Virus record (IMG/VR): IMGVR_UViG_3300044632_002565
Span: 1 to 62,365 of that record
From: a virus
Direction: 5' to 3' (one strand)
DNA length: 62,365 bases
The translations under genes were made by a program, and so were the position numbers. Positions 1 to 62,365 of the stretch are shown piece by piece (positions within the stretch are counted from its first letter, which is position 1; each line of letters starts with the position of its first letter). The notes beneath the pieces are model-generated. The model saw nothing but the letters and a program-made list of their open reading frames with translations. It did no database searches and was not told the DNA's origin.

Positions 1-1
1 C

Positions 2-535
2 AACGAAATGATTTTCGTTCCTCAAAAAGGTTCTGACATCAAATTTGCATCTTTCACAGCATCAGGAGTAAGATTACCAAATGGTACTCTTGGAAGTTAC
101 ACATTCACAGAAGCTGAACAACAAGCGGCTTTTGAAGCTTACATCGCTCAAGACAAATACCTCTCTACAAGAAGAGGACAATACGCTGAGAGAAACGCTT
201 CTACAATCCCTGTTCTTCACAGATTTGACCTTTCAGTTCAACAAGATTTCGTAGTGAAAGTAAAAGGTATCAACAACAATTTCCAAATTCGTTTAGATAT
301 CCTCAACTTCGGAAACATGTTGAATAATGATTGGGGTGTTTCTCAAAGAGCAACAAACCCAGCAATCCTTAGCTATTCATCAATCAACACAGCAGGCGAA
401 CCTGTCTATAGATTATCTACACAGAGAAACTACGACGGTTCTACTTCACTTATCAAGGACACTTATCAGTGGAACTCTTCTGTGTTTGACGTATGGCAAG
501 CACAACTTGGTTTGAGATATACATTCGGAAACTAA
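2..535 (+). CDS. TonB-dependent receptor (Oar-like), C-terminal part, cut by window edge
   Basis: The frame is open to the left edge, so only about the last 177 residues are present. They have the character of the end of a large outer-membrane barrel: alternating polar and hydrophobic strands, the segment 'LDILNFGNMLNNDWGV' typical of Oar/carboxypeptidase-regulatory receptors of Bacteroidota, and a last strand ending in aromatic residues ('LGLRYTFGN'). Such receptors import siderophores or glycans with TonB energy. Codon choice looks richer in C-ending codons than in the following genes, which may mean recent acquisition from a host or high expression. A terminator follows at 558. The family call is good; its role on a phage genome is unknown. 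Confidence 0.8.
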   Translation, partial: NEMIFVPQKGSDIKFASFTASGVRLPNGTLGSYTFTEAEQQAAFEAYIAQDKYLSTRRGQYAERNASTIPVLHRFDLSVQQDFVVKVKGINNNFQIRLDILNFGNMLNNDWGVSQRATNPAILSYSSINTAGEPVYRLSTQRNYDGSTSLIKDTYQWNSSVFDVWQAQLGLRYTFGN

Positions 536-557
536 TTTCATTCCTCAGTTTTTATAG

Positions 558-585
558 AACCCTCACCTTATGGTGGGGGTTTTAT
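558..585 (+). terminator. Intrinsic terminator after the receptor gene
   Basis: A 10-bp stem AACCCTCACC / GGTGGGGGTT (one T-G pair) with a TTAT loop is followed by TTTATAT. The terminator at 1577 is nearly the same sequence. Confidence 0.8.
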
Positions 586-592
586 ATTTATA
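585..592 (+). promoter_or_regulatory. TATTTATA late-type promoter motif
   Basis: TATTTATA lies 12 nt before the ATG at 605 and just after a terminator. It is one of more than twenty similarly placed copies (see findings). The motif can occur by chance in such AT-rich DNA. Confidence 0.4.
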
Positions 593-604
593 ATAAAATA
601 TATT

Positions 605-1213
605 ATGAAAAAACTACTATTACTACTTGCGATGTTGGGATTAGGAACAACATCATTCACTCAGAAACTTCATAGAGGGAAAGCACTCACAATTGTTGAG
701 GGAAAATTTGCTTTTTGTGGGGCTTCTTCTGCTAAGGCAACGGGTAAAACTATTACTGTGGAAGGTAAAAAGTTCTTAGAGGGTGTTGCGGTTTGTCCTG
801 TTATGGATGGTCCTTCAGTAGCAAACAAAATCTTGGTTCCGAATCCTTCACTTACACCTGATGGAACAGATAAAACTGTTTGGTCTTATTTTTGGTATTA
901 TGACAGTGTCCCTCAAGCTCCAACTTGGGAAAATTTACCAACGGTAAATAGAACATTCGTAATATCTAAAGGACCTAAAGGTGGAATGAGTAATATGTGG
1001 TGTATGCCTTGTGTTGTATTACCTAATAAGGTTAACGGTGTAACACTTGCAGAATGTTTTGGTCCACTTAATGAATTAGCGTTTCCGATGAGAAGAGCAT
1101 TACGAGCTCATCCAGGTGAAACATCTGTAACTCAGGCACCTGTGGGGTCTTCATATCCTGTAGGAACAATTATTCCTGTAAACGCACTGAGTGAACTAAA
1201 GAAAAAGAAATAA
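605..1213 (+). CDS. Exported protein of unknown function
   Basis: 202 residues. The N-terminus is a classical signal peptide (basic MKK, hydrophobic leucine-rich core, cleavage expected near 'TSFTQ'), so the product should enter the periplasm. The mature part has five cysteines, including a 'WCMPC' CxxC-like pair near residue 139 that could be redox-active or bind metal, and ends in KKKK. No family is recognised. It lies between a terminator and the pspC-like gene and could be co-transcribed with the next two genes (18-nt gap). Confidence is for a real exported protein. Confidence 0.7.
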   Translation: MKKLLLLLAMLGLGTTSFTQKLHRGKALTIVEGKFAFCGASSAKATGKTITVEGKKFLEGVAVCPVMDGPSVANKILVPNPSLTPDGTDKTVWSYFWYYDSVPQAPTWENLPTVNRTFVISKGPKGGMSNMWCMPCVVLPNKVNGVTLAECFGPLNELAFPMRRALRAHPGETSVTQAPVGSSYPVGTIIPVNALSELKKKK

Positions 1214-1231
1214 AACATAAAAAAAGACATT

Positions 1232-1435
1232 ATGAGAAAATTATTTAGAAGTCAGATAGATAAAAAAATTGCAGGAATTTGTGGTGGACTCGGTGAGTAT
1301 ACAAATATAGACTCTACACTTTGGAGATTGATATTTTTAGCTTTAATATTTGCACCAATACCAATTATTTTATTTTATTTATTAGCTTGGTTAGTAATAC
1401 CTAAAGATAACTCACTTATAGGACAAAAAATATGA
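1232..1435 (+). CDS. PspC-domain small membrane protein
   Basis: 67 residues covering a complete PspC domain: 'KKIAGICGGLGEYTNIDSTL' followed by a hydrophobic helix and 'LLAWLVIPKD'. PspC proteins sit in the inner membrane and in bacteria sense envelope stress with PspB. Solo PspC genes are common in Bacteroidota. A phage copy could moderate envelope stress caused by its exported proteins (inference). The stop overlaps the start of the next gene by ATGA, so the two are translationally coupled. Confidence 0.85.
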   Translation: MRKLFRSQIDKKIAGICGGLGEYTNIDSTLWRLIFLALIFAPIPIILFYLLAWLVIPKDNSLIGQKI

Positions 1436-1572
1436 AAGAATTACTAAAAGATATTGAAACACTCGTTATTAAACACAAATGGACAATTCTATGTGTTATA
1501 GTTATTACCTACTTGATAATTGATTGGAAAGATATCAAACAAGGTTTAATAGACGGATGGTCAAATAAATGA
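1432..1572 (+). CDS. Small single-span membrane protein
   Basis: 46 residues starting at the ATG that overlaps the PspC stop (ATGA). It has an amphipathic start (MKELLKDIETLVIKHK), one membrane segment (WTILCVIVITYLIIDW) and a short polar tail. Function unknown. The coupling to PspC and the terminator directly after it support a real gene. Confidence 0.6.
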   Translation: MKELLKDIETLVIKHKWTILCVIVITYLIIDWKDIKQGLIDGWSNK

Positions 1573-1576
1573 ATTT

Positions 1577-1607
1577 AACCCTCACTTCACGGTGGGGGTT
1601 TTTTTTG
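1577..1607 (+). terminator. Intrinsic terminator
   Basis: Stem AACCCTCAC / GTGGGGGTT with a six-base loop, followed by eight T. It closes the 605-1572 gene group. Confidence 0.8.
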
Positions 1608-1621
1608 TAACAAAAAATTAC

Positions 1622-1629
1622 TATCTTTG
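1622..1629 (+). promoter_or_regulatory. Host-type -7 element TATCTTTG
   Basis: TATCTTTG matches the Bacteroidota -7 consensus TAnnTTTG. It ends 7 nt before the ATG at 1637, so the transcript would have a leader of only about 4 nt. A TTG at 1605 is too close (14 nt) for a standard -33 box. Confidence 0.45.
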
Positions 1630-1636
1630 TTACACA

Positions 1637-1987
1637 ATGAACAAATTAGGCTCAATTATTTTTATTCTGACAGTTTATCTTTTTTCTCAAGCGTTTACAT
1701 TCTATCAACTTCAAGGACATCTTTGGAGTAAATGGATTAAAAACAATCCATTTATTATGACCTTACTCGGGGTACCTGTCGGATATTTGGTAATTTTAGC
1801 AAGTAGAGAAATGGTAAGCCTATATAACGGTGAAACTTGGCCTAATCGTATTATAGGATTCAGTATTGGTGTTATTGTATTTAGTTTCATGGCATGGCTT
1901 ATTCTAAAAGAACCGATGACAACAAAAACTTTAATTTGTTTGTCTCTAAGTTTTGTTATACTTTTGATTCAATTGTTTTGGAAGTAA
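1637..1987 (+). CDS. Four-span membrane protein, unknown function
   Basis: 116 residues; the ATG at 1637 is chosen because it follows the -7 element and starts with a hydrophobic helix. Four hydrophobic segments at about residues 4-22, 36-54, 70-90 and 95-115 fill nearly the whole chain, with 'SREMVSLYNGETWPNR' as the main polar loop. The size and topology resemble small drug/metabolite-type transporters, but no catalytic signature is visible and no family is claimed. Confidence 0.65.
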   Translation: MNKLGSIIFILTVYLFSQAFTFYQLQGHLWSKWIKNNPFIMTLLGVPVGYLVILASREMVSLYNGETWPNRIIGFSIGVIVFSFMAWLILKEPMTTKTLICLSLSFVILLIQLFWK

Positions 1988-1993
1988 AAATAT

Positions 1994-2068
1994 GGTCCCG
2001 TAATTCAACGGATAGAATGACAGATTTCTAATCTGTACATAGAGGTTCGATTCCTCTCGGGACTACCA
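1994..2068 (+). tRNA. tRNA-Arg(TCT)
   Basis: Cloverleaf with acceptor GGTCCCG/CGGGACT, anticodon stem ACAGA/TCTGT and loop TTTCTAA giving anticodon TCT. The T-arm has GTTCGATTC. The 3' CCA is encoded (2066-2068), unlike most tRNAs here. Confidence 0.95.
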
Positions 2069-2073
2069 TATCA

Positions 2074-2100
2074 AAGGGGAGATTTATATCTCCCTTTTTG
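2074..2100 (+). terminator. Terminator after tRNA-Arg
   Basis: Stem AAAGGGGAGAT / ATCTCCCTTT with a TTAT loop and a T-run. Confidence 0.75.
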
Positions 2101-2102
2101 TA

Positions 2103-2110
2103 TATTTATA
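2103..2110 (+). promoter_or_regulatory. TATTTATA late-type motif
   Basis: TATTTATA ends 4 nt before the ATG at 2115, directly after a terminator. Confidence 0.45.
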
Positions 2111-2114
2111 CCAT

Positions 2115-3593
2115 ATGAAGTTTGTTGATATTTTATTGAAGGAGGGAAGAAAAGAAGACCTCAAGAAAAAATATTCCCAAAAATTTGATAACGAGGTTAT
2201 TGATTTTGTTTTGGGTGTTTCAGATTTACAAGATTTTAATCACAAATATACAGATTGGGTTTTGAAAGTTTTGGAGCCTGAAACAGATGTTGATATGAAT
2301 GTTGAAATTGCGGTTGAGCTTGTCAAAGATTTTGACAAATATCAAAAACAATTAGAAAAAAAAGACATCAATCAATATCTTAGTTTTGAGGAATTAGAAA
2401 AAGCTTTAGAGCCCTTTAAAGAAAAAGAGAAGGAAAAGGAATTAGAAAACCAAACAGAAAAAATTTACGAAGACGATAATTTTCTTGTTTTAGTACCAAA
2501 AACAATAGAGGCTTCTTGTAAATATGGTTCAGGAACAAAATGGTGTACTACAGTTAAGGATGCAGACCATTTTCGTAGGTACACGAGCGGGAAACAAGGT
2601 TTATATTACATCATCAGAAAAAAAGGAAAAGAATATGAACCAAATTACAAAGTTGCGGTTCATATCAACGAAGCGGGATATGAAAATTGGTGGGACTCCC
2701 GAGACCACCAATTGGGGGGCGATACTGTAACTCTTTTCAAAGAATATTTTCCTGAATTATATTCAAAAATAAAAGAACATAGTGAAGAAAAAACCAAATC
2801 AAACTTTGAAGAATTGAACAAAGTTTTTGAAAAAAAAGGGCATAACTTCAGTGTTTACGGAAACTTTCATGGTGTACATAAAGATATTTTACTCGACATT
2901 TACGGTTATGATTTGATATCCGATATGCCGGGTAAAGCTGTAGGTAAACTAAAAATTTATTTAAATGTCGAAGTCATCGATGAATACGATGTATTCGTAA
3001 GTTACTCTCTAAAAAAAGGTAATCAATGGGGAGCCTCTGTTGGATTCAGCGAAGAGTCTGATGAAGAACCAAAATTTGATTTCAAACTTTGGGAATCTTG
3101 GGGTTATGATGTAATGATGAATTTTAACTACCCTCCTGAAGAATTACGATTGAATTTTGATAAAATTTTGTTAGGAAAAGTTTTCAAAAAAATTTTCGAA
3201 AACGAGGAGTTTGAAAAATTTTTAAAAAATATTACTGGTCCAACATGGAGAGCCAGCAGAATAAATCATGGGTATACTTTTGGTAAAAACAAAGGGCTGA
3301 TAAAAAAGTTGATTGATTATTTAGATTCAGGTTACGATAATGGAACCAAATTAGATTTCCTTGAATATATTGGAAAACTAAAAACTCGAGTTGTAAATGG
3401 GAAAAAAGAATACGCTCACTCTTATTCAGATGTTTATCATCCATCAAAACAATTCAGGGGACATTTCGCATCATTTTTTGCATCGGCAAAACACGCTGGT
3501 ATAATTGATTACGTAAAAGAAGGTTCAAAGTTTATAATTAAGAAAGGGCGTAATTTTGAACCGTTCAAAAAAGGTGAACTCAGAGCTCTTTAG
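2115..3593 (+). CDS. WCT-motif protein 1 with leader and C-terminal helical domain
   Basis: 492 residues. An amphipathic start ('MKFVDILLKEGRKEDLKKK') resembles the leaders of other presumed virion proteins here. Residues about 115-200 hold the shared block 'YEDDNFLVLVP...EASCKYGSGTKWCTT' then 'FRRYTSGKQGLYYIIRK' and a W/D-rich strand. The block recurs in the genes at 33940 and, more divergently, 60140. The last ~120 residues ('FRGHFASFFASAKHAG' and following) look like a winged-helix-type tail. Function is unknown; the fixed K-W-C-T core suggests an enzyme active site or a thiol-containing fold. Late-type motif 4 nt upstream. It overlaps a convergent gene by 14 nt. Confidence 0.75.
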   Translation: MKFVDILLKEGRKEDLKKKYSQKFDNEVIDFVLGVSDLQDFNHKYTDWVLKVLEPETDVDMNVEIAVELVKDFDKYQKQLEKKDINQYLSFEELEKALEPFKEKEKEKELENQTEKIYEDDNFLVLVPKTIEASCKYGSGTKWCTTVKDADHFRRYTSGKQGLYYIIRKKGKEYEPNYKVAVHINEAGYENWWDSRDHQLGGDTVTLFKEYFPELYSKIKEHSEEKTKSNFEELNKVFEKKGHNFSVYGNFHGVHKDILLDIYGYDLISDMPGKAVGKLKIYLNVEVIDEYDVFVSYSLKKGNQWGASVGFSEESDEEPKFDFKLWESWGYDVMMNFNYPPEELRLNFDKILLGKVFKKIFENEEFEKFLKNITGPTWRASRINHGYTFGKNKGLIKKLIDYLDSGYDNGTKLDFLEYIGKLKTRVVNGKKEYAHSYSDVYHPSKQFRGHFASFFASAKHAGIIDYVKEGSKFIIKKGRNFEPFKKGELRAL

Positions 3594-3804
3594 ATAATTT
3601 TCGAAAGTAGATATATAAACCAAAAAATAAGCCCGCAATACAATACAAAACGAAATTCGCTCTCCATAAACTTCCTGTCAGTAATATCAGGGAATATTGC
3701 ACGGCATCGAATCCAAATGGATTGAAGAAAAGTGCTAACATTAGAAACACTTGAGATAGATTGTCTTGGAGTGTGTTTTTCCAAGTGGATATTTTTCTCA
3801 CCAT
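3580..3804 (-). CDS. Small two-span membrane protein
   Basis: 74 residues with two hydrophobic stretches (about 18-42 and 50-68) and a basic tail 'YFRKLSKEL'. Another frame here (3590-3811) lacks this coherent membrane pattern and is rejected. Function unknown. It converges on and overlaps the end of the WCT-motif gene. Confidence 0.55.
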   Translation of the reverse strand: MVRKISTWKNTLQDNLSQVFLMLALFFNPFGFDAVQYSLILLTGSLWRANFVLYCIAGLFFGLYIYFRKLSKEL

Positions 3805-3842
3805 CTCCCATGAATTATTATTTAAAGTTTATGTCCTAAGAC

Positions 3843-3873
3843 TTTGTTTTCTAAAATAAATACTTTAATTTTG
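3843..3873 (+). promoter_or_regulatory. Host-type promoter TTTG-N19-TAATTTTG
   Basis: The -33 TTTG (3843-3846) and -7 TAATTTTG (3866-3873) have exactly 19 nt between them, as in Bacteroidota housekeeping promoters. The ATG at 3879 lies 5 nt after the -7 box, so the mRNA would have almost no leader. Confidence 0.7.
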
Positions 3874-3878
3874 GCACA

Positions 3879-4100
3879 ATGATTGATTTAAAAAAATTAC
3901 TGAAAGAAAAAGGATTAAAGACCAAATTTGAAGGATGTGCTCCCGAAGGTTTTGTTTTGGTTCATGAAAAAACATTAGAAGATTTAAAAGATTTTGATAA
4001 TTGGAAAAATTGGAAAAATAATGAAATATCGATTGATGAACTTAATAAAATTAATTTCGAATCTGTTCAGTTCGAAGAAAAAAGGGAAAAAAACAAATGA
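3879..4100 (+). CDS. Small conserved-looking protein, unknown
   Basis: 73 residues, highly charged, starting with the helix MIDLKKLLKEKGLKTKFEG and ending EEKREKNK. First gene of a string (3879-4867) whose members overlap stop-to-start, so translation is probably coupled. No family recognised. The promoter directly in front supports the start. Confidence 0.6.
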   Translation: MIDLKKLLKEKGLKTKFEGCAPEGFVLVHEKTLEDLKDFDNWKNWKNNEISIDELNKINFESVQFEEKREKNK

Positions 4101-4186
4101 TGAAAATATTTTCAATGGGAGTTCCGATTGGGAGCAATATAATGATAATATCACATTTTGATTATTCACTACAAACTTACTTATGA
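4097..4186 (+). CDS. Tiny coupled ORF (29 aa)
   Basis: The ATG overlaps the previous stop (ATGA) and its TGA overlaps the ATG of the HAD gene (4183). The product would be 29 residues, mostly hydrophobic (MMKIFSMGVPIGSNIMIISH...). Perfect overlaps on both sides suggest it is translated, at least to carry ribosomes to the next gene. Function unknown. Confidence 0.45.
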   Translation: MMKIFSMGVPIGSNIMIISHFDYSLQTYL

Positions 4187-4578
4187 ATAAAATTATAAAA
4201 AACCCTACTTTTTTTGTTGATATAGATGGTACCATAGTAAAGTACCGAAAATTCAGTAAATTATTCGAATCTACCCTTGAACCTATTCAAGATGTAATCG
4301 ACTATCTCAATAGTCAGTTTGATTCAGGTGCAGTAATAATCATCACTACCGCACGGCCCTCAACCTATGAATTATTCACAAAACAGGAATTAGAGAAAAT
4401 TGGTTTGAAATATCATCAATTGGTTATGAATTGTGGAAGAGGTACTCGTGTTATATTTAATGATAAAGACCCTGAAGCTCCTCAAATCGAAAGAGCTATA
4501 GGTATAAATTTTATCAGAGACGGTGGCTTCAATAGTATTGGTGGACCACCAAAAATAGAAAATTATGAGTCAGACTAA
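4183..4578 (+). CDS. HAD-superfamily phosphatase
   Basis: 131 residues with HAD motif I 'FFVDIDGTIVKY' (Asp nucleophile and acid), motif II 'IIITTARPSTYE' and a late acidic motif 'NDKDPEAPQIERAIGI'. This compact, capless type resembles phage and bacterial nucleotide/polynucleotide phosphatases such as the phosphatase half of T4 Pnkp. The substrate is not readable from sequence. Coupled to the genes on both sides. Confidence 0.8.
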   Translation: MNKIIKNPTFFVDIDGTIVKYRKFSKLFESTLEPIQDVIDYLNSQFDSGAVIIITTARPSTYELFTKQELEKIGLKYHQLVMNCGRGTRVIFNDKDPEAPQIERAIGINFIRDGGFNSIGGPPKIENYESD

Positions 4579-4867
4579 AGTATCATTCAAACGACATTTA
4601 GCTAAAACAATAACTTACAGAGTTTTAAGCACAACAATTGGTTTCCTCGGTATGTGGTGGGCTTCTGGAGATATCAAAATAGGTGCTGCTTTCGGAGTGG
4701 TTGAACTTGTTTATAAACCAATTCAGTATTATATTCATGAGAGAATTTGGTATAAATGGGTAAAATTTGGATTGAATACTCCTCCAAAAAAAGAAAAAAA
4801 ATCCCCCACACAACAAACCACTGAGAACAAAGGCAAAAAAGTTCTAAGTTATAAAAAACCTGTTTGA
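4565..4867 (+). CDS. DUF2061 membrane protein
   Basis: 100 residues. 'RHLAKTITYRVLSTTIGFLG', a second hydrophobic segment 'GAAFGVVELVYKPIQYYIHE' and 'RIWYKWVKFG' match the two-span DUF2061 family of small inner-membrane proteins, here extended by a basic, proline- and lysine-rich tail. It overlaps the HAD gene by 14 nt. Role unknown. Confidence 0.8.
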   Translation: MSQTKVSFKRHLAKTITYRVLSTTIGFLGMWWASGDIKIGAAFGVVELVYKPIQYYIHERIWYKWVKFGLNTPPKKEKKSPTQQTTENKGKKVLSYKKPV

Positions 4868-4880
4868 CGGGTTTTTTTTA
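4853..4880 (+). terminator. Intrinsic terminator
   Basis: AAAAACCTG / CGGGTTTTT hairpin with a T-run, overlapping the end of the DUF2061 gene. Confidence 0.7.
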
Positions 4881-4901
4881 TTTTACAAATATTTATGAAT
4901 T

Positions 4902-5543
4902 GTGAATATATTGGAACATAGAATATCAGAAACTTTTGATAAAATTTTATCAAACAAAAGTCTCATAAATGAGATTTTGATTGATGTAGAATCTAATGAA
5001 TCAAAATATCCAAATTTAATTTTTCATAGAAGAACAAAAAAAGACAAGTTACCACAAGCTTTATTGAATGATTTACAAAAAGCTGCCGAGGCAAACAATT
5101 TTAAAATTACAATAGATTGGGCAAAAACAGGACACCGTAGACTAACTGCTAATGGTTCAGTTAGTAGACATTGGAGACAGTTAGCGGTAGACATCGATTA
5201 CATAATTTTACCTGACGGTAAAAAAGTAGTTGTTGCACCCAAAAATAAAGAAACTGTTGAAAAATTTACTAATACTTTACAGAGTATGGGTTATAGTAAA
5301 AATAAAGAGGGTAAAACTAATCCAAAAGCTTTTTTAACTTTCGGTTTCGCAGGTCACGATGACCATGTACACGTTTCAAATAGTACAGGCGAATCTTATG
5401 AAGGTGATGTGAGTCCTGGTTCTTCAGACAGTCCAGAATTTTCAACAGCAAGTGCTAAAACTGATATCTCTACATCCGATGCTGGTTGGACAGGAAATCT
5501 TTTCTACGATTATATAAAAGGGATTGCAAATCCCGTCAAATAG
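4902..5543 (+). CDS. M15-like D-Ala/L-Ala zinc peptidase with leader (GTG start)
   Basis: 213 residues from GTG 4902; the ATG at 4894 runs into a stop. The N-terminal ~60 residues are a charged leader ('MNILEHRISETFDKILSNKS'). The core has the M15 zinc signature: 'SVSRHWRQLAVDIDY' (SxHxxxxAxD) near residue 86 and 'GHDDHVHVS' (HxH) near residue 155, giving a His-Asp-His zinc site. M15 enzymes cut peptidoglycan peptides. The tail is Ser/Thr/Gly-rich. With the leader and a nearby TATTTATG motif, a virion-borne entry peptidase is likely; the lysis enzyme appears to be the separate GH19 gene at 44673. Confidence 0.7.
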   Translation: MNILEHRISETFDKILSNKSLINEILIDVESNESKYPNLIFHRRTKKDKLPQALLNDLQKAAEANNFKITIDWAKTGHRRLTANGSVSRHWRQLAVDIDYIILPDGKKVVVAPKNKETVEKFTNTLQSMGYSKNKEGKTNPKAFLTFGFAGHDDHVHVSNSTGESYEGDVSPGSSDSPEFSTASAKTDISTSDAGWTGNLFYDYIKGIANPVK

Positions 5544-5549
5544 AAATAA

Positions 5550-5577
5550 AAAAACCCACGATTGTGGGTTTTTTTAT
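5550..5577. terminator. Bidirectional terminator
   Basis: AAACCCAC-GATT-GTGGGTTT flanked by A-run and T-run, serving the converging genes at 5543 and 5592. Confidence 0.8.
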
Positions 5578-5591
5578 TGGAAGAAATTTTA

Positions 5592-5777
5592 TTATTTAAC
5601 TTCTTCTACTTTTGGAGCTTCATCAACTTTTGTTGAATCTACAGGAACAACTGTAGAATCCACTTTAATTGAATCTACTACAACAGTTGAAGAATCAGTT
5701 GTTACTTCAGTTGATGCCCCATTTCCACCACATGCAGATAGCACTACAAGTGATACAATTGCAAAAATTTTTTTCAT
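5592..5777 (-). CDS. Small lipoprotein
   Basis: 61 residues. The signal peptide ends in the lipobox LSAC, so the cysteine near residue 16 should be lipidated. The mature part is low-complexity and acidic, with repeated V-D-S-T/K units (VDSIKVDSTVVPVDSTKVD). Small Ser/Thr/Val lipoproteins are common in Bacteroidota genomes. A role in the envelope, for example superinfection exclusion, is inference only. It has its own host-type promoter. Confidence 0.75.
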   Translation of the reverse strand: MKKIFAIVSLVVLSACGGNGASTEVTTDSSTVVVDSIKVDSTVVPVDSTKVDEAPKVEEVK

Positions 5778-5814
5778 TTTTGTTTTTTTTTCGGTTAATG
5801 TTTTATAAAACTAA

Positions 5815-5844
5815 CAAACATAAATATACCAAATTAGAACCAAA
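5815..5844 (-). promoter_or_regulatory. Host-type promoter for the lipoprotein
   Basis: Minus strand TTTG (5844-5841), 18 nt, TATGTTTG (5822-5815). Matches the Bacteroidota TTTG/TAnnTTTG pattern. Confidence 0.6.
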
Positions 5845-5929
5845 GTGTCAAGAAACCAAAAGTATTCAATTCAAACTTAAAAGGTGTGATTGAAATTTGT
5901 TGTGTTACCGTTACACCATATGACAAAAG

Positions 5930-5995
5930 AGACAGACCTTAAAGGACGTATTATTCCTCTCATTATCCTTCGAGATGAGGAGCGTGTGTCTGTCT
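5930..5995 (-). ncRNA. Structured element downstream of tRNA-Met
   Basis: On the minus strand an outer stem AGACAGAC (from 5995) pairs with GTCTGTCT (to 5930) and encloses an inner hairpin CCTCAT...ATGAGAGG. It is followed by CTTTT. It directly follows tRNA-Met and could be its terminator or a small RNA. No known family recognised. Confidence 0.35.
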
Positions 5996-5997
5996 TG

Positions 5998-6071
5998 TGG
6001 ACCCCCACGGGCTTGAACCGTGGACCTACTGATTATGAGTCAGTTGCTCTAACCAACTGAGCTAGGGGTCC
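5998..6071 (-). tRNA. tRNA-Met(CAT) (or Ile2)
   Basis: Acceptor GGACCCC/GGGGTCC, anticodon stem ACTGA/TCAGT, loop CTCATAA, anticodon CAT. It looks like an elongator Met tRNA; the Ile2 (lysidine) type cannot be excluded. CCA is not encoded. Confidence 0.9.
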
Positions 6072-6125
6072 AATTAGGAAAGGAGAAGATGGTCGAGTGG
6101 ACAACTCCTTTTATGATTGGCATTA

Positions 6126-6260
6126 CTATGATGATTCCAACTCCGAATATACTACCTCCATCATCAGGTTATCGTATATTCCTTCCCCAATCAACCTAAA
6201 AAATTCTTCAGCATTCTGGTTCCAGCATCGAGAAATTCCATCTTGCTTAGCCCATCTCAC
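6126..6260 (-). CDS. Possible small ORF between tRNA-Met and the SnoaL-like gene
   Basis: 44 codons from a GTG (6260) on the minus strand, in the same frame as, and just after the stop of, the SnoaL-like gene. The translation has protein-like composition ('RWAKQDGISRCWNQNAEEFF', 'IGEGIYDNLMMEVVYSE'). It could be a small gene or the decayed tail of a longer one. No family recognised. Confidence 0.3.
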   Translation of the reverse strand: MRWAKQDGISRCWNQNAEEFFRLIGEGIYDNLMMEVVYSELESS

Positions 6261-6281
6261 CGCTGTATGGGTACTGAAGTT

Positions 6282-6635
6282 TTAAACACAGGTTACTTTT
6301 TGTTGTTCCATAAAAGATAATTTATCGAAATAACCTCTCTGATATACTATCTTATCATTTTCAATCCAAAAGAAACCACACCCTCTTAACCCTTTTGGGT
6401 CTTTCCATTCTAATATCCCAACATTTCCATCTTCAAAAATATTCTCAACTATACATACCATTTCATGTTTCTCAAAATCTTCCTTAAAAAATTTTTTTAT
6501 ACTTTCCTTACCTTCAATGATACCTAATGCTGTTTGATGATTTATTGCAGAGTAAGAATATAATTCACTTAATCCTTCAAAATCATATTGGTTAAACCTT
6601 TCAACCCAAATTTGTAATACTTCTTTTGGTTTCAT
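6282..6635 (-). CDS. SnoaL/NTF2-like protein
   Basis: 117 residues from the ATG at 6635, chosen because longer starts run into tRNA-Trp. The pattern 'WVERFNQYDFEGLSELYS', 'GKESIKKFF', 'GNVGILEWKDPKGLRGCGFF', 'DKIVYQRGYFDK' is the SnoaL-like branch of the NTF2 cone fold, which includes small isomerases, hydrolases and binding proteins. The ligand is unknown. It sits in the tRNA-mRNA operon, 15 nt after the tRNA-Trp 3' end. Confidence 0.75.
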   Translation of the reverse strand: MKPKEVLQIWVERFNQYDFEGLSELYSYSAINHQTALGIIEGKESIKKFFKEDFEKHEMVCIVENIFEDGNVGILEWKDPKGLRGCGFFWIENDKIVYQRGYFDKLSFMEQQKVTCV

Positions 6636-6650
6636 AATTGTTTCATTTAG

Positions 6651-6723
6651 CACGCCTGAGAGGGCTCGAACCTCTGACAACTAGTTTTGGAGACTAGTAC
6701 TCTACCAACTGAGCTACAGACGT
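6651..6723 (-). tRNA. tRNA-Trp(CCA)
   Basis: Acceptor ACGTCTG/CAGGCGT, anticodon stem CTAGT/ACTAG, loop CTCCAAA, anticodon CCA, discriminator G. CCA end not encoded. Confidence 0.92.
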
Positions 6724-6729
6724 GGGTAA

Positions 6730-7284
6730 TCATTTTACCAAAAACTTTCCAAATTTACTATTTTTTAATAAATCATCAAAATCTTTATATCCATTTTCTT
6801 GTGCATAGATATCGTTTTTCTTTTTACGATATTCTTTTATTTTTTCAGGGTTTCTCATTTGTTCAACGTTCTCAAAACCGAGGTCTTTAGCACATTCATA
6901 CTCACACCATTTGTGAGAACCAATTTCAATGTTTATTGGAAGGTCTGTCTCCAAAGATTCAATAAAATCTTCAAACTGATTTGCTGCGATGTGTGGCATA
7001 CAATAAGCACCTTCACTAACCGCATATCCTGTATCCTCCTGTCGGTCAAATATTTCCACTCTACCCATCCTGTATCGTTCACCTAAAAGAGAAAAAACAC
7101 CATATCCAACAGTATGATAACTGAAACGGCCAGGATGACTCACTCCTTGCATATCAACAAAATCAGGATTCACTTCCATATAGTTTGCTAATTTGTCTAT
7201 GAGAATCTCGTCTGAAAGTTCTTCAGGATGGTCAACCCTAATATTTTTCAAAAACCAAGCCAATCTATTTCTATCTATTTTCAT
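6730..7284 (-). CDS. Unknown protein in tRNA operon
   Basis: 184 residues, mixed alpha/beta composition, with a cluster of aromatic/Cys/His residues ('GSHKWCEYECAKDLGFENVE' near residue 125) and a lysine-rich C-terminus. No family recognised. Its start overlaps the stop of the HAD gene by ATGA (coupled) and its stop is 6 nt from the tRNA-Trp 5' end. Confidence 0.6.
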   Translation of the reverse strand: MKIDRNRLAWFLKNIRVDHPEELSDEILIDKLANYMEVNPDFVDMQGVSHPGRFSYHTVGYGVFSLLGERYRMGRVEIFDRQEDTGYAVSEGAYCMPHIAANQFEDFIESLETDLPINIEIGSHKWCEYECAKDLGFENVEQMRNPEKIKEYRKKKNDIYAQENGYKDFDDLLKNSKFGKFLVK

Positions 7285-7799
7285 CTTTCAAGTTTTTTAA
7301 TACATTCATCAATTTTATCTCTGAGTCTTCCACCTTGACCAAAATCTCCATCAACCTGAACATGTCTCCACTGTGGTATTCTCATCCATTTAAATTCTCC
7401 CTTCAAATTCAAATCGTCTATTGCTATCCAATTTGAAATTTTATTGTCTTTAGCCCATTTAACAATTTGTGCAGCTCTCTCCCAATCAATACTAGGTCTA
7501 CTCATTTTAAGCCAAAGGTCTTGATGTGTTGTGATGTCAACAATTGGAGCTGTCACACCGTAATATTCGAAAACTCTTTTTAATTGAACTATACTAAAAA
7601 ATTTTTTCCAATCTGAGCTTATAACCAAGGAAGCATTTGTCTCATTACAAATTTTTTGTAATGCTTGACAATCTTCCTCAACCCAAGGATAAGGAATCGT
7701 GAAGGTCTTCGTATTTTCGTTGAGCGTAACTCTCCCATCTCCCCAAGTTCCCCAAGCCAAAGGACCATCCACATCTATGAAAATTATTTTCCGTCTCAT
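7281..7799 (-). CDS. HAD phosphatase of the RNA-repair (Swiss-army-knife) type
   Basis: 172 residues. Motif I 'IIFIDVDGPLAWG', motif II 'ASLVISSDWKKFF', then 'WAKDNKISNWIAIDDLNLKG' with the DD acidic pair match the small HAD family first described in RNA-repair proteins, expected to remove phosphates from RNA ends or cyclic-phosphate products. The ATG is only 1 nt from the tRNA-Ile 3' end, so tRNA maturation would leave an almost leaderless mRNA. A cREC-domain protein of the same predicted RNA-repair world lies at 48299. Confidence 0.7.
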   Translation of the reverse strand: MRRKIIFIDVDGPLAWGTWGDGRVTLNENTKTFTIPYPWVEEDCQALQKICNETNASLVISSDWKKFFSIVQLKRVFEYYGVTAPIVDITTHQDLWLKMSRPSIDWERAAQIVKWAKDNKISNWIAIDDLNLKGEFKWMRIPQWRHVQVDGDFGQGGRLRDKIDECIKKLER

Positions 7800-7800
7800 G

Positions 7801-7874
7801 TGGAAGTAAGTGGATTCGAACCACTGGCATCTATCGTATCAGAATAGCGCTCTGACCAGCTGAGCTATACTTCC
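7801..7874 (-). tRNA. tRNA-Ile(GAT)
   Basis: Acceptor GGAAGTA/TACTTCC, anticodon stem CTATT/GATAG, loop CTGATAC, anticodon GAT. No encoded CCA. Confidence 0.92.
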
Positions 7875-7880
7875 GTTGTG

Positions 7881-7952
7881 TGTGATTGGAGAGAATCGAA
7901 CTCTCACATGAAGTGCCACAAACTTCCGCCCTACCATTAGGCTACAACCACC
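7881..7952 (-). tRNA. tRNA-His(GTG)
   Basis: Acceptor GTGGTTG/CAATCAC, anticodon stem GAAGT/ACTTC, loop TTGTGGC, anticodon GTG. An extra G-1 is encoded at 7952, as expected for His tRNA. The discriminator is A rather than the usual C. Confidence 0.9.
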
Positions 7953-7957
7953 ATGTT

Positions 7958-8031
7958 GAGGTCGGTACAGGAATCGAACCTGTGTAGAAAGTTTTGCAGA
8001 CTTTCACCTAAACCACTCGGCCAACCGACCT
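7958..8031 (-). tRNA. tRNA-Cys(GCA)
   Basis: Acceptor AGGTCGG/CCGACCT, anticodon stem AAAGT/ACTTT, loop CTGCAAA, anticodon GCA. Confidence 0.92.
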
Positions 8032-8036
8032 TCTAT

Positions 8037-8846
8037 TTATTTTTTTCCGTAACCGTCAAGTTTTGCATCAGACCTATTTTTGATAATTTTTTTGTTGAAA
8101 GTATAAACAGGATTTTGACAATACCTGATATCAGTACAATAACATTTATCCATACCCAACATCATATTCACATTCTCCAAAGTAACCAAAGGAGAAAGTT
8201 CGGATAACATTGCATAAAGGGCGGCGTGTTCCATCCAAATATAATTTGTGAACATTCTGAAAAATTTTTTCGGTACAATATTAAAAACATTCCCATTGAC
8301 ACGATTATGTTTTAACCAAGGCCAAAATTCAGTTTTACCATCACTTAGGTATGCTTCTTTGAATTCGGTAAACATTTGCCAATCTGTTTCGGGCCACAAC
8401 CAATTCATTTTATCATAATCTACCGTCAGTTCATTCAGCCCTTTCAAAAACCAAGTATCTGTTCTGATTATAACATAAATGTCATATTCAGGAATTTTGT
8501 TTTTCAATTTTTTAAATCTTCCACCACTGCGAAAATTACCTGGAGGAACATTATAACGCCAAAAGTAAAAATTTTTCATAACCTCTTCGTCATGTAAACT
8601 TACTTCTTCGTAATCCAAAAATATTGCATTATAAAATCTGAAATACTCCGCATATTTTTCATGTTTATTTGTGAGAAGAGCAAATTCTACTTCATAACCT
8701 TCTTCTCGAATGGGATTGAAAATTTTTTCTTGATGATTTTCAAAATTTTCTTTCATATCTACTGAATAGGTATATGCCCCATCATGTGACATTTCCAAAT
8801 CGGAATATCCATTTCCAACGTAAATAACTAAACATGTTTTACTCAT
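8037..8846 (-). CDS. Glycosyltransferase-like protein
   Basis: 269 residues from the ATG at 8846; longer starts overlap tRNA-Glu. The start 'SKTCLVIYVGNGY' is a Rossmann-like first strand. Near residue 130 'YDIYVIIRTDTWFLKGLNE' places an RxDxWF motif where GT-A type enzymes carry their DxD-like metal/sugar-nucleotide motif, followed by 'WLWPETDWQMF'. Function is inferred from fold-like features only. It lies in the tRNA operon between tRNA-Glu and tRNA-Cys and could act on capsule, LPS or modified DNA. Confidence 0.5.
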   Translation of the reverse strand: MSKTCLVIYVGNGYSDLEMSHDGAYTYSVDMKENFENHQEKIFNPIREEGYEVEFALLTNKHEKYAEYFRFYNAIFLDYEEVSLHDEEVMKNFYFWRYNVPPGNFRSGGRFKKLKNKIPEYDIYVIIRTDTWFLKGLNELTVDYDKMNWLWPETDWQMFTEFKEAYLSDGKTEFWPWLKHNRVNGNVFNIVPKKFFRMFTNYIWMEHAALYAMLSELSPLVTLENVNMMLGMDKCYCTDIRYCQNPVYTFNKKIIKNRSDAKLDGYGKK

Positions 8847-8863
8847 AGGTTTTGTTTTTTTTG

Positions 8864-8935
8864 TACTCGGTACGGGATTCGAACCCGTGCAACCACCGTG
8901 AAAGGGTGGTGACCTAACCACTAGTCGAACCGAGC
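8864..8935 (-). tRNA. tRNA-Glu(TTC)
   Basis: Acceptor GCTCGGT/ACCGAGT, anticodon stem CCACC/GGTGG, loop CTTTCAC, anticodon TTC. Confidence 0.94.
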
Positions 8936-8944
8936 GTTCTTGAA

Positions 8945-8976
8945 CAAAATTACAACTAATATTTTAAACAACCAAA
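8945..8976 (-). promoter_or_regulatory. Host-type promoter for the tRNA-Glu-led operon
   Basis: Minus strand TTTG (8976-8973), 20 nt, TAATTTTG (8952-8945), 9 nt before tRNA-Glu. It probably drives the mixed tRNA/mRNA operon down to tRNA-Met. Confidence 0.65.
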
Positions 8977-8989
8977 AAACTTCTGAAAA

Positions 8990-9024
8990 CAAAAAACCCC
9001 GAACCACTTGCGTAGTCCGAGGTT
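8990..9024 (-). terminator. Terminator
   Basis: Minus strand 10-bp stem AACCTCGGAC / GTTCGGGGTT (two G-T pairs), then a T-run. It ends the transcript from the 9055-9135 region. Confidence 0.65.
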
Positions 9025-9054
9025 GTATATATAACTCTTCAGGAGTTTAAATGT

Positions 9055-9135
9055 TTACCGAACCACGCATAGGTTAGTCACCCAACAAATTTCTTGTTGC
9101 TCACTAAACTCTATATGATAGTTCGTTGTTTTCAT
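9055..9135 (-). CDS. Possible 26-aa peptide before a terminator
   Basis: An ATG at 9135 opens 26 codons ending TAA at 9055. The remaining leader to the terminator contains a second hairpin AACTC-TTCA-GGAGTT. It could be a small peptide gene or, as likely, a small structured RNA. No family recognised. Confidence 0.3.
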   Translation of the reverse strand: MKTTNYHIEFSEQQEICWVTNLCVVR

Positions 9136-9186
9136 ACTAAAATAAATATATTCTTTTTCATAAAAGTGTCAAGTGTAGGGTGTCAA

Positions 9187-9402
9187 TTAGTGATTACCAT
9201 TTGTTAGTGAAACGCCATGTCTAAATCCTTGAATGAATAACTCAATTTCTTCTTCATTCATATTTTGATAAAATTCACCAACGGTTACTCCGACCTCATT
9301 GCCTAAATCGGAGATATCACCAATATATTTAATTTCCAACGCTTTTTCTTTTAAAGCATCGGTAATCGAAATCAAACTGACGGGCGAAAATAGTCTTTCC
9401 AT
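9187..9402 (-). CDS. Small protein in tRNA operon
   Basis: 71 residues, 10 nt after the tRNA-Leu 3' end. Mostly helical and acidic ('YQNMNEEEIELFIQGFRHGV' at residues 45-64). No family recognised. Position and composition fit a real small phage gene. Confidence 0.55.
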   Translation of the reverse strand: MERLFSPVSLISITDALKEKALEIKYIGDISDLGNEVGVTVGEFYQNMNEEEIELFIQGFRHGVSLTNGNH

Positions 9403-9412
9403 ATCTTTTTTT

Positions 9413-9501
9413 TGGTACCTGAGGCCGGAGTCGAACCGGCACGGACATTACTGTCCAAGAGATTTTAAGTCTCTCTTGTCTACCTATTTCAACACTCAGG
9501 T
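9413..9501 (-). tRNA. tRNA-Leu(TAA)
   Basis: Class II tRNA with a long variable arm. Acceptor ACCTGAG/CTCAGGT, anticodon stem AGAGA/TCTCT, loop CTTAAAA, anticodon TAA. The CCA is encoded (9413-9415). A -7-like TATTTTTG sits at 9515-9508, 6 nt upstream. Confidence 0.94.
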
Positions 9502-9527
9502 GATATTCAAAAATAGTAAAAAAAATT

Positions 9528-10253
9528 TTAGTTAGAAAATTTTTCTTCAAAAATTGTGTTGGTCACATTTTGTTCTACGTTCTCTATAAAATTGAGAGTA
9601 ATTTCTCGTGAGTTTAAATCAAACACAAATTCTCCTTGAGAGCCTTCGTTTATTTCCCAACCCCCATAATTGTTTGACAATTGTTGATAGCACCAATCTT
9701 CAACATTAGTAGGGACAGATAGATTATTCTCAAAGTTACTCTCTATATATCCACTATCGCCAGAACCATAAAACTTCAAAGTAAAAATTGAATCTCGTAT
9801 ATTTTCATTATTGGCCATTTCTATCACTGCACCAAAAAGTGGTTCAATTTCCTCTTCGTCGTCATATACCAATACCCGTGTATCTGATGTATCATAATAG
9901 GTGTAAAAATCAGATACTGATATAGTTTCAGTGATTGTATCTATTTCAATTTCAACTCTTCTATAATTTATATCATCTACATCGGGATTATCATCATACA
10001 AACCTTTTTCGTAAATAAAATTAAAAATTTTTGAGAATATTTCTTGTAATTCTTCAGTAACTTCAATTTTGAAATTATTTGAAAAAGATTTTATTTCAGA
10101 AAAATCAATGTCATTTATATCATATTCTTCAACATCAATTTCAATCAAACCGTCTTTCATTCCTAAGGCTCTGAAATATCTGGTATAAGACCTTAAATAT
10201 TTTTTATCTTCTAAGGATAATATTGATGGGAGGCTTTTTTTGTTTTTTTTCAT
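9528..10253 (-). CDS. DUF6878-like acidic protein
   Basis: 241 residues, strongly acidic. The C-terminal half has 'LKFYGSGDSGYIES', 'WCYQQLSNNYGGWEINEGSQ' and 'GEFVFDLNSREITLNF', the layout of DUF6878 proteins (a G-x-GDSG block, a W-E-x-N-x-G-x-x-G block and a final T-I-T-L strand). The family is of unknown function, found in bacteria and mobile elements. The N-terminal ~100 residues are unrecognised. A TATTTATT motif lies just upstream (10257-10264). Confidence 0.6.
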   Translation of the reverse strand: MKKNKKSLPSILSLEDKKYLRSYTRYFRALGMKDGLIEIDVEEYDINDIDFSEIKSFSNNFKIEVTEELQEIFSKIFNFIYEKGLYDDNPDVDDINYRRVEIEIDTITETISVSDFYTYYDTSDTRVLVYDDEEEIEPLFGAVIEMANNENIRDSIFTLKFYGSGDSGYIESNFENNLSVPTNVEDWCYQQLSNNYGGWEINEGSQGEFVFDLNSREITLNFIENVEQNVTNTIFEEKFSN

Positions 10254-10274
10254 AAAAATAAATATATTAAATGT

Positions 10275-10889
10275 TCAATTCCAACTATTTTTATCGTAAC
10301 CAAAGATTTCGAAATCGGTTTTGAATTTTTCAAAAATGAATTTAGACAAGTCTTCATTATATTCTCTTTTCCAATAGTCACAATCTGTTTCTCTGTAATT
10401 ATTTTTTATAATATTTTCAAAAAATATTATTTGAAGATTATCATTAAAATTATTTTCTATAATTTTTATATCCATCAAATCATCATAAAGATTTTCAACT
10501 TTCACTAAATAATCAGGTTTTTTATTAAAGTTCAAATAAATTTTTGATAACCATAATTGATTGGGATTGGTGTTTGATTCTTCAGAATCATCTACAATCT
10601 TCCGTATCCAACTTTCAAATTTAAGAGTTGAATATATTTTTTCTTTTTTAATCATATCAAAAATTGATACAATCCTTTTATATGGATTATGAACATTCAT
10701 TATAAATGTATAATCATCACAACCTTGAATTATTTCTTCATTATGATTTTGAATTACGTCGAAGTCAAAATATTCCATAATTGGAGTACAAGACCTCGAA
10801 GCTGTACTCAAAGGAGTGAACCATAAAATTTTATGTCTGTGAGAATAATTCAATCTTCGAATTCTAATTTTACAGTTTTCAACATCCAT
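10275..10889 (-). CDS. Sulfotransferase-like protein 1
   Basis: 204 residues. 'KILWFTPLSTASRSCTPIM' has the PAPS 5'-phosphosulfate loop pattern (PxxSASR...T), and 'MNVHNPYKRIVSIF' has the 3'-phosphate-binding NPYxRxVS block. The family moves sulfate from PAPS to sugars or other acceptors. The ATG overlaps the upstream gene by 40 nt; a TTG at 10853 would reduce the overlap, so the start is uncertain. A paralogue is at 53824. Confidence 0.65.
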   Translation of the reverse strand: MDVENCKIRIRRLNYSHRHKILWFTPLSTASRSCTPIMEYFDFDVIQNHNEEIIQGCDDYTFIMNVHNPYKRIVSIFDMIKKEKIYSTLKFESWIRKIVDDSEESNTNPNQLWLSKIYLNFNKKPDYLVKVENLYDDLMDIKIIENNFNDNLQIIFFENIIKNNYRETDCDYWKREYNEDLSKFIFEKFKTDFEIFGYDKNSWN

Positions 10890-11203
10890 ATGGGTCTTTT
10901 ATTCTCGTTCAAATTGTTTATCCATTCCTTTGCCGAAGGTATATAGTTATTACAATCTTCTTTTACGTGTTGTTCGCCCACATAACGTGTATAAACAGTT
11001 TTTCCATCTGAGTTTTTGAACTCGGTTCCAAACCTTTTTTCCATCTCAAAAATACCCTCAGAATGATGTCTGAACATTCTATGAAGTGAATCTCCAAACC
11101 AACTTTTTGTTTCGTCTAACCATTCGTGGAGGTGGATATAATCTTCGGGTTTCCCACCGAATTTCTTGGCTGAACTTTTTGCGTGTAGATTCGGATGTGC
11201 CAT
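10850..11203 (-). CDS. DUF6915-like protein
   Basis: 117 residues. 'MAHPNLHAKSSAKKFGGKPE', 'LHEWLDETKSWFGDSLHRMF', 'RHHSEGIFEMEKRFG' and 'YVGEQHVKEDCN' match the conserved blocks of DUF6915, a small family in bacteria, plasmids and phages with many fixed His residues that could bind metal. Function unknown. First protein gene after the Thr/Asn/Pro tRNA trio on this strand. Confidence 0.75.
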   Translation of the reverse strand: MAHPNLHAKSSAKKFGGKPEDYIHLHEWLDETKSWFGDSLHRMFRHHSEGIFEMEKRFGTEFKNSDGKTVYTRYVGEQHVKEDCNNYIPSAKEWINNLNENKRPIWMLKTVKLEFED

Positions 11204-11229
11204 ACTCAGTTTTTATATGATTCAGTTTG

Positions 11230-11302
11230 AGCCAGAGACAGGAATCGAACCTGCGACATACTGATTACAAATCAGTTGCTCTACATGCTGAGCTACTCGG
11301 GC
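11230..11302 (-). tRNA. tRNA-Thr(TGT)
   Basis: Acceptor GCCCGAG/CTCTGGC with one C-T mismatch, anticodon stem ACTGA/TCAGT, loop TTTGTAA, anticodon TGT. Confidence 0.9.
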
Positions 11303-11306
11303 GAAG

Positions 11307-11380
11307 CGTCCTCTCAAGGGCTCGAACCTTGGACCTAGTGATTAACAGTCACTCGCTCTAACCGACTGAGCTAAGAAGAC
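11307..11380 (-). tRNA. tRNA-Asn(GTT)
   Basis: Acceptor GTCTTCT/AGAGGAC, anticodon stem AGTGA/TCACT, loop CTGTTAA, anticodon GTT. Confidence 0.93.
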
Positions 11381-11385
11381 GTTTG

Positions 11386-11459
<74 letters not shown>

Positions 11460-11465
11460 GTTTCA

Positions 11466-11473
11466 CAAAAGTA
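11466..11473 (-). promoter_or_regulatory. -7 element TACTTTTG before the Pro-Asn-Thr tRNA trio
   Basis: Minus strand TACTTTTG ends 6 nt before tRNA-Pro. No good -33 TTTG at 18-20 nt. Confidence 0.4.
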
Positions 11474-11508
11474 AGAAATTTTATTTGAAAAATAAGTGTT
11501 AGTAAAAA

Positions 11509-12264
11509 TTATTGGATGTCCCAAAATTTCTTTCTCTTATCTATGTTGGATTGAATTTTTTCCAATTGAGCGTTAAATTGACGAATTTTACTATCTATAA
11601 CTCTTTTCTTCGCCTCCAAAAATTCCCAATAATCTTTTCCCTCTTGTCTGAATCTAGCTCTATCTACATTTGTTAATTCGTCGGAATATAATTTAGGTCT
11701 TCCTCTTTTAATATCTCTTGTTGTTGGTTCAATTTGTTGAACTGAGGGTTGTTGAATTTGTTGTGGTTGGGTTTCTGTTTTAGTAATAGTAGTAATTGGT
11801 TCTGTGGGTTCAGGTTTGACCCTTCTGATAACTCTAATGCTTGGGTCATTTAGGTCAATTCTCGGTTTGTTTTTTGACCCTGGGGGTCTTCCTCTTCTCT
11901 TACCTATTGTATCTTGTATTTCATTTTTAAGATAATTTGTAATCTTGGTTTTTACAATTGGAAATCTTTCCATTGCAGTTTTTATAAAATTTTGAGCGTC
12001 TCTTTGACTCAAACTATTTAAAAAACTATCAATATAGTCCGTGGCCAAAATGATATCATCGTTAGATTTTGTAGATTTTGTTGTGTTTGTTGATAACCAT
12101 CTTTTAAATTCATCAAACATTGGAAGAGACGCAATTTTCACAGGGTTATCAATTGTGCTATCTAAAATCCAACCACCCATGTTTGAAGCAACCCAATTGA
12201 ATTTTTCATCTGAGTAATACCTGGCTTCGTTTATGTAGTCCTGAAAATAATTTAAAAATCTCAT
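11509..12264 (-). CDS. Leader-bearing AT-hook DNA-binding protein
   Basis: 251 residues. The start 'MRFLNYFQDYINEARYY' closely resembles T4 capsid-targeting leaders (short amphipathic helix, then I-N-E|A as a prohead-protease-like site). Two AT-hooks are visible: 'GKRRGRPPGSKNKP' near residue 120 and 'IKRGRPKLYSDE' near residue 185, separated by a Pro/Gln/Thr-rich linker. A C-terminal coiled coil follows ('KRVIDSKIRQFNAQLEKIQS'). This predicts a protein packaged with, and bound to, AT-rich DNA, like T4 internal proteins. Late-type motif 11 nt upstream. Confidence 0.7.
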   Translation of the reverse strand: MRFLNYFQDYINEARYYSDEKFNWVASNMGGWILDSTIDNPVKIASLPMFDEFKRWLSTNTTKSTKSNDDIILATDYIDSFLNSLSQRDAQNFIKTAMERFPIVKTKITNYLKNEIQDTIGKRRGRPPGSKNKPRIDLNDPSIRVIRRVKPEPTEPITTITKTETQPQQIQQPSVQQIEPTTRDIKRGRPKLYSDELTNVDRARFRQEGKDYWEFLEAKKRVIDSKIRQFNAQLEKIQSNIDKRKKFWDIQ

Positions 12265-12275
12265 AAAAATTTATT

Positions 12276-12283
12276 TATAAATA
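12276..12283 (-). promoter_or_regulatory. TATTTATA late-type motif
   Basis: Minus strand TATTTATA 11 nt before the AT-hook gene. A palindrome ATATCAAAATTTGATAT (12282-12298) lies beside it between divergent genes and could be an operator. Confidence 0.4.
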
Positions 12284-12321
12284 TATCAAAATTTGATATT
12301 TATTAACATAAATAGATTTCG

Positions 12322-12405
12322 ATGAGTCTTTTGGATTTCAAGAAAACTTATGAGAACATGGTGATTATGAGACGTGGAAAATCTCGAACCATAAACATAA
12401 CTTAA
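12322..12405 (+). CDS. Small basic peptide gene (27 aa)
   Basis: ATG to TAA, 27 residues, basic ('MVIMRRGKSRTINIT' end). It is preceded by a TATTTATT motif (12297-12304) and followed within 20 nt by a strong terminator, so it is a self-contained unit. Function unknown. Confidence 0.5.
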   Translation: MSLLDFKKTYENMVIMRRGKSRTINIT

Positions 12406-12423
12406 ACTATTCAATATTTAAGG

Positions 12424-12455
12424 GGGGTCAAAATTGTTGACCCCTTTGTTTTTTT
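12424..12455 (+). terminator. Intrinsic terminator
   Basis: GGGGTCAA / TTGACCCC stem with T-rich tail. The tail overlaps the -33 box of the next promoter. Confidence 0.8.
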
Positions 12456-12475
12456 AATAATTTGACTTAAATTTG
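12445..12475 (+). promoter_or_regulatory. Host-type promoter of the HNH-carbamoyltransferase operon
   Basis: TTTG (12445-12448), 19 nt, TAAATTTG (12468-12475), with the HNH ATG 17 nt after the -7 box. Confidence 0.75.
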
Positions 12476-12491
12476 TTTAAATTTTTTTATT

Positions 12492-12980
12492 ATGAGCCAC
12501 GTGTTGGTTTTGAATTATGATTATACTCCTTTGAATGTAACCTCTGTACAACGAGGGTTTATACTTGTTGATAAAGGTAAAGCGGAGATTGTAAAATCAG
12601 ATGAAAATCCACTTGTTTCAGGATACAAAACTTATGTTCGTCCAGTAATTATTCGTTTGCTCCGATACATAAGGCATTACACACGACAACTAAGAGCAAA
12701 CAGAAATAGAATTTATAAAAGAGATGGATATGAGTGTGTTTATTGTGGCTCGAGTAAAAATTTAACTTTGGACCACGTCATTCCAAAATCAAGAGGTGGT
12801 TCGAATGGTTGGACTAATTTGGTAACTTCTTGTCAAAAATGCAACCTCAAAAAAGCCGACAAAACACCAGAAGAAGCTAGAATGAAACTTCGTCACGTAC
12901 CTTTTGCTCCAACCCTTGTGAATGAAAACGTTACCCTTTCTAAAATTTGGAATGATTTTCAAAATACCTTCGTTTATTAA
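12492..12980 (+). CDS. HNH endonuclease
   Basis: 162 residues. The N-terminus 'VLVLNYDYTPLNVTSVQRGF' is the usual start of the small Bacteroidota HNH family. The nuclease core has 'YECVYCGSSKNLTLDHVIPK', 'SRGGSNGWTNLVTSCQKCN': two CxxC zinc pairs, the catalytic DH and the second N/H. It cuts DNA; its role in the phage (packaging, homing-like or anti-host) is unknown. First gene of an operon with two small genes and the two carbamoyltransferases. Confidence 0.9.
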   Translation: MSHVLVLNYDYTPLNVTSVQRGFILVDKGKAEIVKSDENPLVSGYKTYVRPVIIRLLRYIRHYTRQLRANRNRIYKRDGYECVYCGSSKNLTLDHVIPKSRGGSNGWTNLVTSCQKCNLKKADKTPEEARMKLRHVPFAPTLVNENVTLSKIWNDFQNTFVY

Positions 12981-12996
12981 AAAAAATTATTAAATT

Positions 12997-13296
12997 ATGA
13001 ATATGATTTCTCAAAAAAATTTAACGATTGTTTCTGTCATATTATTTTCATTACTTATTATGACATTGATTACTCTAAACAAGGGTACCTCTGTGATTGC
13101 AGAGAAAACAAAAGAATTAGAAAAAAATAAACTTGAATTGTATAATTTACAAAAAGTTTGTGATTCTCTTTATGACGAAAATTTCCCTTGTCAAATTGAA
13201 TTGGGGCGATATCAAGTAGCTTATCAAATTTTTATGGAAAGAAATCCTAAAGCCGCGTCACAATATGGTGACATAATCTCAGAAGAAACAGAATAA
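12997..13296 (+). CDS. Single-span membrane protein with coiled coil
   Basis: 99 residues. One membrane helix (about 10-30), then a lysine/glutamate coiled coil 'EKTKELEKNKLELYNLQKVC' and a periplasmic or cytoplasmic tail with two Cys. No family recognised. In the HNH operon (16-nt gap). Confidence 0.55.
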   Translation: MNMISQKNLTIVSVILFSLLIMTLITLNKGTSVIAEKTKELEKNKLELYNLQKVCDSLYDENFPCQIELGRYQVAYQIFMERNPKAASQYGDIISEETE

Positions 13297-13297
13297 T

Positions 13298-13564
13298 ATG
13301 GAACAAGAATCAAACACTAACATTCCTGAGCAACAAACCTCTGTTACAAACACAGACCCCTCACTCTTATTTGCAAAAGCTTTGTCTTTTATTTTGAAAA
13401 ACGGTGAAGGTATCGTGGTTGATACAAATAGCGAAGTAAATTTTTCTGAAGAAGTGAAAAAAGTAATTGTTTTCAAATTCTCAGATAAAATTCACATCTA
13501 TAAATGTGATGAAGATATTCCTGAGGGAACTGCAGTACATTTAGAACAAGAGGAGGAAAATTAA
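13298..13564 (+). CDS. Small acidic protein, unknown
   Basis: 88 residues, separated by 1 nt from the gene before and 4 nt from the carbamoyltransferase after it. The N-terminus is disordered (S/T/N/Q/E-rich), followed by a small beta-rich core 'VKKVIVFKFSDKIHIYKCDE'. No family recognised. Confidence 0.55.
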   Translation: MEQESNTNIPEQQTSVTNTDPSLLFAKALSFILKNGEGIVVDTNSEVNFSEEVKKVIVFKFSDKIHIYKCDEDIPEGTAVHLEQEEEN

Positions 13565-13568
13565 AAAT

Positions 13569-15236
13569 ATGAAAGTCTTAGGTTTTTCTAATGGCCACGA
13601 CAAAGGAGCGGTCATAATTGAAGACGGTAGAATACTTGTCGGTATAACACAAGAAAGATTATCGAGAATTAAACACGATGGGGCATACCAAGGTGGAAAA
13701 ATACCCTTTGAGTCAATAAATTATTGTCTGAACGCTATAGGTTGTTCAATTAGGGAAATTGATTATTTTGTTTATAGTACCACTGAAAATATTGATGACG
13801 TCGAAGACCAATTTTTTTCAAAATTCTCACATGTGAGTAGAGAAAAAATTCAATTCATTCCTCATCATTTAGCACACGCATACTCAAGTTTTTTCAGTTC
13901 GGGATATGATGAAGCAGCTGTTGTTGTGGCCGATGCCTCAGGTAGTATAATCACTTATAAAAATAAAACTCATGAGTGGTATGACCCTAAAAAATGGGAT
14001 TTAAATCCTGATTTTGATTGGGCCGAGGGAATTTCAATTTTACATCTAAAAAAGGATTCTTACGAAGAACATTATAAAAGATGGGTGAAGTTTCCTGTTC
14101 CATGGAACACAAATGAAGAAACATCTTTAGGTACCATGTATTCTGAAGGTACATTACAACTTGTGTATGAACCTTCGAACCATACTTGGAGTGCCGGTAA
14201 ACTAATGGGATTAGCTTCTTATGGGGACCCAAAATTAGTTTCAGAAGCACCAGATTTTGTTAAAGAGATTGATGGAGAATTATCTATTCTCAATAACAGT
14301 ATTTACCCAAAAGTTAAATGGTCATCTGATTTCTTTTCTCGGTCAGTTGCTGCCGGAATTTATCAAAGGGAACAAGAAAGAGCTTCTTTGATTTTAGCTA
14401 AAATGGCTAAAAATATGACCAATTCCAATAACATTTGTGTGGCCGGAGGGTCTTTTCTAAATTGTAATTCAAATGAGCTTATTTTGAAATCAGGTTTGTA
14501 TGAAAATTGTTTTTTCTTACCTCCTGCCGATGATAGCGGTATTCCCCTCGGGTGTGCTTGGTACGCATATCAAAAAATGACTGAAATAAAAAATACAACA
14601 AAAATTTCACCTTATTTCGGAAGACCATACCACAAAAATGAAATTATATCCGCTTTAAATGAATACCCTGAGTTAGATTTTAAAGAATATAAAGATTTCA
14701 ATGAGTTGGTTGAACAAGTTACTTATTGGTTGACACAAAATAGAGTCATTGGATGGTTTCAAGATGGTTCTGAAATAGGTCCCAGAGCCTTGGGTAACAG
14801 GTCAATTATTGCATCACCAATTACAAAATGGATGTGTGGCCACATAAATGCCGACATTAAAGGAAGAGAGTGGTATCGTCCTTTCGCTCCAGCAGTTCTC
14901 TACGAGTATCAAAGTGAAATATTTGATATGGATTATTTATCTCCACATATGTTAGTGACAACAACTGTGAAGGAATCTTGGAGAGAAAAAATACCCTCAG
15001 TTGTCCATGTAGATAATTCAGCAAGAATTCAGTCCGTTACGGAAAAAAATAATTATAAATTTTATACCCTTATTAAAAGTTTTTATGAAAAAACTCAGGT
15101 TCCTGTACTTTTAAACACAAGTTTTAACGGACCGAGTGAACCAATTGTGGAAACTCCAAATGACGCAATAAAAACTTTTATAAATTGTAATTTAAATTAT
15201 TTGGTACTGAATAATTTTTTAATTTGGAAAAACTAA
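13569..15236 (+). CDS. Carbamoyltransferase 1 (NodU/CmcH family)
   Basis: 555 residues, full family length. The N-terminal Kae1-like domain has 'IPHHLAHAYSSFFSSGYDEA' (the HxxxH metal pair) and 'LMGLASYGDP'; then 'CVAGGSFLNCNSN'. The C-terminal domain has 'GWFQDGSEIGPRALGNRSII', 'REWYRPFAPAVLYE' and 'VPVLLNTSFNG'. The family makes O-carbamoyl groups on hydroxyls from carbamoyl phosphate via carbamoyl-adenylate. Phage members include enzymes that carbamoylate 5-hydroxymethylcytosine in DNA; sugars are the alternative. One nt before the second copy, so co-translated. Confidence 0.9.
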   Translation: MKVLGFSNGHDKGAVIIEDGRILVGITQERLSRIKHDGAYQGGKIPFESINYCLNAIGCSIREIDYFVYSTTENIDDVEDQFFSKFSHVSREKIQFIPHHLAHAYSSFFSSGYDEAAVVVADASGSIITYKNKTHEWYDPKKWDLNPDFDWAEGISILHLKKDSYEEHYKRWVKFPVPWNTNEETSLGTMYSEGTLQLVYEPSNHTWSAGKLMGLASYGDPKLVSEAPDFVKEIDGELSILNNSIYPKVKWSSDFFSRSVAAGIYQREQERASLILAKMAKNMTNSNNICVAGGSFLNCNSNELILKSGLYENCFFLPPADDSGIPLGCAWYAYQKMTEIKNTTKISPYFGRPYHKNEIISALNEYPELDFKEYKDFNELVEQVTYWLTQNRVIGWFQDGSEIGPRALGNRSIIASPITKWMCGHINADIKGREWYRPFAPAVLYEYQSEIFDMDYLSPHMLVTTTVKESWREKIPSVVHVDNSARIQSVTEKNNYKFYTLIKSFYEKTQVPVLLNTSFNGPSEPIVETPNDAIKTFINCNLNYLVLNNFLIWKN

Positions 15237-15237
15237 A

Positions 15238-16833
15238 ATGAGTAGAATTTACGGTATGTTCACCGGCTCGCATAGCCCGTGTATAGCTTACTTAGAAGAT
15301 GGAGAAATAATTTTTTCTTTAGAGGAAGAACGTTTGACCAGAATAAAGGCTGGTGATAATTTTGACATTCAAGCTGAACTTTGTTTGAATAGAGCTGAAA
15401 TAGAAACAAAAATCAAATTTCATGAAGCCGATTACAGAGTAATAGCTCAACCTGTACCTGATGAATTTTTGAGAAAAATTTCCAAAGGACAACCTTACGA
15501 AAGAGTAAGTCATCACACCGCTCATGCCTACGGTGCTTATTTTACAAGTGGACTCGAAGGTAAAGCAATTACAATAACTTACGACGGGGGTGGTCAAGAA
15601 TCTGTAATGAAAATTTTTTTATGTGAAGATGGAAAAATGACTTTAATAAAAAATATACCATACGCAGGTTTTGGTAGTTTATCTCATTTATGGGGTTTCA
15701 GCACATCTAGCATGAGAGGTTACGATGAATACAACGAAGGGAAATGGAAAATGTGTAAAGATGAGGGAAAACTTATGGGAATGGCCCCTGATGGGTTTTA
15801 CGATGAAAAAATTTATAAAATTTTGAATTCATTGGTGAATTATGAAAATTTAAGATTTTTTCCTTCAGGAACCGCGTCAAAAACACAATTTGTTTGTGAC
15901 ATGATGTTTGAAGATGGCTTTTTTGAAAGTCAAATGAACAAAGAAATTTTTTGTTTCAATCTTCAAAAATTGACAAATGACTTGATGTTGAGATTCATAA
16001 ATGATTTACATAACTTATATCCTGAATATACAAAACTTTGTTTTGCTGGTGGCCTTTTTGCAAATGTGAAACTGAATCAACACATAAACGAATTACCTTG
16101 GGTTGATGAGGTTTATATTTTACCACCTATGGGTGATGAGGGATTAGCATTAGGTGCTGCAATATATAAGGCTGTAGAGATTGGTGAGTGGTCCAAACCG
16201 AGACGTCTAAAAAATGTTTTTTTTGGTTCAAAATACTCTGAAGAAAAAATTCAAAGGTCATCAACTTATTATAATTTCAAAAGAAAAGAATATGATGTAA
16301 AAGAGATGGCAAAAAAAATTGCCGATGGTAAAATAGTCGGATGGTTTAATGGAGGTTCTGAATTAGGTCCTAGAGCTTTGGGTGCGAGAAGTATCTTAGT
16401 GAAACCTACGGACAAAGAAACCCATAAAATTCTAAACGGAAGACTTAAAAGATATGATACAATGCCCTTTGCACCAATTGTTATGTCTGAACATTTTGAT
16501 GAAATTTTCACCTGTTCAAAATCAAAGTATACCGCAGAATTCATGACTATGTGTTATTCAACAAAAGAGGAATGGATTGACAAAATTCCAGCAGTAATCC
16601 AAAAATCGGACAAAACAGCAAGACCTCAAATTGTGGTAAAAGAGTCAAATCCAAAGTTTTGGGAAATCTTGAATGAATTTTATTTGATAACAGGTATTCC
16701 TGTTCTTTTAAACACATCATTCAATTCTCACAACGAGCCGATTGTTGAACATCCTCGTCATGCCTTTGATTCTTTACAAAAAAAAATAATAGATGAACTC
16801 ATATTAGAAGATTATGTATATTACTCTGAATAA
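15238..16833 (+). CDS. Carbamoyltransferase 2 (NodU/CmcH family)
   Basis: 531 residues, full length and clearly diverged from its neighbour. 'RVSHHTAHAYGAYFTSGL' holds the HxxxH pair, 'YDGGGQE' the nucleotide-binding glycines, then 'KLMGMAPDG', 'CFAGGLFANVKLNQ', 'GWFNGGSELGPRALGARSIL' and 'IPVLLNTSFNSHNEPIVEHP'. All signature blocks are intact in both copies, so two carbamoylation reactions or a heteromeric enzyme are possible. It overlaps the next gene by 20 nt. Confidence 0.9.
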   Translation: MSRIYGMFTGSHSPCIAYLEDGEIIFSLEEERLTRIKAGDNFDIQAELCLNRAEIETKIKFHEADYRVIAQPVPDEFLRKISKGQPYERVSHHTAHAYGAYFTSGLEGKAITITYDGGGQESVMKIFLCEDGKMTLIKNIPYAGFGSLSHLWGFSTSSMRGYDEYNEGKWKMCKDEGKLMGMAPDGFYDEKIYKILNSLVNYENLRFFPSGTASKTQFVCDMMFEDGFFESQMNKEIFCFNLQKLTNDLMLRFINDLHNLYPEYTKLCFAGGLFANVKLNQHINELPWVDEVYILPPMGDEGLALGAAIYKAVEIGEWSKPRRLKNVFFGSKYSEEKIQRSSTYYNFKRKEYDVKEMAKKIADGKIVGWFNGGSELGPRALGARSILVKPTDKETHKILNGRLKRYDTMPFAPIVMSEHFDEIFTCSKSKYTAEFMTMCYSTKEEWIDKIPAVIQKSDKTARPQIVVKESNPKFWEILNEFYLITGIPVLLNTSFNSHNEPIVEHPRHAFDSLQKKIIDELILEDYVYYSE

Positions 16834-17458
16834 TGAACAAATAGTTTTCAACACAAATCCAAGTGTCCATGTAAGGGTTGCTGGTCCTGACAAATTATAT
16901 TACGTTGAGTTGAGAGAGTATAAAAAGAATGAGGACCAATCTTTATATGTAGAAGGTTATAAAATATCTTCTGGTTCTTATCCAAGATGGAGGGTAGATT
17001 TCACTTGTCCAATAGAATTTTACTATGATTTTGAAGTACAAATTTACAAATATGTACCAGATTACGGAATGTCTAAAATATTTGTTCACAGATTTAATGA
17101 TTACGGTAAACACGTTTTATTCAATTTAGTGACAGAAGACAAAGATGAAGCATTTTTGTGGACTGAAAGAGTAAAGGTTTATCAAAAAATACATGGATGT
17201 AAGGTAGTTTTGAATTCCAAGTTTGATGAAATCAATAAAATGTTCGGAGATTATTATTCAACTTATGGAATAGATTTTTACAAAACTTATAACATAGGTA
17301 GATTTCCTAAAACCTCAACTGACTTCAGAACTTTAGACCACAGAATGGAAGGAGTAATCTGGTATGGAAATTGGAAAACATTTTGGTCTTATCAACATCC
17401 AAGATTATGGAAAAATCTTTCAAGTCAGCAAATTGCTGATGATATTTTGGGTCTGTGA
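16814..17458 (+). CDS. Conserved-type phage protein after the carbamoyltransferases
   Basis: 214 residues. The N-terminal half is beta-rich, like an Ig/C2-type sandwich ('VRVAGPDKLYYVELREYKKN', 'FYYDFEVQIYKY'). The C-terminal part ends 'SYQHPRLWKNLSSQQIADDI', a tail I associate with phage proteins of unknown function. It starts inside carbamoyltransferase 2, implying tight co-expression and a shared process. Glycan recognition or a structural role are both open. Confidence 0.6.
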   Translation: MYITLNNEQIVFNTNPSVHVRVAGPDKLYYVELREYKKNEDQSLYVEGYKISSGSYPRWRVDFTCPIEFYYDFEVQIYKYVPDYGMSKIFVHRFNDYGKHVLFNLVTEDKDEAFLWTERVKVYQKIHGCKVVLNSKFDEINKMFGDYYSTYGIDFYKTYNIGRFPKTSTDFRTLDHRMEGVIWYGNWKTFWSYQHPRLWKNLSSQQIADDILGL

Positions 17459-17477
17459 CTTTTTTTTATTATTTTTG
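17445..17477 (+). promoter_or_regulatory. Host-type promoter of clpP
   Basis: TTTTG (17445-17449), 20 nt, TATTTTTG (17470-17477). ATG at 17495. Confidence 0.7.
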
Positions 17478-17494
17478 TTACAAATTTAATACAT

Positions 17495-18172
17495 ATGTAC
17501 TTGGAAAATGAGTTTTCAAACTATTACACAAAACACCTTGGTAAAGGTTCTTTGGACTTGCATTATTTTGGTGAACAAATTAAATCTTCAATGACCCCTT
17601 ACATCCTTGAAGAAAGAGAAATGAGGGCAACACAAATTGATATCTTTTCTAGATTGATGAGAGATAGAATTATTTGGGTTGCTGGTCCGGTTGATGACAG
17701 AATGTCAACTATAGTTCAAGCTCAACTTATGTTCTTGGATAATTCAGATAAGACAGATATCACCATGCACATAGATTCACCTGGAGGTTCTGTCAAAAGT
17801 GGTTTATCAATGGTTGATGTCATGCAATATATCTCTTGTGATATTAGGACAGTCAATACTGGAATGGCCGCTTCTATGGGTTCCGTATTGTTAGGTGCTG
17901 GTACTAAGGGAAAAAGAGCCTCCCTACGGTTTTCAAAAACAATGTTACATCAAACCTCAGGGGGTGCTGGTGGTAATATTCAAGATGCTAGAATCAACTT
18001 CATAGAATGGGAAAAAACCAATAAAATTTTATTCGAACTTTTAGCAGACTTTTGTGGTAAAACTGCAATTCAAGTTACTGAAGATGCTCAACGCGATTTT
18101 TGGCTTTCTGCAGAAGAAGCGGTTGAATATGGTATTATTGATGAGGTAGTTAAAACAAAAAAGAAGGGTTAA
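17495..18172 (+). CDS. clpP: ClpP-family serine protease
   Basis: 225 residues. S14 fold with 'ITMHIDSPGGSVKSGLSMVD', catalytic Ser in 'GMAASMGSVLLGAG', His in 'TMLHQTSGGAGG' and Asp in 'QRDFWLSAEEAVEYGIIDEV'; the triad is complete. Compared with host ClpP, about 45 extra residues precede the core. In tailed phages ClpP-type enzymes often serve as prohead protease, and this one could process the many leader-bearing proteins. But it has a host-type promoter and no structural neighbours, so a proteostasis role with a host Clp ATPase is equally possible. Confidence 0.88.
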   Translation: MYLENEFSNYYTKHLGKGSLDLHYFGEQIKSSMTPYILEEREMRATQIDIFSRLMRDRIIWVAGPVDDRMSTIVQAQLMFLDNSDKTDITMHIDSPGGSVKSGLSMVDVMQYISCDIRTVNTGMAASMGSVLLGAGTKGKRASLRFSKTMLHQTSGGAGGNIQDARINFIEWEKTNKILFELLADFCGKTAIQVTEDAQRDFWLSAEEAVEYGIIDEVVKTKKKG

Positions 18173-18187
18173 ACCCTTCTTTTTTTT
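18157..18187 (+). terminator. Terminator of clpP
   Basis: AAAGAAGGGTT / AACCCTTCTTT followed by a T-run; the clpP stop codon lies in the hairpin. Confidence 0.8.
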
Positions 18188-18234
18188 GACTTGGAACACC
18201 CCCTTTTTAGTTTTCCTACCATTTATATTGATTA

Positions 18235-19581
18235 TTAGAGCGCAGACATTCTAACAACCAAGTTCTTTGCGTTTTCTGTGAATTTATTGTACATTTCACA
18301 CACGGAGTCCTCCAATTTTGAATTCAAATTTTCTAAAAAAGCTGGATTTTTCAATGTGTCCAATAAACTTGTGTTCACAACATCACTCTGAATTATATTT
18401 TCTGAATTCATTTTTTTTGTAAGTTCCTCTGATATTGAAGTTGAAATAAAATTTGTTAAAGATTCACAATTTCCCATAGCGGGTATGATTAGTGTTCCTT
18501 TAGTTTGAATATTTGTCAAAACTTTATTTTTCAAATCTTCATCGAGGCCAATTTTGGTTAGTAGTGAGATAATCAGAGGTTCAGATATCGCACCAATCAT
18601 GCCTTCCATACTTTTCCCATATAAATTCTGAAAAATATCAGTTAGATTTTCTTTTATCAAACCAAGCTCTAATAATTCGGAGGATTCTTTTAGAAATCTG
18701 AAACCAAATCTGACCTTTTTAACTCTATTCATAGTTTCAAACTCAGACAAATTTTCTATTACAATTTTCAATCTACTTTCACATATTTTACCAAGAATCA
18801 CTTTGTTTTCCTTTAGTCTTTTTGTTTCCACCAAAACTTCTTTCACGAGTGAATTCAAATTTTTGTTTTCAATTAGAGGTAAATTTACAATCTTATATTT
18901 TCCCTTATCTTTATCTCTTTGAGCATAGTTTGCAAGTGTTTGTAACATTGTATTTATTTCCTGTTTAGTTTTCCTATTGAGTTTTTTCATGTTTTCCTGT
19001 CTTGCACATTTGGACACACTATTTTTAACAACATCGTGAAATTGACCTAAATCAGGTCCTGGAGCGTTTTTTGAATACTGAAAGAATAACTTGATTGCTG
19101 CTATACAGTCTTTAGTCTTTATTTCTTGTAATGGACTATTCTTGGCCGCATTCAAGGCATCTTTAAGAGTTGGGTCAATTGACTCTTCACCGTCTGTGTT
19201 TTGGTTATTTTGATTTGTATTTTTATCATTTGTTTGATTTGGTACAGGTGGTTTTGTGGATTTTGATAATTCGGCTTGCAACGGTCTACAAGTCCATATG
19301 TGAAATTCTTGAGGATTTAGGGTTTTGATTATTTTTCCTAATTGTTGTAATCCTCGGCTGTCTTTATTGTTGACATCGGGTTCAAATGTTATTTGCCAAT
19401 CCGCCTTTGATTCATTACCCTTAGCAAATAGAACCACATTACCATCTTTTTCTTGTGGTGTTTCAGGATTTATTGTTAAATCCAAACTATCAAAACAACC
19501 CAACTCAATTGCTTTGGTCAGATTTGTTGTTTTAGTTTGTTTATCTGTAGCTTGTTCTTTTAATATTCTTTTATATTTCAT
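18235..19581 (-). CDS. Large leader-bearing protein, last gene of virion-type operon
   Basis: 448 residues starting 'MKYKRILKEQATDKQTKTT', where I-L-K-E|Q resembles the leader cleavage site of other proteins here. A beta-rich N-domain (to ~110, with 'VLFAKGNESKADWQITFEP') is joined by an Asn/Gln/Thr linker to a long helical part with 'CIAAIKLFFQYSKNAPGPD'. No family recognised. Last of five co-directional genes with 1-nt to 7-nt junctions. The size and linkage suggest virion or ejected proteins. Confidence 0.6.
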   Translation of the reverse strand: MKYKRILKEQATDKQTKTTNLTKAIELGCFDSLDLTINPETPQEKDGNVVLFAKGNESKADWQITFEPDVNNKDSRGLQQLGKIIKTLNPQEFHIWTCRPLQAELSKSTKPPVPNQTNDKNTNQNNQNTDGEESIDPTLKDALNAAKNSPLQEIKTKDCIAAIKLFFQYSKNAPGPDLGQFHDVVKNSVSKCARQENMKKLNRKTKQEINTMLQTLANYAQRDKDKGKYKIVNLPLIENKNLNSLVKEVLVETKRLKENKVILGKICESRLKIVIENLSEFETMNRVKKVRFGFRFLKESSELLELGLIKENLTDIFQNLYGKSMEGMIGAISEPLIISLLTKIGLDEDLKNKVLTNIQTKGTLIIPAMGNCESLTNFISTSISEELTKKMNSENIIQSDVVNTSLLDTLKNPAFLENLNSKLEDSVCEMYNKFTENAKNLVVRMSAL

Positions 19582-19583
19582 AA

Positions 19584-21059
19584 TTAAAATTTTGTTTTTT
19601 GATTCGAAAATTCTGGTTTTGGTGTTTGTTGTTGCACAACGGGTGATGGAGTTGGTGTGGGAGGTTTCGGTGGTTCGGGTCCAGGTCCTGGCCTTTTTTC
19701 GTTTTGGGATAAAAGTAATTGATAGGTTTTTTTGTCTATAACACCACTTCCAGGTCTGTTCAAGGTGTATAAACCATTTGTACTTTGATAAATTTTCACC
19801 GCCTTTTCCATATATGGCCCAAACTTATCATCTGTTGTTTCGGATTCACCATTACCCCTAAGTACATCAAACAAATATGATTGGAAAACTGGCATTTCTT
19901 GAATTTTACTTACGATAGGACCTGACATGCACTTGGTTATCTTTTTTTGACCTGAAAGAACCTCTTTTTCGGTTGGGGCATTTGAATATGCCTTGCATGA
20001 TTTTATATCAGGTTGTTTTTGAGTTTTTTTCTTTGTATCTTCTTGACCATTACCGTCGTCGTCTTCGCTTTCTTCATTACCTCCCAAAGCCTCTTTAGGG
20101 TCATAAACTTTTCCATTATCCCATTTTATGATAAAAGAAGTATTGTCGTCTGCACACTCCCATTTTCCTTTTTTAATTATTTTTTCACCTTCTCTTGTCC
20201 TGTGATAAGCGGTGTAATCCTCATCAAAAGCATATTCGGTTTTTTCTCCGTTTACTCTTTCACTAATTGCAACCCATGTCTGAGGTTTATTCAATTTATA
20301 AGATAGTAAAACATAACCATTGTCATTCAAAAAAACATTTATACACTTCCAAACATCATCTTTAATTTTTTCTTTTGCACCTCCACCTCCTCCACCATCT
20401 TGGTCATCAGAAATTTTTGTAACATTACGCTCAACCTGAATATTATTATTATTCATAATTCTGAATCTACCTTTGATTACTTTTCCATCAGCATCTTTGA
20501 TAAAATCTAAATCATACTTTTCATCTCTCGACTTGAAGTTATCGCCATTTTGAATTAGAAGTACTCTTCCTACAATTAGTTTATAGTATAAGTTGTCATT
20601 TTCGGCATCTATATTGTAAACTTCAAAGGTTTCATCATCTTGATAATCTCCCGCATAAGGTTCCAATTTAGGTTTTCTTTTCAAAGCATAATTTCTCGAA
20701 AATTTTCTTTTGTCGTTCGTTATAAGGATAAGGTTTTTTCTATTTCTTTCACCATCTTTCAACCTCCTTTCCATAATAGTTTCCCAAACATATTTTATGT
20801 ACTCTTTTTTAAAAAAGAGTTTTCTGAAGTATTCTAAACTTTGTAAAAAATCAGTAGTAGTCCCTCGCAGTGGAAATTGGATTTTATCGGTTGGATTTTC
20901 TTTGTTATAATCCAATATATCATTGTAAAGTGTTCGAACTCTTTCCTCATTTTTATTCAAATCCTCTCCAGTAAGTTTACGCAACTCCTCTTCGAAATTT
21001 TGGAAAATATCTACCCAATTTACTGGTGGTATATCTATTTGTTCAGAAAGATTTTTCAT
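19584..21059 (-). CDS. Large virion-type protein with peptidoglycan-binding-like domain
   Basis: 491 residues. It starts 'MKNLSEQIDIPPVNW'. Several short beta repeats of the type 'WVAISERVNGEKTEYAF' / 'ECADDNTSFIIKWDNGKVYD' occupy the middle. Near residue 395 'SGPIVSKIQEMP...FGPYMEKAVKIYQSTNGL...GVIDKKTYQLLL' reads as a peptidoglycan-binding repeat (x-V-x-x-I-Q...FGP-x-T/M-x-x-A-V...G-x-I-D-x-x-T). The C-terminus is proline-rich. The start shares one base with the upstream stop (TAATG). It may bind cell wall during entry. Confidence 0.65.
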   Translation of the reverse strand: MKNLSEQIDIPPVNWVDIFQNFEEELRKLTGEDLNKNEERVRTLYNDILDYNKENPTDKIQFPLRGTTTDFLQSLEYFRKLFFKKEYIKYVWETIMERRLKDGERNRKNLILITNDKRKFSRNYALKRKPKLEPYAGDYQDDETFEVYNIDAENDNLYYKLIVGRVLLIQNGDNFKSRDEKYDLDFIKDADGKVIKGRFRIMNNNNIQVERNVTKISDDQDGGGGGGAKEKIKDDVWKCINVFLNDNGYVLLSYKLNKPQTWVAISERVNGEKTEYAFDEDYTAYHRTREGEKIIKKGKWECADDNTSFIIKWDNGKVYDPKEALGGNEESEDDDGNGQEDTKKKTQKQPDIKSCKAYSNAPTEKEVLSGQKKITKCMSGPIVSKIQEMPVFQSYLFDVLRGNGESETTDDKFGPYMEKAVKIYQSTNGLYTLNRPGSGVIDKKTYQLLLSQNEKRPGPGPEPPKPPTPTPSPVVQQQTPKPEFSNQKTKF

Positions 21060-22921
21060 TATTGTTGTTCTAATTCTAATGCAACACTATCTGCATCAGG
21101 TAGTTTAATATTATCAGCATTTACTTCACCATTTGATTCTTCCTCGGTGACTTTTTTCAATTCCTTTTGTTTTTCTTCGGATTTACCAATTATTGGTTTT
21201 ATGTCAGGTCTAAATGCACCGATGGTATAAGGTAAGTTTGCAACAAATCCCCAAGCTTGTGCTACTACTGGTAACGCGGTTGCTATGATTCCCGCATACC
21301 CCTTACTTACAATAGATTTTCTTAAAGCATCGGCAAACCCATCGGGTATGGCCATTGTTATAGCAGACCAACCTTCTCTTTCCATTTCTGACTGCTCAGC
21401 AAGATAAGGACACCATCCCTCTTCAGCTACACCCGTGTCGGGGTTTACTTTATACATTAGACTGGGTACCCAAACAGAAATCATTTCACAAACTTCTGTT
21501 ATAATTTTACCGATTGGTTTGATTACAAATTCTTTGAAAATTTCCCCTCCTACGCTCAGTATAAAACCTGCTGCCGATGCAACTGAAGTCCAAACTACAC
21601 CTTCACCTAAAGCCGACCAAAATCTTGGATTTTTGGAAAGTAATTTATTTTTTGCCGCAATTTGATATAACGTATCAAAGCCAGACCACGATTGTGTCCA
21701 AAACCAAGTCCCAATATTCGTTTCAGGATTTAACAAGTCTTTCACAATTGTTTTCCATTTTAGGGTAAAGAAATCCAATAAGAATTTAGAAATAGTTTTT
21801 ATAAAATTTCTACCAGCACTTACCACAGATTCCCAAATATTGGTACGTACTGAACTCTTTGCCGATGCAAAACATTCATTGAAATATTTGAAAAAATCAT
21901 CTTGATTATTTCTGAAATGTGCAACTATATCATCAGGTAAACCTGAATCTTCCAAAATTTGTATTGCGTCGTCACCAAATTTTAACTTAGCCTTTCTTAA
22001 AATTATAGAAACTTGTTGAGCATAAGCAGCACTTAAAGTGTCCAATGTTTCTTTCTGAGCTTCCGCAGGTAATTTAGAAGCCCTAATAACATCGTCAGCA
22101 TATGCCTCCATATATCCCAAAACCGTAGATTCATAATCTTGTAATGTTTTTCCCCAACTTTTGAAAATACTTGTGAAAAGGGTATTTCTCTTTCCCAAAA
22201 ATCTTTTCAAATAATTTATACGGGGTTCACTCAACGGAATTACTTTACCAGGAGCTTTTTTAACTACACGAGTTTTAAAATTCAGAGGGTTCTCATCAAA
22301 TTCTTTTAATCTTTTTTCAAATGTTGGAAGCAAAGTTTCTAAATCGAAAGTGTCATCAACTAGCCCAACACCACGTAACCAATCTGACAAATTCCACTCT
22401 CTACCCTCACTAAAGGCTTTTTTTCTAGCGTTGGACATCCATCTATAAAATGCTTTTTCAGACTTCAATGCGTCTGGGAATAAATCTGAGGTCTGTTTGA
22501 ACCAACTTTTCATAAATTCATTATAAAATTCATTTGCGTAGTCATCACCTAATGTCTGTAATAAACTTCTAATTCTACCTCTAAACATTTCTTCAGTTTC
22601 ATTACCTATTTTATTTGTAAATTGTTGATATGCTCGCATGAATTCATCACCTTCAGCATTCAATAATTTATAATACATGTTGTAAACATCTTCAGGTACA
22701 CTTCTCCCTGCAATTTTGAAAACGTTGGTTCTAACACCATTTTGAGTGATAATTTCTTCAATACTAGGGTTCAAAATTTTTCTTACTGTACCTCTCAAAC
22801 TTTTGAAAATTGGGGCAAAAAGGTTTTGCATTTGTTCATTCAAAGGGAACAAACCCATTATCTCTCTCATCCTATTTATATCCTCATTTAAGATATTTTG
22901 TTTTCTATATGAATTTTTCAT
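21059..22921 (-). CDS. Very large leader-bearing protein with hydrophobic segments
   Basis: 620 residues. The leader 'NEDINRMREIMGLFPLNEQ' is nearly the same as the start of the PPK2 at 37680 and ends in L-N-E|Q. The rest is largely helical, with several hydrophobic or amphipathic stretches (e.g. around residues 370-390, 430-460 and 560-580), as expected for a pore-forming or internal virion protein. No family recognised. Third gene in the operon 24868 to 18235. Confidence 0.65.
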   Translation of the reverse strand: MKNSYRKQNILNEDINRMREIMGLFPLNEQMQNLFAPIFKSLRGTVRKILNPSIEEIITQNGVRTNVFKIAGRSVPEDVYNMYYKLLNAEGDEFMRAYQQFTNKIGNETEEMFRGRIRSLLQTLGDDYANEFYNEFMKSWFKQTSDLFPDALKSEKAFYRWMSNARKKAFSEGREWNLSDWLRGVGLVDDTFDLETLLPTFEKRLKEFDENPLNFKTRVVKKAPGKVIPLSEPRINYLKRFLGKRNTLFTSIFKSWGKTLQDYESTVLGYMEAYADDVIRASKLPAEAQKETLDTLSAAYAQQVSIILRKAKLKFGDDAIQILEDSGLPDDIVAHFRNNQDDFFKYFNECFASAKSSVRTNIWESVVSAGRNFIKTISKFLLDFFTLKWKTIVKDLLNPETNIGTWFWTQSWSGFDTLYQIAAKNKLLSKNPRFWSALGEGVVWTSVASAAGFILSVGGEIFKEFVIKPIGKIITEVCEMISVWVPSLMYKVNPDTGVAEEGWCPYLAEQSEMEREGWSAITMAIPDGFADALRKSIVSKGYAGIIATALPVVAQAWGFVANLPYTIGAFRPDIKPIIGKSEEKQKELKKVTEEESNGEVNADNIKLPDADSVALELEQQ

Positions 22922-22928
22922 TGCCTCA

Positions 22929-24617
22929 TTATTTTTTCTTAGGTTTTATGAAAAGTTTTGTACCAATAAATATTGTTTCATTACTAATCTCTTCATCTTC
23001 ATTGAAGTCTTTATATTGTTTATAACCCAAATCCGTATATTTTTTGATATTTTTTGGTGTGTCAGCTATTTCAGTTTCCAAAGTATCTCCTTTTTCAGGG
23101 TCCTCTTGAAACTCTATGTATTCCTCAGGACCAATAATATCTTTCATGTGGGTATTGACGACTTTTGAAATAGTTGAGTCGAAGTGTTTCCCTTTTTCTG
23201 GTAATTGGGTTTTGAACCTTTCTACAACCTCTGGAACTTTTTCTGGATGGTTTGCAAGATTATATTCAAATTCTTTTTTGTGAGACTCTGGAATTGTACG
23301 ATATACACTCGCTAAAACCATTTTCTCCTCGTCGTTGAGTTGTCTACCTAAAAAAACTTCAACTCCCAAACCAAGTACAGCGATAAAACCGGCCCATCCA
23401 AGTTCTTTAGCCATCACACTTTTCAGAAATGAAATTCTCCAAAATTGTTCAGGAGTTTGACCAACAGTTTTAGCTGCTAAATTCACAAGAGCCTTAGGGT
23501 TTTCAACAAATTCTTTTATAGTTTTTTCAATCAATTCTTTTGTCAAATCATCTCCACCATTGAATATTTGTGTAAACAATCTTTGTTTTTCTAATCCCAA
23601 AGGACCACTTTCTGCTAATTCTTTATAAAATTTCATGACATCGTCTGAAGTTTCCAAAGTAACTTTACTTAGGTCATCAGCTAAAGAATTGAAAACTTCG
23701 GGTTTAACTCCTCTGAATGCGGTACTACCTCTAAGAAGTGGAATACCAGACAGAAGAAAAGTTAAAACCCCTGAAACATTATTACCTTTTTGAAATTCTC
23801 GAACTCCAACTACACCACCAATTCCAACCACACTAAATAAACTCTCCATAATCCACGCTTGAGCGGCTGAAAGGCCATACCTAGCTGATAACCCCCTTGT
23901 CAAAATTGCAAGACCCACAAACGCAAGTATTTGTTTCCACCAAGAAAAATTATCCGCAAATTTTTGATAAGCGTTTCGAGAATCAGTGGGTTCTTCATAC
24001 CAAGGACCACTACCTTTTATACCACCAAGATAATAACCTGTGAAATGCCAAGTTTTATCTTTTTGTTGGGTTATAATACATTTATATTCTTCAGAATCAT
24101 TTGACAGTTGAAATTTAAAAACAGTATCAACAGGCAATATATCCCTCATATTATTAAATAATAGGTCTCTATAAGCATTTTTTTCTTGTTCGGTTGCGGT
24201 TGGACTTAATGGAAATTTTTTTGCTAAGTAATCGGCCGTTGCTTTCCAATCTGTAGGATTAGTAAAGCTTATCGTTGCATTCTGAGGAATCCAAATTCCA
24301 ACTTTTTCTGAGGATGAAACATTTTGTTCTGGTCTTGCATATCTACAATATCCTTGATAACCTGTAGCTTCCCCTTCGTCAACTTTAACAGCCATATTGG
24401 GATATTTGCAGTAGTTTGGATATTCTTCTGGGTTATATTCTTCGGGGGCTTCTGTTGGAGGATTCGCAGGTGCTCCTGGAGTGCCAGCCCATACACCCCC
24501 CATTTGTTCGGTAATAGATTGTTTATTCTCAGTCAAAGTTTTTTTGGAATCATATTTCATTTTCAATAAAATTGATTCCAAACTTTCCTTTGGTGTAAAA
24601 TTTTTATTTTTTTTCAT
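22929..24617 (-). CDS. Large leader-bearing protein with membrane-like segments
   Basis: 562 residues. It starts 'MKKNKNFTPKESLESILLK', followed by 'TLTENKQSITEQMGGVW', where I-T-E|Q would be the processing site (residue ~40). A Pro/Glu-rich stretch follows, then a Cys/Tyr/Pro block ('YPNYCKYPNMAV', 'YCRYARPEQ'), a hydrophobic region near residues 235-300 and a helical tail. Alanine/glycine-rich hydrophobic segments suggest membrane interaction during ejection. No family recognised. It overlaps the preceding gene by ATGA. Confidence 0.65.
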   Translation of the reverse strand: MKKNKNFTPKESLESILLKMKYDSKKTLTENKQSITEQMGGVWAGTPGAPANPPTEAPEEYNPEEYPNYCKYPNMAVKVDEGEATGYQGYCRYARPEQNVSSSEKVGIWIPQNATISFTNPTDWKATADYLAKKFPLSPTATEQEKNAYRDLLFNNMRDILPVDTVFKFQLSNDSEEYKCIITQQKDKTWHFTGYYLGGIKGSGPWYEEPTDSRNAYQKFADNFSWWKQILAFVGLAILTRGLSARYGLSAAQAWIMESLFSVVGIGGVVGVREFQKGNNVSGVLTFLLSGIPLLRGSTAFRGVKPEVFNSLADDLSKVTLETSDDVMKFYKELAESGPLGLEKQRLFTQIFNGGDDLTKELIEKTIKEFVENPKALVNLAAKTVGQTPEQFWRISFLKSVMAKELGWAGFIAVLGLGVEVFLGRQLNDEEKMVLASVYRTIPESHKKEFEYNLANHPEKVPEVVERFKTQLPEKGKHFDSTISKVVNTHMKDIIGPEEYIEFQEDPEKGDTLETEIADTPKNIKKYTDLGYKQYKDFNEDEEISNETIFIGTKLFIKPKKK

Positions 24618-24868
24618 GCGGTTCCCAATTTATTTGCAACCCCTCTGGCAGGTCCACCATGGATTTGAGCCCAAAATTGTCCTTTTTTCGGTAGACTATT
24701 TGCGACACCTCTTCTCGGTCCTCCAACAGTATCGGCCCATTTAGAAGGATTATTACCCTTACCACCTGTTCCACCACCGGCAGCATCTTGTTCTCCCATC
24801 TCCATTTTGGAAGAATTTGTAGTATTTTTCTCAAAAAATTTAATCAGATTTTCTACGTCCAAGTTCAT
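24614..24868 (-). CDS. Small Gly-rich protein with two GGPxRGVAN repeats
   Basis: 84 residues, first gene of the five-gene operon. After a helical start (MNLDVENLIKFFEK) comes a Gly-rich stretch and two copies of a motif: 'WADTVGGPRRGVANSL' and 'WAQIHGGPARGVANKL' (16-residue units). The repeat could bind a repeated partner in the virion. The alternative frame 24604-24834 lacks such order. Coupled to the next gene by ATGA. A TATTTATC motif lies just upstream. Confidence 0.6.
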   Translation of the reverse strand: MNLDVENLIKFFEKNTTNSSKMEMGEQDAAGGGTGGKGNNPSKWADTVGGPRRGVANSLPKKGQFWAQIHGGPARGVANKLGTA

Positions 24869-24871
24869 TAT

Positions 24872-24879
24872 GATAAATA
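24872..24879 (-). promoter_or_regulatory. TATTTATC late-type motif of the large operon
   Basis: Minus strand TATTTATC 3 nt before the ATG at 24868. Confidence 0.4.
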
Positions 24880-24922
24880 CTATGAATTTTCGCTTTTTTT
24901 GGTAATTAAACTACCTTCACAT

Positions 24923-25225
24923 TCAATAAAAATCGGCTTTAGGTAAATCTTGTGGATTTATTGTATAATATTCGTTCAAGAAAATAATTAGTTCATCTTC
25001 ATCTAACTCTATTTTATCAAACTCTCCATCCTCAGATTCCTCAAATTCATCATCAAAGAAATCAAACGATTCAGTAACCAAATCAAATCCATAATCTTGA
25101 ACAAATGTATAGTCAATATTGTCAGTTCTAAGAACATCATCATTATCTTCTATTGTTCTAAAAGATACCTCCAAAATGTTTGCATCACTATTTAAAAAAT
25201 AGGATACTATCTCTTTGATTTCCAT
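24923..25225 (-). CDS. Very acidic protein, unknown
   Basis: 100 residues with a Glu/Asp-rich middle ('DDEFEESEDGEFDKIELDED'), resembling DNA-mimic or adaptor-like small phage proteins. No family is recognised and mimicry is only a possibility. Alone between the large operon and the oxygenase genes. Confidence 0.55.
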   Translation of the reverse strand: MEIKEIVSYFLNSDANILEVSFRTIEDNDDVLRTDNIDYTFVQDYGFDLVTESFDFFDDEFEESEDGEFDKIELDEDELIIFLNEYYTINPQDLPKADFY

Positions 25226-25343
25226 ATACCAAGTAATTTATATACAAATATTCTAAAACAAAGTAAAAAACGTATCTTAGAGAAAAAAATAATATTTTTT
25301 TTCGTCTACATATTCTTATATTTTATAAAACAAAGTTTATCAA

Positions 25344-25925
25344 ATGAGATTTAATTCACTAACTATAGATAATTTCTATGAAAACCCTACCGAAGTACGA
25401 GATTTTGCTTTAAAACAAGAATTCAAAGTTAGAGGTAACTATCCAGGTCAAAGGACAGTTTCTTTCCTGAACGAACCTTTGAAAAATAAGTTCAGAGAGA
25501 TTCTTTCCCCATTCGCAGGAGACATTGTATGGTGGGGTGGTGAATACACCGGCTCGTTCCAATATACAGTTGCTGCAGACCGTTCTTGGATTCATGCAGA
25601 CTCCACAACCGATTGGGCAGCACTTATATATTTGACACCAGATGCCCCACTTAGTTCAGGTACAGGAATTTTTAGACATAAAGCCACTGGTTGGCAACAT
25701 TTCGACTACAAAAGAGAAAACGAACCTGGTTACAAAGAAGCCGCACCTCCAGGTTCAGATTGCCAAGATTATACAAAATGGGAAATGGTAGATAGAATAG
25801 GAAATGTTTTCAATAGATGTGTTATGTACAGAGCAGATAACTATCACGTTTCTTTGGATTATTTTGGTAAAGATATGTATGATGGTAGATTATTTCAGGT
25901 CTTTTTTTTCAATACTGAACGTTAG
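25344..25925 (+). CDS. DUF6445-type 2OG-Fe(II) oxygenase-like protein
   Basis: 193 residues. 'DRSWIHADSTTDWAALIYLT' carries the HxD iron pair, 'GTGIFRHKATGW' follows, and the distal His is probably in 'RADNYHVSLDYFGKD'; 'DGRLFQVFFF' ends the jelly-roll. This is the DUF6445 layout, related to prolyl-hydroxylase-like 2-oxoglutarate oxygenases and frequent in marine phages. Substrate unknown (protein, nucleic acid or sugar). Convergent 4-nt overlap with the next gene. Confidence 0.75.
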   Translation: MRFNSLTIDNFYENPTEVRDFALKQEFKVRGNYPGQRTVSFLNEPLKNKFREILSPFAGDIVWWGGEYTGSFQYTVAADRSWIHADSTTDWAALIYLTPDAPLSSGTGIFRHKATGWQHFDYKRENEPGYKEAAPPGSDCQDYTKWEMVDRIGNVFNRCVMYRADNYHVSLDYFGKDMYDGRLFQVFFFNTER

Positions 25926-26392
25926 TCCAATTTCGATTCCAAATCCAAAACATATTTAAAATCTAAGTCACCAATAACCTGAACGAATCCTTCAGGGCAA
26001 TAACAATAATTGAGAGTACAACTAACTCGGTTATAGTGATAGAATGAAGCGAAAATTGGAGTATAAAATTGTCTACGATAAACAAATTCGATTGGGTCGA
26101 AGGTGGGCTTGAAAAGCATGTTCCCGTGGATGTTCGTATCCATGAGGAAATCAATACTTTCTTCAGCATAAGATTCGAAGTAGGGTAAATCTAATTTATC
26201 AATAAAAGGTATCAAAGGATTTTCAAATCCCGATTTATTTTTTTTATCAAAATAAGAAAAATACGTCAACCTTGTTTTATTTTGTTCTTTTTGTACAAAA
26301 TGCCAAACATAGTGTTGATATTCCTTAGCAATTGAAGGGAAGTCTTTTACTGTTACCTTTTCTCGTACCATTTTATCGGAAATTTGCTCCAC
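25922..26392 (-). CDS. Unknown protein coupled to an oxygenase
   Basis: 156 residues, rich in Tyr/Phe. 'YRRQFYTPIFASFYHYNRVS' and 'LNYCYCPEGFVQVIGDLDFK' look like core beta strands. The first residues overlap the end of the 2OG oxygenase by 20 nt on the same strand, so the two may act together. No family recognised. Confidence 0.55.
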   Translation of the reverse strand: MEQISDKMVREKVTVKDFPSIAKEYQHYVWHFVQKEQNKTRLTYFSYFDKKNKSGFENPLIPFIDKLDLPYFESYAEESIDFLMDTNIHGNMLFKPTFDPIEFVYRRQFYTPIFASFYHYNRVSCTLNYCYCPEGFVQVIGDLDFKYVLDLESKLD

Positions 26393-26966
26393 ATAGCCAC
26401 GTAACCAACGAACGTCTTGTTCCTGAGGTTAAAGGTTTTACTCTATGTAAAAGGAATGAAGGGAAAAAACATATCAATCCCAATTTTTTTGGAACTGTCA
26501 ATAAATTTCCACCAGGATTCATTTCCAATTCACCTCCTTCATATTCACTTGGGTCTGACAATTGGAGTACTACGGATAATTTTCTGTTAGAAATACCAGG
26601 TCCCAAATCCGCATGCCAGTCATAATGGCCACCATCACCGTAGTAAATGGTATACTGTAAGCTATCATGATAACCCCAAATGTCAAAATTCCACATCTCT
26701 TTATTTGCAATTTTGGCCAAATCAGAAATTTTCTTATAAATCCAGCCTGTTTCTGAATTGTCTCCAAGCCAAGATATATCGCTGATTCTGTAATCGTTTA
26801 CTATATTTTTGTCATCAGATACTGTTGTACCCTTTTCTTTTGGAGAATTATCTCCAATTTCTCTTATTTTGATGATTTCCTCGGGTGTAAATCCTTCCGT
26901 AAAGTAATAATAATTCAAATGATTTGTATTATTTCTTTGGTCCGCTAAAAAATAGTTTGATGACAT
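26373..26966 (-). CDS. 2OG-Fe(II) dioxygenase (PiuC/P4H type)
   Basis: 197 residues from the ATG at 26966; the upstream frame is AT-rich without protein character. Double-stranded beta helix with 'GGHYDWHADLGPG' (HxD), 'KLSVVLQLSDPSEYEGGELE', 'GLICFFPSFLLHRVKPLTSG' (distal His) and 'TRRSLVTWLCG' (2OG-binding Arg). These are all the catalytic residues of prolyl-4-hydroxylase/PKHD enzymes. It hydroxylates an unknown substrate. Confidence 0.85.
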   Translation of the reverse strand: MSSNYFLADQRNNTNHLNYYYFTEGFTPEEIIKIREIGDNSPKEKGTTVSDDKNIVNDYRISDISWLGDNSETGWIYKKISDLAKIANKEMWNFDIWGYHDSLQYTIYYGDGGHYDWHADLGPGISNRKLSVVLQLSDPSEYEGGELEMNPGGNLLTVPKKLGLICFFPSFLLHRVKPLTSGTRRSLVTWLCGANFR

Positions 26967-27033
26967 TTTTAAAAATTTTTGTATATTAAAAATACATGTT
27001 TTTATCAATAAATTCAATCTAATTTTTTTTATA

Positions 27034-28188
27034 TTGAAAAAAAAATCAATAATCGACTGTTGTTTTATCTATGATGAGATAGAAATGCTAAAATTCAGGT
27101 TTACTGAGTTATATGATTTTGTTGACAATTTTATTGTGGTTGAAACCAATCGCGATTTCAACGGAGAAAAAAAAGATTTTAACTATGAAACAAAAGAAAT
27201 TTTTTTTCAAAATTGGTTAGATAAAATTATTTATTTGAAATGTGACCTTGATTCTTATCAAGAAGATTCAGATATCAAATTTCAAATATCAAAAATTCAG
27301 TCAGTCATTTTAAATCAGCTAAAAAGTATGAAGTTGGATTATGAAGATTACATACTTTTTTCTGAGGTTGATGAATTACCCCCAAAATTTAGCATAAATG
27401 ATTTGGATAAAATTTTGAGTTTCGAACCAATTGCTTTCTTACAGAAAAATTTTGTTTGTTCCACAGAATATGTCAACACAGAAAACCATTTGGGAACTTT
27501 TTGTTTTACTTTTTCACAATTCCTGAGAGAGAATAATATTATAGACAGTCTTTATTTTAACAAAAATATTATTCATTCAATTTATTACAGAATAGTCGAG
27601 GGTGGGTTTCATTTTTCGAAGTTTGGTAGTGTGGAATCAATAATCAAAAAAACTAACTTGATTGAAAAAAAAGAAATAACTTCGGATGAGGTGAGTAATT
27701 TCAAAAAAAACTTGAGATATTGGGATGATAATTTACCCTTTTTTAAAAACTACGAAGGACCATTACCACAAAATATAGATATCATTGAAAAACCTTTTTT
27801 TGAATCTATCGAACCGAAAAGAAATATAATAATATTGAATTTCAATCAGAATCTTGTTGATGTTTCTAAATTTTCTGAATTCACTAATATTTTAAATTTC
27901 AATTTTACAAAATCCTATGATTATCCACACAAAATAATTGTAACAGATTATTTGACCAATTTTAATATTTTCATACCTGAAAAAAAATTTTACAACTCTG
28001 AAAAATTTGAATTAGAATTTGGATTAAATGAAATAAAAAACGTTTTATCAAAATTAAATTGTCTAAATCAAGATATCTTTGAATTTTATATATATGATGA
28101 AATTTTTCACCTTGATGAGTTTACCGAACTTACTTGGCTTGACATAAAAAATAATCGAATTTATGATTTATTAAAAAACCCCTCATAA
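27034..28188 (+). CDS. Glycosyltransferase family 17-type (TTG start)
   Basis: 384 residues; the start is TTG at 27034, since no ATG lies in frame before 'SIIDCCFIYDEIEMLKFRFT'. That block, 'ELYDFVDNFIVVETNRDFNG' and 'DYILFSEVDELPP' are the conserved start and DxDE-type metal motif of GT17, whose eukaryotic member is beta-1,4-GlcNAc-transferase III. The C-terminal third is unrecognised. It probably modifies a surface glycan or a virion/DNA sugar. A terminator overlaps its end. Confidence 0.8.
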   Translation: MKKKSIIDCCFIYDEIEMLKFRFTELYDFVDNFIVVETNRDFNGEKKDFNYETKEIFFQNWLDKIIYLKCDLDSYQEDSDIKFQISKIQSVILNQLKSMKLDYEDYILFSEVDELPPKFSINDLDKILSFEPIAFLQKNFVCSTEYVNTENHLGTFCFTFSQFLRENNIIDSLYFNKNIIHSIYYRIVEGGFHFSKFGSVESIIKKTNLIEKKEITSDEVSNFKKNLRYWDDNLPFFKNYEGPLPQNIDIIEKPFFESIEPKRNIIILNFNQNLVDVSKFSEFTNILNFNFTKSYDYPHKIIVTDYLTNFNIFIPEKKFYNSEKFELEFGLNEIKNVLSKLNCLNQDIFEFYIYDEIFHLDEFTELTWLDIKNNRIYDLLKNPS

Positions 28189-28201
28189 GAGGGGTTTTTT
28201 T
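28173..28201. terminator. Bidirectional terminator
   Basis: AAAAACCCCTC-ATAA-GAGGGGTTTTT between convergent genes. Confidence 0.85.
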
Positions 28202-28202
28202 A

Positions 28203-29837
28203 TCAATTAAACTTTTTCATTCGTTCCATCATTTCGTTTATCTTATTTTTTTGAATCACAATACTTTCAACAACATCCTCACTCATGTTAGAAAATTCAT
28301 CGTCACCTGTCATAGATGTTATATCTTCCCATGAAGCATTTCTATCTATTTTGTCAGGATTTAATTCATTTGGTTCCAAATCCCAATATACATCTTCATT
28401 TTCTCCCTCATATCCACCGAGCTCTTCACCACCCCAACTATGTGTTTGATACGGTCCCGCTTTTCCTGGCCCCGTACTCACAAAAGCATAAGGTTTTTTT
28501 GCTGAGGTTTGTGATGCTTGTGCACCTGAAATGTCAACCTCCTCCAATTCTTCTTCCCACGCAGATGACATTTCTTCATAAACAGGGTAAACGTCACCAC
28601 CATTTTCATTTCCACCTCCCGACACAAACTCATAAGGTTTTTTAACATCTTTATCATCCAAATCCATATCATCAGCGGGGATAGTGAACGTGTCTTCGAT
28701 TGGGCCATCAGAATCAAAATTAAAAGCGGGGTCTACATTACTTAAATCCATATCAGGTGCATTTCCTCCACCTGTAAAACCACCTTCTCTCAAACCTATA
28801 GCCGCTGATTTTATACTTGAAATTGGTTTTTGTCTCAACGTTCCTCCGTCACCCACGGGCCCGTCAGATTTGAAATCATAAGCCGGTTCTATTTCGTTAT
28901 AATGTTTTCCCATAGAAAGTGGTGTATTAGAAGTAGCACTTTCTTTACTCATTATTTTTTTCATGTGGTGGTCTTTTTCAAAACTATTGTCGTAGTTGTC
29001 ACCTCCTTCAACGTAATCAAATTCACCTTTCAAATCCAAATCTTTAACATTATATATGTCATCTAATTTTCCACCTCTTTCGTATAAAGCCATTTTATTT
29101 AAATAAAAACCCAACTCATCGGCCTTTCTTTTATAAGCGTTCAAAACCCTCATTTTATATGCGGGATTCATTTCAGGGTTCATTTCCTCTAAAGACCTAT
29201 ACATTCTCATACTTGTGTTCAAATGTTCTTCAGTTTTAGAGTCCTGAATAAGTTTGATAATTTTTTCGATAGCTTCTGGTTCATATGGGCGTCTATCCTT
29301 AACTTCTCTTCTTTTCAAAATTTTTTTCACCGCTGGAATATCTAAAATTCCCTCATTAGTTTTTTCTTTGTCTTTTTCATTTTTTATACCGTCAATTTCA
29401 TCTTCTAAATCTATTAAAAAATCTCCGAATTTTTTCAGAGCCTTCTCAAGTTTTGTATCCTCATCTTTTTCCATCCATTTTTCAAATCTTGTTTTTTTTC
29501 TAGTTTTGGTTTCAGTTTCTTCTTCCATTTCTCCTTTCCATCCACATTCTGAACACTCTCCCTCTCTCATTTCTGAACCACATTCTGAACACATACCCTT
29601 TTCCTCTGTTATATTTCGGTCAACTTGTTCATAAATTTTATTGGTATACCCAACTAATTTACCATCGTTAGTTAAAGTGGCACCAAGTTTATCTTTTGCA
29701 AAATCTTGAACATAAAGAGGTTGTTCGTTGGAAACTTTCGGTTGCATTGTTTGGTAACCATTATAAAGTTCTTTATGTTTTGATAAAATATTTTCTTTCT
29801 CTTCCGAAGAAACTTGTTGTAGAAACCAAGGATTCAT
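28203..29837 (-). CDS. Leader-bearing repeat protein with zinc ribbon
   Basis: 544 residues. The start 'VSSEEKENILSKHKELY' shares the [ST]xEEKxxIL leader with the genes at 53312 and 59554. A zinc ribbon 'CSECGSEMREGECSECG' (four Cys) lies near residue 82, a helical middle follows, and then four divergent copies of a short unit: 'PAYDFKSDGP', 'PAFNFDSDGP', 'KPYEFVSGGG', 'KPYAFVSTGP'. The chain is strongly acidic. Such repeats suggest a binding platform or repeated protease sites in a virion protein. No known family. Confidence 0.65.
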   Translation of the reverse strand: MNPWFLQQVSSEEKENILSKHKELYNGYQTMQPKVSNEQPLYVQDFAKDKLGATLTNDGKLVGYTNKIYEQVDRNITEEKGMCSECGSEMREGECSECGWKGEMEEETETKTRKKTRFEKWMEKDEDTKLEKALKKFGDFLIDLEDEIDGIKNEKDKEKTNEGILDIPAVKKILKRREVKDRRPYEPEAIEKIIKLIQDSKTEEHLNTSMRMYRSLEEMNPEMNPAYKMRVLNAYKRKADELGFYLNKMALYERGGKLDDIYNVKDLDLKGEFDYVEGGDNYDNSFEKDHHMKKIMSKESATSNTPLSMGKHYNEIEPAYDFKSDGPVGDGGTLRQKPISSIKSAAIGLREGGFTGGGNAPDMDLSNVDPAFNFDSDGPIEDTFTIPADDMDLDDKDVKKPYEFVSGGGNENGGDVYPVYEEMSSAWEEELEEVDISGAQASQTSAKKPYAFVSTGPGKAGPYQTHSWGGEELGGYEGENEDVYWDLEPNELNPDKIDRNASWEDITSMTGDDEFSNMSEDVVESIVIQKNKINEMMERMKKFN

Positions 29838-29848
29838 AATTTTTTCTT

Positions 29849-29856
29849 TATAAATA
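29849..29856 (-). promoter_or_regulatory. TATTTATA late-type motif
   Basis: Minus strand copy 11 nt before the ATG at 29837. Confidence 0.4.
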
Positions 29857-30010
29857 TCTTTGAAAATATCTTTTTTTGATTTGACATCAAATAAAAATTG
29901 TTGTAATTTTGTTTTGAAAACAAGTGGGATTTAAATTTCTGTTAGTAACTTGGTAATTGCTTGTAGCCTTATTTATAAATCACTTGTTTTCACTTTTAAA
30001 AAAAATCAAA

Positions 30011-30214
30011 ATGCACATACTACTTTTTAACACCACAACCAAAACAGTTCAAGTAACTGAGAATACCAAAATACTTTTTTCTTATTCAAATGTTCCAACC
30101 GTAAAAATTAGAGAAGAGGGTTTCTATGAAGTTATGAGAGAAACTTCGAACGAAGAAAGATTACCGGTTGCTAGATTTCCGATTCAAAACACTATCATGC
30201 TAATTGAAAAATAA
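30011..30214 (+). CDS. Small beta-rich protein, unknown
   Basis: 67 residues from the ATG at 30011 ('MHILLFNTTTKTVQVTENTK'). A compact beta-barrel-like pattern. Followed 15 nt later by a small helical protein and thymidylate synthase on the same strand, so probably one transcript. No family recognised. The TTATTTATAAATC sequence about 40 nt upstream may be its promoter. Confidence 0.55.
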   Translation: MHILLFNTTTKTVQVTENTKILFSYSNVPTVKIREEGFYEVMRETSNEERLPVARFPIQNTIMLIEK

Positions 30215-30229
30215 TTTAGATTGATTATT

Positions 30230-30412
30230 ATGAAAAACGAAGAGTTAGTTAAAAATCTCATCAAAGAGGCTGAAGAATTAAAAATCAAAGAGAACGTTCT
30301 TTGCACGGTTGAAAAACTCATGGAGCTGAATCCCCTAATGAGTAAATTGGACGCATTGAAATTAGCTTTGAGTAACGCTAAACTACATGCAGGTTTAAAC
30401 GTACGTAAATGA
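30230..30412 (+). CDS. Small helical protein coupled to thymidylate synthase
   Basis: 60 residues from the ATG at 30230, all helix ('EELVKNLIKEAEELKIKENV', 'KLDALKLALSNAKLHAG'). Its stop overlaps the thyA start by ATGA. No family recognised; possibly a regulator or subunit. Confidence 0.6.
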   Translation: MKNEELVKNLIKEAEELKIKENVLCTVEKLMELNPLMSKLDALKLALSNAKLHAGLNVRK

Positions 30413-31752
30413 ACAATTTAGACAAACAATATCAAAGACTTTTACAAGATATTATTGATTATGGTGTAGAAAAGACCGATAGGACCGGTACTGGTACAAA
30501 ATCTATCTTTGGTTACACCATTAGACATAACATGAAAGAGGGATTCCCGCTTCTTACCACTAAGAAGATGGCATGGAAATCTATTGTAATTGAATTACTA
30601 TGGTTTTTAAAAGGGGATACCAATATCAAATATCTTGTTGATAATGACTGTCATATTTGGAATGGTGATGCGTATAAGAGATATCACACTGTAATGAATA
30701 GCGATGACTACATTGAAAATTGGGTTGAACCGGGAAAGGAACGAGAAGAAGCTAGAAAAAATAAAGGAAATAACGGTTATACTAAAGAAGAATTCATTAA
30801 TGAAATAAAAACAGATGATGAGTTTGCTAAGAAGTGGGGTGAACTCGGTCCCCTGTATGGAAAGCAATGGAGAAGTTGGGGTAAAAAAAACGTAATAAAT
30901 TATGATTTAGAAAATGTAAAAAGTTCTGACAAAGTTAAAGTTATGGACTTAATTCATGATGGTGGCGATTATAGTAAATATGATGTTAAAGTAACATACC
31001 AAAATAATTCAATAGACCAAATCGCAAACCTAATCAACGACCTTAAAACAAATCCAGACTCAAGACGATTAATGGTTAATGCTTGGAATGTAGGTGAATT
31101 AAACCGAATGGTTCTTCCACCTTGTCATTATGGATTTCAAGTTTATACTAGAGAGCTGAGTTATGAAGAAAGATGCGATATATTTAAACCCAATACTAAG
31201 AATTTTAGAACTGAAACAAATTCATATATAAAAGATTTGAACATTAAAATAATGAATGATTGTGAAATTCCAACTAGAGCAATTTCTCTGATGTGGAATC
31301 AACGCTCTGTCGATACATTCCTTGGTTTACCTTTCAATATAGCTTCATATGGTTTACTTCTCACATTTCTTGCGAAAGAGGTCAATATGGTACCTGACCA
31401 ACTAATAGGAAACCTTGGCGACGTACACCTATATTCAAATCATATCGAACAAGCAAAACAACAAATTGGTCGTGAACTGAGTTATGAAGAAAGATATCAC
31501 ACTTGGTTTGCAAACAACTACGAAACCGGTTTTGAATATAATGAAAATGAGAAAGTAGATTTTGATAACCCCTATTGGACTCCAACACCAAAATCGACGA
31601 GAGAACCTTACCCTTTACCTGAAGTTTTGTTAAATTTTGAATATGAGTATCAAGAGGGATATAAAATACTTTGGGACAAAATAGATTTAAATAAGATTGA
31701 AATTTTAAATTATCAATCACATCCTCCAATCAAAGCACCTTTATCTAACTAA
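30409..31752 (+). CDS. thyA: Thymidylate synthase with large insertions
   Basis: 447 residues against about 265 for standard ThyA. All catalytic blocks are present: 'DRTGTGTKSIFG' (phosphate Arg), 'GPLYGKQWRSWG', 'LPPCHYGFQVYT' (nucleophile Cys), 'LMWNQRSVDTFLGLPFNIAS', 'LGDVHLYSNH', and C-terminal 'HPPIKAPL'. The Asn in PFNIAS, which reads the uracil ring, is kept, so the substrate is dUMP rather than dCMP. Three insertions lie near residues 110-145, 165-205 and 250-285, and another near 355-395. It makes dTMP, or if it uses water instead of reductant, hydroxymethyl-dUMP. Confidence 0.9.
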   Translation: MNNLDKQYQRLLQDIIDYGVEKTDRTGTGTKSIFGYTIRHNMKEGFPLLTTKKMAWKSIVIELLWFLKGDTNIKYLVDNDCHIWNGDAYKRYHTVMNSDDYIENWVEPGKEREEARKNKGNNGYTKEEFINEIKTDDEFAKKWGELGPLYGKQWRSWGKKNVINYDLENVKSSDKVKVMDLIHDGGDYSKYDVKVTYQNNSIDQIANLINDLKTNPDSRRLMVNAWNVGELNRMVLPPCHYGFQVYTRELSYEERCDIFKPNTKNFRTETNSYIKDLNIKIMNDCEIPTRAISLMWNQRSVDTFLGLPFNIASYGLLLTFLAKEVNMVPDQLIGNLGDVHLYSNHIEQAKQQIGRELSYEERYHTWFANNYETGFEYNENEKVDFDNPYWTPTPKSTREPYPLPEVLLNFEYEYQEGYKILWDKIDLNKIEILNYQSHPPIKAPLSN

Positions 31753-32341
31753 AAGAAATATATATATCTAAAAGTTTTTTACTTATTTCTCGAGCTCGTG
31801 AATTTACAGAATCCATATCATCCACATCCATATTTTTTGATTTCATATATGATACCAAGTTTGACACAAAAATATTTCTAGCCTTTTCTGCATCTTCTAA
31901 AAATTCTTGAAATTTCTCGTCATCTTCCCTACCTTCTCCATAATATCTATCAATATGGTTTTTACCAGCATAAATTAAAGGAGCAGCACCAAACATATTT
32001 ACGATTCCAGAATCTCTCATTTTAACCAAAAACTCTCTGAAAAATCTCCAATCAAAATGTTTGAATATTTCTTTGTTTCTTTTGAAGGATTCAATAGTAT
32101 TTTTTTGTTCAGTGATTTGATTGTCAACAATTTTTTTCCAAGCATCAGTTTGTGTAAGTAGTGATAATGAAGACCCATTGTCCCATTTCACAGAAATAAT
32201 TTCGGAATCAGGCTCAAAAGGGTCTCTAGTTATTTTAGTCACCTCTCCATAGGTACCAGGTGTTACAGAGGTTTCACCTTCCATATATAGACACATTATT
32301 CTATCACCAACAGATAAAGGAGCGTTTGTTATACCTTTCAT
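31745..32341 (-). CDS. DUF4314-like (SH3-type) domain protein
   Basis: 198 residues. The first ~75 residues ('PLSVGDRIMCLYMEGETSVT', 'PGTYGEVTKITR', 'ISVKWDNGSSLSLL') form the small beta-barrel seen in DUF4314 phage proteins. The rest is helical, with 'KHFDWRFFREFLVKMRDSGI' and 'FGAAPLIYAGKNHIDRYYGE', a block familiar from phage proteins of unknown function. It converges on thyA with 8 nt overlap. A TATTTATT motif lies upstream. Confidence 0.65.
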   Translation of the reverse strand: MKGITNAPLSVGDRIMCLYMEGETSVTPGTYGEVTKITRDPFEPDSEIISVKWDNGSSLSLLTQTDAWKKIVDNQITEQKNTIESFKRNKEIFKHFDWRFFREFLVKMRDSGIVNMFGAAPLIYAGKNHIDRYYGEGREDDEKFQEFLEDAEKARNIFVSNLVSYMKSKNMDVDDMDSVNSRAREISKKLLDIYISFS

Positions 32342-32363
32342 ACCATAATAAATACTTCGAGTA

Positions 32364-32371
32364 TATTTATT
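32364..32371 (+). promoter_or_regulatory. TATTTATT motif in a divergent palindrome
   Basis: The intergenic space 32342-32374 holds an inverted repeat AATAAATACT-TCG-AGTATATTTATT, placing a late-type motif before both divergent genes. Confidence 0.4.
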
Positions 32372-32374
32372 ATT

Positions 32375-33010
32375 ATGGATTTTTTAATCACCGAAAGTCA
32401 ATTCAAGACATTAGTTTTAGAAAATAATAGTGAACAATTTTCAGAATACATGAAAATAATGTATTCATTTGCAAAAAATATTGTTCAACGGGTTAAAAAA
32501 AAATATTCTTTAAACACCAAACTACTACTCACCTGGGGTGCTGCTTTGGGTGGATTAGTGATGCCTTTGGACGGATTCATAAAAACAGGAAACTTTACAC
32601 TCGATGATAATCAGACCGCTTTGATTTTAATTGGTTGTGCTGCCGCAATGTTTTATGATAACAAAAAATACTTTGAAAGAATTTTCGAGGAAATAAAAAA
32701 TCAGAATCTTGAAGAACCTTTCAAACAGACTTTATCAAAAGGGTTAGAACTAAAGAAAACATTTGTAAACTTTATTAGTTCGTTGAGAATAAGTTTGGGT
32801 TCAGTATCTGAAATTACCTCTTACGGTTTTTTAGTTCCGATAATAATGGATATTATAGATTTTTTAAAAACTGGGGATTTCGAAAAAAATTTAGATTTAG
32901 TTGTCTCCAGAATTATAGGTTCGGGATTAGTTTTAGTTGTTGCAGAAATTTTAAGAGAATTACTCAGACAAATCAAAAATAGGCTTACTATTCAAATTCG
33001 GGGAAATTAA
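32375..33010 (+). CDS. Leader-bearing membrane-interacting protein
   Basis: 211 residues. The start 'MDFLITESQFKTLVLENN' is the [IL][TS]ESQxxxL leader also seen at 55972. Hydrophobic segments near residues 50-70, 75-95, 150-170 and 180-200 could span a membrane. No family recognised. Late-type motif 3 nt upstream. It overlaps a convergent gene by 23 nt. Confidence 0.6.
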   Translation: MDFLITESQFKTLVLENNSEQFSEYMKIMYSFAKNIVQRVKKKYSLNTKLLLTWGAALGGLVMPLDGFIKTGNFTLDDNQTALILIGCAAAMFYDNKKYFERIFEEIKNQNLEEPFKQTLSKGLELKKTFVNFISSLRISLGSVSEITSYGFLVPIIMDIIDFLKTGDFEKNLDLVVSRIIGSGLVLVVAEILRELLRQIKNRLTIQIRGN

Positions 33011-33734
33011 TAATTTTTGAGCTTACCTCTGCTTTTCTTTGAATTCCGTTTATCTCATTTACATATACGTAGGCAACATAGTAAATCTCAAGATGGTTAA
33101 TTTGCATCTCAGGTTCAAGAGTATTATAAATAATATTTTCGATTTCAACACGAAAATTATAAGATTCATCATCAATCATGATTTTATCTTGTATCATGGA
33201 ACAAAATTCTGATAATACATCCCCGTATTTTTCAATTACAGGAAATGGCTCACCGTCTATATCAAAACGTCTCAAATTCATATCAAAATGAAAATAAATT
33301 TCCCCCCCACCTTTTTCTGTGTTTACAAATAGCTCTGAAGGAGTATATACAACCTCAAAACTTACCTCTTGTTCACGCGAATTTCTATAAGAAAAAATAT
33401 TATTTTCTTTGTTCAATCTTGCTAACAATTCTTCCCTTTTTTCTTGTGAAATAAAAACTTTCATGGGGTCCATTCGGTTAAATTCAAATTCAATACCAAT
33501 CGCCATTTTTTCTTCACCCATCAATCTAATTTTATTATACACAATAGACTCAATATCATCTACCATCTTTTGTCTACAATAAGACTGAAATGGGTTTTTG
33601 GTAGTAATATTCAAAATGAAATTGGGTGTTTCTTCGTCACCATCATATGGTACTACATCCAAAAAATTATACATATAAGTACCGATTGGAATGGATTTAC
33701 CTTTCAAAAGTTTTTTTAAAATTTTCACGTACAT
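32988..33734 (-). CDS. Unknown protein with late-type motif
   Basis: 248 residues, beginning with a short basic helix (MYVKILKKLLKGKS). Mixed alpha/beta with 'GEIYFHFDMNLRRFDIDGEP' in the middle. No family recognised. The late-type motif lies 3 nt from the ATG. Probably a virion or late protein; size and composition are like the tagged set, but no clear cleavage site is seen. Confidence 0.55.
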   Translation of the reverse strand: MYVKILKKLLKGKSIPIGTYMYNFLDVVPYDGDEETPNFILNITTKNPFQSYCRQKMVDDIESIVYNKIRLMGEEKMAIGIEFEFNRMDPMKVFISQEKREELLARLNKENNIFSYRNSREQEVSFEVVYTPSELFVNTEKGGGEIYFHFDMNLRRFDIDGEPFPVIEKYGDVLSEFCSMIQDKIMIDDESYNFRVEIENIIYNTLEPEMQINHLEIYYVAYVYVNEINGIQRKAEVSSKIINFPEFE

Positions 33735-33737
33735 ATT

Positions 33738-33745
33738 GATAAATA
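33738..33745 (-). promoter_or_regulatory. TATTTATC late-type motif
   Basis: Minus strand copy 3 nt before the ATG at 33734. Confidence 0.4.
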
Positions 33746-33773
33746 CTATAAATTTTCTATTGTTTTGAAACCG

Positions 33774-33859
33774 GGAAGTGTGGCAGAGTTGGTCTATCGC
33801 GCTAGTCTTGAAAACTAGAGACCTTAACGGGTCCGTTGGTTCGAATCCAACCGCTTCCG
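33774..33859 (+). tRNA. tRNA-Ser(TGA)
   Basis: Class II tRNA. Acceptor GGAAGTG/CGCTTCC, anticodon stem CTAGT/ACTAG, loop CTTGAAA, anticodon TGA, long variable arm. No CCA. Confidence 0.93.
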
Positions 33860-33860
33860 C

Positions 33861-33892
33861 AAAAAGAAGGTGAATTATTCACCTTCTTTTTT
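33861..33892 (+). terminator. Terminator after tRNA-Ser
   Basis: AAGAAGGTGAAT / ATTCACCTTCTT stem with T-run. Confidence 0.85.
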
Positions 33893-33939
33893 ATTTGACA
33901 GATATTTTTATTTTCACTATTTTTTCAAAAAACTAATTT

Positions 33940-34947
33940 ATGTCCCGACTTGATGAATTGAAAAAACAATATCCAGAACTCAATATCACTATGTTTGATG
34001 TGTTCAAATCTATGGACCCTACAAGTTCCTACAAATATTTTCCTTTGTTTTGTAAAATTTTTAGTAAAAAATGGAGAATCAACGAACAATATCCAAAAGA
34101 TGAAATACCTAAAGTGACTATGGAATTTAGAACTCTACTCACGAATTTTGGTATCAATACCCAAAGTTTTAGTGACAATCAGAATTATTTCCTGAGACAT
34201 CTAATGGACTTTTATCCAAACAGTCATTTCGAGACCTTGAGAGAATTTATTTCTTTAATGGAGAATAAAAGATTACAGAATAAAGACGTTACTTCTTATA
34301 ATTCTCTTGATGATATAAGGATGTCTGTTTCTTTAGCAAGCATAAACGAATTGAATCGTGAATTAGAAGGTCAAGTAATAAAAGAATACGAAGACGATAA
34401 ATGGGTTATTGTTAGACCTCTCACATTTGCATCTTCTGCGAAGTATGGAGCATCAACGAGATGGTGTACAACTTACAAACATGATAAGGCATACTTCGAG
34501 AGGTATTGGCGCCAAGGGATATTAGTTTATTTTATAAATAAATTCACAGGTTATAAATTTGCCGGTTACAAATCACTTTCAGATAAAGATTTATCATTCT
34601 GGAATGCTGAGGACACGAGAGTTGATTATTTAGATGTGGACGCTGATGAATATTTGTTTCCAATAGTAAGAAGAATATTCCAATCAAAAGACACAAATAA
34701 AAATTTTTGCAGCGATGAATTACAAGAAAAGGTACATCAGGAATGTTTACATGATTTGGAATTAAAGTGTCGTGTTGATGAACCTATCGTTGAGGCGACT
34801 CCAAGGGTTGCACGAGCTTATACTGAAGGAGATGTACCAAACCAACAACCCCTTCCTGAAGATTACAGGTCTTACAATGATGTCATAGAAGGATATATCA
34901 CAACCCAAACTGATATCCCGATATATGAAACACCAAATATCGCTTAA
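33940..34947 (+). CDS. WCT-motif protein 2
   Basis: 335 residues. Residues ~150-215 repeat the block of the protein at 2115: 'YEDDKWVIVRPLTFASSAKY', 'GASTRWCTTYKHDK', 'FERYWRQGILVYFIN', then 'KDLSFWNAEDTRVDYLD'. The N-terminal half is helical and differs from the other two members. Unlike them it has no obvious cleavable leader. Function unknown. The shared K-Y-G-x-x-T-[KR]-W-C-T-T string is the most conserved part and probably the functional centre. Confidence 0.7.
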   Translation: MSRLDELKKQYPELNITMFDVFKSMDPTSSYKYFPLFCKIFSKKWRINEQYPKDEIPKVTMEFRTLLTNFGINTQSFSDNQNYFLRHLMDFYPNSHFETLREFISLMENKRLQNKDVTSYNSLDDIRMSVSLASINELNRELEGQVIKEYEDDKWVIVRPLTFASSAKYGASTRWCTTYKHDKAYFERYWRQGILVYFINKFTGYKFAGYKSLSDKDLSFWNAEDTRVDYLDVDADEYLFPIVRRIFQSKDTNKNFCSDELQEKVHQECLHDLELKCRVDEPIVEATPRVARAYTEGDVPNQQPLPEDYRSYNDVIEGYITTQTDIPIYETPNIA

Positions 34948-35150
34948 ATTAAAACAACTAATTTTCCGGAAATTTTTTTTGGTTCCCCATCTACAATTTC
35001 GATGTCAAAATTATTTTCGGATTTGAGAAATTCTTTTATGTCCTCCGTGATTGGAAATTCTTTTATGCAATCCACAATTAAAGAATTATGGGCCTTGTAT
35101 TTGAAATATCCAATTTCCTCTGTATCAATCAAATTCTTCAATTTCAACAA
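34944..35150 (-). CDS. Small protein coupled to a cupin
   Basis: 68 residues. It overlaps the upstream cupin-like gene by 26 nt and the convergent WCT gene by 4 nt. No family recognised. Confidence 0.5.
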   Translation of the reverse strand: MLKLKNLIDTEEIGYFKYKAHNSLIVDCIKEFPITEDIKEFLKSENNFDIEIVDGEPKKISGKLVVLI

Positions 35151-35397
35151 CTAATTTAGAATTTCCTTTTATTACTCTATGCCAAACAAATTTGGGAATA
35201 AATATTTGTTCGGCAACATACAATTTGTTTGGCAAATCATCGTCCATTTGGAATGACCACCCACCATCTTCAATTATTGTGACTTTTCGGTCTTTCAAAT
35301 CCTGATGCCATTTCAATTCATCTGTATCAACATCAGGATGAAATGTCCTAATAATTTTACCTGAATCAGTTGTATTTTGTTCAAATGGAAAAATCAT
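35125..35397 (-). CDS. Cupin-like phage protein
   Basis: 90 residues. 'ELKWHQDLKDRKVTIIEDGG', 'WSFQMDDDLPNKLYVAEQIF', 'IPKFVWHRVIKGNSKLVVEI' give the two short cupin motifs with His residues. Small proteins of this pattern are frequent in T4-like marine phages without known function. A sugar or metal ligand is possible. It overlaps both neighbours on the strand. Confidence 0.7.
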   Translation of the reverse strand: MIFPFEQNTTDSGKIIRTFHPDVDTDELKWHQDLKDRKVTIIEDGGWSFQMDDDLPNKLYVAEQIFIPKFVWHRVIKGNSKLVVEIEEFD

Positions 35398-35722
35398 TTC
35401 TAGTCCTTCCTTTTTTGAAAAAAGGTCTTTTGTTCCAATGTATTTTTATCTTATTAACTATAGATAATAATTTGAAAAAATCCTCAACATCTCTTTCTAC
35501 AGATTTGTATTTGCTGGTAGGAATATCCCAACCTTTTGATACAAACGATTCTGGTTCGGTATCTATAAAAACGTGGATTATAGGGGGGTTGAAACTTCCT
35601 TTCAAAATATCATGAACAGTGAATTTGATATCTTCCCCTTCGGGTAAATCATTTTTGACCCTCTGAGTGACAACTGAATCTAAATAATTCTGTAAATGTT
35701 TTTTTATTCTATCGGCATCCAT
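35381..35722 (-). CDS. Unknown protein in late-type gene cluster
   Basis: 113 residues from the ATG at 35722, which shares a base with the upstream stop (TGATG). Alpha/beta composition, basic C-terminus ('WNKRPFFKKGRTRND'). No family recognised. Confidence 0.55.
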   Translation of the reverse strand: MDADRIKKHLQNYLDSVVTQRVKNDLPEGEDIKFTVHDILKGSFNPPIIHVFIDTEPESFVSKGWDIPTSKYKSVERDVEDFFKLLSIVNKIKIHWNKRPFFKKGRTRNDFSI

Positions 35723-36348
35723 CACCAAGCATTTTTAGAAGCTAAACCCAATTGTTTTGCATATCTACCAACATTACAGGACCAATATCCAGCGGTTGTT
35801 CGGTCCTTTTTTTGGTCACATCTGTGTCTTGCTCTGAAGGATTTAGCAGCACCTTTATTTCTATTTCTAACTTTTAATTTTGGGTCTCCAAAAGTAACTT
35901 TTTTTACACCACCACCTTTGGATTTTACGTAAACTGCAAATTTCTTAGGACCACCAGGTGTTCTGAATGGTTTATTTAATTTAACATTTTTACCTCTATG
36001 TTTGGCTTCTTCAATAATTTCCTCTTCAGTCCATTCTTCAGTAATAAAAGGAGCATCCAAATAGACTATTTCACCATTTATTTTTACCCTTTTTCCTAAA
36101 TCGGATTCTACCATCAAAATATCTTCCTCATTTAGTTCAATCAAATCATTTTCCCATAAACTCCTGACTTCGTTCACTAATTTAAAATAACCCTCTGAAT
36201 AAACTCTAAAAATGTTATTTGTAAGTGATAATCCATTTTCAATGTGATATTTCAATGAATCAGAAATTTCAGTATTTTCTTTCAATACTAAAGACCGGTC
36301 CAAATATTCTTCTAAACTTTCTTTTATTAGGTTTTTGAGTTCATCCAT
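35722..36348 (-). CDS. Leader-bearing protein with conserved phage C-terminal domain
   Basis: 208 residues. The start 'MDELKNLIKESLEEYLDRS' is an amphipathic leader. The C-terminal ~80 residues ('KPFRTPGGPKKFAVYVKSKG', 'KVTFGDPKLKVRNRNKGAAK', 'FRARHRCDQKKDRTTAGYWS') are a compact, basic, Cys/His-containing domain that recurs in many tailed phages, usually as the tail end of virion or hypothetical proteins. It may bind nucleic acid or zinc. Late-type motif upstream. Confidence 0.7.
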   Translation of the reverse strand: MDELKNLIKESLEEYLDRSLVLKENTEISDSLKYHIENGLSLTNNIFRVYSEGYFKLVNEVRSLWENDLIELNEEDILMVESDLGKRVKINGEIVYLDAPFITEEWTEEEIIEEAKHRGKNVKLNKPFRTPGGPKKFAVYVKSKGGGVKKVTFGDPKLKVRNRNKGAAKSFRARHRCDQKKDRTTAGYWSCNVGRYAKQLGLASKNAW

Positions 36349-36365
36349 AAAAAATTGTTTTTTTA

Positions 36366-36373
36366 TATAAATA
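36366..36373 (-). promoter_or_regulatory. TATTTATA late-type motif
   Basis: Minus strand copy 17 nt before the ATG at 36348. Confidence 0.35.
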
Positions 36374-36388
36374 GTTTTATTTTTGGTT

Positions 36389-36580
36389 ATGAAAAATTTA
36401 GTGGGATTTTTATTTCTTTTCTGTAGATTTTATTGCGCTTATAAAATATTCATGTGGTTGTTCCAACGAAACTATTATAAAAATAATTTACCAATATCAG
36501 AAATTGAAAACATATTGGTTTTCATAATTTTTGATATATGGATAATGATATCAATACGGGAGATAAATAAAGATTACTAA
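36389..36580 (+). CDS. Small two-span membrane protein
   Basis: 63 residues from the ATG at 36389. Two hydrophobic segments, 'LVGFLFLFCRFYCAYKIFMW' and 'ILVFIIFDIWIMISI'. No family recognised. Ends inside the PPK2 stop region (4 nt overlap). Confidence 0.5.
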   Translation: MKNLVGFLFLFCRFYCAYKIFMWLFQRNYYKNNLPISEIENILVFIIFDIWIMISIREINKDY

Positions 36581-37680
36581 GGTCGTAAAACAGCTAAAAC
36601 TTCCGGATACACACCCTCCAAAACCTTTTCGTTTTTACCTTCGTATGGTATGTTTTGCAAAACATATCTTATAGAATTCAAACCTGAAATTCTTTTATCT
36701 TGTGAATCAATAATAACCCAAGGGTGATTTATTGTTGAAGTTTTATCAAATAATTTTTCTTTAAATTCTGTAAACCTGTCCCACAAATCTTGCATTTGGG
36801 CATCGTTTGGAGAATATTTCCAATATTTCAATGGAGATTGTTGCCTCATTTGAAATCTTCTTTTCTGTGTTTCTTTATCTATAGAAAACCATAATTTGAA
36901 AAGATAATCTCCCTCCTTCACCAAATCGTTTTCGAAATCCTCAACGTTTTCCATAAAATCTTCATATTCCTCAGGGGTTCCATAACCCATGACAGGCTCA
37001 ACCAACCCTCTGTTATACCAACTCCTATCAAAAAAATTTATCATACCAGGTTGTATTCTATCTTTATACCTGTTCCACCAATTTTTTCTTTCATCAGGTG
37101 TAGGTATACCCAAAGCAATCACGTTATAATATCTCGGATTCAAATTCTCTGTAAATTTTTTTATTGTTGAGCCCTTACCCGCCGAATCTCTACCTTCGAA
37201 GACTATTATCACCGTTTTTCCCGTTTTTCTCAACCACTCTTGTAGTTTGACCAATTCAATTTGTAAGTAGTATAATTCTTTTTTATATATCTTTTTGGGT
37301 AAAATTGATGGTTCCTCGGGTTCAAATTCATAATCTTCACTTTCTGGTTCGACACCATAACCCCCTCTTTCCCTGAATTTCAAGGAAATAATAATATTTT
37401 TAAAATATTCTTCAATGTTCTTTTTTTTATCCCCTTTTTTCAGAAGAATTTTTCTTAAACCCCTATCCACCATTTCAAAATCAATAATTCTATCCTCGGA
37501 TAATTTTGAAATTTTCCAAAGTAACCCCTCGATTTTTTTATTATATAATTTCAAGAAAGTTAAAGTATCAACAACTTTTTTTAAATTGACATTCATGAAG
37601 GGAGCATCTTCAGGATTTTTTTTACCCTCAGAAAGACCCATAACAAACCTAATTCTTTCTACATCATTTAATAAATTCAT
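36577..37680 (-). CDS. ppk2: Polyphosphate kinase 2 with virion-type leader
   Basis: 367 residues. The C-terminal ~250 residues are a complete PPK2: Walker A 'VIVFEGRDSAGKGSTIKKF', 'GIPTPDERKNWWNRY', Walker B 'NFFDRSWYNRGLVEPVMGYG', lid 'KRRFQMRQQSPLKYWKYSPN' and 'PWVIIDSQDKR'. PPK2 moves phosphate between polyphosphate and nucleotides, usually making NTP from NDP or NMP. The ~110 extra N-terminal residues start 'LNDVERIRFVMGLSEGKK', nearly the leader of the large protein at 22921 ('INRMREIMGLFPLNEQ'). With the late-type motif upstream, packaging into the virion is likely. Confidence 0.9.
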   Translation of the reverse strand: MNLLNDVERIRFVMGLSEGKKNPEDAPFMNVNLKKVVDTLTFLKLYNKKIEGLLWKISKLSEDRIIDFEMVDRGLRKILLKKGDKKKNIEEYFKNIIISLKFRERGGYGVEPESEDYEFEPEEPSILPKKIYKKELYYLQIELVKLQEWLRKTGKTVIIVFEGRDSAGKGSTIKKFTENLNPRYYNVIALGIPTPDERKNWWNRYKDRIQPGMINFFDRSWYNRGLVEPVMGYGTPEEYEDFMENVEDFENDLVKEGDYLFKLWFSIDKETQKRRFQMRQQSPLKYWKYSPNDAQMQDLWDRFTEFKEKLFDKTSTINHPWVIIDSQDKRISGLNSIRYVLQNIPYEGKNEKVLEGVYPEVLAVLRP

Positions 37681-37692
37681 AATGAATTTTTT

Positions 37693-37700
37693 TATAAATA
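37693..37700 (-). promoter_or_regulatory. TATTTATA late-type motif of ppk2
   Basis: Minus strand copy 12 nt before the ppk2 ATG. Confidence 0.45.
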
Positions 37701-37714
37701 GTTGAGTTTAGTCA

Positions 37715-37722
37715 TATTTATA
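37715..37722 (+). promoter_or_regulatory. TATTTATA late-type motif of the exported-protein operon
   Basis: Plus strand copy followed by GATTACCAAGTTACTAAC and the ATG at 37745. Confidence 0.45.
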
Positions 37723-37744
37723 GATTACCAAGTTACTAACAAAA

Positions 37745-38236
37745 ATGAAAAAATTATTCGTTTTAGCAATTTTTTTGCTATCTACCCTATTTTCATTTGG
37801 ACAAAACAAAAAGATTTGCTTGAATTCAATAGAAAACAAGATACAAATCGGTCAGATGATGGGAAATAGAAACCTTACTTTTGGTTTTAAAAACATTTTA
37901 TTAGAATATCTACAAGAAAAAGATTTACAACTTATTGACAGTTGTAATTTAGCTGATTTGAAAATTCAAATTGAATTAATTTACTTTGATGTTTTGAAAA
38001 CCAATTCGGGTTTTTCCGTAATCCATAAAGAAAACGACGAAACAGTTCTTAGGGTAAAGGCTAAGTTATTGAATACCGACGGAAAAAAAATCAAAGAAAC
38101 TTCAGTGACTGAAAAATCATCTGAAATATCAATGTCAACTTTGATAATTGCAGAAGGTGGTAAAATAAATCAACAATCCGTCTCAAATGTAATAAAAAAA
38201 TCATGCGAGACATTAATCAAAAATCTATTTGAATGA
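37745..38236 (+). CDS. Exported protein, weakly CsgG/FlgO-like
   Basis: 163 residues with a clear signal peptide (cleavage near 'FSFGQN'). The mature part ('LTFGFKNILLEYLQEKDLQL', 'ADLKIQIELIYFDVL', 'VLRVKAKLLNTDGKKIKETS') has the alternation of a small periplasmic alpha/beta domain like the CsgG/FlgO family, weaker than the protein at 41013. First gene of a seven-gene plus-strand group of mainly exported products; its stop overlaps the next ATG. Confidence 0.65.
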   Translation: MKKLFVLAIFLLSTLFSFGQNKKICLNSIENKIQIGQMMGNRNLTFGFKNILLEYLQEKDLQLIDSCNLADLKIQIELIYFDVLKTNSGFSVIHKENDETVLRVKAKLLNTDGKKIKETSVTEKSSEISMSTLIIAEGGKINQQSVSNVIKKSCETLIKNLFE

Positions 38237-40137
38237 TGAAAAAATTATTTACATTACTTTCATTATTGTCATTCCCATTTTTAGGTTTTTCACAGACACC
38301 AGAAATTGGTCACTTCCAACAATTGAAAACTGTAAGAAGAGGTGACACGTTAGATGTTGCTTGGTATTACAAACCAGCAGCTGGTACGGATGTGAGAAGT
38401 TTCCAAGTGGATTGGCAATATAAAAAACGACTTTTCACCCACATATCAACAACTGTTGATGTTGCGGTTAGTGGAAACGGTCCTGAAATTTCTTACAGAA
38501 GTTGGGAAGATTACAAATATCAATCTTACTCAAGTGGAAATTATACTTATGTGTCCGACACAAACTGGACTATTGCAAGAAACTATTTGGTTTTATCTAA
38601 CGGTTCACAGGTTTCTTCGAACGGATATATAATTCACAACAAATATATAATAAACAACGTAATCCCAAATTTCGTTTCAGATACTGTTACGTTAAATTGG
38701 GCTAGAATGTTTAAGGTTGACGGAACAACAATTGGTGACAATGTAGCGATTTTAAATTACAACAAACTCGCGGTAAAATTACTTGGAAATCTTACAATTT
38801 CAGGTAAGGTTTGGCTTCCACCATCAGTAGTTACAAGAGGATGGGTTCCAACTTTATATTGTTACGAAAATGCAACAGGAAATCTGGTTTCAACAACAGT
38901 TCCAGACATAAACACAGGTTTATACGTTTTGGACAACATCGATGAAAATACAAGATATAAAATTGAACTAAGATTTAATCCTGACAGTTTGGTTTCAATC
39001 AGAGATAATTCAGTTACAGTTACAGATGCGGTAAAAGCTTTCAACGAATTTGTGAACGCTGACATTTCGCAAACTTACCCTCGTACCTACTTACAAAATG
39101 GATTGGCATATTTGATTGCAGATATAAATTGGAACCAAAAATTTGACGGGGGTGACCCTTATGGTATTTACGCTTCGGTTTCAGGACTCAGACCTATTGC
39201 AACTAATAACTTGATAAAAGTTTTTACCAAAAACGAATTTGATAGTTTGGCTTTGGGTATAAACCAATGGTCAGATTGGACAACTTACAATAGTAGACAA
39301 AATTTTGTTTTGGATACGGTTCTTACATCTAATTTGTCACTTGATTTGAAATACTATATACAAGGGGATGTTGATAGAAGTCACTCCTCTCCTGTTTATG
39401 ACGCTAATGGAAACCTTGTAAGAGGTCCTGTTTACACGGGAAGATATAGTGTCAATATTCCTAACTCATACTCTGTAGGTCAACCTATGTTTGTACCATT
39501 TAACGTGTCAACAAACGGATTAGTGAATTATGGACTACAATTTGAAATGAAATATGACCCGACAAAAGTTAAATTTACAGAAATAATATCGAAAGTTCCG
39601 AATGAATGGTTACAATATGTAACTCATGATGACCAAAATGGAATCATCAGATTCGGTGGAATGAATAATCAAAAAAAGGGGGGGATAATTGGTTTATCCA
39701 CCCCCTTTAATTTAAAATTTACGCCAATTGACCCTTCGGAGGATATTTCTTCTTATGTTTTTGTTAGACAACTAATGGACGCCTCCAATTCTGAAGGTGA
39801 ACATTTCAATATTGAATTAGCATCTGAAAGAATAGTTTTAACTTATAGAGCGGCAGGGCCAATATTAGCCGTAACGAAGCCTATTGCAGAAATCAGACCA
39901 AATCCAAATTCGGGACAATTTGAATTAACTGTTACATTTCCGAATAATTATTGGATGAAAGGTTATGTTTATGATTACAACGGAAGAAAGGTTTTGGATT
40001 TAGGAGATTTCAAAACCGATGAGTTTACAAACGTAATCACAAGAGCAATTAACGCCAAAAATCTAGCACAAGGTAAATATTTGTTAGTGATGGCGAATAA
40101 TAATGAAAGAATAACTAAACCATTTGTAAAAATTTAA
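38233..40137 (+). CDS. Large exported protein with cohesin-like domain and T9SS sorting tail
   Basis: 634 residues. Signal peptide to about residue 20 ('FPFLGFSQTPE'). Beta-rich repeats, a dockerin-like block near residues 285-400 ('LIADINWNQKFDGGDPYGIY', 'SGLRPI', 'YYIQGDVDRSHSS'), a cohesin-like beta sandwich near 410-540 ('LQFEMKYDPTKVKFTEII'), then a C-terminal ~85-residue domain starting 'EIRPNPNSGQFELTV' and ending 'GKYLLVMANNNERITKPFVK', the type A sorting signal of the Bacteroidota type IX secretion system. It should be displayed on or released from the host surface. Confidence 0.8.
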   Translation: MMKKLFTLLSLLSFPFLGFSQTPEIGHFQQLKTVRRGDTLDVAWYYKPAAGTDVRSFQVDWQYKKRLFTHISTTVDVAVSGNGPEISYRSWEDYKYQSYSSGNYTYVSDTNWTIARNYLVLSNGSQVSSNGYIIHNKYIINNVIPNFVSDTVTLNWARMFKVDGTTIGDNVAILNYNKLAVKLLGNLTISGKVWLPPSVVTRGWVPTLYCYENATGNLVSTTVPDINTGLYVLDNIDENTRYKIELRFNPDSLVSIRDNSVTVTDAVKAFNEFVNADISQTYPRTYLQNGLAYLIADINWNQKFDGGDPYGIYASVSGLRPIATNNLIKVFTKNEFDSLALGINQWSDWTTYNSRQNFVLDTVLTSNLSLDLKYYIQGDVDRSHSSPVYDANGNLVRGPVYTGRYSVNIPNSYSVGQPMFVPFNVSTNGLVNYGLQFEMKYDPTKVKFTEIISKVPNEWLQYVTHDDQNGIIRFGGMNNQKKGGIIGLSTPFNLKFTPIDPSEDISSYVFVRQLMDASNSEGEHFNIELASERIVLTYRAAGPILAVTKPIAEIRPNPNSGQFELTVTFPNNYWMKGYVYDYNGRKVLDLGDFKTDEFTNVITRAINAKNLAQGKYLLVMANNNERITKPFVKI

Positions 40138-40141
40138 AACT

Positions 40142-40450
40142 ATGTCAGAAGAACAATTAGAACAAAATGATGGGTCTTGGTCAGGACTAAAGAAGACCAT
40201 CGTAGGAACACTCGGAACTGTTGTTGCGGGTGGTGGCGTATGGCTAAGCACTTTGTTGTTTGGCGGTCATGAAGAAAAACAAGAACAAGCACCTCCTCCT
40301 CAACCAACAATCGTAATTAACAATTCTCAACAACAGCAAGCAGCACCTGAGAAAACTGTGATTATCAAAGAAAAAGCGTCGCAACCTGCCGCTAAACCAG
40401 CTGAACCTGCTCCAAAACCTAAACCTTTTTCAGAGGAACCAAAATGGTAA
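40142..40450 (+). CDS. Membrane-anchored Pro/Gln/Ala-rich protein
   Basis: 102 residues: short acidic N-terminus, one membrane segment ('IVGTLGTVVAGGGVWLSTLL'), then an extended Pro/Gln/Ala/Lys-rich tail ('APPPQPTIVINNSQQQQAAP', 'KPAEPAPKPKP'). The design resembles TonB/TolA or spanin stalks that reach through the periplasm. No family match is claimed. Confidence 0.6.
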   Translation: MSEEQLEQNDGSWSGLKKTIVGTLGTVVAGGGVWLSTLLFGGHEEKQEQAPPPQPTIVINNSQQQQAAPEKTVIIKEKASQPAAKPAEPAPKPKPFSEEPKW

Positions 40451-40453
40451 TTT

Positions 40454-41011
40454 ATGAGTCAACAAACACCAACAGGATTTAAAGATTTATTAAACTCCAT
40501 GATGAAAAAGAGATGGTGGATTACCGCTCTTGTTCTTGGAGGATTTGTTGTAATCATCGGCGCAATTTTTTTGGCTATTTTTGAACAAAGTGCTATCAGT
40601 GGAGAGTGGAAAGAGCTTCTACTTTTATTACTTGGTGCTTTTATCGGTTCTTATGGTAAGATTATTGACTATTGGTTCAGTGATACAGATAAGGACAAGA
40701 TGTTAGTTCAAAAAATGGACGAAGAGGATGGTGTATCTTTCTCATCTACTTTAGATATGAAAGATTCTGCATCGGCTCAACATAATGAACCTATTGTGGT
40801 ATCCACCCCTCAAGTAACCCCTCAGGTCGCCCCTCAAGTCGGTGTCGAAATCGATGAAGATGGTGATGGTACAATGGATGGTATCGATGAGGATGGTGAC
40901 GGTATTATAGACATGTATTTCGAACATCGTCAGTGTGAACACGTTTGGGGTGACGCTGATGGTGATGGAGATGAAGAGTGTCTTAAATGTGGTCTTATTA
41001 AACAAGTTTAA
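40454..41011 (+). CDS. Two-span membrane protein with Ca-binding-type repeats
   Basis: 185 residues. Two membrane segments ('WWITALVLGGFVVIIGAIFL' and 'LLLLLLGAFIGSYG'), a linker, then DxDGDG repeats: 'DEDGDGTMDGIDEDGDGIID' and 'GDADGDGDE' flanked by a Cys/His cluster 'CEHVW...CLKCG' that could bind zinc. The first half resembles a holin or small phage membrane protein. The acidic repeats resemble EF-hand/thrombospondin-3 calcium loops. Function unknown. Confidence 0.6.
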   Translation: MSQQTPTGFKDLLNSMMKKRWWITALVLGGFVVIIGAIFLAIFEQSAISGEWKELLLLLLGAFIGSYGKIIDYWFSDTDKDKMLVQKMDEEDGVSFSSTLDMKDSASAQHNEPIVVSTPQVTPQVAPQVGVEIDEDGDGTMDGIDEDGDGIIDMYFEHRQCEHVWGDADGDGDEECLKCGLIKQV

Positions 41012-41012
41012 A

Positions 41013-41729
41013 ATGAAGAAAATTTTATTACCTGTATTTCTACTCGTATGCTCATTTGTGAACGCACAAGTTGTGGGAACAACTAAAACTGAGCAATACA
41101 AAGCAAGTTTCGAAACAAAAATCAATATTGATTCTTTGATGGATTACGATGGTCCACAAATTCCAATTCAAATCTTAACAATTGGAATTAGTGATGAGGT
41201 ATATGAACAGTATCCTGAGCTGAAAGAAAAGAAAGTTGGTCTTGGTGTTGCGAATATAAGTTTGGAATTTTTGTCTGAACTAAACAGATTCACTTTTACT
41301 GAAGATAAAACTGAAATAAAAAACCGTATGGTCAAACAGTTTCAGGCATCTCAAGCAGGAATTAGTCAAGACAAATTGGACGGTAGAGGTAAGATTAGAC
41401 TTGCTCATTATTTCGTTACAATCGAAGTTTATGACTTTTCTGTTTCTGAGGATGAGACTGTAAATTTAAAAGATGGAGTTAAAAATATTGTAAACACAAG
41501 ACTCGGTCTTCAGGTTAGATTTACAAACGCAGAAACAGGTGAAATTATTGCGGCTTCAGGTCTCGGTGAGGCAAAAACTGTCAGAGAATTATCTCTTTTA
41601 AATGATGATAATTTGAGTGACGTTAAATTCAATCAATCAACAATAGGAATTACTACAAAGAAAGCACTTGAAATTGCTTGTAGTAGAATTCTTGTAAGGA
41701 TGATTAAAAAGGGCGTGTTCCCAAAATAA
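41013..41729 (+). CDS. CsgG-like exported protein
   Basis: 238 residues from the ATG at 41013, with a signal peptide (cleavage near 'VNAQVVG'). 'PIQILTIGISDEVYE', 'VGLGVANISLEFLSELNRFT', 'AHYFVTIEVYDFSV' and 'LGLQVRFTNAETGEIIAASG' follow the CsgG domain (find-the-pathway strand, helix, 'T/R-F' strand, 'TGEI' strand). CsgG forms the outer-membrane curli pore; relatives serve in other envelope machines. No lipobox Cys is visible, so it may be soluble or divergent. In Bacteroidota such proteins are common; on a phage it is unusual. Confidence 0.7.
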   Translation: MKKILLPVFLLVCSFVNAQVVGTTKTEQYKASFETKINIDSLMDYDGPQIPIQILTIGISDEVYEQYPELKEKKVGLGVANISLEFLSELNRFTFTEDKTEIKNRMVKQFQASQAGISQDKLDGRGKIRLAHYFVTIEVYDFSVSEDETVNLKDGVKNIVNTRLGLQVRFTNAETGEIIAASGLGEAKTVRELSLLNDDNLSDVKFNQSTIGITTKKALEIACSRILVRMIKKGVFPK

Positions 41730-43202
41730 ATGTGGAAAGGGTTAAAAATTTTTTTAAGTATTGTTTGTATCTTCTTTCTCAACTTGAAAGTTGATGCTCA
41801 AACCATTAATTACGAGTTTATAGACCCTTGCACAAAAGCTGTCACAAACTTTTCAATCCCTATTCAGGGAGGAACAATAATTTATTTTTATGGAAAATCG
41901 GCATCATTCACCGCGGCTGACGTGGCGAGTGGTGCTTTTGCCTCTTGGGTCAATCAAGCTTATGTGGACTACAGAAAATTGACACCTTGCTCGGTTCAAT
42001 CCGTAGGTGTCACAAGAAATCAAATAACCGCACAAGTAATCGGAAATGTGGTAAGTAGTGTTGTTGGTCAAATAAACTCATCCGTGATGCAAGGTTCATC
42101 TATGGGTGGAAATGATGCGGGTTCAAAAGACAATAGGTCCGAAAAAACAAGAAATAGAAATGAAAATACTAATTCTAACTCTAATAATTCCGTTTCTAAT
42201 ACTAATAGTAGTGGGACTTCTCCAAATGGGGGCTCAGGTGTATCAGGCGGTCAGGGCAACAGTTCTGTACCTGTGGGAAGTTCTAACCAAGGGGGTCAAA
42301 CTTCTTCTCAAGGGACTTCAAATAACCCTACAAGCGGTGGTAGTGGTGTCGGGGGGAACAGTAATTCTTCTAATAGTGGGGTTAGTAACAATAGTGGTGT
42401 TTCTTCATCTTCTTCTACGGGAAGCGGTGAGAAAGACAAAGAAAAAGGTTCTGAGGTGGTGGCGACAACCGTAATGAATGTTGATGTAAGGAACGACCGT
42501 GGTTCAGAAAGTGGTGGAGGTGGAGGAAAAAAAGGTTCATCAAAATCAGGAAATTCAAACCCGATGATAGTATCATCTGACCTTACTTCCGCTCAAAACT
42601 TAGACAAAAGTTTTACAGGAATTGCAAATGTAGGTGTATCAAGAACCTCTTTAATGGGAACAAGTTCTTGGGGCGTAACAGGAATGATTTGGTTTAATTT
42701 CAAACAATTTGCAATCAACTCAAGATATACAAAAATAAAAATTAACCAATCAGGAACCCTTAAATTCGTTCATAATGTAAATCTAACGGGTGCTTATTCA
42801 TACGGAAACCTATTCTCATTTTTGGGTTATAGTATGATAATAAACGCCAAGAAGTGGGGAATTACAGGATTTAATATAAGTGGAGCTGTTGCCAAACTTC
42901 CTGAAGATAGTAACTTATTTATTAGTCCATCTTTTACTGCATTTTATACCAAGCCAATTGTTGCAAATAAAAAACTTACCATCTCCCCTGAGATTTATTT
43001 AATTTCAACACCTGTGGTTTATTCTTCAGTAGATAAAGTAACTGTAACAGACAGAACATTCAGTGCGTTTATAGGAAGTGGATTTGATTACCAAATCTCA
43101 AGAAGATTCAAATTCAATGTAAATTATAAAGCCAATCTTAGTACCAATCCTGAGTTTCCTATTTTATCATTTTTCTTGATTGGTAGTAAAGTAAATCTAT
43201 GA
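41730..43202 (+). CDS. Exported protein: low-complexity stalk and beta-barrel-like end
   Basis: 490 residues. Signal peptide (to about 'VDAQTINYEF'), an N-domain with two Cys, a ~150-residue Ser/Asn/Gly linker, and a C-terminal ~200 residues of alternating beta strands ending 'LSFFLIGSKVNL', like an outer-membrane barrel. Immediately follows the CsgG-like gene and overlaps the lectin gene by 4 nt. A surface adhesin, or a phage-made outer-membrane protein, is the likely class. No family recognised. Confidence 0.65.
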   Translation: MWKGLKIFLSIVCIFFLNLKVDAQTINYEFIDPCTKAVTNFSIPIQGGTIIYFYGKSASFTAADVASGAFASWVNQAYVDYRKLTPCSVQSVGVTRNQITAQVIGNVVSSVVGQINSSVMQGSSMGGNDAGSKDNRSEKTRNRNENTNSNSNNSVSNTNSSGTSPNGGSGVSGGQGNSSVPVGSSNQGGQTSSQGTSNNPTSGGSGVGGNSNSSNSGVSNNSGVSSSSSTGSGEKDKEKGSEVVATTVMNVDVRNDRGSESGGGGGKKGSSKSGNSNPMIVSSDLTSAQNLDKSFTGIANVGVSRTSLMGTSSWGVTGMIWFNFKQFAINSRYTKIKINQSGTLKFVHNVNLTGAYSYGNLFSFLGYSMIINAKKWGITGFNISGAVAKLPEDSNLFISPSFTAFYTKPIVANKKLTISPEIYLISTPVVYSSVDKVTVTDRTFSAFIGSGFDYQISRRFKFNVNYKANLSTNPEFPILSFFLIGSKVNL

Positions 43203-44644
43203 AAAAATTCGTTACCATATTTTTATTTTGTTTCGCACAGTTTGTTTCGCATGATTTTTGTTTCGCACAAAGTGTAACGGCACCACCAGGAAGAACTTAT
43301 CAGGTGAGTACCTCAGGTCAAGATGCAAGTGGATTTGTAATCAACGGATTCACATCTGAAACTTTATTAACTTCAATAGGTCTTGTTAATCCCCCCGCAG
43401 GAACAACATTTTCAATCACAACAACTACAGGTTTATCTTTTGCCACAGGATATAACACTTGGTCAAATATCACAAGAATTAGTTTCACAGGAACTCAAGC
43501 AAACGTGAATAACGCTCTCGCCTCACTTAAAATCAACACAGGGTCTGCATTGGGAAGTGTTCAAATCTCAGTTTCAACGACAATAAACCCTGTTGGATAT
43601 TATTACAACGCAACAAATGGTCACTTCTATAGACCAATTTCAACCACCGCAACTTACACAAATTCAAAGGTTTTAGCTGCTCAACAAACCTTCAAAGGTC
43701 AAACTGGTTATTTGGTGACAATTACGTCTGCGGATGAACAAAACTTTATTATTGCAAACGTTCCTCAGAATAATATATGGTTTGCTCTCTCAGACAGACT
43801 ACAAGAGGGTTATTGGAGAGTTGATGCGGGTCCTGAAAATGGAACTTTGGTTAATATTGGAAACTTTAATGGGAACCCTCAACCAGGAACATATCAAAAT
43901 TGGTGTGGTGGTGAACCGAACGATGCCGGTGGTGAAGATTTTGCAGTAACAAAATGGGGTGGTGGTGGATGTTGGAATGATTTACCTGATTGGTCTAATC
44001 CTTATGTAATTGAGTTTGGTACGTGGTCAAATCCTCAGGATGCAACTTTTACAGGATACTACGCAGCAAACACAACTAATACTGTTGCAATTACAAATAC
44101 ACTTTCGGGTACAGTTTCAGTTCCGACACTGAGTCCTTATCCAACTTTGACATTATATAGGGTGGTAAACGGAGTTGAAACCTTGGTCGATTATAAAACT
44201 TTAAGTTCAAGTGGAACTTACACTTTTACTTTACCTCAACAAAATTCGACCTATAAATTAGTCCCCTCTCTTTCGATTCAAGGAATAACAACCGCCGATT
44301 TTACCCCACTATTTAACGAAATTCAAAACGTAAATACACCTAATAACACTCCCTCAGGTTTATTTCTCACAGGAACAAAACAGTGGAAGGCATCTGACGT
44401 AAACAAAAACGGTATAATTGATTTGGGTGATGCATATCTCATCTTAGCACATATCACAGGACTGAGACCTATTACAGAAGTACTTTGGTTCACCTCAACA
44501 AATTATGATTTAATCAATAGAACAAATTTCGGTTCTATTTCACCCGTCACATCTTTTACAATAAATGTGGCAACTTCAAACGTTACTCAAAACATCAAAT
44601 ATTGTATGTTAGGCGACGTCAATTTATCACATTCTTCACAGTAG
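43199..44644 (+). CDS. Exported C-type lectin-domain protein with truncated dockerin-like end
   Basis: 481 residues with a signal peptide. Near residues 145-275 lies a C-type lectin domain: 'TYTNSKVLAAQQTFKGQTGY', 'NNIWFALSDRLQEGYWRVDA', 'YQNWCGGEPNDAGGEDFAVT', 'GCWNDLPDWSNPYVIEFG', with EPND and WND calcium/sugar residues. The last ~100 residues ('DVNKNGIIDLGDAYLILAHI', 'TGLRPI', 'YCMLGDVNLSHSSQ') match the dockerin-like block of the protein at 38233 but stop there, without the cohesin-like and T9SS parts. It probably binds carbohydrate at the cell surface. Confidence 0.8.
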   Translation: MKKFVTIFLFCFAQFVSHDFCFAQSVTAPPGRTYQVSTSGQDASGFVINGFTSETLLTSIGLVNPPAGTTFSITTTTGLSFATGYNTWSNITRISFTGTQANVNNALASLKINTGSALGSVQISVSTTINPVGYYYNATNGHFYRPISTTATYTNSKVLAAQQTFKGQTGYLVTITSADEQNFIIANVPQNNIWFALSDRLQEGYWRVDAGPENGTLVNIGNFNGNPQPGTYQNWCGGEPNDAGGEDFAVTKWGGGGCWNDLPDWSNPYVIEFGTWSNPQDATFTGYYAANTTNTVAITNTLSGTVSVPTLSPYPTLTLYRVVNGVETLVDYKTLSSSGTYTFTLPQQNSTYKLVPSLSIQGITTADFTPLFNEIQNVNTPNNTPSGLFLTGTKQWKASDVNKNGIIDLGDAYLILAHITGLRPITEVLWFTSTNYDLINRTNFGSISPVTSFTINVATSNVTQNIKYCMLGDVNLSHSSQ

Positions 44645-44648
44645 AAAA

Positions 44649-44656
44649 TATTTATT
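44649..44656 (+). promoter_or_regulatory. TATTTATT late-type motif of the endolysin
   Basis: Lies 16 nt before the endolysin ATG. Confidence 0.4.
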
Positions 44657-44672
44657 AGGAAATTAAATTACT

Positions 44673-45506
44673 ATGTTACTAAAAGTTGGGTCTAGAGGAG
44701 AAGACGTTAAAAAACTTCAACAAAAATTGGGTTTGGGTGCCGATGGAATCTTCGGTAATGGTACTGAGCAAGCTGTAAAAAATTTCCAAACAAAAAATGG
44801 TTTAAATCCCGATGGTATTGTGGGGGAACAAACATGGCAAAAAATCATGGGACAAGGAGTTCTAATTACTGAACCCGCTCCTGTACAACAAGCTCCAATT
44901 GTTAACACAGGTTCTTTGAAATTAGAAAATTTGAAAGGTCACATTCCTGATGATGTTATTGCTCAAATCCCTGATACCGCAAAAAAATTCGGTATTGATA
45001 CACCTCTAAAACTTGCTCACTTTCTTGCACAATGTGGTCATGAATCAGGAGGATTTAGACTCACTCAAGAAAATTTAAATTATTCTGCTCAAGGTCTCAA
45101 AAACATTTTCCCAAAGTATTTTCCTGGTAATCTTTCTGAGTCTTATGCAAGAAATCCTCAGAAAATTGCGTCAAAAGTATATGGTGGAAGAATGGGTAAC
45201 GGTCCTGAATCAACAGGAGAAGGTTTCAAATTTCGTGGTAGAGGTTATATTCAACTCACAGGTAAAGACAATTACACCGCATTTGGAAAAGCAATAAATG
45301 AAGACATTGTTTCAAATCCTGATTTGGTTTCAACAAAATACCCTTTACTCTCAGCGGCATGGTTTTTCAGTAAAAATTGTTTGAAAAGATGTGTTGATGA
45401 TTCCAACGCAACTGTAACTTCCGTTACAAAATGTGTAAATGGTGGAACCATAGGACTTGCTGATAGATTGAAACATTTTAAAGAATATTATCATTTATTA
45501 AAATAA
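44673..45506 (+). CDS. Endolysin: peptidoglycan-binding domain plus GH19
   Basis: 277 residues without signal peptide. Residues 1-60 are a peptidoglycan-binding repeat ('GSRGEDVKKLQQKLGLGADG', 'GIVGEQTWQKIMG'). Residues ~90-275 are a GH19 lysozyme/chitinase-type domain with the catalytic Glu in 'AHFLAQCGHESGGF' and 'GFKFRGRGYIQLTGKDNY', then 'AAWFFSKN' and 'CVNGG'. GH19 phage lysins cut the murein glycan. It would be released by a holin such as the one at 50436. Confidence 0.92.
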   Translation: MLLKVGSRGEDVKKLQQKLGLGADGIFGNGTEQAVKNFQTKNGLNPDGIVGEQTWQKIMGQGVLITEPAPVQQAPIVNTGSLKLENLKGHIPDDVIAQIPDTAKKFGIDTPLKLAHFLAQCGHESGGFRLTQENLNYSAQGLKNIFPKYFPGNLSESYARNPQKIASKVYGGRMGNGPESTGEGFKFRGRGYIQLTGKDNYTAFGKAINEDIVSNPDLVSTKYPLLSAAWFFSKNCLKRCVDDSNATVTSVTKCVNGGTIGLADRLKHFKEYYHLLK

Positions 45507-45599
45507 CCCCTCTGGTTATGTCTGAATTTGATAATTTTTGGTTCTTTATTATATTTATAAATGACATCACCGTAAGGTGTTCTCATATATCCTTTCCAA

Positions 45600-45637
45600 A
45601 AGACCCGTCAAAAATTATTTTGTCGGGTCTTATTTTT
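45600..45637 (+). terminator. Intrinsic terminator
   Basis: AGACCCGTCAAAA / TTTTGTCGGGTCT (one mismatch) followed by a T-rich run. Overlaps the next promoter's -33 box. Confidence 0.8.
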
Positions 45638-45649
45638 TTCTTATCTTTG
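45618..45649 (+). promoter_or_regulatory. Host-type promoter of the 45.7-49.3 kb gene group
   Basis: TTTTG (45618-45622), 19 nt, TATCTTTG (45642-45649). ATG at 45664. Confidence 0.75.
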
Positions 45650-45663
45650 TTCAAACTATAAAA

Positions 45664-45894
45664 ATGGATAAACAAAGTAATCATTGGGGAGACGTTATCA
45701 TTTGGTTAGAAAAAGTTGCTAAATCTTGTCAAACCAAAGAACAGGCAGAAAATTGTGAAAGGTTAGTATGGAACTTTCACAGAAAATACCAAAAAAAACT
45801 CGGTTTGGCAGAATGTTTTGACCTCACAAAAGAGATTGATAAAATACTTTTGGAATTCAAACTCCCCGCATTTTATAAAAAACAAAAATTATGA
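45664..45894 (+). CDS. Small conserved-type phage protein
   Basis: 76 residues from the ATG at 45664, 14 nt after the promoter. Helical, with 'CQTKEQAENCERLVWNFHRK'. Its stop overlaps the next ATG (ATGA). No family recognised. Confidence 0.65.
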   Translation: MDKQSNHWGDVIIWLEKVAKSCQTKEQAENCERLVWNFHRKYQKKLGLAECFDLTKEIDKILLEFKLPAFYKKQKL

Positions 45895-46493
45895 AAGTAG
45901 TCTTTACTGAAAGTTTTTGGAAGTCTTTAAAAATTATGGCTAGACACCAAACTTGGTGGTATAGAACCTATGAAGTTTTTAGATATAAGCTTCCCGCATT
46001 TTTCCGTAATCTTTATTATTTCAGACGAGAATTATGGGAATTTAGAGGATGGGATTATTCATTCAATCTAACTTTGTTTGCACGTTCCCTTGAGAAAACA
46101 TCCGAAGTTTTAGAAAAACATGGAAATGAGGTGGAGGTTTCAAAGAACAAAAAAGTTGAAAAAATAAAAAGGGTTATTGAGTTAATAAAGAATAGCCGAG
46201 AAGACCATTACATTTATCGCGCGGAGGAAGAGTTAGGTGAAATCAGAGGGGAAAATTGGTTCCTCGGAGATGACGAATTAAATCCTGAGGACATGGAACA
46301 TAATAGAAAGGTCTACGCTAGAGCTCGTGAAATAGAGGAAATAGAATGGAGTGAAATTTGGGACATTTTAAGGGGTCAAAATATCGATGAGTACCGAACC
46401 CTAATGGGTAAGTTACCTCCCGAAGAAAAGGATAAAATGGACGTTTGGAACGATTGGTATGATGGGTCAGGTATTCGTAATTGGTGGGATTAA
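45891..46493 (+). CDS. Conserved-type phage protein (WDYSFNLTLFARSLE)
   Basis: 200 residues, rich in Trp/Tyr/Arg. The block 'WDYSFNLTLFARSLEKTSEV' is one I associate with large tailed phages of diverse hosts; its function is unknown. The C-terminal half is acidic and helical, ending 'WYDGSGIRNWWD'. Coupled to the preceding gene. Confidence 0.65.
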   Translation: MKVVFTESFWKSLKIMARHQTWWYRTYEVFRYKLPAFFRNLYYFRRELWEFRGWDYSFNLTLFARSLEKTSEVLEKHGNEVEVSKNKKVEKIKRVIELIKNSREDHYIYRAEEELGEIRGENWFLGDDELNPEDMEHNRKVYARAREIEEIEWSEIWDILRGQNIDEYRTLMGKLPPEEKDKMDVWNDWYDGSGIRNWWD

Positions 46494-46505
46494 AAAAAAA
46501 TAAAT

Positions 46506-46667
46506 ATGATTGCAATTTTCTTTTTTATGTTTATCTTTGTTGTCCTGATTGCGTGGGCTTGGGTCAGAGGAATTGATAATATGAAAAAAAATCATCCCGA
46601 TTATAAGGGTGAAGACTTTCTAAATTGGGACAAAATGAAGAGATATGAAGATGACCTTTATAAGTGA
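46506..46667 (+). CDS. Small membrane protein (53 aa)
   Basis: ATG 46506 to TGA 46667. One membrane helix ('MIAIFFFMFIFVVLIAWAW') and a charged tail ('MKKNHPDYKGEDFLNWDKMK'). 12 nt after the preceding gene. Function unknown. Confidence 0.6.
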   Translation: MIAIFFFMFIFVVLIAWAWVRGIDNMKKNHPDYKGEDFLNWDKMKRYEDDLYK

Positions 46668-46723
46668 TAGTGGTCATCCCCAAATGATACAATGGCATTT
46701 TAACAATTGTAAACACAAAAAAA

Positions 46724-47404
46724 ATGACTAAAAAATACGTTTTTATATCAGACACTCATGGAAAACATGAATATCTGACTTCCAACAGGATGGGAAACAT
46801 TTTAGGAAGTGGCGATTGTTTAATCCATGCGGGCGACATTTCAAATGTGGGAAAAGTTCACGAGATTAAAGATTTCTTAGATTGGTTTAGCAATACTGAT
46901 TTCACTCATAAAATCTTCATTGCGGGGAACCATGATTTTGGTTTTGAACTTGTTCAAGACATCGCTCCTGAATATAAGGAGAAGGGAGTTCATTATCTTT
47001 TTGATAGTGAGGTGGTCATTGATGGTGTGAAGTTCTACGGAAGTCCTTGGCAACCTGAATTTTATGATTGGGCATTTAATCTTCCAAGAGGAGAGAAACT
47101 CGCTGAAAAATGGGCAATGATTCCTGGAAATACTGATATCCTTATAACCCACGGACCAGCCTACGGAATGCTTGATTGGGTTCCAAGTGGAACACAAGTA
47201 GGTTGTCAGGATTTGTTCCACAGAGTGATGGAAGTTCAGCCAAAAATTCACGTTTGTGGTCACATCCACTGCGCATACGGTCAGAAGAATTTCAATGGTG
47301 TTGAGTTTTTGAATGCTGCACTTCTCAATGAAAGGTACATACATGAAAACAAACCAATCGTTCTAGATTTTGATGTAGAAACAAAACAAATTGATTACCC
47401 CTAA
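46724..47404 (+). CDS. Calcineurin-like metallophosphoesterase
   Basis: 226 residues with all metal motifs: 'VFISDTHGKHE' (DxH), 'LIHAGDISN' (GD), 'FIAGNHDFGF' (GNHD), 'ILITHGPAYG' and 'HVCGHIHCAYG' (GHxH). The length and the 'GSPWQPEFYDWAFNLPRG' block fit small MPPED-like phosphodiesterases. Substrates could be cyclic nucleotides or nucleic-acid ends; degradation of a defence signalling nucleotide is conceivable but not shown. Confidence 0.88.
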   Translation: MTKKYVFISDTHGKHEYLTSNRMGNILGSGDCLIHAGDISNVGKVHEIKDFLDWFSNTDFTHKIFIAGNHDFGFELVQDIAPEYKEKGVHYLFDSEVVIDGVKFYGSPWQPEFYDWAFNLPRGEKLAEKWAMIPGNTDILITHGPAYGMLDWVPSGTQVGCQDLFHRVMEVQPKIHVCGHIHCAYGQKNFNGVEFLNAALLNERYIHENKPIVLDFDVETKQIDYP

Positions 47405-47416
47405 AAATGAAATAAT

Positions 47417-47614
47417 ATGAATAACAAAATTAAAGCTTTAGTAACGGTCGTTGGTTTTTTGCTCACCTTGACCCTAATTTCTTTAGGAGTGAAATACTAT
47501 GCTGAAATAATGGGTTATATAATTGTCGGAAGTGCATTAATTCTCTGTTTATGGATTGCTTATAATATTGCACTTGAATATTATAACTCAAAAGACAAAT
47601 TCAACAACAATTAA
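47417..47614 (+). CDS. Small two-span membrane protein
   Basis: 65 residues, two hydrophobic helices (about 8-28 and 33-55), polar tail. Between the phosphoesterase and an acidic protein on the same strand. No family recognised. Confidence 0.55.
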   Translation: MNNKIKALVTVVGFLLTLTLISLGVKYYAEIMGYIIVGSALILCLWIAYNIALEYYNSKDKFNNN

Positions 47615-47624
47615 ATTACCCGAA

Positions 47625-48098
47625 ATGAAAAACAAAAATGTGATTGAAGAGTTAAAAAAGTTGAATCCCGAAGACTCAACAAAAATTACGCTAATCTTCA
47701 ACAAAAAGAGTTTGAATGAAATAAACTACATCAACGGCACGTGGGAAGAAAAAAACTATTTTTGTGAAGCCTCCACAAATTGGAGGTCAGCGGAATTGTT
47801 TACTGAAGAGTTTACTGTTGAAGAGCTAATAAAACTCTTGAAAAACAAAAACATTTCAGAAATTGACCAAAGTGATTTCAATGACCTTCAATTAGTTGAA
47901 TCTTCTGATGGTTCTACTGATGTTTACGACGTTGAGTGGGATGTTGTTCTTACTGAAGAGGAACAAGAAATTGCTCCTTCAGGAATGGATATGTATTGGG
48001 ACGGAGACATAACTGATTCAGACTACGAATTTGGCACTGATGCGATTTACGAAATGAAGATTGAATGCGGTGATTATTCGACTAGTATAAACGAATAA
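47625..48098 (+). CDS. Acidic protein, unknown
   Basis: 157 residues from the ATG at 47625. Strongly acidic C-terminal half ('YDVEWDVVLTEEEQEIAPSG', 'MDMYWDGDITDSDYEFG'). No family recognised. The Trp-Asp-Gly-Asp string recurs in the small protein at 61888 (MMWDGDEAS), a faint similarity. Confidence 0.55.
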   Translation: MKNKNVIEELKKLNPEDSTKITLIFNKKSLNEINYINGTWEEKNYFCEASTNWRSAELFTEEFTVEELIKLLKNKNISEIDQSDFNDLQLVESSDGSTDVYDVEWDVVLTEEEQEIAPSGMDMYWDGDITDSDYEFGTDAIYEMKIECGDYSTSINE

Positions 48099-48099
48099 A

Positions 48100-48348
48100 A
48101 TGAAAAAAAATAAGATAAATCAGGGGCATTTTCTTGAACTTATGGATAGACTTCACGTTCAATCATGTATGATTGAGAATCATTTGATAGGTCATCCACT
48201 TACAAAAAAAATTAAAAAAGTTAAAAAACTAATTGATGATGCAGGTTGGGCTTTAGCTGAGGCCTATCAAATCATCGGACAAGAGTCTATCAAAAATTAT
48301 GAAAAAAATAAAACTTTATCTAGACGACATAAGAAACCCAAAGACTGA
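48100..48348 (+). CDS. Small helical protein
   Basis: 82 residues with 'LELMDRLHVQSCMIENHLIG' and a basic tail. Its 3' end overlaps the start of the cREC gene by 50 nt in another frame; both frames look coding. Conserved-type phage protein of unknown role. Confidence 0.6.
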   Translation: MKKNKINQGHFLELMDRLHVQSCMIENHLIGHPLTKKIKKVKKLIDDAGWALAEAYQIIGQESIKNYEKNKTLSRRHKKPKD

Positions 48349-48604
48349 AGGATGGACAATTGTTCGAAACCATGAAGAATTCGTAGAATTTATAAATATA
48401 AACGGTCTTCCAGAAGAGGTTTCTTTTGACCATGACTTAGGGGAAAATAAAAAAACAGGGTATGATTGTGCAAAATGGTTATGTGAATATTGTTGGACTA
48501 ATGGACTCCCTGTCCCTGATTGGAATGTTCATTCCGCAAATCCTGTTGGTCGTGATAATATTATATCTATTCTTACAACCTTCCAAAAAAAACTGAACGA
48601 TTAA
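48299..48604 (+). CDS. cREC-type receiver domain (predicted cyclic-phosphate processing)
   Basis: 101 residues: 'KLYLDDIRNPKTEGWTIVRN', 'VSFDHDLGENKKTGYDCAKW', 'LCEYC' and 'VHSANPVGRDNIISIL' are the fixed blocks of the cREC_REC family, a receiver-like fold predicted to handle cyclic phosphates in RNA repair. The DD, DHD and HSANP residues form the likely active site. Together with the RNA-repair type HAD at 7281 it suggests a tRNA or RNA end-healing route. Confidence 0.8.
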   Translation: MKKIKLYLDDIRNPKTEGWTIVRNHEEFVEFININGLPEEVSFDHDLGENKKTGYDCAKWLCEYCWTNGLPVPDWNVHSANPVGRDNIISILTTFQKKLND

Positions 48605-48628
48605 AGGTGGGATTATTCCCACCTTTTT
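48603..48628 (+). terminator. Intrinsic terminator
   Basis: AAAGGTGGGA / TCCCACCTTT with T-run right after the cREC stop. Confidence 0.8.
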
Positions 48629-48642
48629 CGTATTTATGGAAG

Positions 48643-49275
48643 ATGGAATCTCAATTTGAAAGTTTAGATTTGAAGGAAATTGCAAGCATTGCAAAAATTT
48701 GTTTGGAAAAGGGTTTGAGATTTAACGAACCATTCCTTCAAAATAATTATGATATTTTATATTCGGTCTCAAAATTGTTCGGTAATTCCCAAATTGATAG
48801 TTTTGATGTTGAATATATTTGTGCATTTACACTTGAGAACTATCATTTATTACAAAATTGGATTGATAAAAACAATTCCTATGATTCCATATCAAAGAAA
48901 CTAAGAAAACCCAAGTTAAAAAAATTTCAAGTTTACTACAAAGTATCTTCGAGAGAATTCGTGATTGAATATTATAAAACTGATTGGGATTCATTCAATA
49001 AAGACTGGGTTGAGGAGTCAATTCAAGAAACTTTATCATCTGGTGGGTGGGACTATTATCGTGAAACTCCAATCGAAAGAGAAGTTATAGATTCTGATAG
49101 ACATGAATTTGAAATTCAATCGGTTGAATCTTATAAAGATTTAGGATTAGAAAGTGTTGAAAAGAATATAATAAAGTTACTTTCTGAAAATACAGAAAAA
49201 ATTGTTGGTAATTTAGATAGAAATTCCCTTATTAGAATTAGAAAAATAATTGATTCTAAATTAAAATCACTTTAA
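48643..49275 (+). CDS. Unknown protein
   Basis: 210 residues from the ATG at 48643, chosen because upstream codons lie in the terminator. A helical N-terminus and a beta-rich middle ('KKFQVYYKVSSREFVIEYYK'). 'GGWDYYRETPIEREVIDSDR' is a distinctive block. No family recognised. A TATTTATG sequence (48631-48638) precedes the start. Convergent 9-nt overlap with the next gene. Confidence 0.55.
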   Translation: MESQFESLDLKEIASIAKICLEKGLRFNEPFLQNNYDILYSVSKLFGNSQIDSFDVEYICAFTLENYHLLQNWIDKNNSYDSISKKLRKPKLKKFQVYYKVSSREFVIEYYKTDWDSFNKDWVEESIQETLSSGGWDYYRETPIEREVIDSDRHEFEIQSVESYKDLGLESVEKNIIKLLSENTEKIVGNLDRNSLIRIRKIIDSKLKSL

Positions 49276-49479
49276 TTTTTCCTCTTTAACTAAGTCCCCT
49301 AAAGTTTTTTTCTTCTTATTTGATGGATGTTGAAAACCCCTCTTATACTTATATTCAACTTCTATGGGACCGTTTGTGGTTTTATTTGAATTATATTTCC
49401 AAATTGAAATTGTGTCCTCGTCTTCGTAAACGACCTCCCATCTAGTCGGTTTCGGTTCAGGTTTTTTTTCGAATGGCAT
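49267..49479 (-). CDS. Small basic protein, near-leaderless
   Basis: 70 residues, Lys-rich at both ends with a beta-hairpin core ('RWEVVYEDEDTISIWKYNSN'). A TATATTTG -7 box lies 4 nt upstream of the ATG. No family recognised. Confidence 0.55.
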   Translation of the reverse strand: MPFEKKPEPKPTRWEVVYEDEDTISIWKYNSNKTTNGPIEVEYKYKRGFQHPSNKKKKTLGDLVKEEKLK

Positions 49480-49483
49480 GTTG

Positions 49484-49491
49484 CAAATATA
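49484..49491 (-). promoter_or_regulatory. -7 element TATATTTG (leaderless start)
   Basis: Minus strand TATATTTG ends 4 nt before the ATG at 49479. No -33 box seen. Confidence 0.4.
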
Positions 49492-49497
49492 GTAAAA

Positions 49498-50373
49498 TTA
49501 TTTTTCTTCGTATGATTCCATTCTCCATCTTCCGTTTTCCTTGCCCATACATACGCTATTACAAAATTTTGTATTCCTATAACAATTTATAAATGAGGTT
49601 TTAACTTGTACAGGAACCCAACCAATCCCATCATCAAATACTAAAAAATCAACCCCCAATGAGTCTGCAAAAGAGAAATCTCCACTAAATTTTATCACTG
49701 ATGAGAATGTTTTTTCTAATTCTCTGTAAGCTTGAATTTCAGAATTTTTTCCGATTCCATATGTGCCCTTTATTGTGTCCACAACACCTACAATTATTTC
49801 GTTATCAAACTCATTCAACGACTCCGCCAAATAATTCAAAACTAATTTTTGAAATATTGTCAAGTCCTGTTTGTAATCAGGTAAATCTTGCATATAAGTA
49901 CCTAAAAAATATTTGTTAAAACAAGATTCAAAACTGTTTTTTGAACCATCTTTTTCTCTAAATTTTGTTAAAACGTAAGCCAAAGCGGAGTAATTTGTTT
50001 CCAACATACTCATCTCATCCCAAACAAATTTTTCATTTAACTCTTTGAGGATTACAAATTTGGAAGATAAATTCACCTTGAAGTCCTCGAATGTTTCTTT
50101 ATTCAATTCACACTGTTCTGATAATTTTTCCTCCAAGGTTCTAAAGTTTTCAAAATTTTTTTTGAAGTATTCGTCATCTTCTTTTACATATTTGATTTTT
50201 TTTGAGATTACATCGTTTACATCCATTATGACAATAAAAGCAACATCACTCAAAAGTCTTTTGACGTCTTTCATCTTAAATTTTATTTTTCTTGATGCAA
50301 GTTGACAAAAATCTTTTTCTTCTGAGTGAATATCAAATCTGTTGCACCCCCATTGAGTTCTTTTATCTGACAT
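49498..50373 (-). CDS. Protein with PD-(D/E)XK nuclease-like C-terminal domain
   Basis: 291 residues. The C-terminal part reads 'GKNSEIQAYRELEKTFSSVI', 'FADSLGVDFLVFDDGIGWVP', 'VQVKTSFINCYRN': Glu on a helix, Asp after a strand and Q-V-K, the order of a restriction-endonuclease-like core. The N-terminal ~190 residues are helical with Cys residues and unrecognised. It could be a DNA-cutting or repair enzyme, or act on host DNA. Alone on the minus strand, followed by no terminator. Confidence 0.6.
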   Translation of the reverse strand: MSDKRTQWGCNRFDIHSEEKDFCQLASRKIKFKMKDVKRLLSDVAFIVIMDVNDVISKKIKYVKEDDEYFKKNFENFRTLEEKLSEQCELNKETFEDFKVNLSSKFVILKELNEKFVWDEMSMLETNYSALAYVLTKFREKDGSKNSFESCFNKYFLGTYMQDLPDYKQDLTIFQKLVLNYLAESLNEFDNEIIVGVVDTIKGTYGIGKNSEIQAYRELEKTFSSVIKFSGDFSFADSLGVDFLVFDDGIGWVPVQVKTSFINCYRNTKFCNSVCMGKENGRWRMESYEEK

Positions 50374-50396
50374 AATAGAATAAATACCCTAATAAA

Positions 50397-50428
50397 ATAA
50401 AAATCCCCTCCTTACTGGTGGGGATTTC
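50397..50428 (-). terminator. Terminator of the holin gene
   Basis: AAATCCCC / GGGGATTT hairpin with a T-rich run on the minus strand. Confidence 0.7.
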
Positions 50429-50435
50429 AATTTCT

Positions 50436-50687
50436 TTACTCTTCTGTAGATTCGCCTTTTGATTTGTTAATCCATTTGTCAACAGAACCGATTCCAAAAG
50501 AACCTAAAACTAACCACATGAATGCATTAAAAATGAATTCGTTGATTACTAGGTCTTTACCTAAAGAACCAGTTACGATGTCCGCAATTGCAAAACCAAC
50601 CATCATAACAAATGCTAAAAAGCCTACAACACTCTTTTCATTGATTGAGTTGCTGTCGTTGAATAAATCGTGGAAAAATTTTTTCAT
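50436..50687 (-). CDS. Holin-like two-span membrane protein
   Basis: 83 residues: short charged N-terminus 'MKKFFHDLFNDSNSINEKSV', two membrane segments ('VGFLAFVMMVGFAIADIVTG' and 'FIFNAFMWLVLGSFGIGSVD') and a charged tail 'KWINKSKGESTEE'. Size and topology fit holins of Bacteroidota phages. It has a TATTTATT motif 21 nt upstream, as does the endolysin. Not adjacent to the endolysin. Confidence 0.7.
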   Translation of the reverse strand: MKKFFHDLFNDSNSINEKSVVGFLAFVMMVGFAIADIVTGSLGKDLVINEFIFNAFMWLVLGSFGIGSVDKWINKSKGESTEE

Positions 50688-50708
50688 AATCTTGGTAATT
50701 TACTTACC

Positions 50709-50716
50709 AATAAATA
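50709..50716 (-). promoter_or_regulatory. TATTTATT late-type motif of the holin
   Basis: Minus strand copy 21 nt before the holin ATG; the spacer holds ATTACCAAG, also seen at 37725. Confidence 0.4.
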
Positions 50717-50761
50717 TTCCAAAAAGTATTGATTTTGATATTTTGAGAAAATTTTATGGAT

Positions 50762-50790
50762 AAAAAAAGGGAGACACCGTCGTGTCTCCC
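50762..50790 (-). terminator. Strong terminator of an RNA-only region
   Basis: Perfect 9-bp stem GGGAGACAC / GTGTCTCCC followed by seven T on the minus strand. Confidence 0.85.
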
Positions 50791-51118
50791 AAAGCCCCCG
50801 TCAGAGCGAATTGGTCAAATTTTAGTGGACTGGGATTTAAGACCTGATTAGTAACCCATCATGAGTGGACAACTCTTGTTTTTATTTAACGACTAAAAAC
50901 GTCCGAAAAGTCTTTGGTTGTTTGTTTATTCAGGATGAAACAGGAATTTTCCTTTCCGCATAAACCTCCCGTGTTTTGATTGACACTACATTTCTAATTT
51001 ATAGAGCGGAGAAGAAAGTTTGTCGGGTGAGTATGGGGAACCACCACTGAAGAAACATTCCGCTGTCCTTTTTTTTGTAAAGATAAGAAAGATTTTAATG
51101 CCTTCCAAATCTTTTGAA
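50791..51118 (-). other. Gene-free stretch, possible small RNA
   Basis: About 330 nt with no convincing protein frame on either strand, bounded by the terminator at 50762 and tRNA-Phe upstream on the minus strand. The longest minus frame runs into the tRNA and lacks protein character. Several short inverted repeats are present. A strong terminator without a gene suggests a stable RNA, perhaps read-through from the tRNA-Phe promoters. Confidence 0.35.
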
Positions 51119-51146
51119 GAAAATTCAGATAAAAATCTGAAAATTT
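51119..51146 (-). terminator. Terminator-like hairpin after tRNA-Phe
   Basis: TTCAGAT / ATCTGAA stem extended by A/T pairs, then TTTTC on the minus strand. Confidence 0.5.
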
Positions 51147-51148
51147 CG

Positions 51149-51237
51149 TGGTTGGGGGTGGAGTCGAACCACCGGCACAAGACTGTTCAGGTCCTTGCTC
51201 TACCTAAACCCTAAAGAGTTACTGAGCTACCACAACC
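51149..51237 (-). tRNA. tRNA-Phe(GAA) with an enlarged D-arm
   Basis: Anticodon stem AGGAC/GTCTT, loop CTGAACA, anticodon GAA; T-arm GGTGG-TTCGACT-CCACC; acceptor GGTTGTG/CCCAACC with one T-C mismatch. The D-stem GCTC/GAGC encloses about 23 nt instead of 8-11, and the extra part (51207-51220) can fold as AACTC-TTTA-GGGTT. No CCA. Two promoters in series precede it. It may be functional with an extra hairpin or a decayed tRNA. Confidence 0.8.
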
Positions 51238-51248
51238 AAAATGTCTTA

Positions 51249-51280
51249 CAAAGATAAGAAATCTTTTCAGACTACCAAAA
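51249..51280 (-). promoter_or_regulatory. Host-type promoter 1 of tRNA-Phe
   Basis: Minus strand TTTTG (51280-51276), 19 nt, TATCTTTG (51256-51249), 11 nt before the tRNA. Confidence 0.75.
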
Positions 51281-51347
51281 ATTGTAAGAACTTTTTTTAT
51301 CCGAGTACCGAGTATCTTTCATCGCCTGTAAGTCCCGAATTGTTACA

Positions 51348-51380
51348 CAAAGATAAAATAAAAAAGAATAATAATCAAAA
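51348..51380 (-). promoter_or_regulatory. Host-type promoter 2, in series with tRNA-Phe promoter 1
   Basis: Minus strand TTTTG (51380-51376), 20 nt, TATCTTTG (51355-51348). The ~90 nt leader before promoter 1 contains only a 16-codon frame. Confidence 0.7.
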
Positions 51381-51386
51381 TTAATT

Positions 51387-51593
51387 TCAGAGCGAGTCCC
51401 AAAAAATTTGTTTCCACTCCTCTAATTCAGCTGCAGTAAAACCAACTGTAAGTCTTGCTTGAGAGATTATAAAAGAAGTTGATGATGTGTCAACCAATAT
51501 CCTGAAAACAGTGTCAATCGTTTCGTAAGTCACTATTTCTGTATGACCGCTTTGTAAATAATCACAAAATTCTTGAATTGTATAAACTATCAT
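51387..51593 (-). CDS. Small protein, unknown
   Basis: 68 residues ('MIVYTIQEFCDYLQSGHTEI' start, 'FTAAELEEWKQIFWDSL' end). A TATTTATT motif lies 3 nt upstream (51597-51604). No family recognised. Confidence 0.55.
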   Translation of the reverse strand: MIVYTIQEFCDYLQSGHTEIVTYETIDTVFRILVDTSSTSFIISQARLTVGFTAAELEEWKQIFWDSL

Positions 51594-51611
51594 AAAAATA
51601 AATATTACGAT

Positions 51612-51902
51612 TTAACTAATCCCATCTAAATATTTTTTTATAGTTCTACGAATTTTTCTTTCTCCTAAAGAATCCCATAATTTGTAAACAATATCATAGA
51701 TTTTTGATACCAAATATTTTTTATTGTTTTTCAATAACCTTGTTTTGTCATCAATCTTAATGAATTTTATAGGTTCTTCCATCCAATCATGTTTTATTTC
51801 TGTAACAGGGAAGTGCCTTTTGAGATGTAACAATAAATCGTCGGAGGTATCTCCTGAGTACTTGGATAAAACTGATTTTTTTTCTTCGTATATAGAATTC
51901 AT
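51612..51902 (-). CDS. Small basic/helical protein, unknown
   Basis: 96 residues from the ATG at 51902 ('MNSIYEEKKSVLSKYSGDTS'). Basic helical C-terminus 'KLWDSLGERKIRRTIKKYLD'. Divergent from the basic peptide gene at 51942. No family recognised. Confidence 0.55.
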   Translation of the reverse strand: MNSIYEEKKSVLSKYSGDTSDDLLLHLKRHFPVTEIKHDWMEEPIKFIKIDDKTRLLKNNKKYLVSKIYDIVYKLWDSLGERKIRRTIKKYLDGIS

Positions 51903-51919
51903 ATTATCAAATATATATC

Positions 51920-51927
51920 TATTTATA
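51920..51927 (+). promoter_or_regulatory. TATTTATA late-type motif
   Basis: 14 nt before the ATG at 51942. Confidence 0.4.
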
Positions 51928-51941
51928 AAAAAATTCAAATT

Positions 51942-52073
51942 ATGGCAAAAGGTTCAAAATCAGCAGTGTCTTCAAGAAAAATTACTTTCGGTAAAAGAAA
52001 AGGGGGTAATGCAAAAAAATCTTATAACAAACACTCACCAAGACCCAAGGCTTATCGTGGTCAAGGAAGATAA
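51942..52073 (+). CDS. Small very basic protein ending YRGQGR
   Basis: 43 residues, ATG 51942 to TAA 52073. Over a third Lys/Arg. 'RKITFGKRKGGNAKKSYNKH' and the end 'PRPKAYRGQGR' match a C-terminal pattern I associate with tiny basic proteins of T4-like phages, which probably bind DNA or RNA. The late-type motif upstream suggests a virion or late product. A second tiny basic protein is at 61746. Confidence 0.7.
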   Translation: MAKGSKSAVSSRKITFGKRKGGNAKKSYNKHSPRPKAYRGQGR

Positions 52074-52110
52074 GATTACTTTATTTTTTTTTAAATTATA
52101 ATTTCTCATT

Positions 52111-52395
52111 ATGGATGAGAAAAAAAGATTTATTCGTCTTTTGGAATTGTACATAAATGGTCACAGGGGGTATGCTATTGAACAAATGTACGGGAAAGGA
52201 ACTACTATTAGAATACATAATGTAATTTTTTCTCCAACACAAAAATCAGTGGTGGTTGAGGCGGTTATAATTTTGGGTGATTTAATTACTGAGGACGTTT
52301 TGGATAGGGAGTTAGCGGATGTTTTGATTCAAGACGCAATCCCTTTATTTTTTTCAGATTACAGTGTCAAAACTATGGTAAGATGGGACGTATGA
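52111..52395 (+). CDS. Unknown protein
   Basis: 94 residues with alpha/beta composition, a beta-rich core 'TIRIHNVIFSPTQKSVVVEA' and an acidic C-terminal helix. Convergent with the next gene. No family recognised. Confidence 0.55.
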   Translation: MDEKKRFIRLLELYINGHRGYAIEQMYGKGTTIRIHNVIFSPTQKSVVVEAVIILGDLITEDVLDRELADVLIQDAIPLFFSDYSVKTMVRWDV

Positions 52396-52397
52396 AA

Positions 52398-52697
52398 TTA
52401 TCCTCTGAAATTTTTCAATAGTTCATTGTTTTCTCTCTGTAAAAATTCTACTTTAACCGCTAAAGCAGAAACTTGTTCTGTTAGCCTGAGTATCGTCGCC
52501 CTCATTTCGTCTTTTTCTCTCGATGATTCTTGTAATAAAACTTCAAGTTTTGAAATTCTATCTTTACAATCATGACGAATAAATTCTTCATCCTTTTCTT
52601 TTCTGATGGCCCTTTTTTCATAAAATCTCCAAGCACTCGCGGAACCCAATACAGTGATAATGGTAATAAGAACAGTCCAAAATGACTCTTGTTGCAT
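52398..52697 (-). CDS. Membrane-anchored coiled-coil protein (spanin-like)
   Basis: 99 residues from the ATG at 52697. One N-terminal membrane helix ('FWTVLITIITVLGSASAWRF') and a long coiled coil ('RISKLEVLLQESSREKDEMR', 'LTEQVSALAVKVEFLQRENN'). The layout resembles inner-membrane spanins or small phage holin-associated proteins. No lipobox partner overlaps it. Confidence 0.55.
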   Translation of the reverse strand: MQQESFWTVLITIITVLGSASAWRFYEKRAIRKEKDEEFIRHDCKDRISKLEVLLQESSREKDEMRATILRLTEQVSALAVKVEFLQRENNELLKNFRG

Positions 52698-52873
52698 ATA
52701 TAAAAAATTTACTTTTAATAAATACAAAAAATAAAGAAAAAAATTTTTTTAAAAAAAAAGATTTTAGTGCGAAGGACAATAATTATTATTCTTATAGAAT
52801 AATAATAAAAATTAAATAGAATAGAAAAACTAATAATACTAGTTCTAGGAATTTTTCGGTTTTTCTTAGATGG

Positions 52874-53254
52874 TTAGATTTTAGACCACGTCATATCAGA
52901 GTTTAACACAACAGAATATAAAAAGGACTTCGACCATTCGGTGGGTCCAATGAGAGAGAGGGTCTTTGAGCCGTCAGAATTCTCATATAAGTGATATATC
53001 TCCCCGATTTTGGGTTCAAATTTGTATTGTGACTCATATACCTCCTGTTGAAGTAGGATTGAATTTTGAAGGGTTTCTGCGTCTTTAACGAGTTCGTCAA
53101 ATCTTTTCTTCACAAATCGGTCCACTTTGTTTAAACCGTGTTTCTTGAACGCGGTCAAATCTTGAGGTTCAATCTTTGGTGCACCTACATGTGTGGGGTA
53201 GGGAATTACCATCGGTTGTAAATTGACCTTATCTATATGTGATTGAGTTGACAT
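52874..53254 (-). CDS. DUF2452 protein
   Basis: 126 residues from the ATG at 53254. 'PMVIPYPTHVGAPKIEPQDL', 'FEPKIGEIYHLYENSDGSKT' and 'LSLIGPTEWSKSFLYSVVLN' match DUF2452, a family of unknown function from Bacteroidota genomes. A terminator hairpin with nine T ends directly at its ATG, so expression must depend on read-through or on an unseen start. The 140 nt after its stop are AT-rich and non-coding, with an ATTATTATTC/GAATAATAAT inverted repeat. Confidence 0.8.
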   Translation of the reverse strand: MSTQSHIDKVNLQPMVIPYPTHVGAPKIEPQDLTAFKKHGLNKVDRFVKKRFDELVKDAETLQNSILLQQEVYESQYKFEPKIGEIYHLYENSDGSKTLSLIGPTEWSKSFLYSVVLNSDMTWSKI

Positions 53255-53281
53255 AAAAAAAAATGTCCCGATATGGGACAT
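53255..53281 (-). terminator. Terminator abutting the DUF2452 start codon
   Basis: ATGTCCC / GGGACAT stem and nine T on the minus strand, followed at once by ATG. Confidence 0.75.
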
Positions 53282-53311
53282 CAATATAGTAAAAATATTT
53301 TATTATCCAAA

Positions 53312-53803
53312 TTATTCTCCTTTGATGATTTTTAAAGATTGTTTCAAGAATTCTTTCGCTCTTGGATTCAAACTTTGTAGAGAATATACCTTTTCGATAT
53401 CTTTTACTAACTCTTCTCCGTGTTCGTTTTCCTTGTACAGTTCTATTATCTTATCCATAGCTCTATTACATTCTTTCTTTGTTTCATCAAAATAATTATA
53501 AGGTTTATAAGCCTTTAAATTATCCATAATTTGATTAGCCAAATGAACACCACCGTCAGATACGTTTTTCAAAAGTCTGACAGATTTCAAGAGTTCTAAT
53601 TTGTCAACCAAACCACGAACACCATTTTTTCTCATTCTTATACCGTCAATATAATCATCATCTTCTTCATTTCCCATAATTTCCTCCAAAGTTTTTACAT
53701 TACCACTATGACAAAACTTTCTTTCTTCTTTGGGTTCCTCCATCAGATATAATTTTCTGATTTTGTTTTTTTCTTGTTCAGAAACTATAAATCTTTTACT
53801 CAT
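53312..53803 (-). CDS. Leader-bearing protein (SEQEK type)
   Basis: 163 residues from the ATG at 53803, 3 nt after a TATTTATA motif. The start 'SKRFIVSEQEKNKIRKLYLM' plus EE is the [VI]SxxEKxxI leader shared with 28203 and 59554. The rest is helical with a 'NEEDDDYIDGIRMRKNGVRG' stretch and a Lys-rich end. No family recognised. Confidence 0.6.
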   Translation of the reverse strand: MSKRFIVSEQEKNKIRKLYLMEEPKEERKFCHSGNVKTLEEIMGNEEDDDYIDGIRMRKNGVRGLVDKLELLKSVRLLKNVSDGGVHLANQIMDNLKAYKPYNYFDETKKECNRAMDKIIELYKENEHGEELVKDIEKVYSLQSLNPRAKEFLKQSLKIIKGE

Positions 53804-53806
53804 GTC

Positions 53807-53814
53807 TATAAATA
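53807..53814 (-). promoter_or_regulatory. TATTTATA late-type motif
   Basis: Minus strand copy 3 nt before the ATG at 53803, inside the space after the sulfotransferase stop. Confidence 0.45.
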
Positions 53815-53823
53815 TATCTTCAA

Positions 53824-54537
53824 TCAAAATGTTTCATGTAAAAATTTTTTCCTACTTTCATCGTTGATTTCATCAGTTGTAAAAGAAAAGGGGTCATAGT
53901 CGCAAATAAAAAATAACTTTTTTTGGTATTGATAAACTTTATTAGCACTTTCAAAAGAATAAACTTCATTGAAACTGAAAGGCCGGTTTATTTTGAAATT
54001 GTTATTATAAATCATCTCTTGGATTTGACCAGATTCCCACAAATCACTTTGTGTTATAAAATCAATTTTTTGAAAATCCTCGACCATATTTTCGGTTCTT
54101 ATAAAAAAATCTGGAATTCTATTTTCAAAATTCAATGAGGAAATATAATCTTTCACAGGTTTTTCTCTTTCTAAATTGACAATTTTATCGGTCAAAATAG
54201 CGTAGTGATAAAGTTCTTCAACAAAATAGTTGAAACGTTTTATAAATTTTTCTTTGGAATCTCTTGTAAAGACTGAATTTATCCCCACTGAAGTAAAATT
54301 TAAATATAATCCCAAAACTCTATCGTAAGGATTACGCATATTACAAATTATTTTATAATTCTCACAACCCTCAGGTATGTTTAAATCATGAGAGTGATAC
54401 GGGTCACATAATTTTTTGTAATTATTTTTACCAACAAAATATTCAAAATTGTAATTTTTTAATATTTGTGCTGTCAATTTGGTTGCAGTCCTTTCTGGAG
54501 CCCACCAAATCATTTTATACTCATGAGATACGTTCAT
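53824..54537 (-). CDS. Sulfotransferase-like protein 2
   Basis: 237 residues. 'KMIWWAPERTATKLTAQILK' is the PAPS 5'-loop (PERTATxxT) and 'ICNMRNPYDRVLGLYLNF' the 3'-phosphate block (RNPYxRxxxxY). Together with 10275 the phage has two diverged members. Acceptors are unknown; host glycans, or sugars put on by the GT genes, are candidates. Confidence 0.75.
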   Translation of the reverse strand: MNVSHEYKMIWWAPERTATKLTAQILKNYNFEYFVGKNNYKKLCDPYHSHDLNIPEGCENYKIICNMRNPYDRVLGLYLNFTSVGINSVFTRDSKEKFIKRFNYFVEELYHYAILTDKIVNLEREKPVKDYISSLNFENRIPDFFIRTENMVEDFQKIDFITQSDLWESGQIQEMIYNNNFKINRPFSFNEVYSFESANKVYQYQKKLFFICDYDPFSFTTDEINDESRKKFLHETF

Positions 54538-54585
54538 AATTGAAAAAATAAGTTAAAAAAAGAATTTTTGAACGTATTTATTTTT

Positions 54586-55221
54586 ATGTTTAGACTATAT
54601 TTCATACTTACACTCCTTTTTTTCACTAATTTATGTTTCTCACAAGATACCGTAAGGTTAAAACATACAAATTACAATTCAGTTTACAGTAAATCAAAAA
54701 AATACCCTGTTTTAGTGGAATTTTGGGTTACGAAGAGTATGGTTGATTGTAAAACTCCCTTAAAAAGAAAAGATACCTTTAAGCCTGACCCACTTTTACC
54801 GAATGAAACAGATAATATGAAGGATTTTGTAAATAGTGGAACGGACAGAGGACACATGATGCCAGCAGCTGACAATTTATGTCAAACACAACTAATTCAA
54901 GATGAATGTTTCTATTTTACGAACATTGCCGCTCAATTTCATTCGTTGAATGCGGGAGATTGGAAGTCTTTGGAAGTTCATATTAGAGAAACGGCTAAAT
55001 TGAAGGATTCAATAATGGTTTGGTGTGGAAATTTTGGTGAATTGAAGAAAATTGGTAAAGTCACAGTACCAAAATATTGTTGGAAAGTTACTTTTATAAA
55101 GAAAGAAAACATGTGGTCGGCATTTCTATTCGAAAACTCACCTTCCAAACCTGACGGTTTCAAAAACAACGAGGTTAGTGTGGAAGAAATAACAAAATTG
55201 ACAGGATTTAAATTTCGTTGA
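54586..55221 (+). CDS. Secreted DNA/RNA non-specific endonuclease (DRGH)
   Basis: 211 residues from the ATG at 54586, 3 nt after a TATTTATT motif. Signal peptide ending near 'NLCFSQ'. The His-Me-finger core has 'SGTDRGHMMPAADN' (catalytic DRGH), 'ECFYFTNIAAQFHSLNAGDW' (metal Asn) and 'WKSLEVHIRE', as in Serratia nuclease/NUC1. Exported nucleases degrade DNA outside the cytoplasm; here it might destroy released or incoming DNA of competitors (inference). Confidence 0.85.
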   Translation: MFRLYFILTLLFFTNLCFSQDTVRLKHTNYNSVYSKSKKYPVLVEFWVTKSMVDCKTPLKRKDTFKPDPLLPNETDNMKDFVNSGTDRGHMMPAADNLCQTQLIQDECFYFTNIAAQFHSLNAGDWKSLEVHIRETAKLKDSIMVWCGNFGELKKIGKVTVPKYCWKVTFIKKENMWSAFLFENSPSKPDGFKNNEVSVEEITKLTGFKFR

Positions 55222-55426
55222 ACAAAAATTTGTTCAGGTTATGTATTGTGTTAGCAGAATCGATTTTGTCATAACACAAATCCCACAAAGTTTTGTTTTT
55301 TATAAATGGATGTGGTTGTGTTTTAGCCCAATTTCTACCTGCATTATAATCCTCAACCGTCCAAGTTAGTTTTCTTGAAGGTTTTTTGGTAAATAAACTT
55401 TTGATTTTCAATAATATTTTAAACAT
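55208..55426 (-). CDS. Small protein, unknown
   Basis: 72 residues: basic amphipathic start 'MFKILLKIKSLFTKKPSRKL', then 'YNAGRNWAKTQPHPFIKNKT'. Convergent 14-nt overlap with the nuclease gene. No family recognised. Confidence 0.5.
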   Translation of the reverse strand: MFKILLKIKSLFTKKPSRKLTWTVEDYNAGRNWAKTQPHPFIKNKTLWDLCYDKIDSANTIHNLNKFLFNEI

Positions 55427-55433
55427 GACACAA

Positions 55434-55457
55434 AAAACCCCTCATTTGAGAGGGGTT
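55434..55457 (-). terminator. Terminator
   Basis: AACCCCT / AGGGGTT hairpin with T-run on the minus strand. Confidence 0.75.
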
Positions 55458-55465
55458 CAAATATT

Positions 55466-55660
55466 TTAATATAGTTTTTTAGTTTCGTTAAATACTCTTT
55501 TCATTTCGTGTTCTAAAAAATCGATTTTTTTCTGATTTTGGGGCGAAATATTTATATCCTCTGATTTTATCAATCTTACTTGTTCTTGTAATCTTTCGTA
55601 TTGTCGTAACAATTTGTTGTAAATTTCTGCTTTTTGGTTATTTGATAAATTTTGATTCAT
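55466..55660 (-). CDS. Small coiled-coil protein
   Basis: 64 residues from the ATG at 55660. Continuous heptad-like helix ('AEIYNKLLRQYERLQEQVRL', 'KIDFLEHEMKRVFNETKKLY'). 27 nt after the upstream leader-bearing gene's stop. Function unknown. Confidence 0.55.
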   Translation of the reverse strand: MNQNLSNNQKAEIYNKLLRQYERLQEQVRLIKSEDINISPQNQKKIDFLEHEMKRVFNETKKLY

Positions 55661-55687
55661 AAACTTTTTTTTAAAAATAAAACACAA

Positions 55688-55972
55688 TTATAAACTTGTA
55701 AATTGGTCTTGAAATTTAGTTTGGTCGTAAATTTTATTAATTTTATTTGTTAAATTATAAAATTCTGCTTCTGATTCGGTTGAAATAGTTTTACCTGTCT
55801 TGAACATTTGTTTCAATTCATTTAGTTTGGAAATATTATCTTCAATAGAATCAATTAAATCGTTATTTCCTGTTGATGTTGAATAATTCATAGGTTGGAC
55901 ATAGATATCCAAATCCATAGCAGTTTCTAATAATTTGACTAACTGAGATTCTGAAATTATTATTGTCTTCAT
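55688..55972 (-). CDS. Leader-bearing small protein (SESQL type)
   Basis: 94 residues starting 'MKTIIISESQLVKLLETAMD', the clearest copy of the ESQL leader. The rest is helical ('SIEDNISKLNELKQMFKTGK'). Divergent from iscU, sharing the TATTTATAAATA palindrome. Probably a small virion protein. Confidence 0.6.
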   Translation of the reverse strand: MKTIIISESQLVKLLETAMDLDIYVQPMNYSTSTGNNDLIDSIEDNISKLNELKQMFKTGKTISTESEAEFYNLTNKINKIYDQTKFQDQFTSL

Positions 55973-55981
55973 CTTGTATAA

Positions 55982-55993
55982 TATTTATAAATA
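55982..55993. promoter_or_regulatory. Palindromic late-type motif between a leader-bearing gene and iscU
   Basis: TATTTATAAATA reads as the motif on both strands: 55982-55989 plus, 55993-55986 minus. Confidence 0.45.
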
Positions 55994-56008
55994 GTTCAAA
56001 AATCTGTT

Positions 56009-56410
56009 ATGGCTTATTCTGATAAAGTGTTAGACCACTACACAAATCCCCGAAATATAGGTACCTTGGATAAAAACAAGAAAAATGTTGGTACTGGTTT
56101 AGTCGGAGCACCAGAATGTGGCGACGTAATGAGACTACAGATTGAAGTCACTGAGGATGGCATTATTAAAGATGCAAAATTCAAAACTTTTGGTTGTGGT
56201 TCCGCGATAGCATCCTCGAGTTTGGCAACTGAATGGTTAAAAGGTAAAGATTTGGACGAAGCCATAAAAATCGACAACATGACTATTGTAGAAGAATTGA
56301 ACCTTCCACCGGTAAAAATTCACTGTTCAGTTTTAGCTGAGGACGCAATAAAAGCGGCCATAAACGACTACCGTAAAAAAAACGGTTATGAAGAAATACC
56401 AATAGAATGA
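56009..56410 (+). CDS. iscU: IscU iron-sulfur scaffold
   Basis: 133 residues, full IscU length. Cluster ligands Cys37 ('GAPECGDVMRL'), Cys63 ('TFGCGSAIASS') and Cys106 ('VKIHCSVLAEDA') and Asp39 are at the E. coli positions, and the HscA-recognition motif LPPVK (99-103) is intact. It would accept sulfur from a host IscS/SufS and iron, and pass 2Fe-2S/4Fe-4S clusters on. The upstream motif suggests late expression. Its stop overlaps the next gene by ATGA; IscA follows that gene. Confidence 0.92.
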   Translation: MAYSDKVLDHYTNPRNIGTLDKNKKNVGTGLVGAPECGDVMRLQIEVTEDGIIKDAKFKTFGCGSAIASSSLATEWLKGKDLDEAIKIDNMTIVEELNLPPVKIHCSVLAEDAIKAAINDYRKKNGYEEIPIE

Positions 56411-57204
56411 AAAAACTAATTTATTTATTAATTTTTTTACCATCTCTCGCTTTTTCTCAAGTGAGTTCTTGGCGTTCGTCACCACCATCCCAAAACACTT
56501 CATCTTCACAAAGAACAACCAGTTCATGGAGGAATGAATTACCCACGGAATTTAATAGACCAAGACAAACAACACCAACAATTGTAAACAATCACCCACC
56601 GTTCGGGTGGAGTAGATGGGAGTGGAATAGATGGGGTCTTTGGGGTGCACCTGGATTTGGTTGGAACTCTTGGTTTCCATTTGACTATTGGAATTCGTGG
56701 GGATACAGACAACCTGCACGAGTGTTTTTCTATGACAATGGAAGAAGAGACACAATTTTTGGTAAAAAACCTGTTTATAATTTTGGTTTACAAATCTCAA
56801 GTTTGAACCAAATTGGTGGTTTTTTTGCTGTGGGGACCAAGTCATACTTCATTATGGAGTACAATTCTACTTACAAAAGGGATAATTCTACTTTCTTCCC
56901 TTACGGAAACATAAACTTGGTGGATTTCCCTTTAGTCAATGATTTAGTTAAACTCAAAACATACTACGTGGGAGTGGGTAAAAGATTTAAAAGAACAGGT
57001 ATTCATATGATGGTTGGAGGAAAAAACGAAATAGTTAGATACAGAGGTAAAGATGATGTTGGTTACATTACTTTTCCCAAATATGATGATAATTCTATGA
57101 CAATTAAATTTGGTGTTCTACAAGATTTCAAAACTGTGAGTTTAAAAATGGATTATAATCCTATTATAAATAATTTTTACTTCGGATTAGGCCTTAATTT
57201 CTAA
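56407..57204 (+). CDS. Exported Trp-rich protein between iscU and iscA
   Basis: 265 residues. Signal peptide ('MKKLIYLLIFLPSLAFSQ'), a Ser/Thr/Gln/Pro-rich segment, a Trp-rich patch ('GWSRWEWNRWGLWGAPGFGW') and a beta-rich end ('MDYNPIINNFYFGLGLNF') like an outer-membrane barrel. It is coupled to iscU by ATGA and followed by iscA at 2 nt, an odd partner for cytoplasmic cluster assembly. No family recognised. Confidence 0.6.
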   Translation: MKKLIYLLIFLPSLAFSQVSSWRSSPPSQNTSSSQRTTSSWRNELPTEFNRPRQTTPTIVNNHPPFGWSRWEWNRWGLWGAPGFGWNSWFPFDYWNSWGYRQPARVFFYDNGRRDTIFGKKPVYNFGLQISSLNQIGGFFAVGTKSYFIMEYNSTYKRDNSTFFPYGNINLVDFPLVNDLVKLKTYYVGVGKRFKRTGIHMMVGGKNEIVRYRGKDDVGYITFPKYDDNSMTIKFGVLQDFKTVSLKMDYNPIINNFYFGLGLNF

Positions 57205-57206
57205 TT

Positions 57207-57539
57207 ATGGTAACAGTGACAAAAAATGCTAAAATGCACATTCTCAAACTGATGAATGATTCAGGTTTGGATACTGCAACTCATTTTTTACGAGTTGGTG
57301 TAAAAGGGGGAGGGTGTAGTGGACTATCCTATGTGATGGACTTCGATGATAAAAAAGATTCGACTGATGAAGTCGTTACTATTTCTGATGACCTCAAAAT
57401 TGTTATAGATAAAAAATCTTTATTATATATTTTCGGAACTGAACTCAACTACTCTGATGGGTTGAATGGAAAGGGGTTCGAGTGGGTCAATCCTAACGCA
57501 TCTCGTACTTGTGGTTGTGGTGAAAGTTTTGCACTCTAA
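57207..57539 (+). CDS. iscA: IscA/SufA-type A-type carrier
   Basis: 110 residues, full length. Ligands Cys37 ('VKGGGCSGLSYVMDF') and Cys102/Cys104 ('SRTCGCGESFAL') match the C-x(n)-CGC pattern of HesB/IscA proteins, which carry iron or Fe-S clusters from the scaffold to targets. With IscU this gives a two-part cluster-delivery set. IscS, HscAB and ferredoxin are not in the window. Convergent 4-nt overlap with the next gene. Confidence 0.92.
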   Translation: MVTVTKNAKMHILKLMNDSGLDTATHFLRVGVKGGGCSGLSYVMDFDDKKDSTDEVVTISDDLKIVIDKKSLLYIFGTELNYSDGLNGKGFEWVNPNASRTCGCGESFAL

Positions 57540-57976
57540 TTCAGGTCTCCCACACAAATATATTTTTTATTTAGATTCTTTTTCATATCTAAATATTTTT
57601 TTACAATTTGGTAACTCCAACCATATCTGTCTAACAAACTCCATTCCGAATTTTTCTTTAACATATGTTCAATCAGATAATCAAAACTTCCACTTCTTCT
57701 TGAAATTACTCTTATGTTTTGGGAAGTTAGATTCCCATACCAATCTTTCAGTAATGGTTGATATTCATTTTGTTCGAAAGAAAAAAGTCTAAAAAAACTA
57801 TTAAAAAAATTGGAATTATAATGAATTTGACCATAACAATCGGATGAAAAACACCAAGATTTATCATCAAAGTTTATAATCCACGTCTCTCTACCATTTG
57901 GTAAAAAAATAAAATCTTCCAAATCGGAATTCAGTTTATCGAAAATTATTTTTTTTAACCTCGGATGTATGTCCAT
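57536..57976 (-). CDS. Unknown protein
   Basis: 146 residues, aromatic-rich ('ETWIINFDDKSWCFSSDCYG', 'LLDRYGWSYQIVKKYLDMKK'). No family recognised. Last of a two-gene minus group (9-nt gap). Confidence 0.55.
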   Translation of the reverse strand: MDIHPRLKKIIFDKLNSDLEDFIFLPNGRETWIINFDDKSWCFSSDCYGQIHYNSNFFNSFFRLFSFEQNEYQPLLKDWYGNLTSQNIRVISRRSGSFDYLIEHMLKKNSEWSLLDRYGWSYQIVKKYLDMKKNLNKKYICVGDLN

Positions 57977-57985
57977 TATAAATTA

Positions 57986-58390
57986 TTAGCTAGCGTTGAT
58001 ATTGAAATCACCCTCTAAATCAAATTGTGATAAATTCATTCCAACAAATTTGACTAACGATAACATTCGCCCTCTGACATTGTATAAAAAATTTTCACCA
58101 TAAGCGGTGTCAAAAGTTTTTTGAGATACTTTTTCTCCATTTTTCCAACCCGCATCATTCAGAAAACTTATGTGTAATTCTAATTTGACCAAAAACTTCA
58201 AATTCTGTTCAAAACGGTAATAAGGTCCCATAGTTTCTTTATGCTCAACCCACTTTACACCTAAGGTTTCGAAAGATTTTATTTGAGGGAACGAAGGGGG
58301 TACTAAATTATCCCAAAGTTTTTTTATTGGTTCAGTGTAATCCTCAACCAAATCTTTGTCAGTCCAAATATATTGTTTTTCATTACCCAT
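57986..58390 (-). CDS. Unknown protein
   Basis: 134 residues from the ATG at 58390, 3 nt after a TATTTATA motif; a TTG one codon earlier is less likely. 'LVKLELHISFLNDAGWKNGE' and 'FLYNVRGRMLSLVKFVGMNL' are the hydrophobic core. No family recognised. Confidence 0.55.
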   Translation of the reverse strand: MGNEKQYIWTDKDLVEDYTEPIKKLWDNLVPPSFPQIKSFETLGVKWVEHKETMGPYYRFEQNLKFLVKLELHISFLNDAGWKNGEKVSQKTFDTAYGENFLYNVRGRMLSLVKFVGMNLSQFDLEGDFNINAS

Positions 58391-58393
58391 CAA

Positions 58394-58401
58394 TATAAAT
58401 A
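58394..58401 (-). promoter_or_regulatory. TATTTATA late-type motif
   Basis: Minus strand copy 3 nt before the ATG at 58390. Confidence 0.4.
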
Positions 58402-58437
58402 CAACAGAATATAAGTTTACAGGAACCTATAATTGTA

Positions 58438-58851
58438 CTAATCCAGTTGTATTTGCCTCACAAAAAAACGAAAATTATATCCATCGTTATGATTTATAAC
58501 TGATATCATGGCGGTGTTATTAGTACTTATTTTTACTATGTCGATGGTTACTTGTAAATCACGTTTCAAATCCCTTGCTTTATATCTAATCCCAACCAAA
58601 TTTTTATTAGAGATATCTTCTTTCGATTCACTGTAAATTTTATACATGGAGGGAGACTTTCCTTGTATTGAAAGGAATTCGTTTTCGATTACAATTGTTA
58701 TTTCTGTATCGGAGTTTTTTTGGTACAATTCCCATTCTTTGGAAATGTTATTGAATGTATACATTTCGGTTGTGTAAGCTTTATAATAATCTTGACTGGG
58801 AGACAAAAGAAATCCAAAAACTAAAACACAGGTTAAAAAAAACTTTTTCAT
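58438..58851 (-). CDS. Exported protein, unknown
   Basis: 137 residues from the ATG at 58851, which starts a signal peptide (cleavage near 'LLSPSQDYYK'). The upstream in-frame codons overlap the cyclophilin gene and are rejected. The mature part is a small beta-rich domain. It follows cyclophilin by 2 nt and is probably co-transcribed. Confidence 0.65.
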   Translation of the reverse strand: MKKFFLTCVLVFGFLLSPSQDYYKAYTTEMYTFNNISKEWELYQKNSDTEITIVIENEFLSIQGKSPSMYKIYSESKEDISNKNLVGIRYKARDLKRDLQVTIDIVKISTNNTAMISVINHNDGYNFRFFVRQIQLD

Positions 58852-58853
58852 AA

Positions 58854-59288
58854 TTATTCGATTATTGAAATAGAATTGATTTGTTCGCCTTGTTTGATTT
58901 GCCCAATTAGGTCTAACCCCTCGGTGACTCGTCCGAAACAAGTATGATTTCTGTCAAGGTGTTGGGTATTTTGTCTATTATGACAAATGAAAAACTGAGA
59001 ACCTCCAGTATCTCTACCAGCATGAGCCATAGACAAGACACCTCTGTCGTGAAATTGTTTTTGACCATTCACCTCACAGGGAATTGTGTATCCAGGCCCA
59101 CCGGTCCCATTTTTATTAGGACATCCCCCTTGACAGACAAAACCAGGAATTACTCTATGAAAATTCAATCCGTCGTAGAATTTTTTAGAAAGCAAATCCA
59201 AAAAATTTTTTACAGTTAGAGGAGTTTCTTTGTCATAGAGTTCACAAACTAAATCACCTCTGTCCAATGAAATTTTTACTTTTGACAT
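58854..59288 (-). CDS. Cyclophilin-type peptidyl-prolyl isomerase
   Basis: 144 residues, compact cyclophilin: 'NFHRVIPGFVCQGGCPNKNG' (catalytic Arg, Phe), 'VLSMAHAGRDTGGSQFFICH' (GSQFFI), 'LDRNHTCFGRVTEGLDLI' (His). No signal peptide, so cytoplasmic. It speeds proline isomerisation in folding. A phage copy might assist folding of virion or exported proteins. Four extra Cys are unusual for the family. Confidence 0.9.
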   Translation of the reverse strand: MSKVKISLDRGDLVCELYDKETPLTVKNFLDLLSKKFYDGLNFHRVIPGFVCQGGCPNKNGTGGPGYTIPCEVNGQKQFHDRGVLSMAHAGRDTGGSQFFICHNRQNTQHLDRNHTCFGRVTEGLDLIGQIKQGEQINSISIIE

Positions 59289-59334
59289 AATATTTTTTCA
59301 AAAGATAAGTTTTTAAAACAAAAAAAACAAGAAG

Positions 59335-59502
59335 TTACTCTTCATCTACAAGGAAAAATCTTTCTCCGTTAAAATCAATCCATTGGGTTCCAACTTGATA
59401 CTTAGGAAAAATTTTTGTTTTAAATTTTTTAGAAAAACCAATATCATATTTTATGATAATTTCAGTTTCATAAAATGATATACTTCCAATTGTTTTACTC
59501 AT
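59335..59502 (-). CDS. Small beta-rich protein (55 aa)
   Basis: ATG 59502 to TAA 59335. 'MSKTIGSISFYETEIIIKYD' and 'FPKYQVGTQWIDFNGERFFL' look like a small beta barrel. Lies between a terminator and cyclophilin. No family recognised. Confidence 0.55.
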   Translation of the reverse strand: MSKTIGSISFYETEIIIKYDIGFSKKFKTKIFPKYQVGTQWIDFNGERFFLVDEE

Positions 59503-59507
59503 GATTA

Positions 59508-59535
59508 AAAAAAAACCCTCTCAGTGAGAGGGTTT
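59508..59535 (-). terminator. Terminator
   Basis: AAACCCTCTC / GAGAGGGTTT with T-run on the minus strand, after the gene at 59554. Confidence 0.8.
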
Positions 59536-59553
59536 GATATAAATAATTTATTT

Positions 59554-60039
59554 TTACACCATATCTGATGCTTGGGCGCTTGTGCTAGCAAAATCTGCCT
59601 TTGGAACCCATTCACCTTTGGAGTTTTTCATACAGAATTTTTTTCTAAGTCTTTTGACAAAAGAATCTGATTTGTATTTTATTACCTCTACATTCTCACC
59701 CTCTTTAGCTGGTTCAACTTCTTTTTCTATGTCTGTTTCTAAATGTTCGTCTTGACATTTATAAGATACTCCAACTTCTTGTTTTTGAGTTTTACCACCA
59801 ATAGATGTCTGTGAAGATTTGAAATCTATTCTTACTGTACCATTTAAATCTTGTACAACCTTCGAAATCATAAATCTTTTATCTAACTTGTTAGTTTCAT
59901 CATAAAGATTTATTGTTTCACCCTTTTTTATGTCTGGGGTACTTGGCATTAGAACCTGTTCAACTAAAGTTCTTTTTGGCGAATGCATCTCTAAAATTCT
60001 CATTTTTTCTTCCTGTGATACTGTGAATATACTTCTCAT
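59554..60039 (-). CDS. Leader-bearing protein (SQEEK type, LVE|Q site)
   Basis: 161 residues. The leader 'FTVSQEEKMRILEMHSPKR' is followed by TLVEQ, giving L-V-E|Q as probable processing site near residue 27. The mature part is a beta-rich domain ('ETINLYDETNKLDKRFMISK', 'GTVRIDFKSSQTSIGGKTQK') and a Lys/Cys-containing tail. Late-type motif upstream. No family recognised. Confidence 0.65.
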   Translation of the reverse strand: MRSIFTVSQEEKMRILEMHSPKRTLVEQVLMPSTPDIKKGETINLYDETNKLDKRFMISKVVQDLNGTVRIDFKSSQTSIGGKTQKQEVGVSYKCQDEHLETDIEKEVEPAKEGENVEVIKYKSDSFVKRLRKKFCMKNSKGEWVPKADFASTSAQASDMV

Positions 60040-60052
60040 GATTGATTTTTTA

Positions 60053-60060
60053 TATAAATA
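60053..60060 (-). promoter_or_regulatory. TATTTATA late-type motif
   Basis: Minus strand copy 13 nt before the ATG at 60039. Confidence 0.4.
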
Positions 60061-60139
60061 TATGACTTTGGAAAAAATTCAAAATTTCTTATCTTGATGT
60101 GGATTTATATATTAGCTAAACAGGGGTTATGAAATGTAA

Positions 60140-61708
60140 TTAAAAATTAAAAAAATCTCCAACTGAAGGAACCTTAGATGAAGAATAATCAATTTTCTTT
60201 ATAAACTCTCCTCTTTTGTTATAAAGTTTGCCTTTCCCTTTCTTATCCCAATCAAATGAGTAAAGATATTCTACGCCATTTTTGGAGGTGAAAAAAAATG
60301 TCCAATTTCCTGTTGGTTTATCATTTCTGAAAAAACCCTCCAATTTAATAGAGCCGTCTGGTTTAAATATTGTCCAATTGCCTGTTTTTCTACCAAGAGT
60401 GGTCAGTTGTCCGAGTGCTTTCGGAGTTCCTTTCGGATAAAATACTATTATTTTACCCCTGAAATTATATTCATTACCTTCCGCAACAACTTTGATTACA
60501 TCGTTTTTGGTTAAACCTGTTGCTGGAGCTTTCGCATCATCGTAGTTTTTTAGAACATACGTAACCCCCCAGGTGTTATAGTGCATATTCATTTTCCAAA
60601 TTCCAATTCTATTACCTTTTTCATCGTACTTACCTTTTTGTTCAAGGTCTCCCTCATTGAAAAATTTTTCGTAATCGTCAATATAAATAAAATCACCTTT
60701 AGTTGGTTTAATAGTCCCTCTTTCATGTACTTTTCCATTACCCCAAAAATTGATAAACGGCCCTTTTCTTTTGTTGTCTACGTAAGTGTATAATCCCTCC
60801 AAACCACCCCGATAAAACGATTTCCAAACACCTTGTTTTCCTTTTTCGTCTTGGTGTCCCTTCCCTTCGACAGGTACATCAATTTCGAGATGAGATGCGA
60901 TTTTTTCGTAATTGTAAGTTTCTGATTTATCTGACAACCACTTGTAAAAAAATTTAGGTTCGAAATTGAATCTTTCTACATCGTTTTTGTTCATGAACTG
61001 TTGACTTTCAACGTGTAACTGGTATGGGGACAATGGGTCGTTTAGATTGAAAAGTACGATATATTTCGAACCCTTGTCACTTTTAAGGTAATCTTTAAAA
61101 TGATAAAAATGGGCGATTGTACAAATTTCTATGGTTGCTCCTTTATCTCTACCTCTACATCTACCAAGTAAATCCCGATATATTTTCCAATTTTCTTTAG
61201 TAGGTTCTGAAATCTCAAAAACTTGATAACCGTCCAAACCTCCCTTTTTTAGACCTTGTTCGGGTTTCCAAAAACCAAGATACTTATTTCCTCCCGTTGA
61301 GGTAAGTTTTTCAATTTCGTTTTTCGAAAGAAATGCTGAGGATTGAGGAATATCTTCATATTTGACATCACCTTCTTTGATTTGGATGACAGTTTCGATA
61401 AAGTCTTGTAAATCCTCTAGTGTCTTATAAAGGTTGAGGTCTTGAAATTTGAATTTCTTCTTATTCTTTTCAAAAATATCAATGTATTCTTTCCACTTAT
61501 ACAGGTCTTCAGATTTAAGGAGATTTGTTCCAATTTTTTTTGTAAGCCAAGCTAAAATATAAAACTTACCGTGAGAAAGGTCTTGAATTTTTTGAAACTC
61601 CTCATCTTTTAGGGGTTTTCCTTCTCCAACATATTTGTCTTTGAGTTGTTGAATTTGAAGGGCTAAATCTTCCAATAAAATTCTTCTTATAGTTTCGCGT
61701 AAAATCAC
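60140..61708 (-). CDS. WCT-motif protein 3 fused to MORN-type repeats (GTG start)
   Basis: 522 residues from a GTG at 61708. The leader 'MILRETIRRILLEDLALQIQ' is amphipathic. Residues ~170-260 contain a diverged WCT block ('KGATIEICTIAHFYHFKDYL', 'YIVLFNLNDPLSPYQLHVES'), in which Trp is Ile but C-T, F-x-x-Y and the following strands are kept. The C-terminal half has at least five MORN-variant repeats ('YFNEGDLEQKGKYDEKGNRI', 'FKPDGSIKLEGFFRND', 'GKLYNKRGEFIKK'), which in toxins and phage proteins serve as binding scaffolds. Probably a virion-associated effector. Late-type motif 3 nt upstream. Confidence 0.7.
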   Translation of the reverse strand: MILRETIRRILLEDLALQIQQLKDKYVGEGKPLKDEEFQKIQDLSHGKFYILAWLTKKIGTNLLKSEDLYKWKEYIDIFEKNKKKFKFQDLNLYKTLEDLQDFIETVIQIKEGDVKYEDIPQSSAFLSKNEIEKLTSTGGNKYLGFWKPEQGLKKGGLDGYQVFEISEPTKENWKIYRDLLGRCRGRDKGATIEICTIAHFYHFKDYLKSDKGSKYIVLFNLNDPLSPYQLHVESQQFMNKNDVERFNFEPKFFYKWLSDKSETYNYEKIASHLEIDVPVEGKGHQDEKGKQGVWKSFYRGGLEGLYTYVDNKRKGPFINFWGNGKVHERGTIKPTKGDFIYIDDYEKFFNEGDLEQKGKYDEKGNRIGIWKMNMHYNTWGVTYVLKNYDDAKAPATGLTKNDVIKVVAEGNEYNFRGKIIVFYPKGTPKALGQLTTLGRKTGNWTIFKPDGSIKLEGFFRNDKPTGNWTFFFTSKNGVEYLYSFDWDKKGKGKLYNKRGEFIKKIDYSSSKVPSVGDFFNF

Positions 61709-61711
61709 GTT

Positions 61712-61719
61712 TATAAATA
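61712..61719 (-). promoter_or_regulatory. TATTTATA late-type motif
   Basis: Minus strand copy 3 nt before the GTG at 61708. Confidence 0.45.
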
Positions 61720-61729
61720 CTTAGGAAAA

Positions 61730-61755
61730 TAAAAAGCCTCGGATGTTATCCGAGG
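61730..61755 (-). terminator. Terminator overlapping the end of the small basic gene
   Basis: CCTCGGAT / ATCCGAGG hairpin and T-run on the minus strand; the stop codon of the gene at 61746 lies in the loop and stem. Confidence 0.8.
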
Positions 61756-61856
61756 TACCTTTTTAAAACTATGTTATTAGCCGTAATTCTTTTGTTTGTT
61801 TTTCTGCCAGATTTTTTACTTCTCATAGGTTTGAAAAACTTTTTTGTTCTAGCCAT
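61746..61856 (-). CDS. Small very basic protein (36 aa)
   Basis: ATG 61856 to TAA 61746. 'MARTKKFFKPMRSKKSGRKT' then 'NKRITANNIV': about 40 percent Lys/Arg. It resembles the peptide at 51942 in design (Met-Ala start, K/R/G/S-rich), suggesting nucleic-acid binding or a minor virion component. A TATTTATT motif lies upstream. Confidence 0.6.
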   Translation of the reverse strand: MARTKKFFKPMRSKKSGRKTNKRITANNIVLKRYLG

Positions 61857-61887
61857 GATGTATTTTATAATAAATACATCATTTCAA

Positions 61888-62103
61888 CTATCCATTCATT
61901 TCACTTAGAAAATCGTGAATAATTTCTCTACATTCTTCTTCACTGGCTTCGTCTCCGTCCCACATCATGTCAGAACTATCTGCGGTCCAATCATCCCATT
62001 CATCCCAATTTGCAACAATTGTAAATTTTTTTCCATCCTTAGTCTCTCCATTAAACCAAACGGTTTTGGATATTGTTTTAGCTGATTCGTAATCGATGTA
62101 CAT
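61888..62103 (-). CDS. Small acidic protein
   Basis: 71 residues from the ATG at 62103; a TTG five codons earlier is possible. 'ESAKTISKTVWFNGETKDGK', then an Asp/Trp-rich stretch 'NWDEWDDWTADSSDMMWDGD' and an acidic helix. No family recognised. Confidence 0.55.
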   Translation of the reverse strand: MYIDYESAKTISKTVWFNGETKDGKKFTIVANWDEWDDWTADSSDMMWDGDEASEEECREIIHDFLSEMNG

Positions 62104-62148
62104 AAGTTTTTTTTTCAAAAATAAGAATTTTTAATTTATTGGTAAAGT

Positions 62149-62365
62149 TTATTCAATATTTAGTTTATTTTCAGAATATCCCGAATTTTCCCAAACAATT
62201 CTTATTTTCTTTCTATCTTCGGAATGTAAATATCCATGATTAAACATAGACAAAGATATCCAAAAATTTCTTTTAGAATTTATTGAACCTCTAATCGCCC
62301 TCACTCTATCACCAAGGGTTTTTTTTATATTTTTTTTTATTAAAGGAAAATCTTTTTTAATCCAT
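62149..62365 (-). CDS. Unknown protein, 5' end cut by the window edge
   Basis: The frame is open to the right edge; the last 72 residues are seen: basic 'KKDFPLIKKNIKKTLGDRVR', 'FWISLSMFNHGYLHSEDRKK', end 'SENKLNIE'. No family recognised. Confidence 0.55.
   Translation of the reverse strand, partial: WIKKDFPLIKKNIKKTLGDRVRAIRGSINSKRNFWISLSMFNHGYLHSEDRKKIRIVWENSGYSENKLNIE

Follow-up and report, generated by a model that had tools for sequence, protein, structure and literature searches.

In phage T4, the residues of a capsid targeting sequence (CTS) direct packaging and are removed by gp21, which cuts after the motif L/I-X-E; a protein fused to a CTS is likewise packaged, and is then delivered into cells (PMC9026906). 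The propeptides of giant phages are thought to work like the T4 CTS (PMC5694885). A virus-encoded ppk2 has already been reported as an auxiliary metabolic gene and is said to boost polyphosphate accumulation (PMC13188868).

Here we describe a polyphosphate kinase 2 (PPK2) gene from a 62,365-nucleotide stretch of viral DNA (IMG/VR record IMGVR_UViG_3300044632_002565; "the window"). From sequence comparisons, we propose, with a probability of roughly 60%, that this PPK2 is a CTS-type internal protein in the head of a T4-like Bacteroidota phage, and that it would be ejected and act at entry. Phage ppk2 itself is known; what appears to be new is a packaging-type leader on a phage PPK2. Our literature searches, which covered few subscription journals, found no paper on polyphosphate kinase in huge phages, and none that links capsid targeting sequences to metagenomics.

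Table 1. Features of the PPK2 locus and of the second leader in the window. An arrow marks a predicted cut or cut-type site, here and in the text.
Feature	Position	Strand	Details
PPK2 gene	36577..37680	-	367 aa; matched at 70-100% identity, full length, in 80 IMG/VR loci
Leader MNLLNDVERIRFVMGLSE	37627..37680	-	residues 1-18; pattern conserved across 50 relatives; gp21-type cut predicted at LSE↓G
Basic four-helix domain	37372..37596	-	residues 29-103; pI 9.9; common to huge-phage PPK2s
Acidic disordered linker	37306..37371	-	residues 104-125; charge -8.1; pLDDT < 50 at 104-121
PPK2 catalytic domain	36580..37305	-	residues 126-367
Walker A GRDSAGKG	37171..37194	-	residues 163-170
Walker B region DRSWYNR	37009..37029	-	residues 218-224
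TATTTAT late-type element	37694..37700	-	-20 of PPK2 gene
TATAAATA element (T4 late -10 consensus)	37715..37722	-	-42 of PPK2 gene
Same-type leader on 620-aa protein (gene 21059-22921)	22835..22921	-	ends PLNE↓Q; 22.2 bits

A segment of a T4-like phage genome

Homologues of 57 of the window's 73 proteins are found in G001, a T4-like relative of 321 kb, and their order is mostly kept, so the window is a segment from a genome of the G001 kind. G001 encodes a T4-type major capsid protein (MCP), portal, terminase, and head-maturation protease. Eight of the 14 related records (each a fragment or of unstated completeness) have an S77 (gp21-type) protease, and no protease or capsid gene lies within the window fragment. 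The MCPs of G001, G004, and the cultured Flavobacterium phage immuto share an aligned x-x-E↓A site, which reads LINE↓A or IVSE↓A. Immuto also has a similar leader on two genes, with MKKQILSEQFRRMQKLAGIITE↓S near terminase, beside head genes.

The window carries 12 tRNA genes, 11 of them at 1994-11459 and the other at 33774-33860. A phage-encoded NifU/IscU-like scaffold (56009-56410, plus strand; PF01592, E 1e-52) lies close to the gene for an A-type Fe-S carrier (57207-57539, plus strand; PF01521, E 2e-16). At 38233-40137 (plus strand), the gene for a 634-aa protein whose C-terminal sorting domain is of the type IX secretion kind (PF18962, E 2e-7) stands in a row of signal-peptide-bearing genes also found in G001. 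Two neighbouring related genes occupy 13569-16833 (plus strand); the first is a carbamoyltransferase (PF16861/PF02543), and the second shares 28% identity with the G004 homologue of the first.

A complete PPK2 with an N-terminal extension

The initial annotation described the product as a complete PPK2, and we agree: PF03976 (PPK2) matches residues 129-351 (E 3.4e-72, Pfam), the product has Walker A, Walker B, and the lid, and both Walker motifs are invariant in 42 relatives. Purifying selection on the core is strong (dN/dS about 0.01-0.04). Rfam gave no match near the gene. The top solved relatives are PPK2 structures, with the class I enzymes of Francisella and Sinorhizobium in the lead; class I structures scored 228 and 215 bits, versus 151 for class II and about 96 for class III, with the two-domain 3czp set apart, and this is an ordering by score. 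By this similarity, the core may be class I-like, which would favour NDP phosphorylation.

About 125 extra residues precede the core: the leader (the first ~18), a basic four-helix domain, and an acidic linker. The extension had been described as ~110 extra residues that form the leader. It is indeed real (~110-125 residues), but the leader makes up only ~18 of them, and the rest is a separate domain and linker. Structure prediction of this region, which had been suggested as a check, gives a short leader helix at residues 3-13 with low confidence, a four-helix basic domain, and a disordered linker. The fold of the basic domain has no confident match among PDB or viral structures.

The leader in phage and bacterial PPK2s

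In IMG/VR, 135 candidate stretches encode PPK2 relatives; 80 of these were kept, and we recovered 51 distinct proteins. The leader is present on 50 of the 51, and the remaining one starts past the leader, on a truncated contig. Other phage PPK2s with like leaders, which the initial annotation had proposed to look for, were found in IMG/VR. The consensus leader of the 50 relatives is M-x-LLNEI-x-RIKSVMG-x. In 48 of them, [ILVMF]xE occurs within 7 residues of the nearly invariant MG (background, 18%): the leader end is strictly L/I-x-E in 36, with V or M in 12 more. The residue after [ILVMF]xE is Q, E, D, A, G, S, T, or N. Proteome-wide, [LIVMF]xE at N-termini is not enriched among the window's proteins and is slightly enriched in one relative. 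A tblastn search of cultured phages with the leader peptides gave no match, and these queries were probably too short.

We also considered whether the leader is an ordinary bacterial PPK2 N-terminus, and we rejected this because no bacterial PPK2 that we examined extends back to the leader. Among plasmids, no record out of 395 reaches 80% coverage of the query, and the matches listed start at 125-135. Among Pseudomonadota, 84 of 100 genomes have a match, and the matches listed begin near residue 100 or further on, except for one at 76. The Bacteroidota plasmid PPK2 (a sample of one record) has 244 aa and begins directly at the catalytic domain. A first scan of bacterial genomes gave no match and a second gave one locus. 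Alignment of the leader with bacterial PPK2 N-termini, which had been named in advance as an outcome that would count against a special leader, was seen in neither the plasmid nor the genome searches.

Unrelated proteins carry the same type of leader

We built a position-specific scoring matrix (PSSM) from the PPK2 leaders only and ran it over 2,628 proteins. There were 89 N-terminal matches, versus 1 interior match (at least 12 bits) in 373,226 positions and 1 in shuffled N-termini. The 89 matches come from 58 distinct proteins, which form nine sequence clusters; 50 of the 58 are the PPK2s used for the profile. By BLAST, the eight other carriers show no kinship to PPK2 or to one another; like a T4-type CTS, the window leader is a short N-terminal leader on unrelated proteins.

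Within the window, the sole leader carrier besides PPK2 is the 620-aa protein encoded at 21059, whose leader was said to be nearly the same. This likeness holds up: its N-terminus scores 22.2 bits, versus a best of 15.0 in 300 shuffles of all the window's N-termini. Its sole relative (L141) retains the leader (LLSEDINRMREIMGLIPLNE↓A, ending LNE↓A). G001 has six carriers besides PPK2, among them a glucosaminidase (PF01832), a P-loop protein of ATPase-like type, two proteins with ParB-like matches, and one with a weak match to a dual-specificity phosphatase. Five of the six sit in one region (L096), beside other N-terminal leader types (LTESDLIRLVKRVLKEQ and IITESQYNFLLEQ). The major head proteins are without the window-type leader, which we counted against packaging.

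Other leader-like starts were seen as well. In the leader region of G001, a C39-type peptidase (L097:3085-3759; PF13529) starts with MKIRLTEEKLVQIITEIVEQ. In the window, a five-gene run at 18235-24868 (minus strand) has leader-like starts (MKYKRILKEQ, MKNLSEQ, the leader of the 620-aa protein, and TLTENKQSITEQ); three of the five genes have no homologue in G001 or G004, and these are possibly lineage-specific cargo.

A late-type motif upstream

A late-type motif had been noted upstream of the PPK2 gene, and both TATTTAT and TATAAATA are found there (Table 1). TATTTAT occurs within 60 nt upstream of 48 of 50 PPK2 genes, versus 2% of random 60-mers; exact TATAAATA occurs within 80 nt upstream in only 18 of the 50 relatives. 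TATTTAT also precedes the portal, protease, sheath, tube, and head-completion genes. It was not found upstream of thyA, primase, or PhoH, nor upstream of the MCP, terminase, and baseplate genes, and the latter absence was counted against packaging.

In G001, TATTTAT lies within 120 nt upstream of 85 of 323 genes. It is upstream of 22 of 45 leader carriers in G001, versus 51 of 279 other genes (p = 2.6e-5, with carriers defined by simple regular expressions plus the profile), and this association is not significant in the window or in G004. On the sense strand, TATTTAT is strongly enriched 10-30 nt before start codons in both the window and G001; it is the reverse complement of T4 late TATAAATA.

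PPK2s of huge phages carry a different leader

Huge phages of 635-735 kb encode PPK2s that have this basic domain in common with the window's PPK2 but carry another leader. For LR756502 and LR745206, the N-terminal basic domain and the core are homologous to those of the window PPK2, and LR756501 is more distant. The leaders are of other types than the window's (M..F..FINEE and M..YDNFMNES): the PPK2s of LR756502, LR745206, and IMG/VR loci L116-L119 begin with M..F..FINEE or MRYLKSLNEEL, and their domain is homologous. These starts resemble those of neighbouring proteins (e.g., MKYLKRFNEEL and MIKKYNDFILES). In LR756502 (300 kb), 11 proteins have the huge-phage-type start versus 1.7 expected, which is a statistically weaker leader set, and no protein has the window type. 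Matches to S77-like proteases in the huge phages fall below the family cut-off, and a 404-aa huge-phage PPK2 query found no match in IMG/VR. In residue spacing, the huge-phage leaders presumably look like the T4 CTS; the Y4/F7 spacing that we take to be typical of the T4 CTS is not evident in the window PPK2 leader.

How the kinase might reach the host

We favour packaging because the leader is common to unrelated proteins, is strictly N-terminal, and ends in [ILVM]xE; because there are an S77 protease (in relatives, outside the window fragment), MCP x-x-E↓A sites, and TATTTAT near several head and tail genes; because the huge-phage PPK2s keep the domain and swap the leader for a neighbour-like one; because a similar leader stands beside the head genes of a cultured Flavobacterium phage; and because most of the window's proteins recur in the T4-like G001. 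The S77 protease and the L/I-x-E leader end are both features of T4-type CTS systems. The initial annotation had the enzyme made late with a packaging-type leader. The leader end, the gp21-type protease, the motif, and the leader switch in huge phages give this comparative support, whereas its term "virion leader" is still a putative one.

If PPK2 is packaged, then it would be made late, to judge only from the upstream motif, and the ~18-residue leader would act like a T4 CTS and bind the prohead core. The gp21-type protease would cut after LSE, ISE, or IKE, so that the basic helical domain and PPK2 would remain inside the head; the basic domain may tether PPK2 to DNA or to polyphosphate. PPK2 would then enter the host with the DNA and use host polyphosphate to turn NDPs into NTPs ahead of phage gene expression. 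We hold a broader version of this more tentatively, at a little below even odds: large T4-like Bacteroidota phages may inject a polyphosphate-powered kinase as head cargo, which would provide the incoming DNA with energy independent of host ATP, and lineage-specific interchangeable leaders may sort it along with many other enzymes.

The main alternative, which we consider unlikely but worth serious attention, is that PPK2 is an ordinary intracellular auxiliary enzyme during infection. The extension, including the leader, would then serve in regulation or oligomerisation, and N-termini like it on other proteins would mark some other destination (a replication or assembly compartment). Viral ppk2 has been reported as an ordinary auxiliary gene (PMC13188868), leader-bearing proteins are known from sequence alone and not as proven virion components, and the basic domain, not the leader, is the best conserved portion of the extension. 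However, the leader is also found on lytic and unrelated proteins, and it ends at a gp21-type site. It evolves fast, as a propeptide does (dN 0.2-0.35, dN/dS about 0.24, versus about 0.01 for the enzyme), which the basic domain does not, and in another phage lineage the leader differs while the domain stays.

More doubtful still is that a packaged PPK2 would remove host polyphosphate (a stress or silencing polymer) or work inside the prohead, instead of making NTPs at entry. The evidence for packaging would be the same, PPK2 runs in either direction on polyphosphate, and the basic domain could bind this polymer, but the class I-like similarity favours NDP phosphorylation. Lastly, the leader pattern is short and helix-like, but a chance or low-complexity likeness of amphipathic N-terminal helices is very improbable, and we reject it because none of the 300 shuffles attained the score of the 620-aa protein and because the matches are N-terminal rather than interior (89 versus 1, though 50 of the 58 distinct proteins built the profile).

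Comparison with known systems

If PPK2 is packaged, then an energy-metabolism enzyme arrives with the DNA and is not merely expressed after entry. This would change the reading of phage polyphosphate genes, which are at present described as accumulation helpers. The leader would also be a sequence handle for predicting the injected proteins of large T4-like Bacteroidota phages, which are mostly of unknown function.

The catalytic domain of bacterial class I PPK2s (Francisella, Sinorhizobium) is ~45% identical to that of the phage PPK2, with the same motifs, but the bacterial enzymes are without the leader and the basic helical domain. The viral ppk2 reported previously is phage-borne like the window gene, and the passages considered from that report mention no leader or packaging (PMC13188868). 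The ejection proteins of SPN3US and phiKZ are, as we propose here, propeptide-bearing internal proteins that are processed at gp21-like motifs (PMC5694885, PMC7411985); unlike the window's leader, their propeptides are mostly over 100 residues, and these phages belong to another group. The T4 CTS proteins (IPI-III and Alt) resemble the leader carriers in having a short N-terminal leader on unrelated proteins and an L/I-x-E cut-type motif, and T4 and the relatives of the window phage are alike in their S77 protease and T4-like head genes. The likeness of the window leader to the T4 CTS is apparently without direct sequence homology, and the cargo here differs from that of T4, being a polyphosphate kinase that also has a basic domain apart from its catalytic core.
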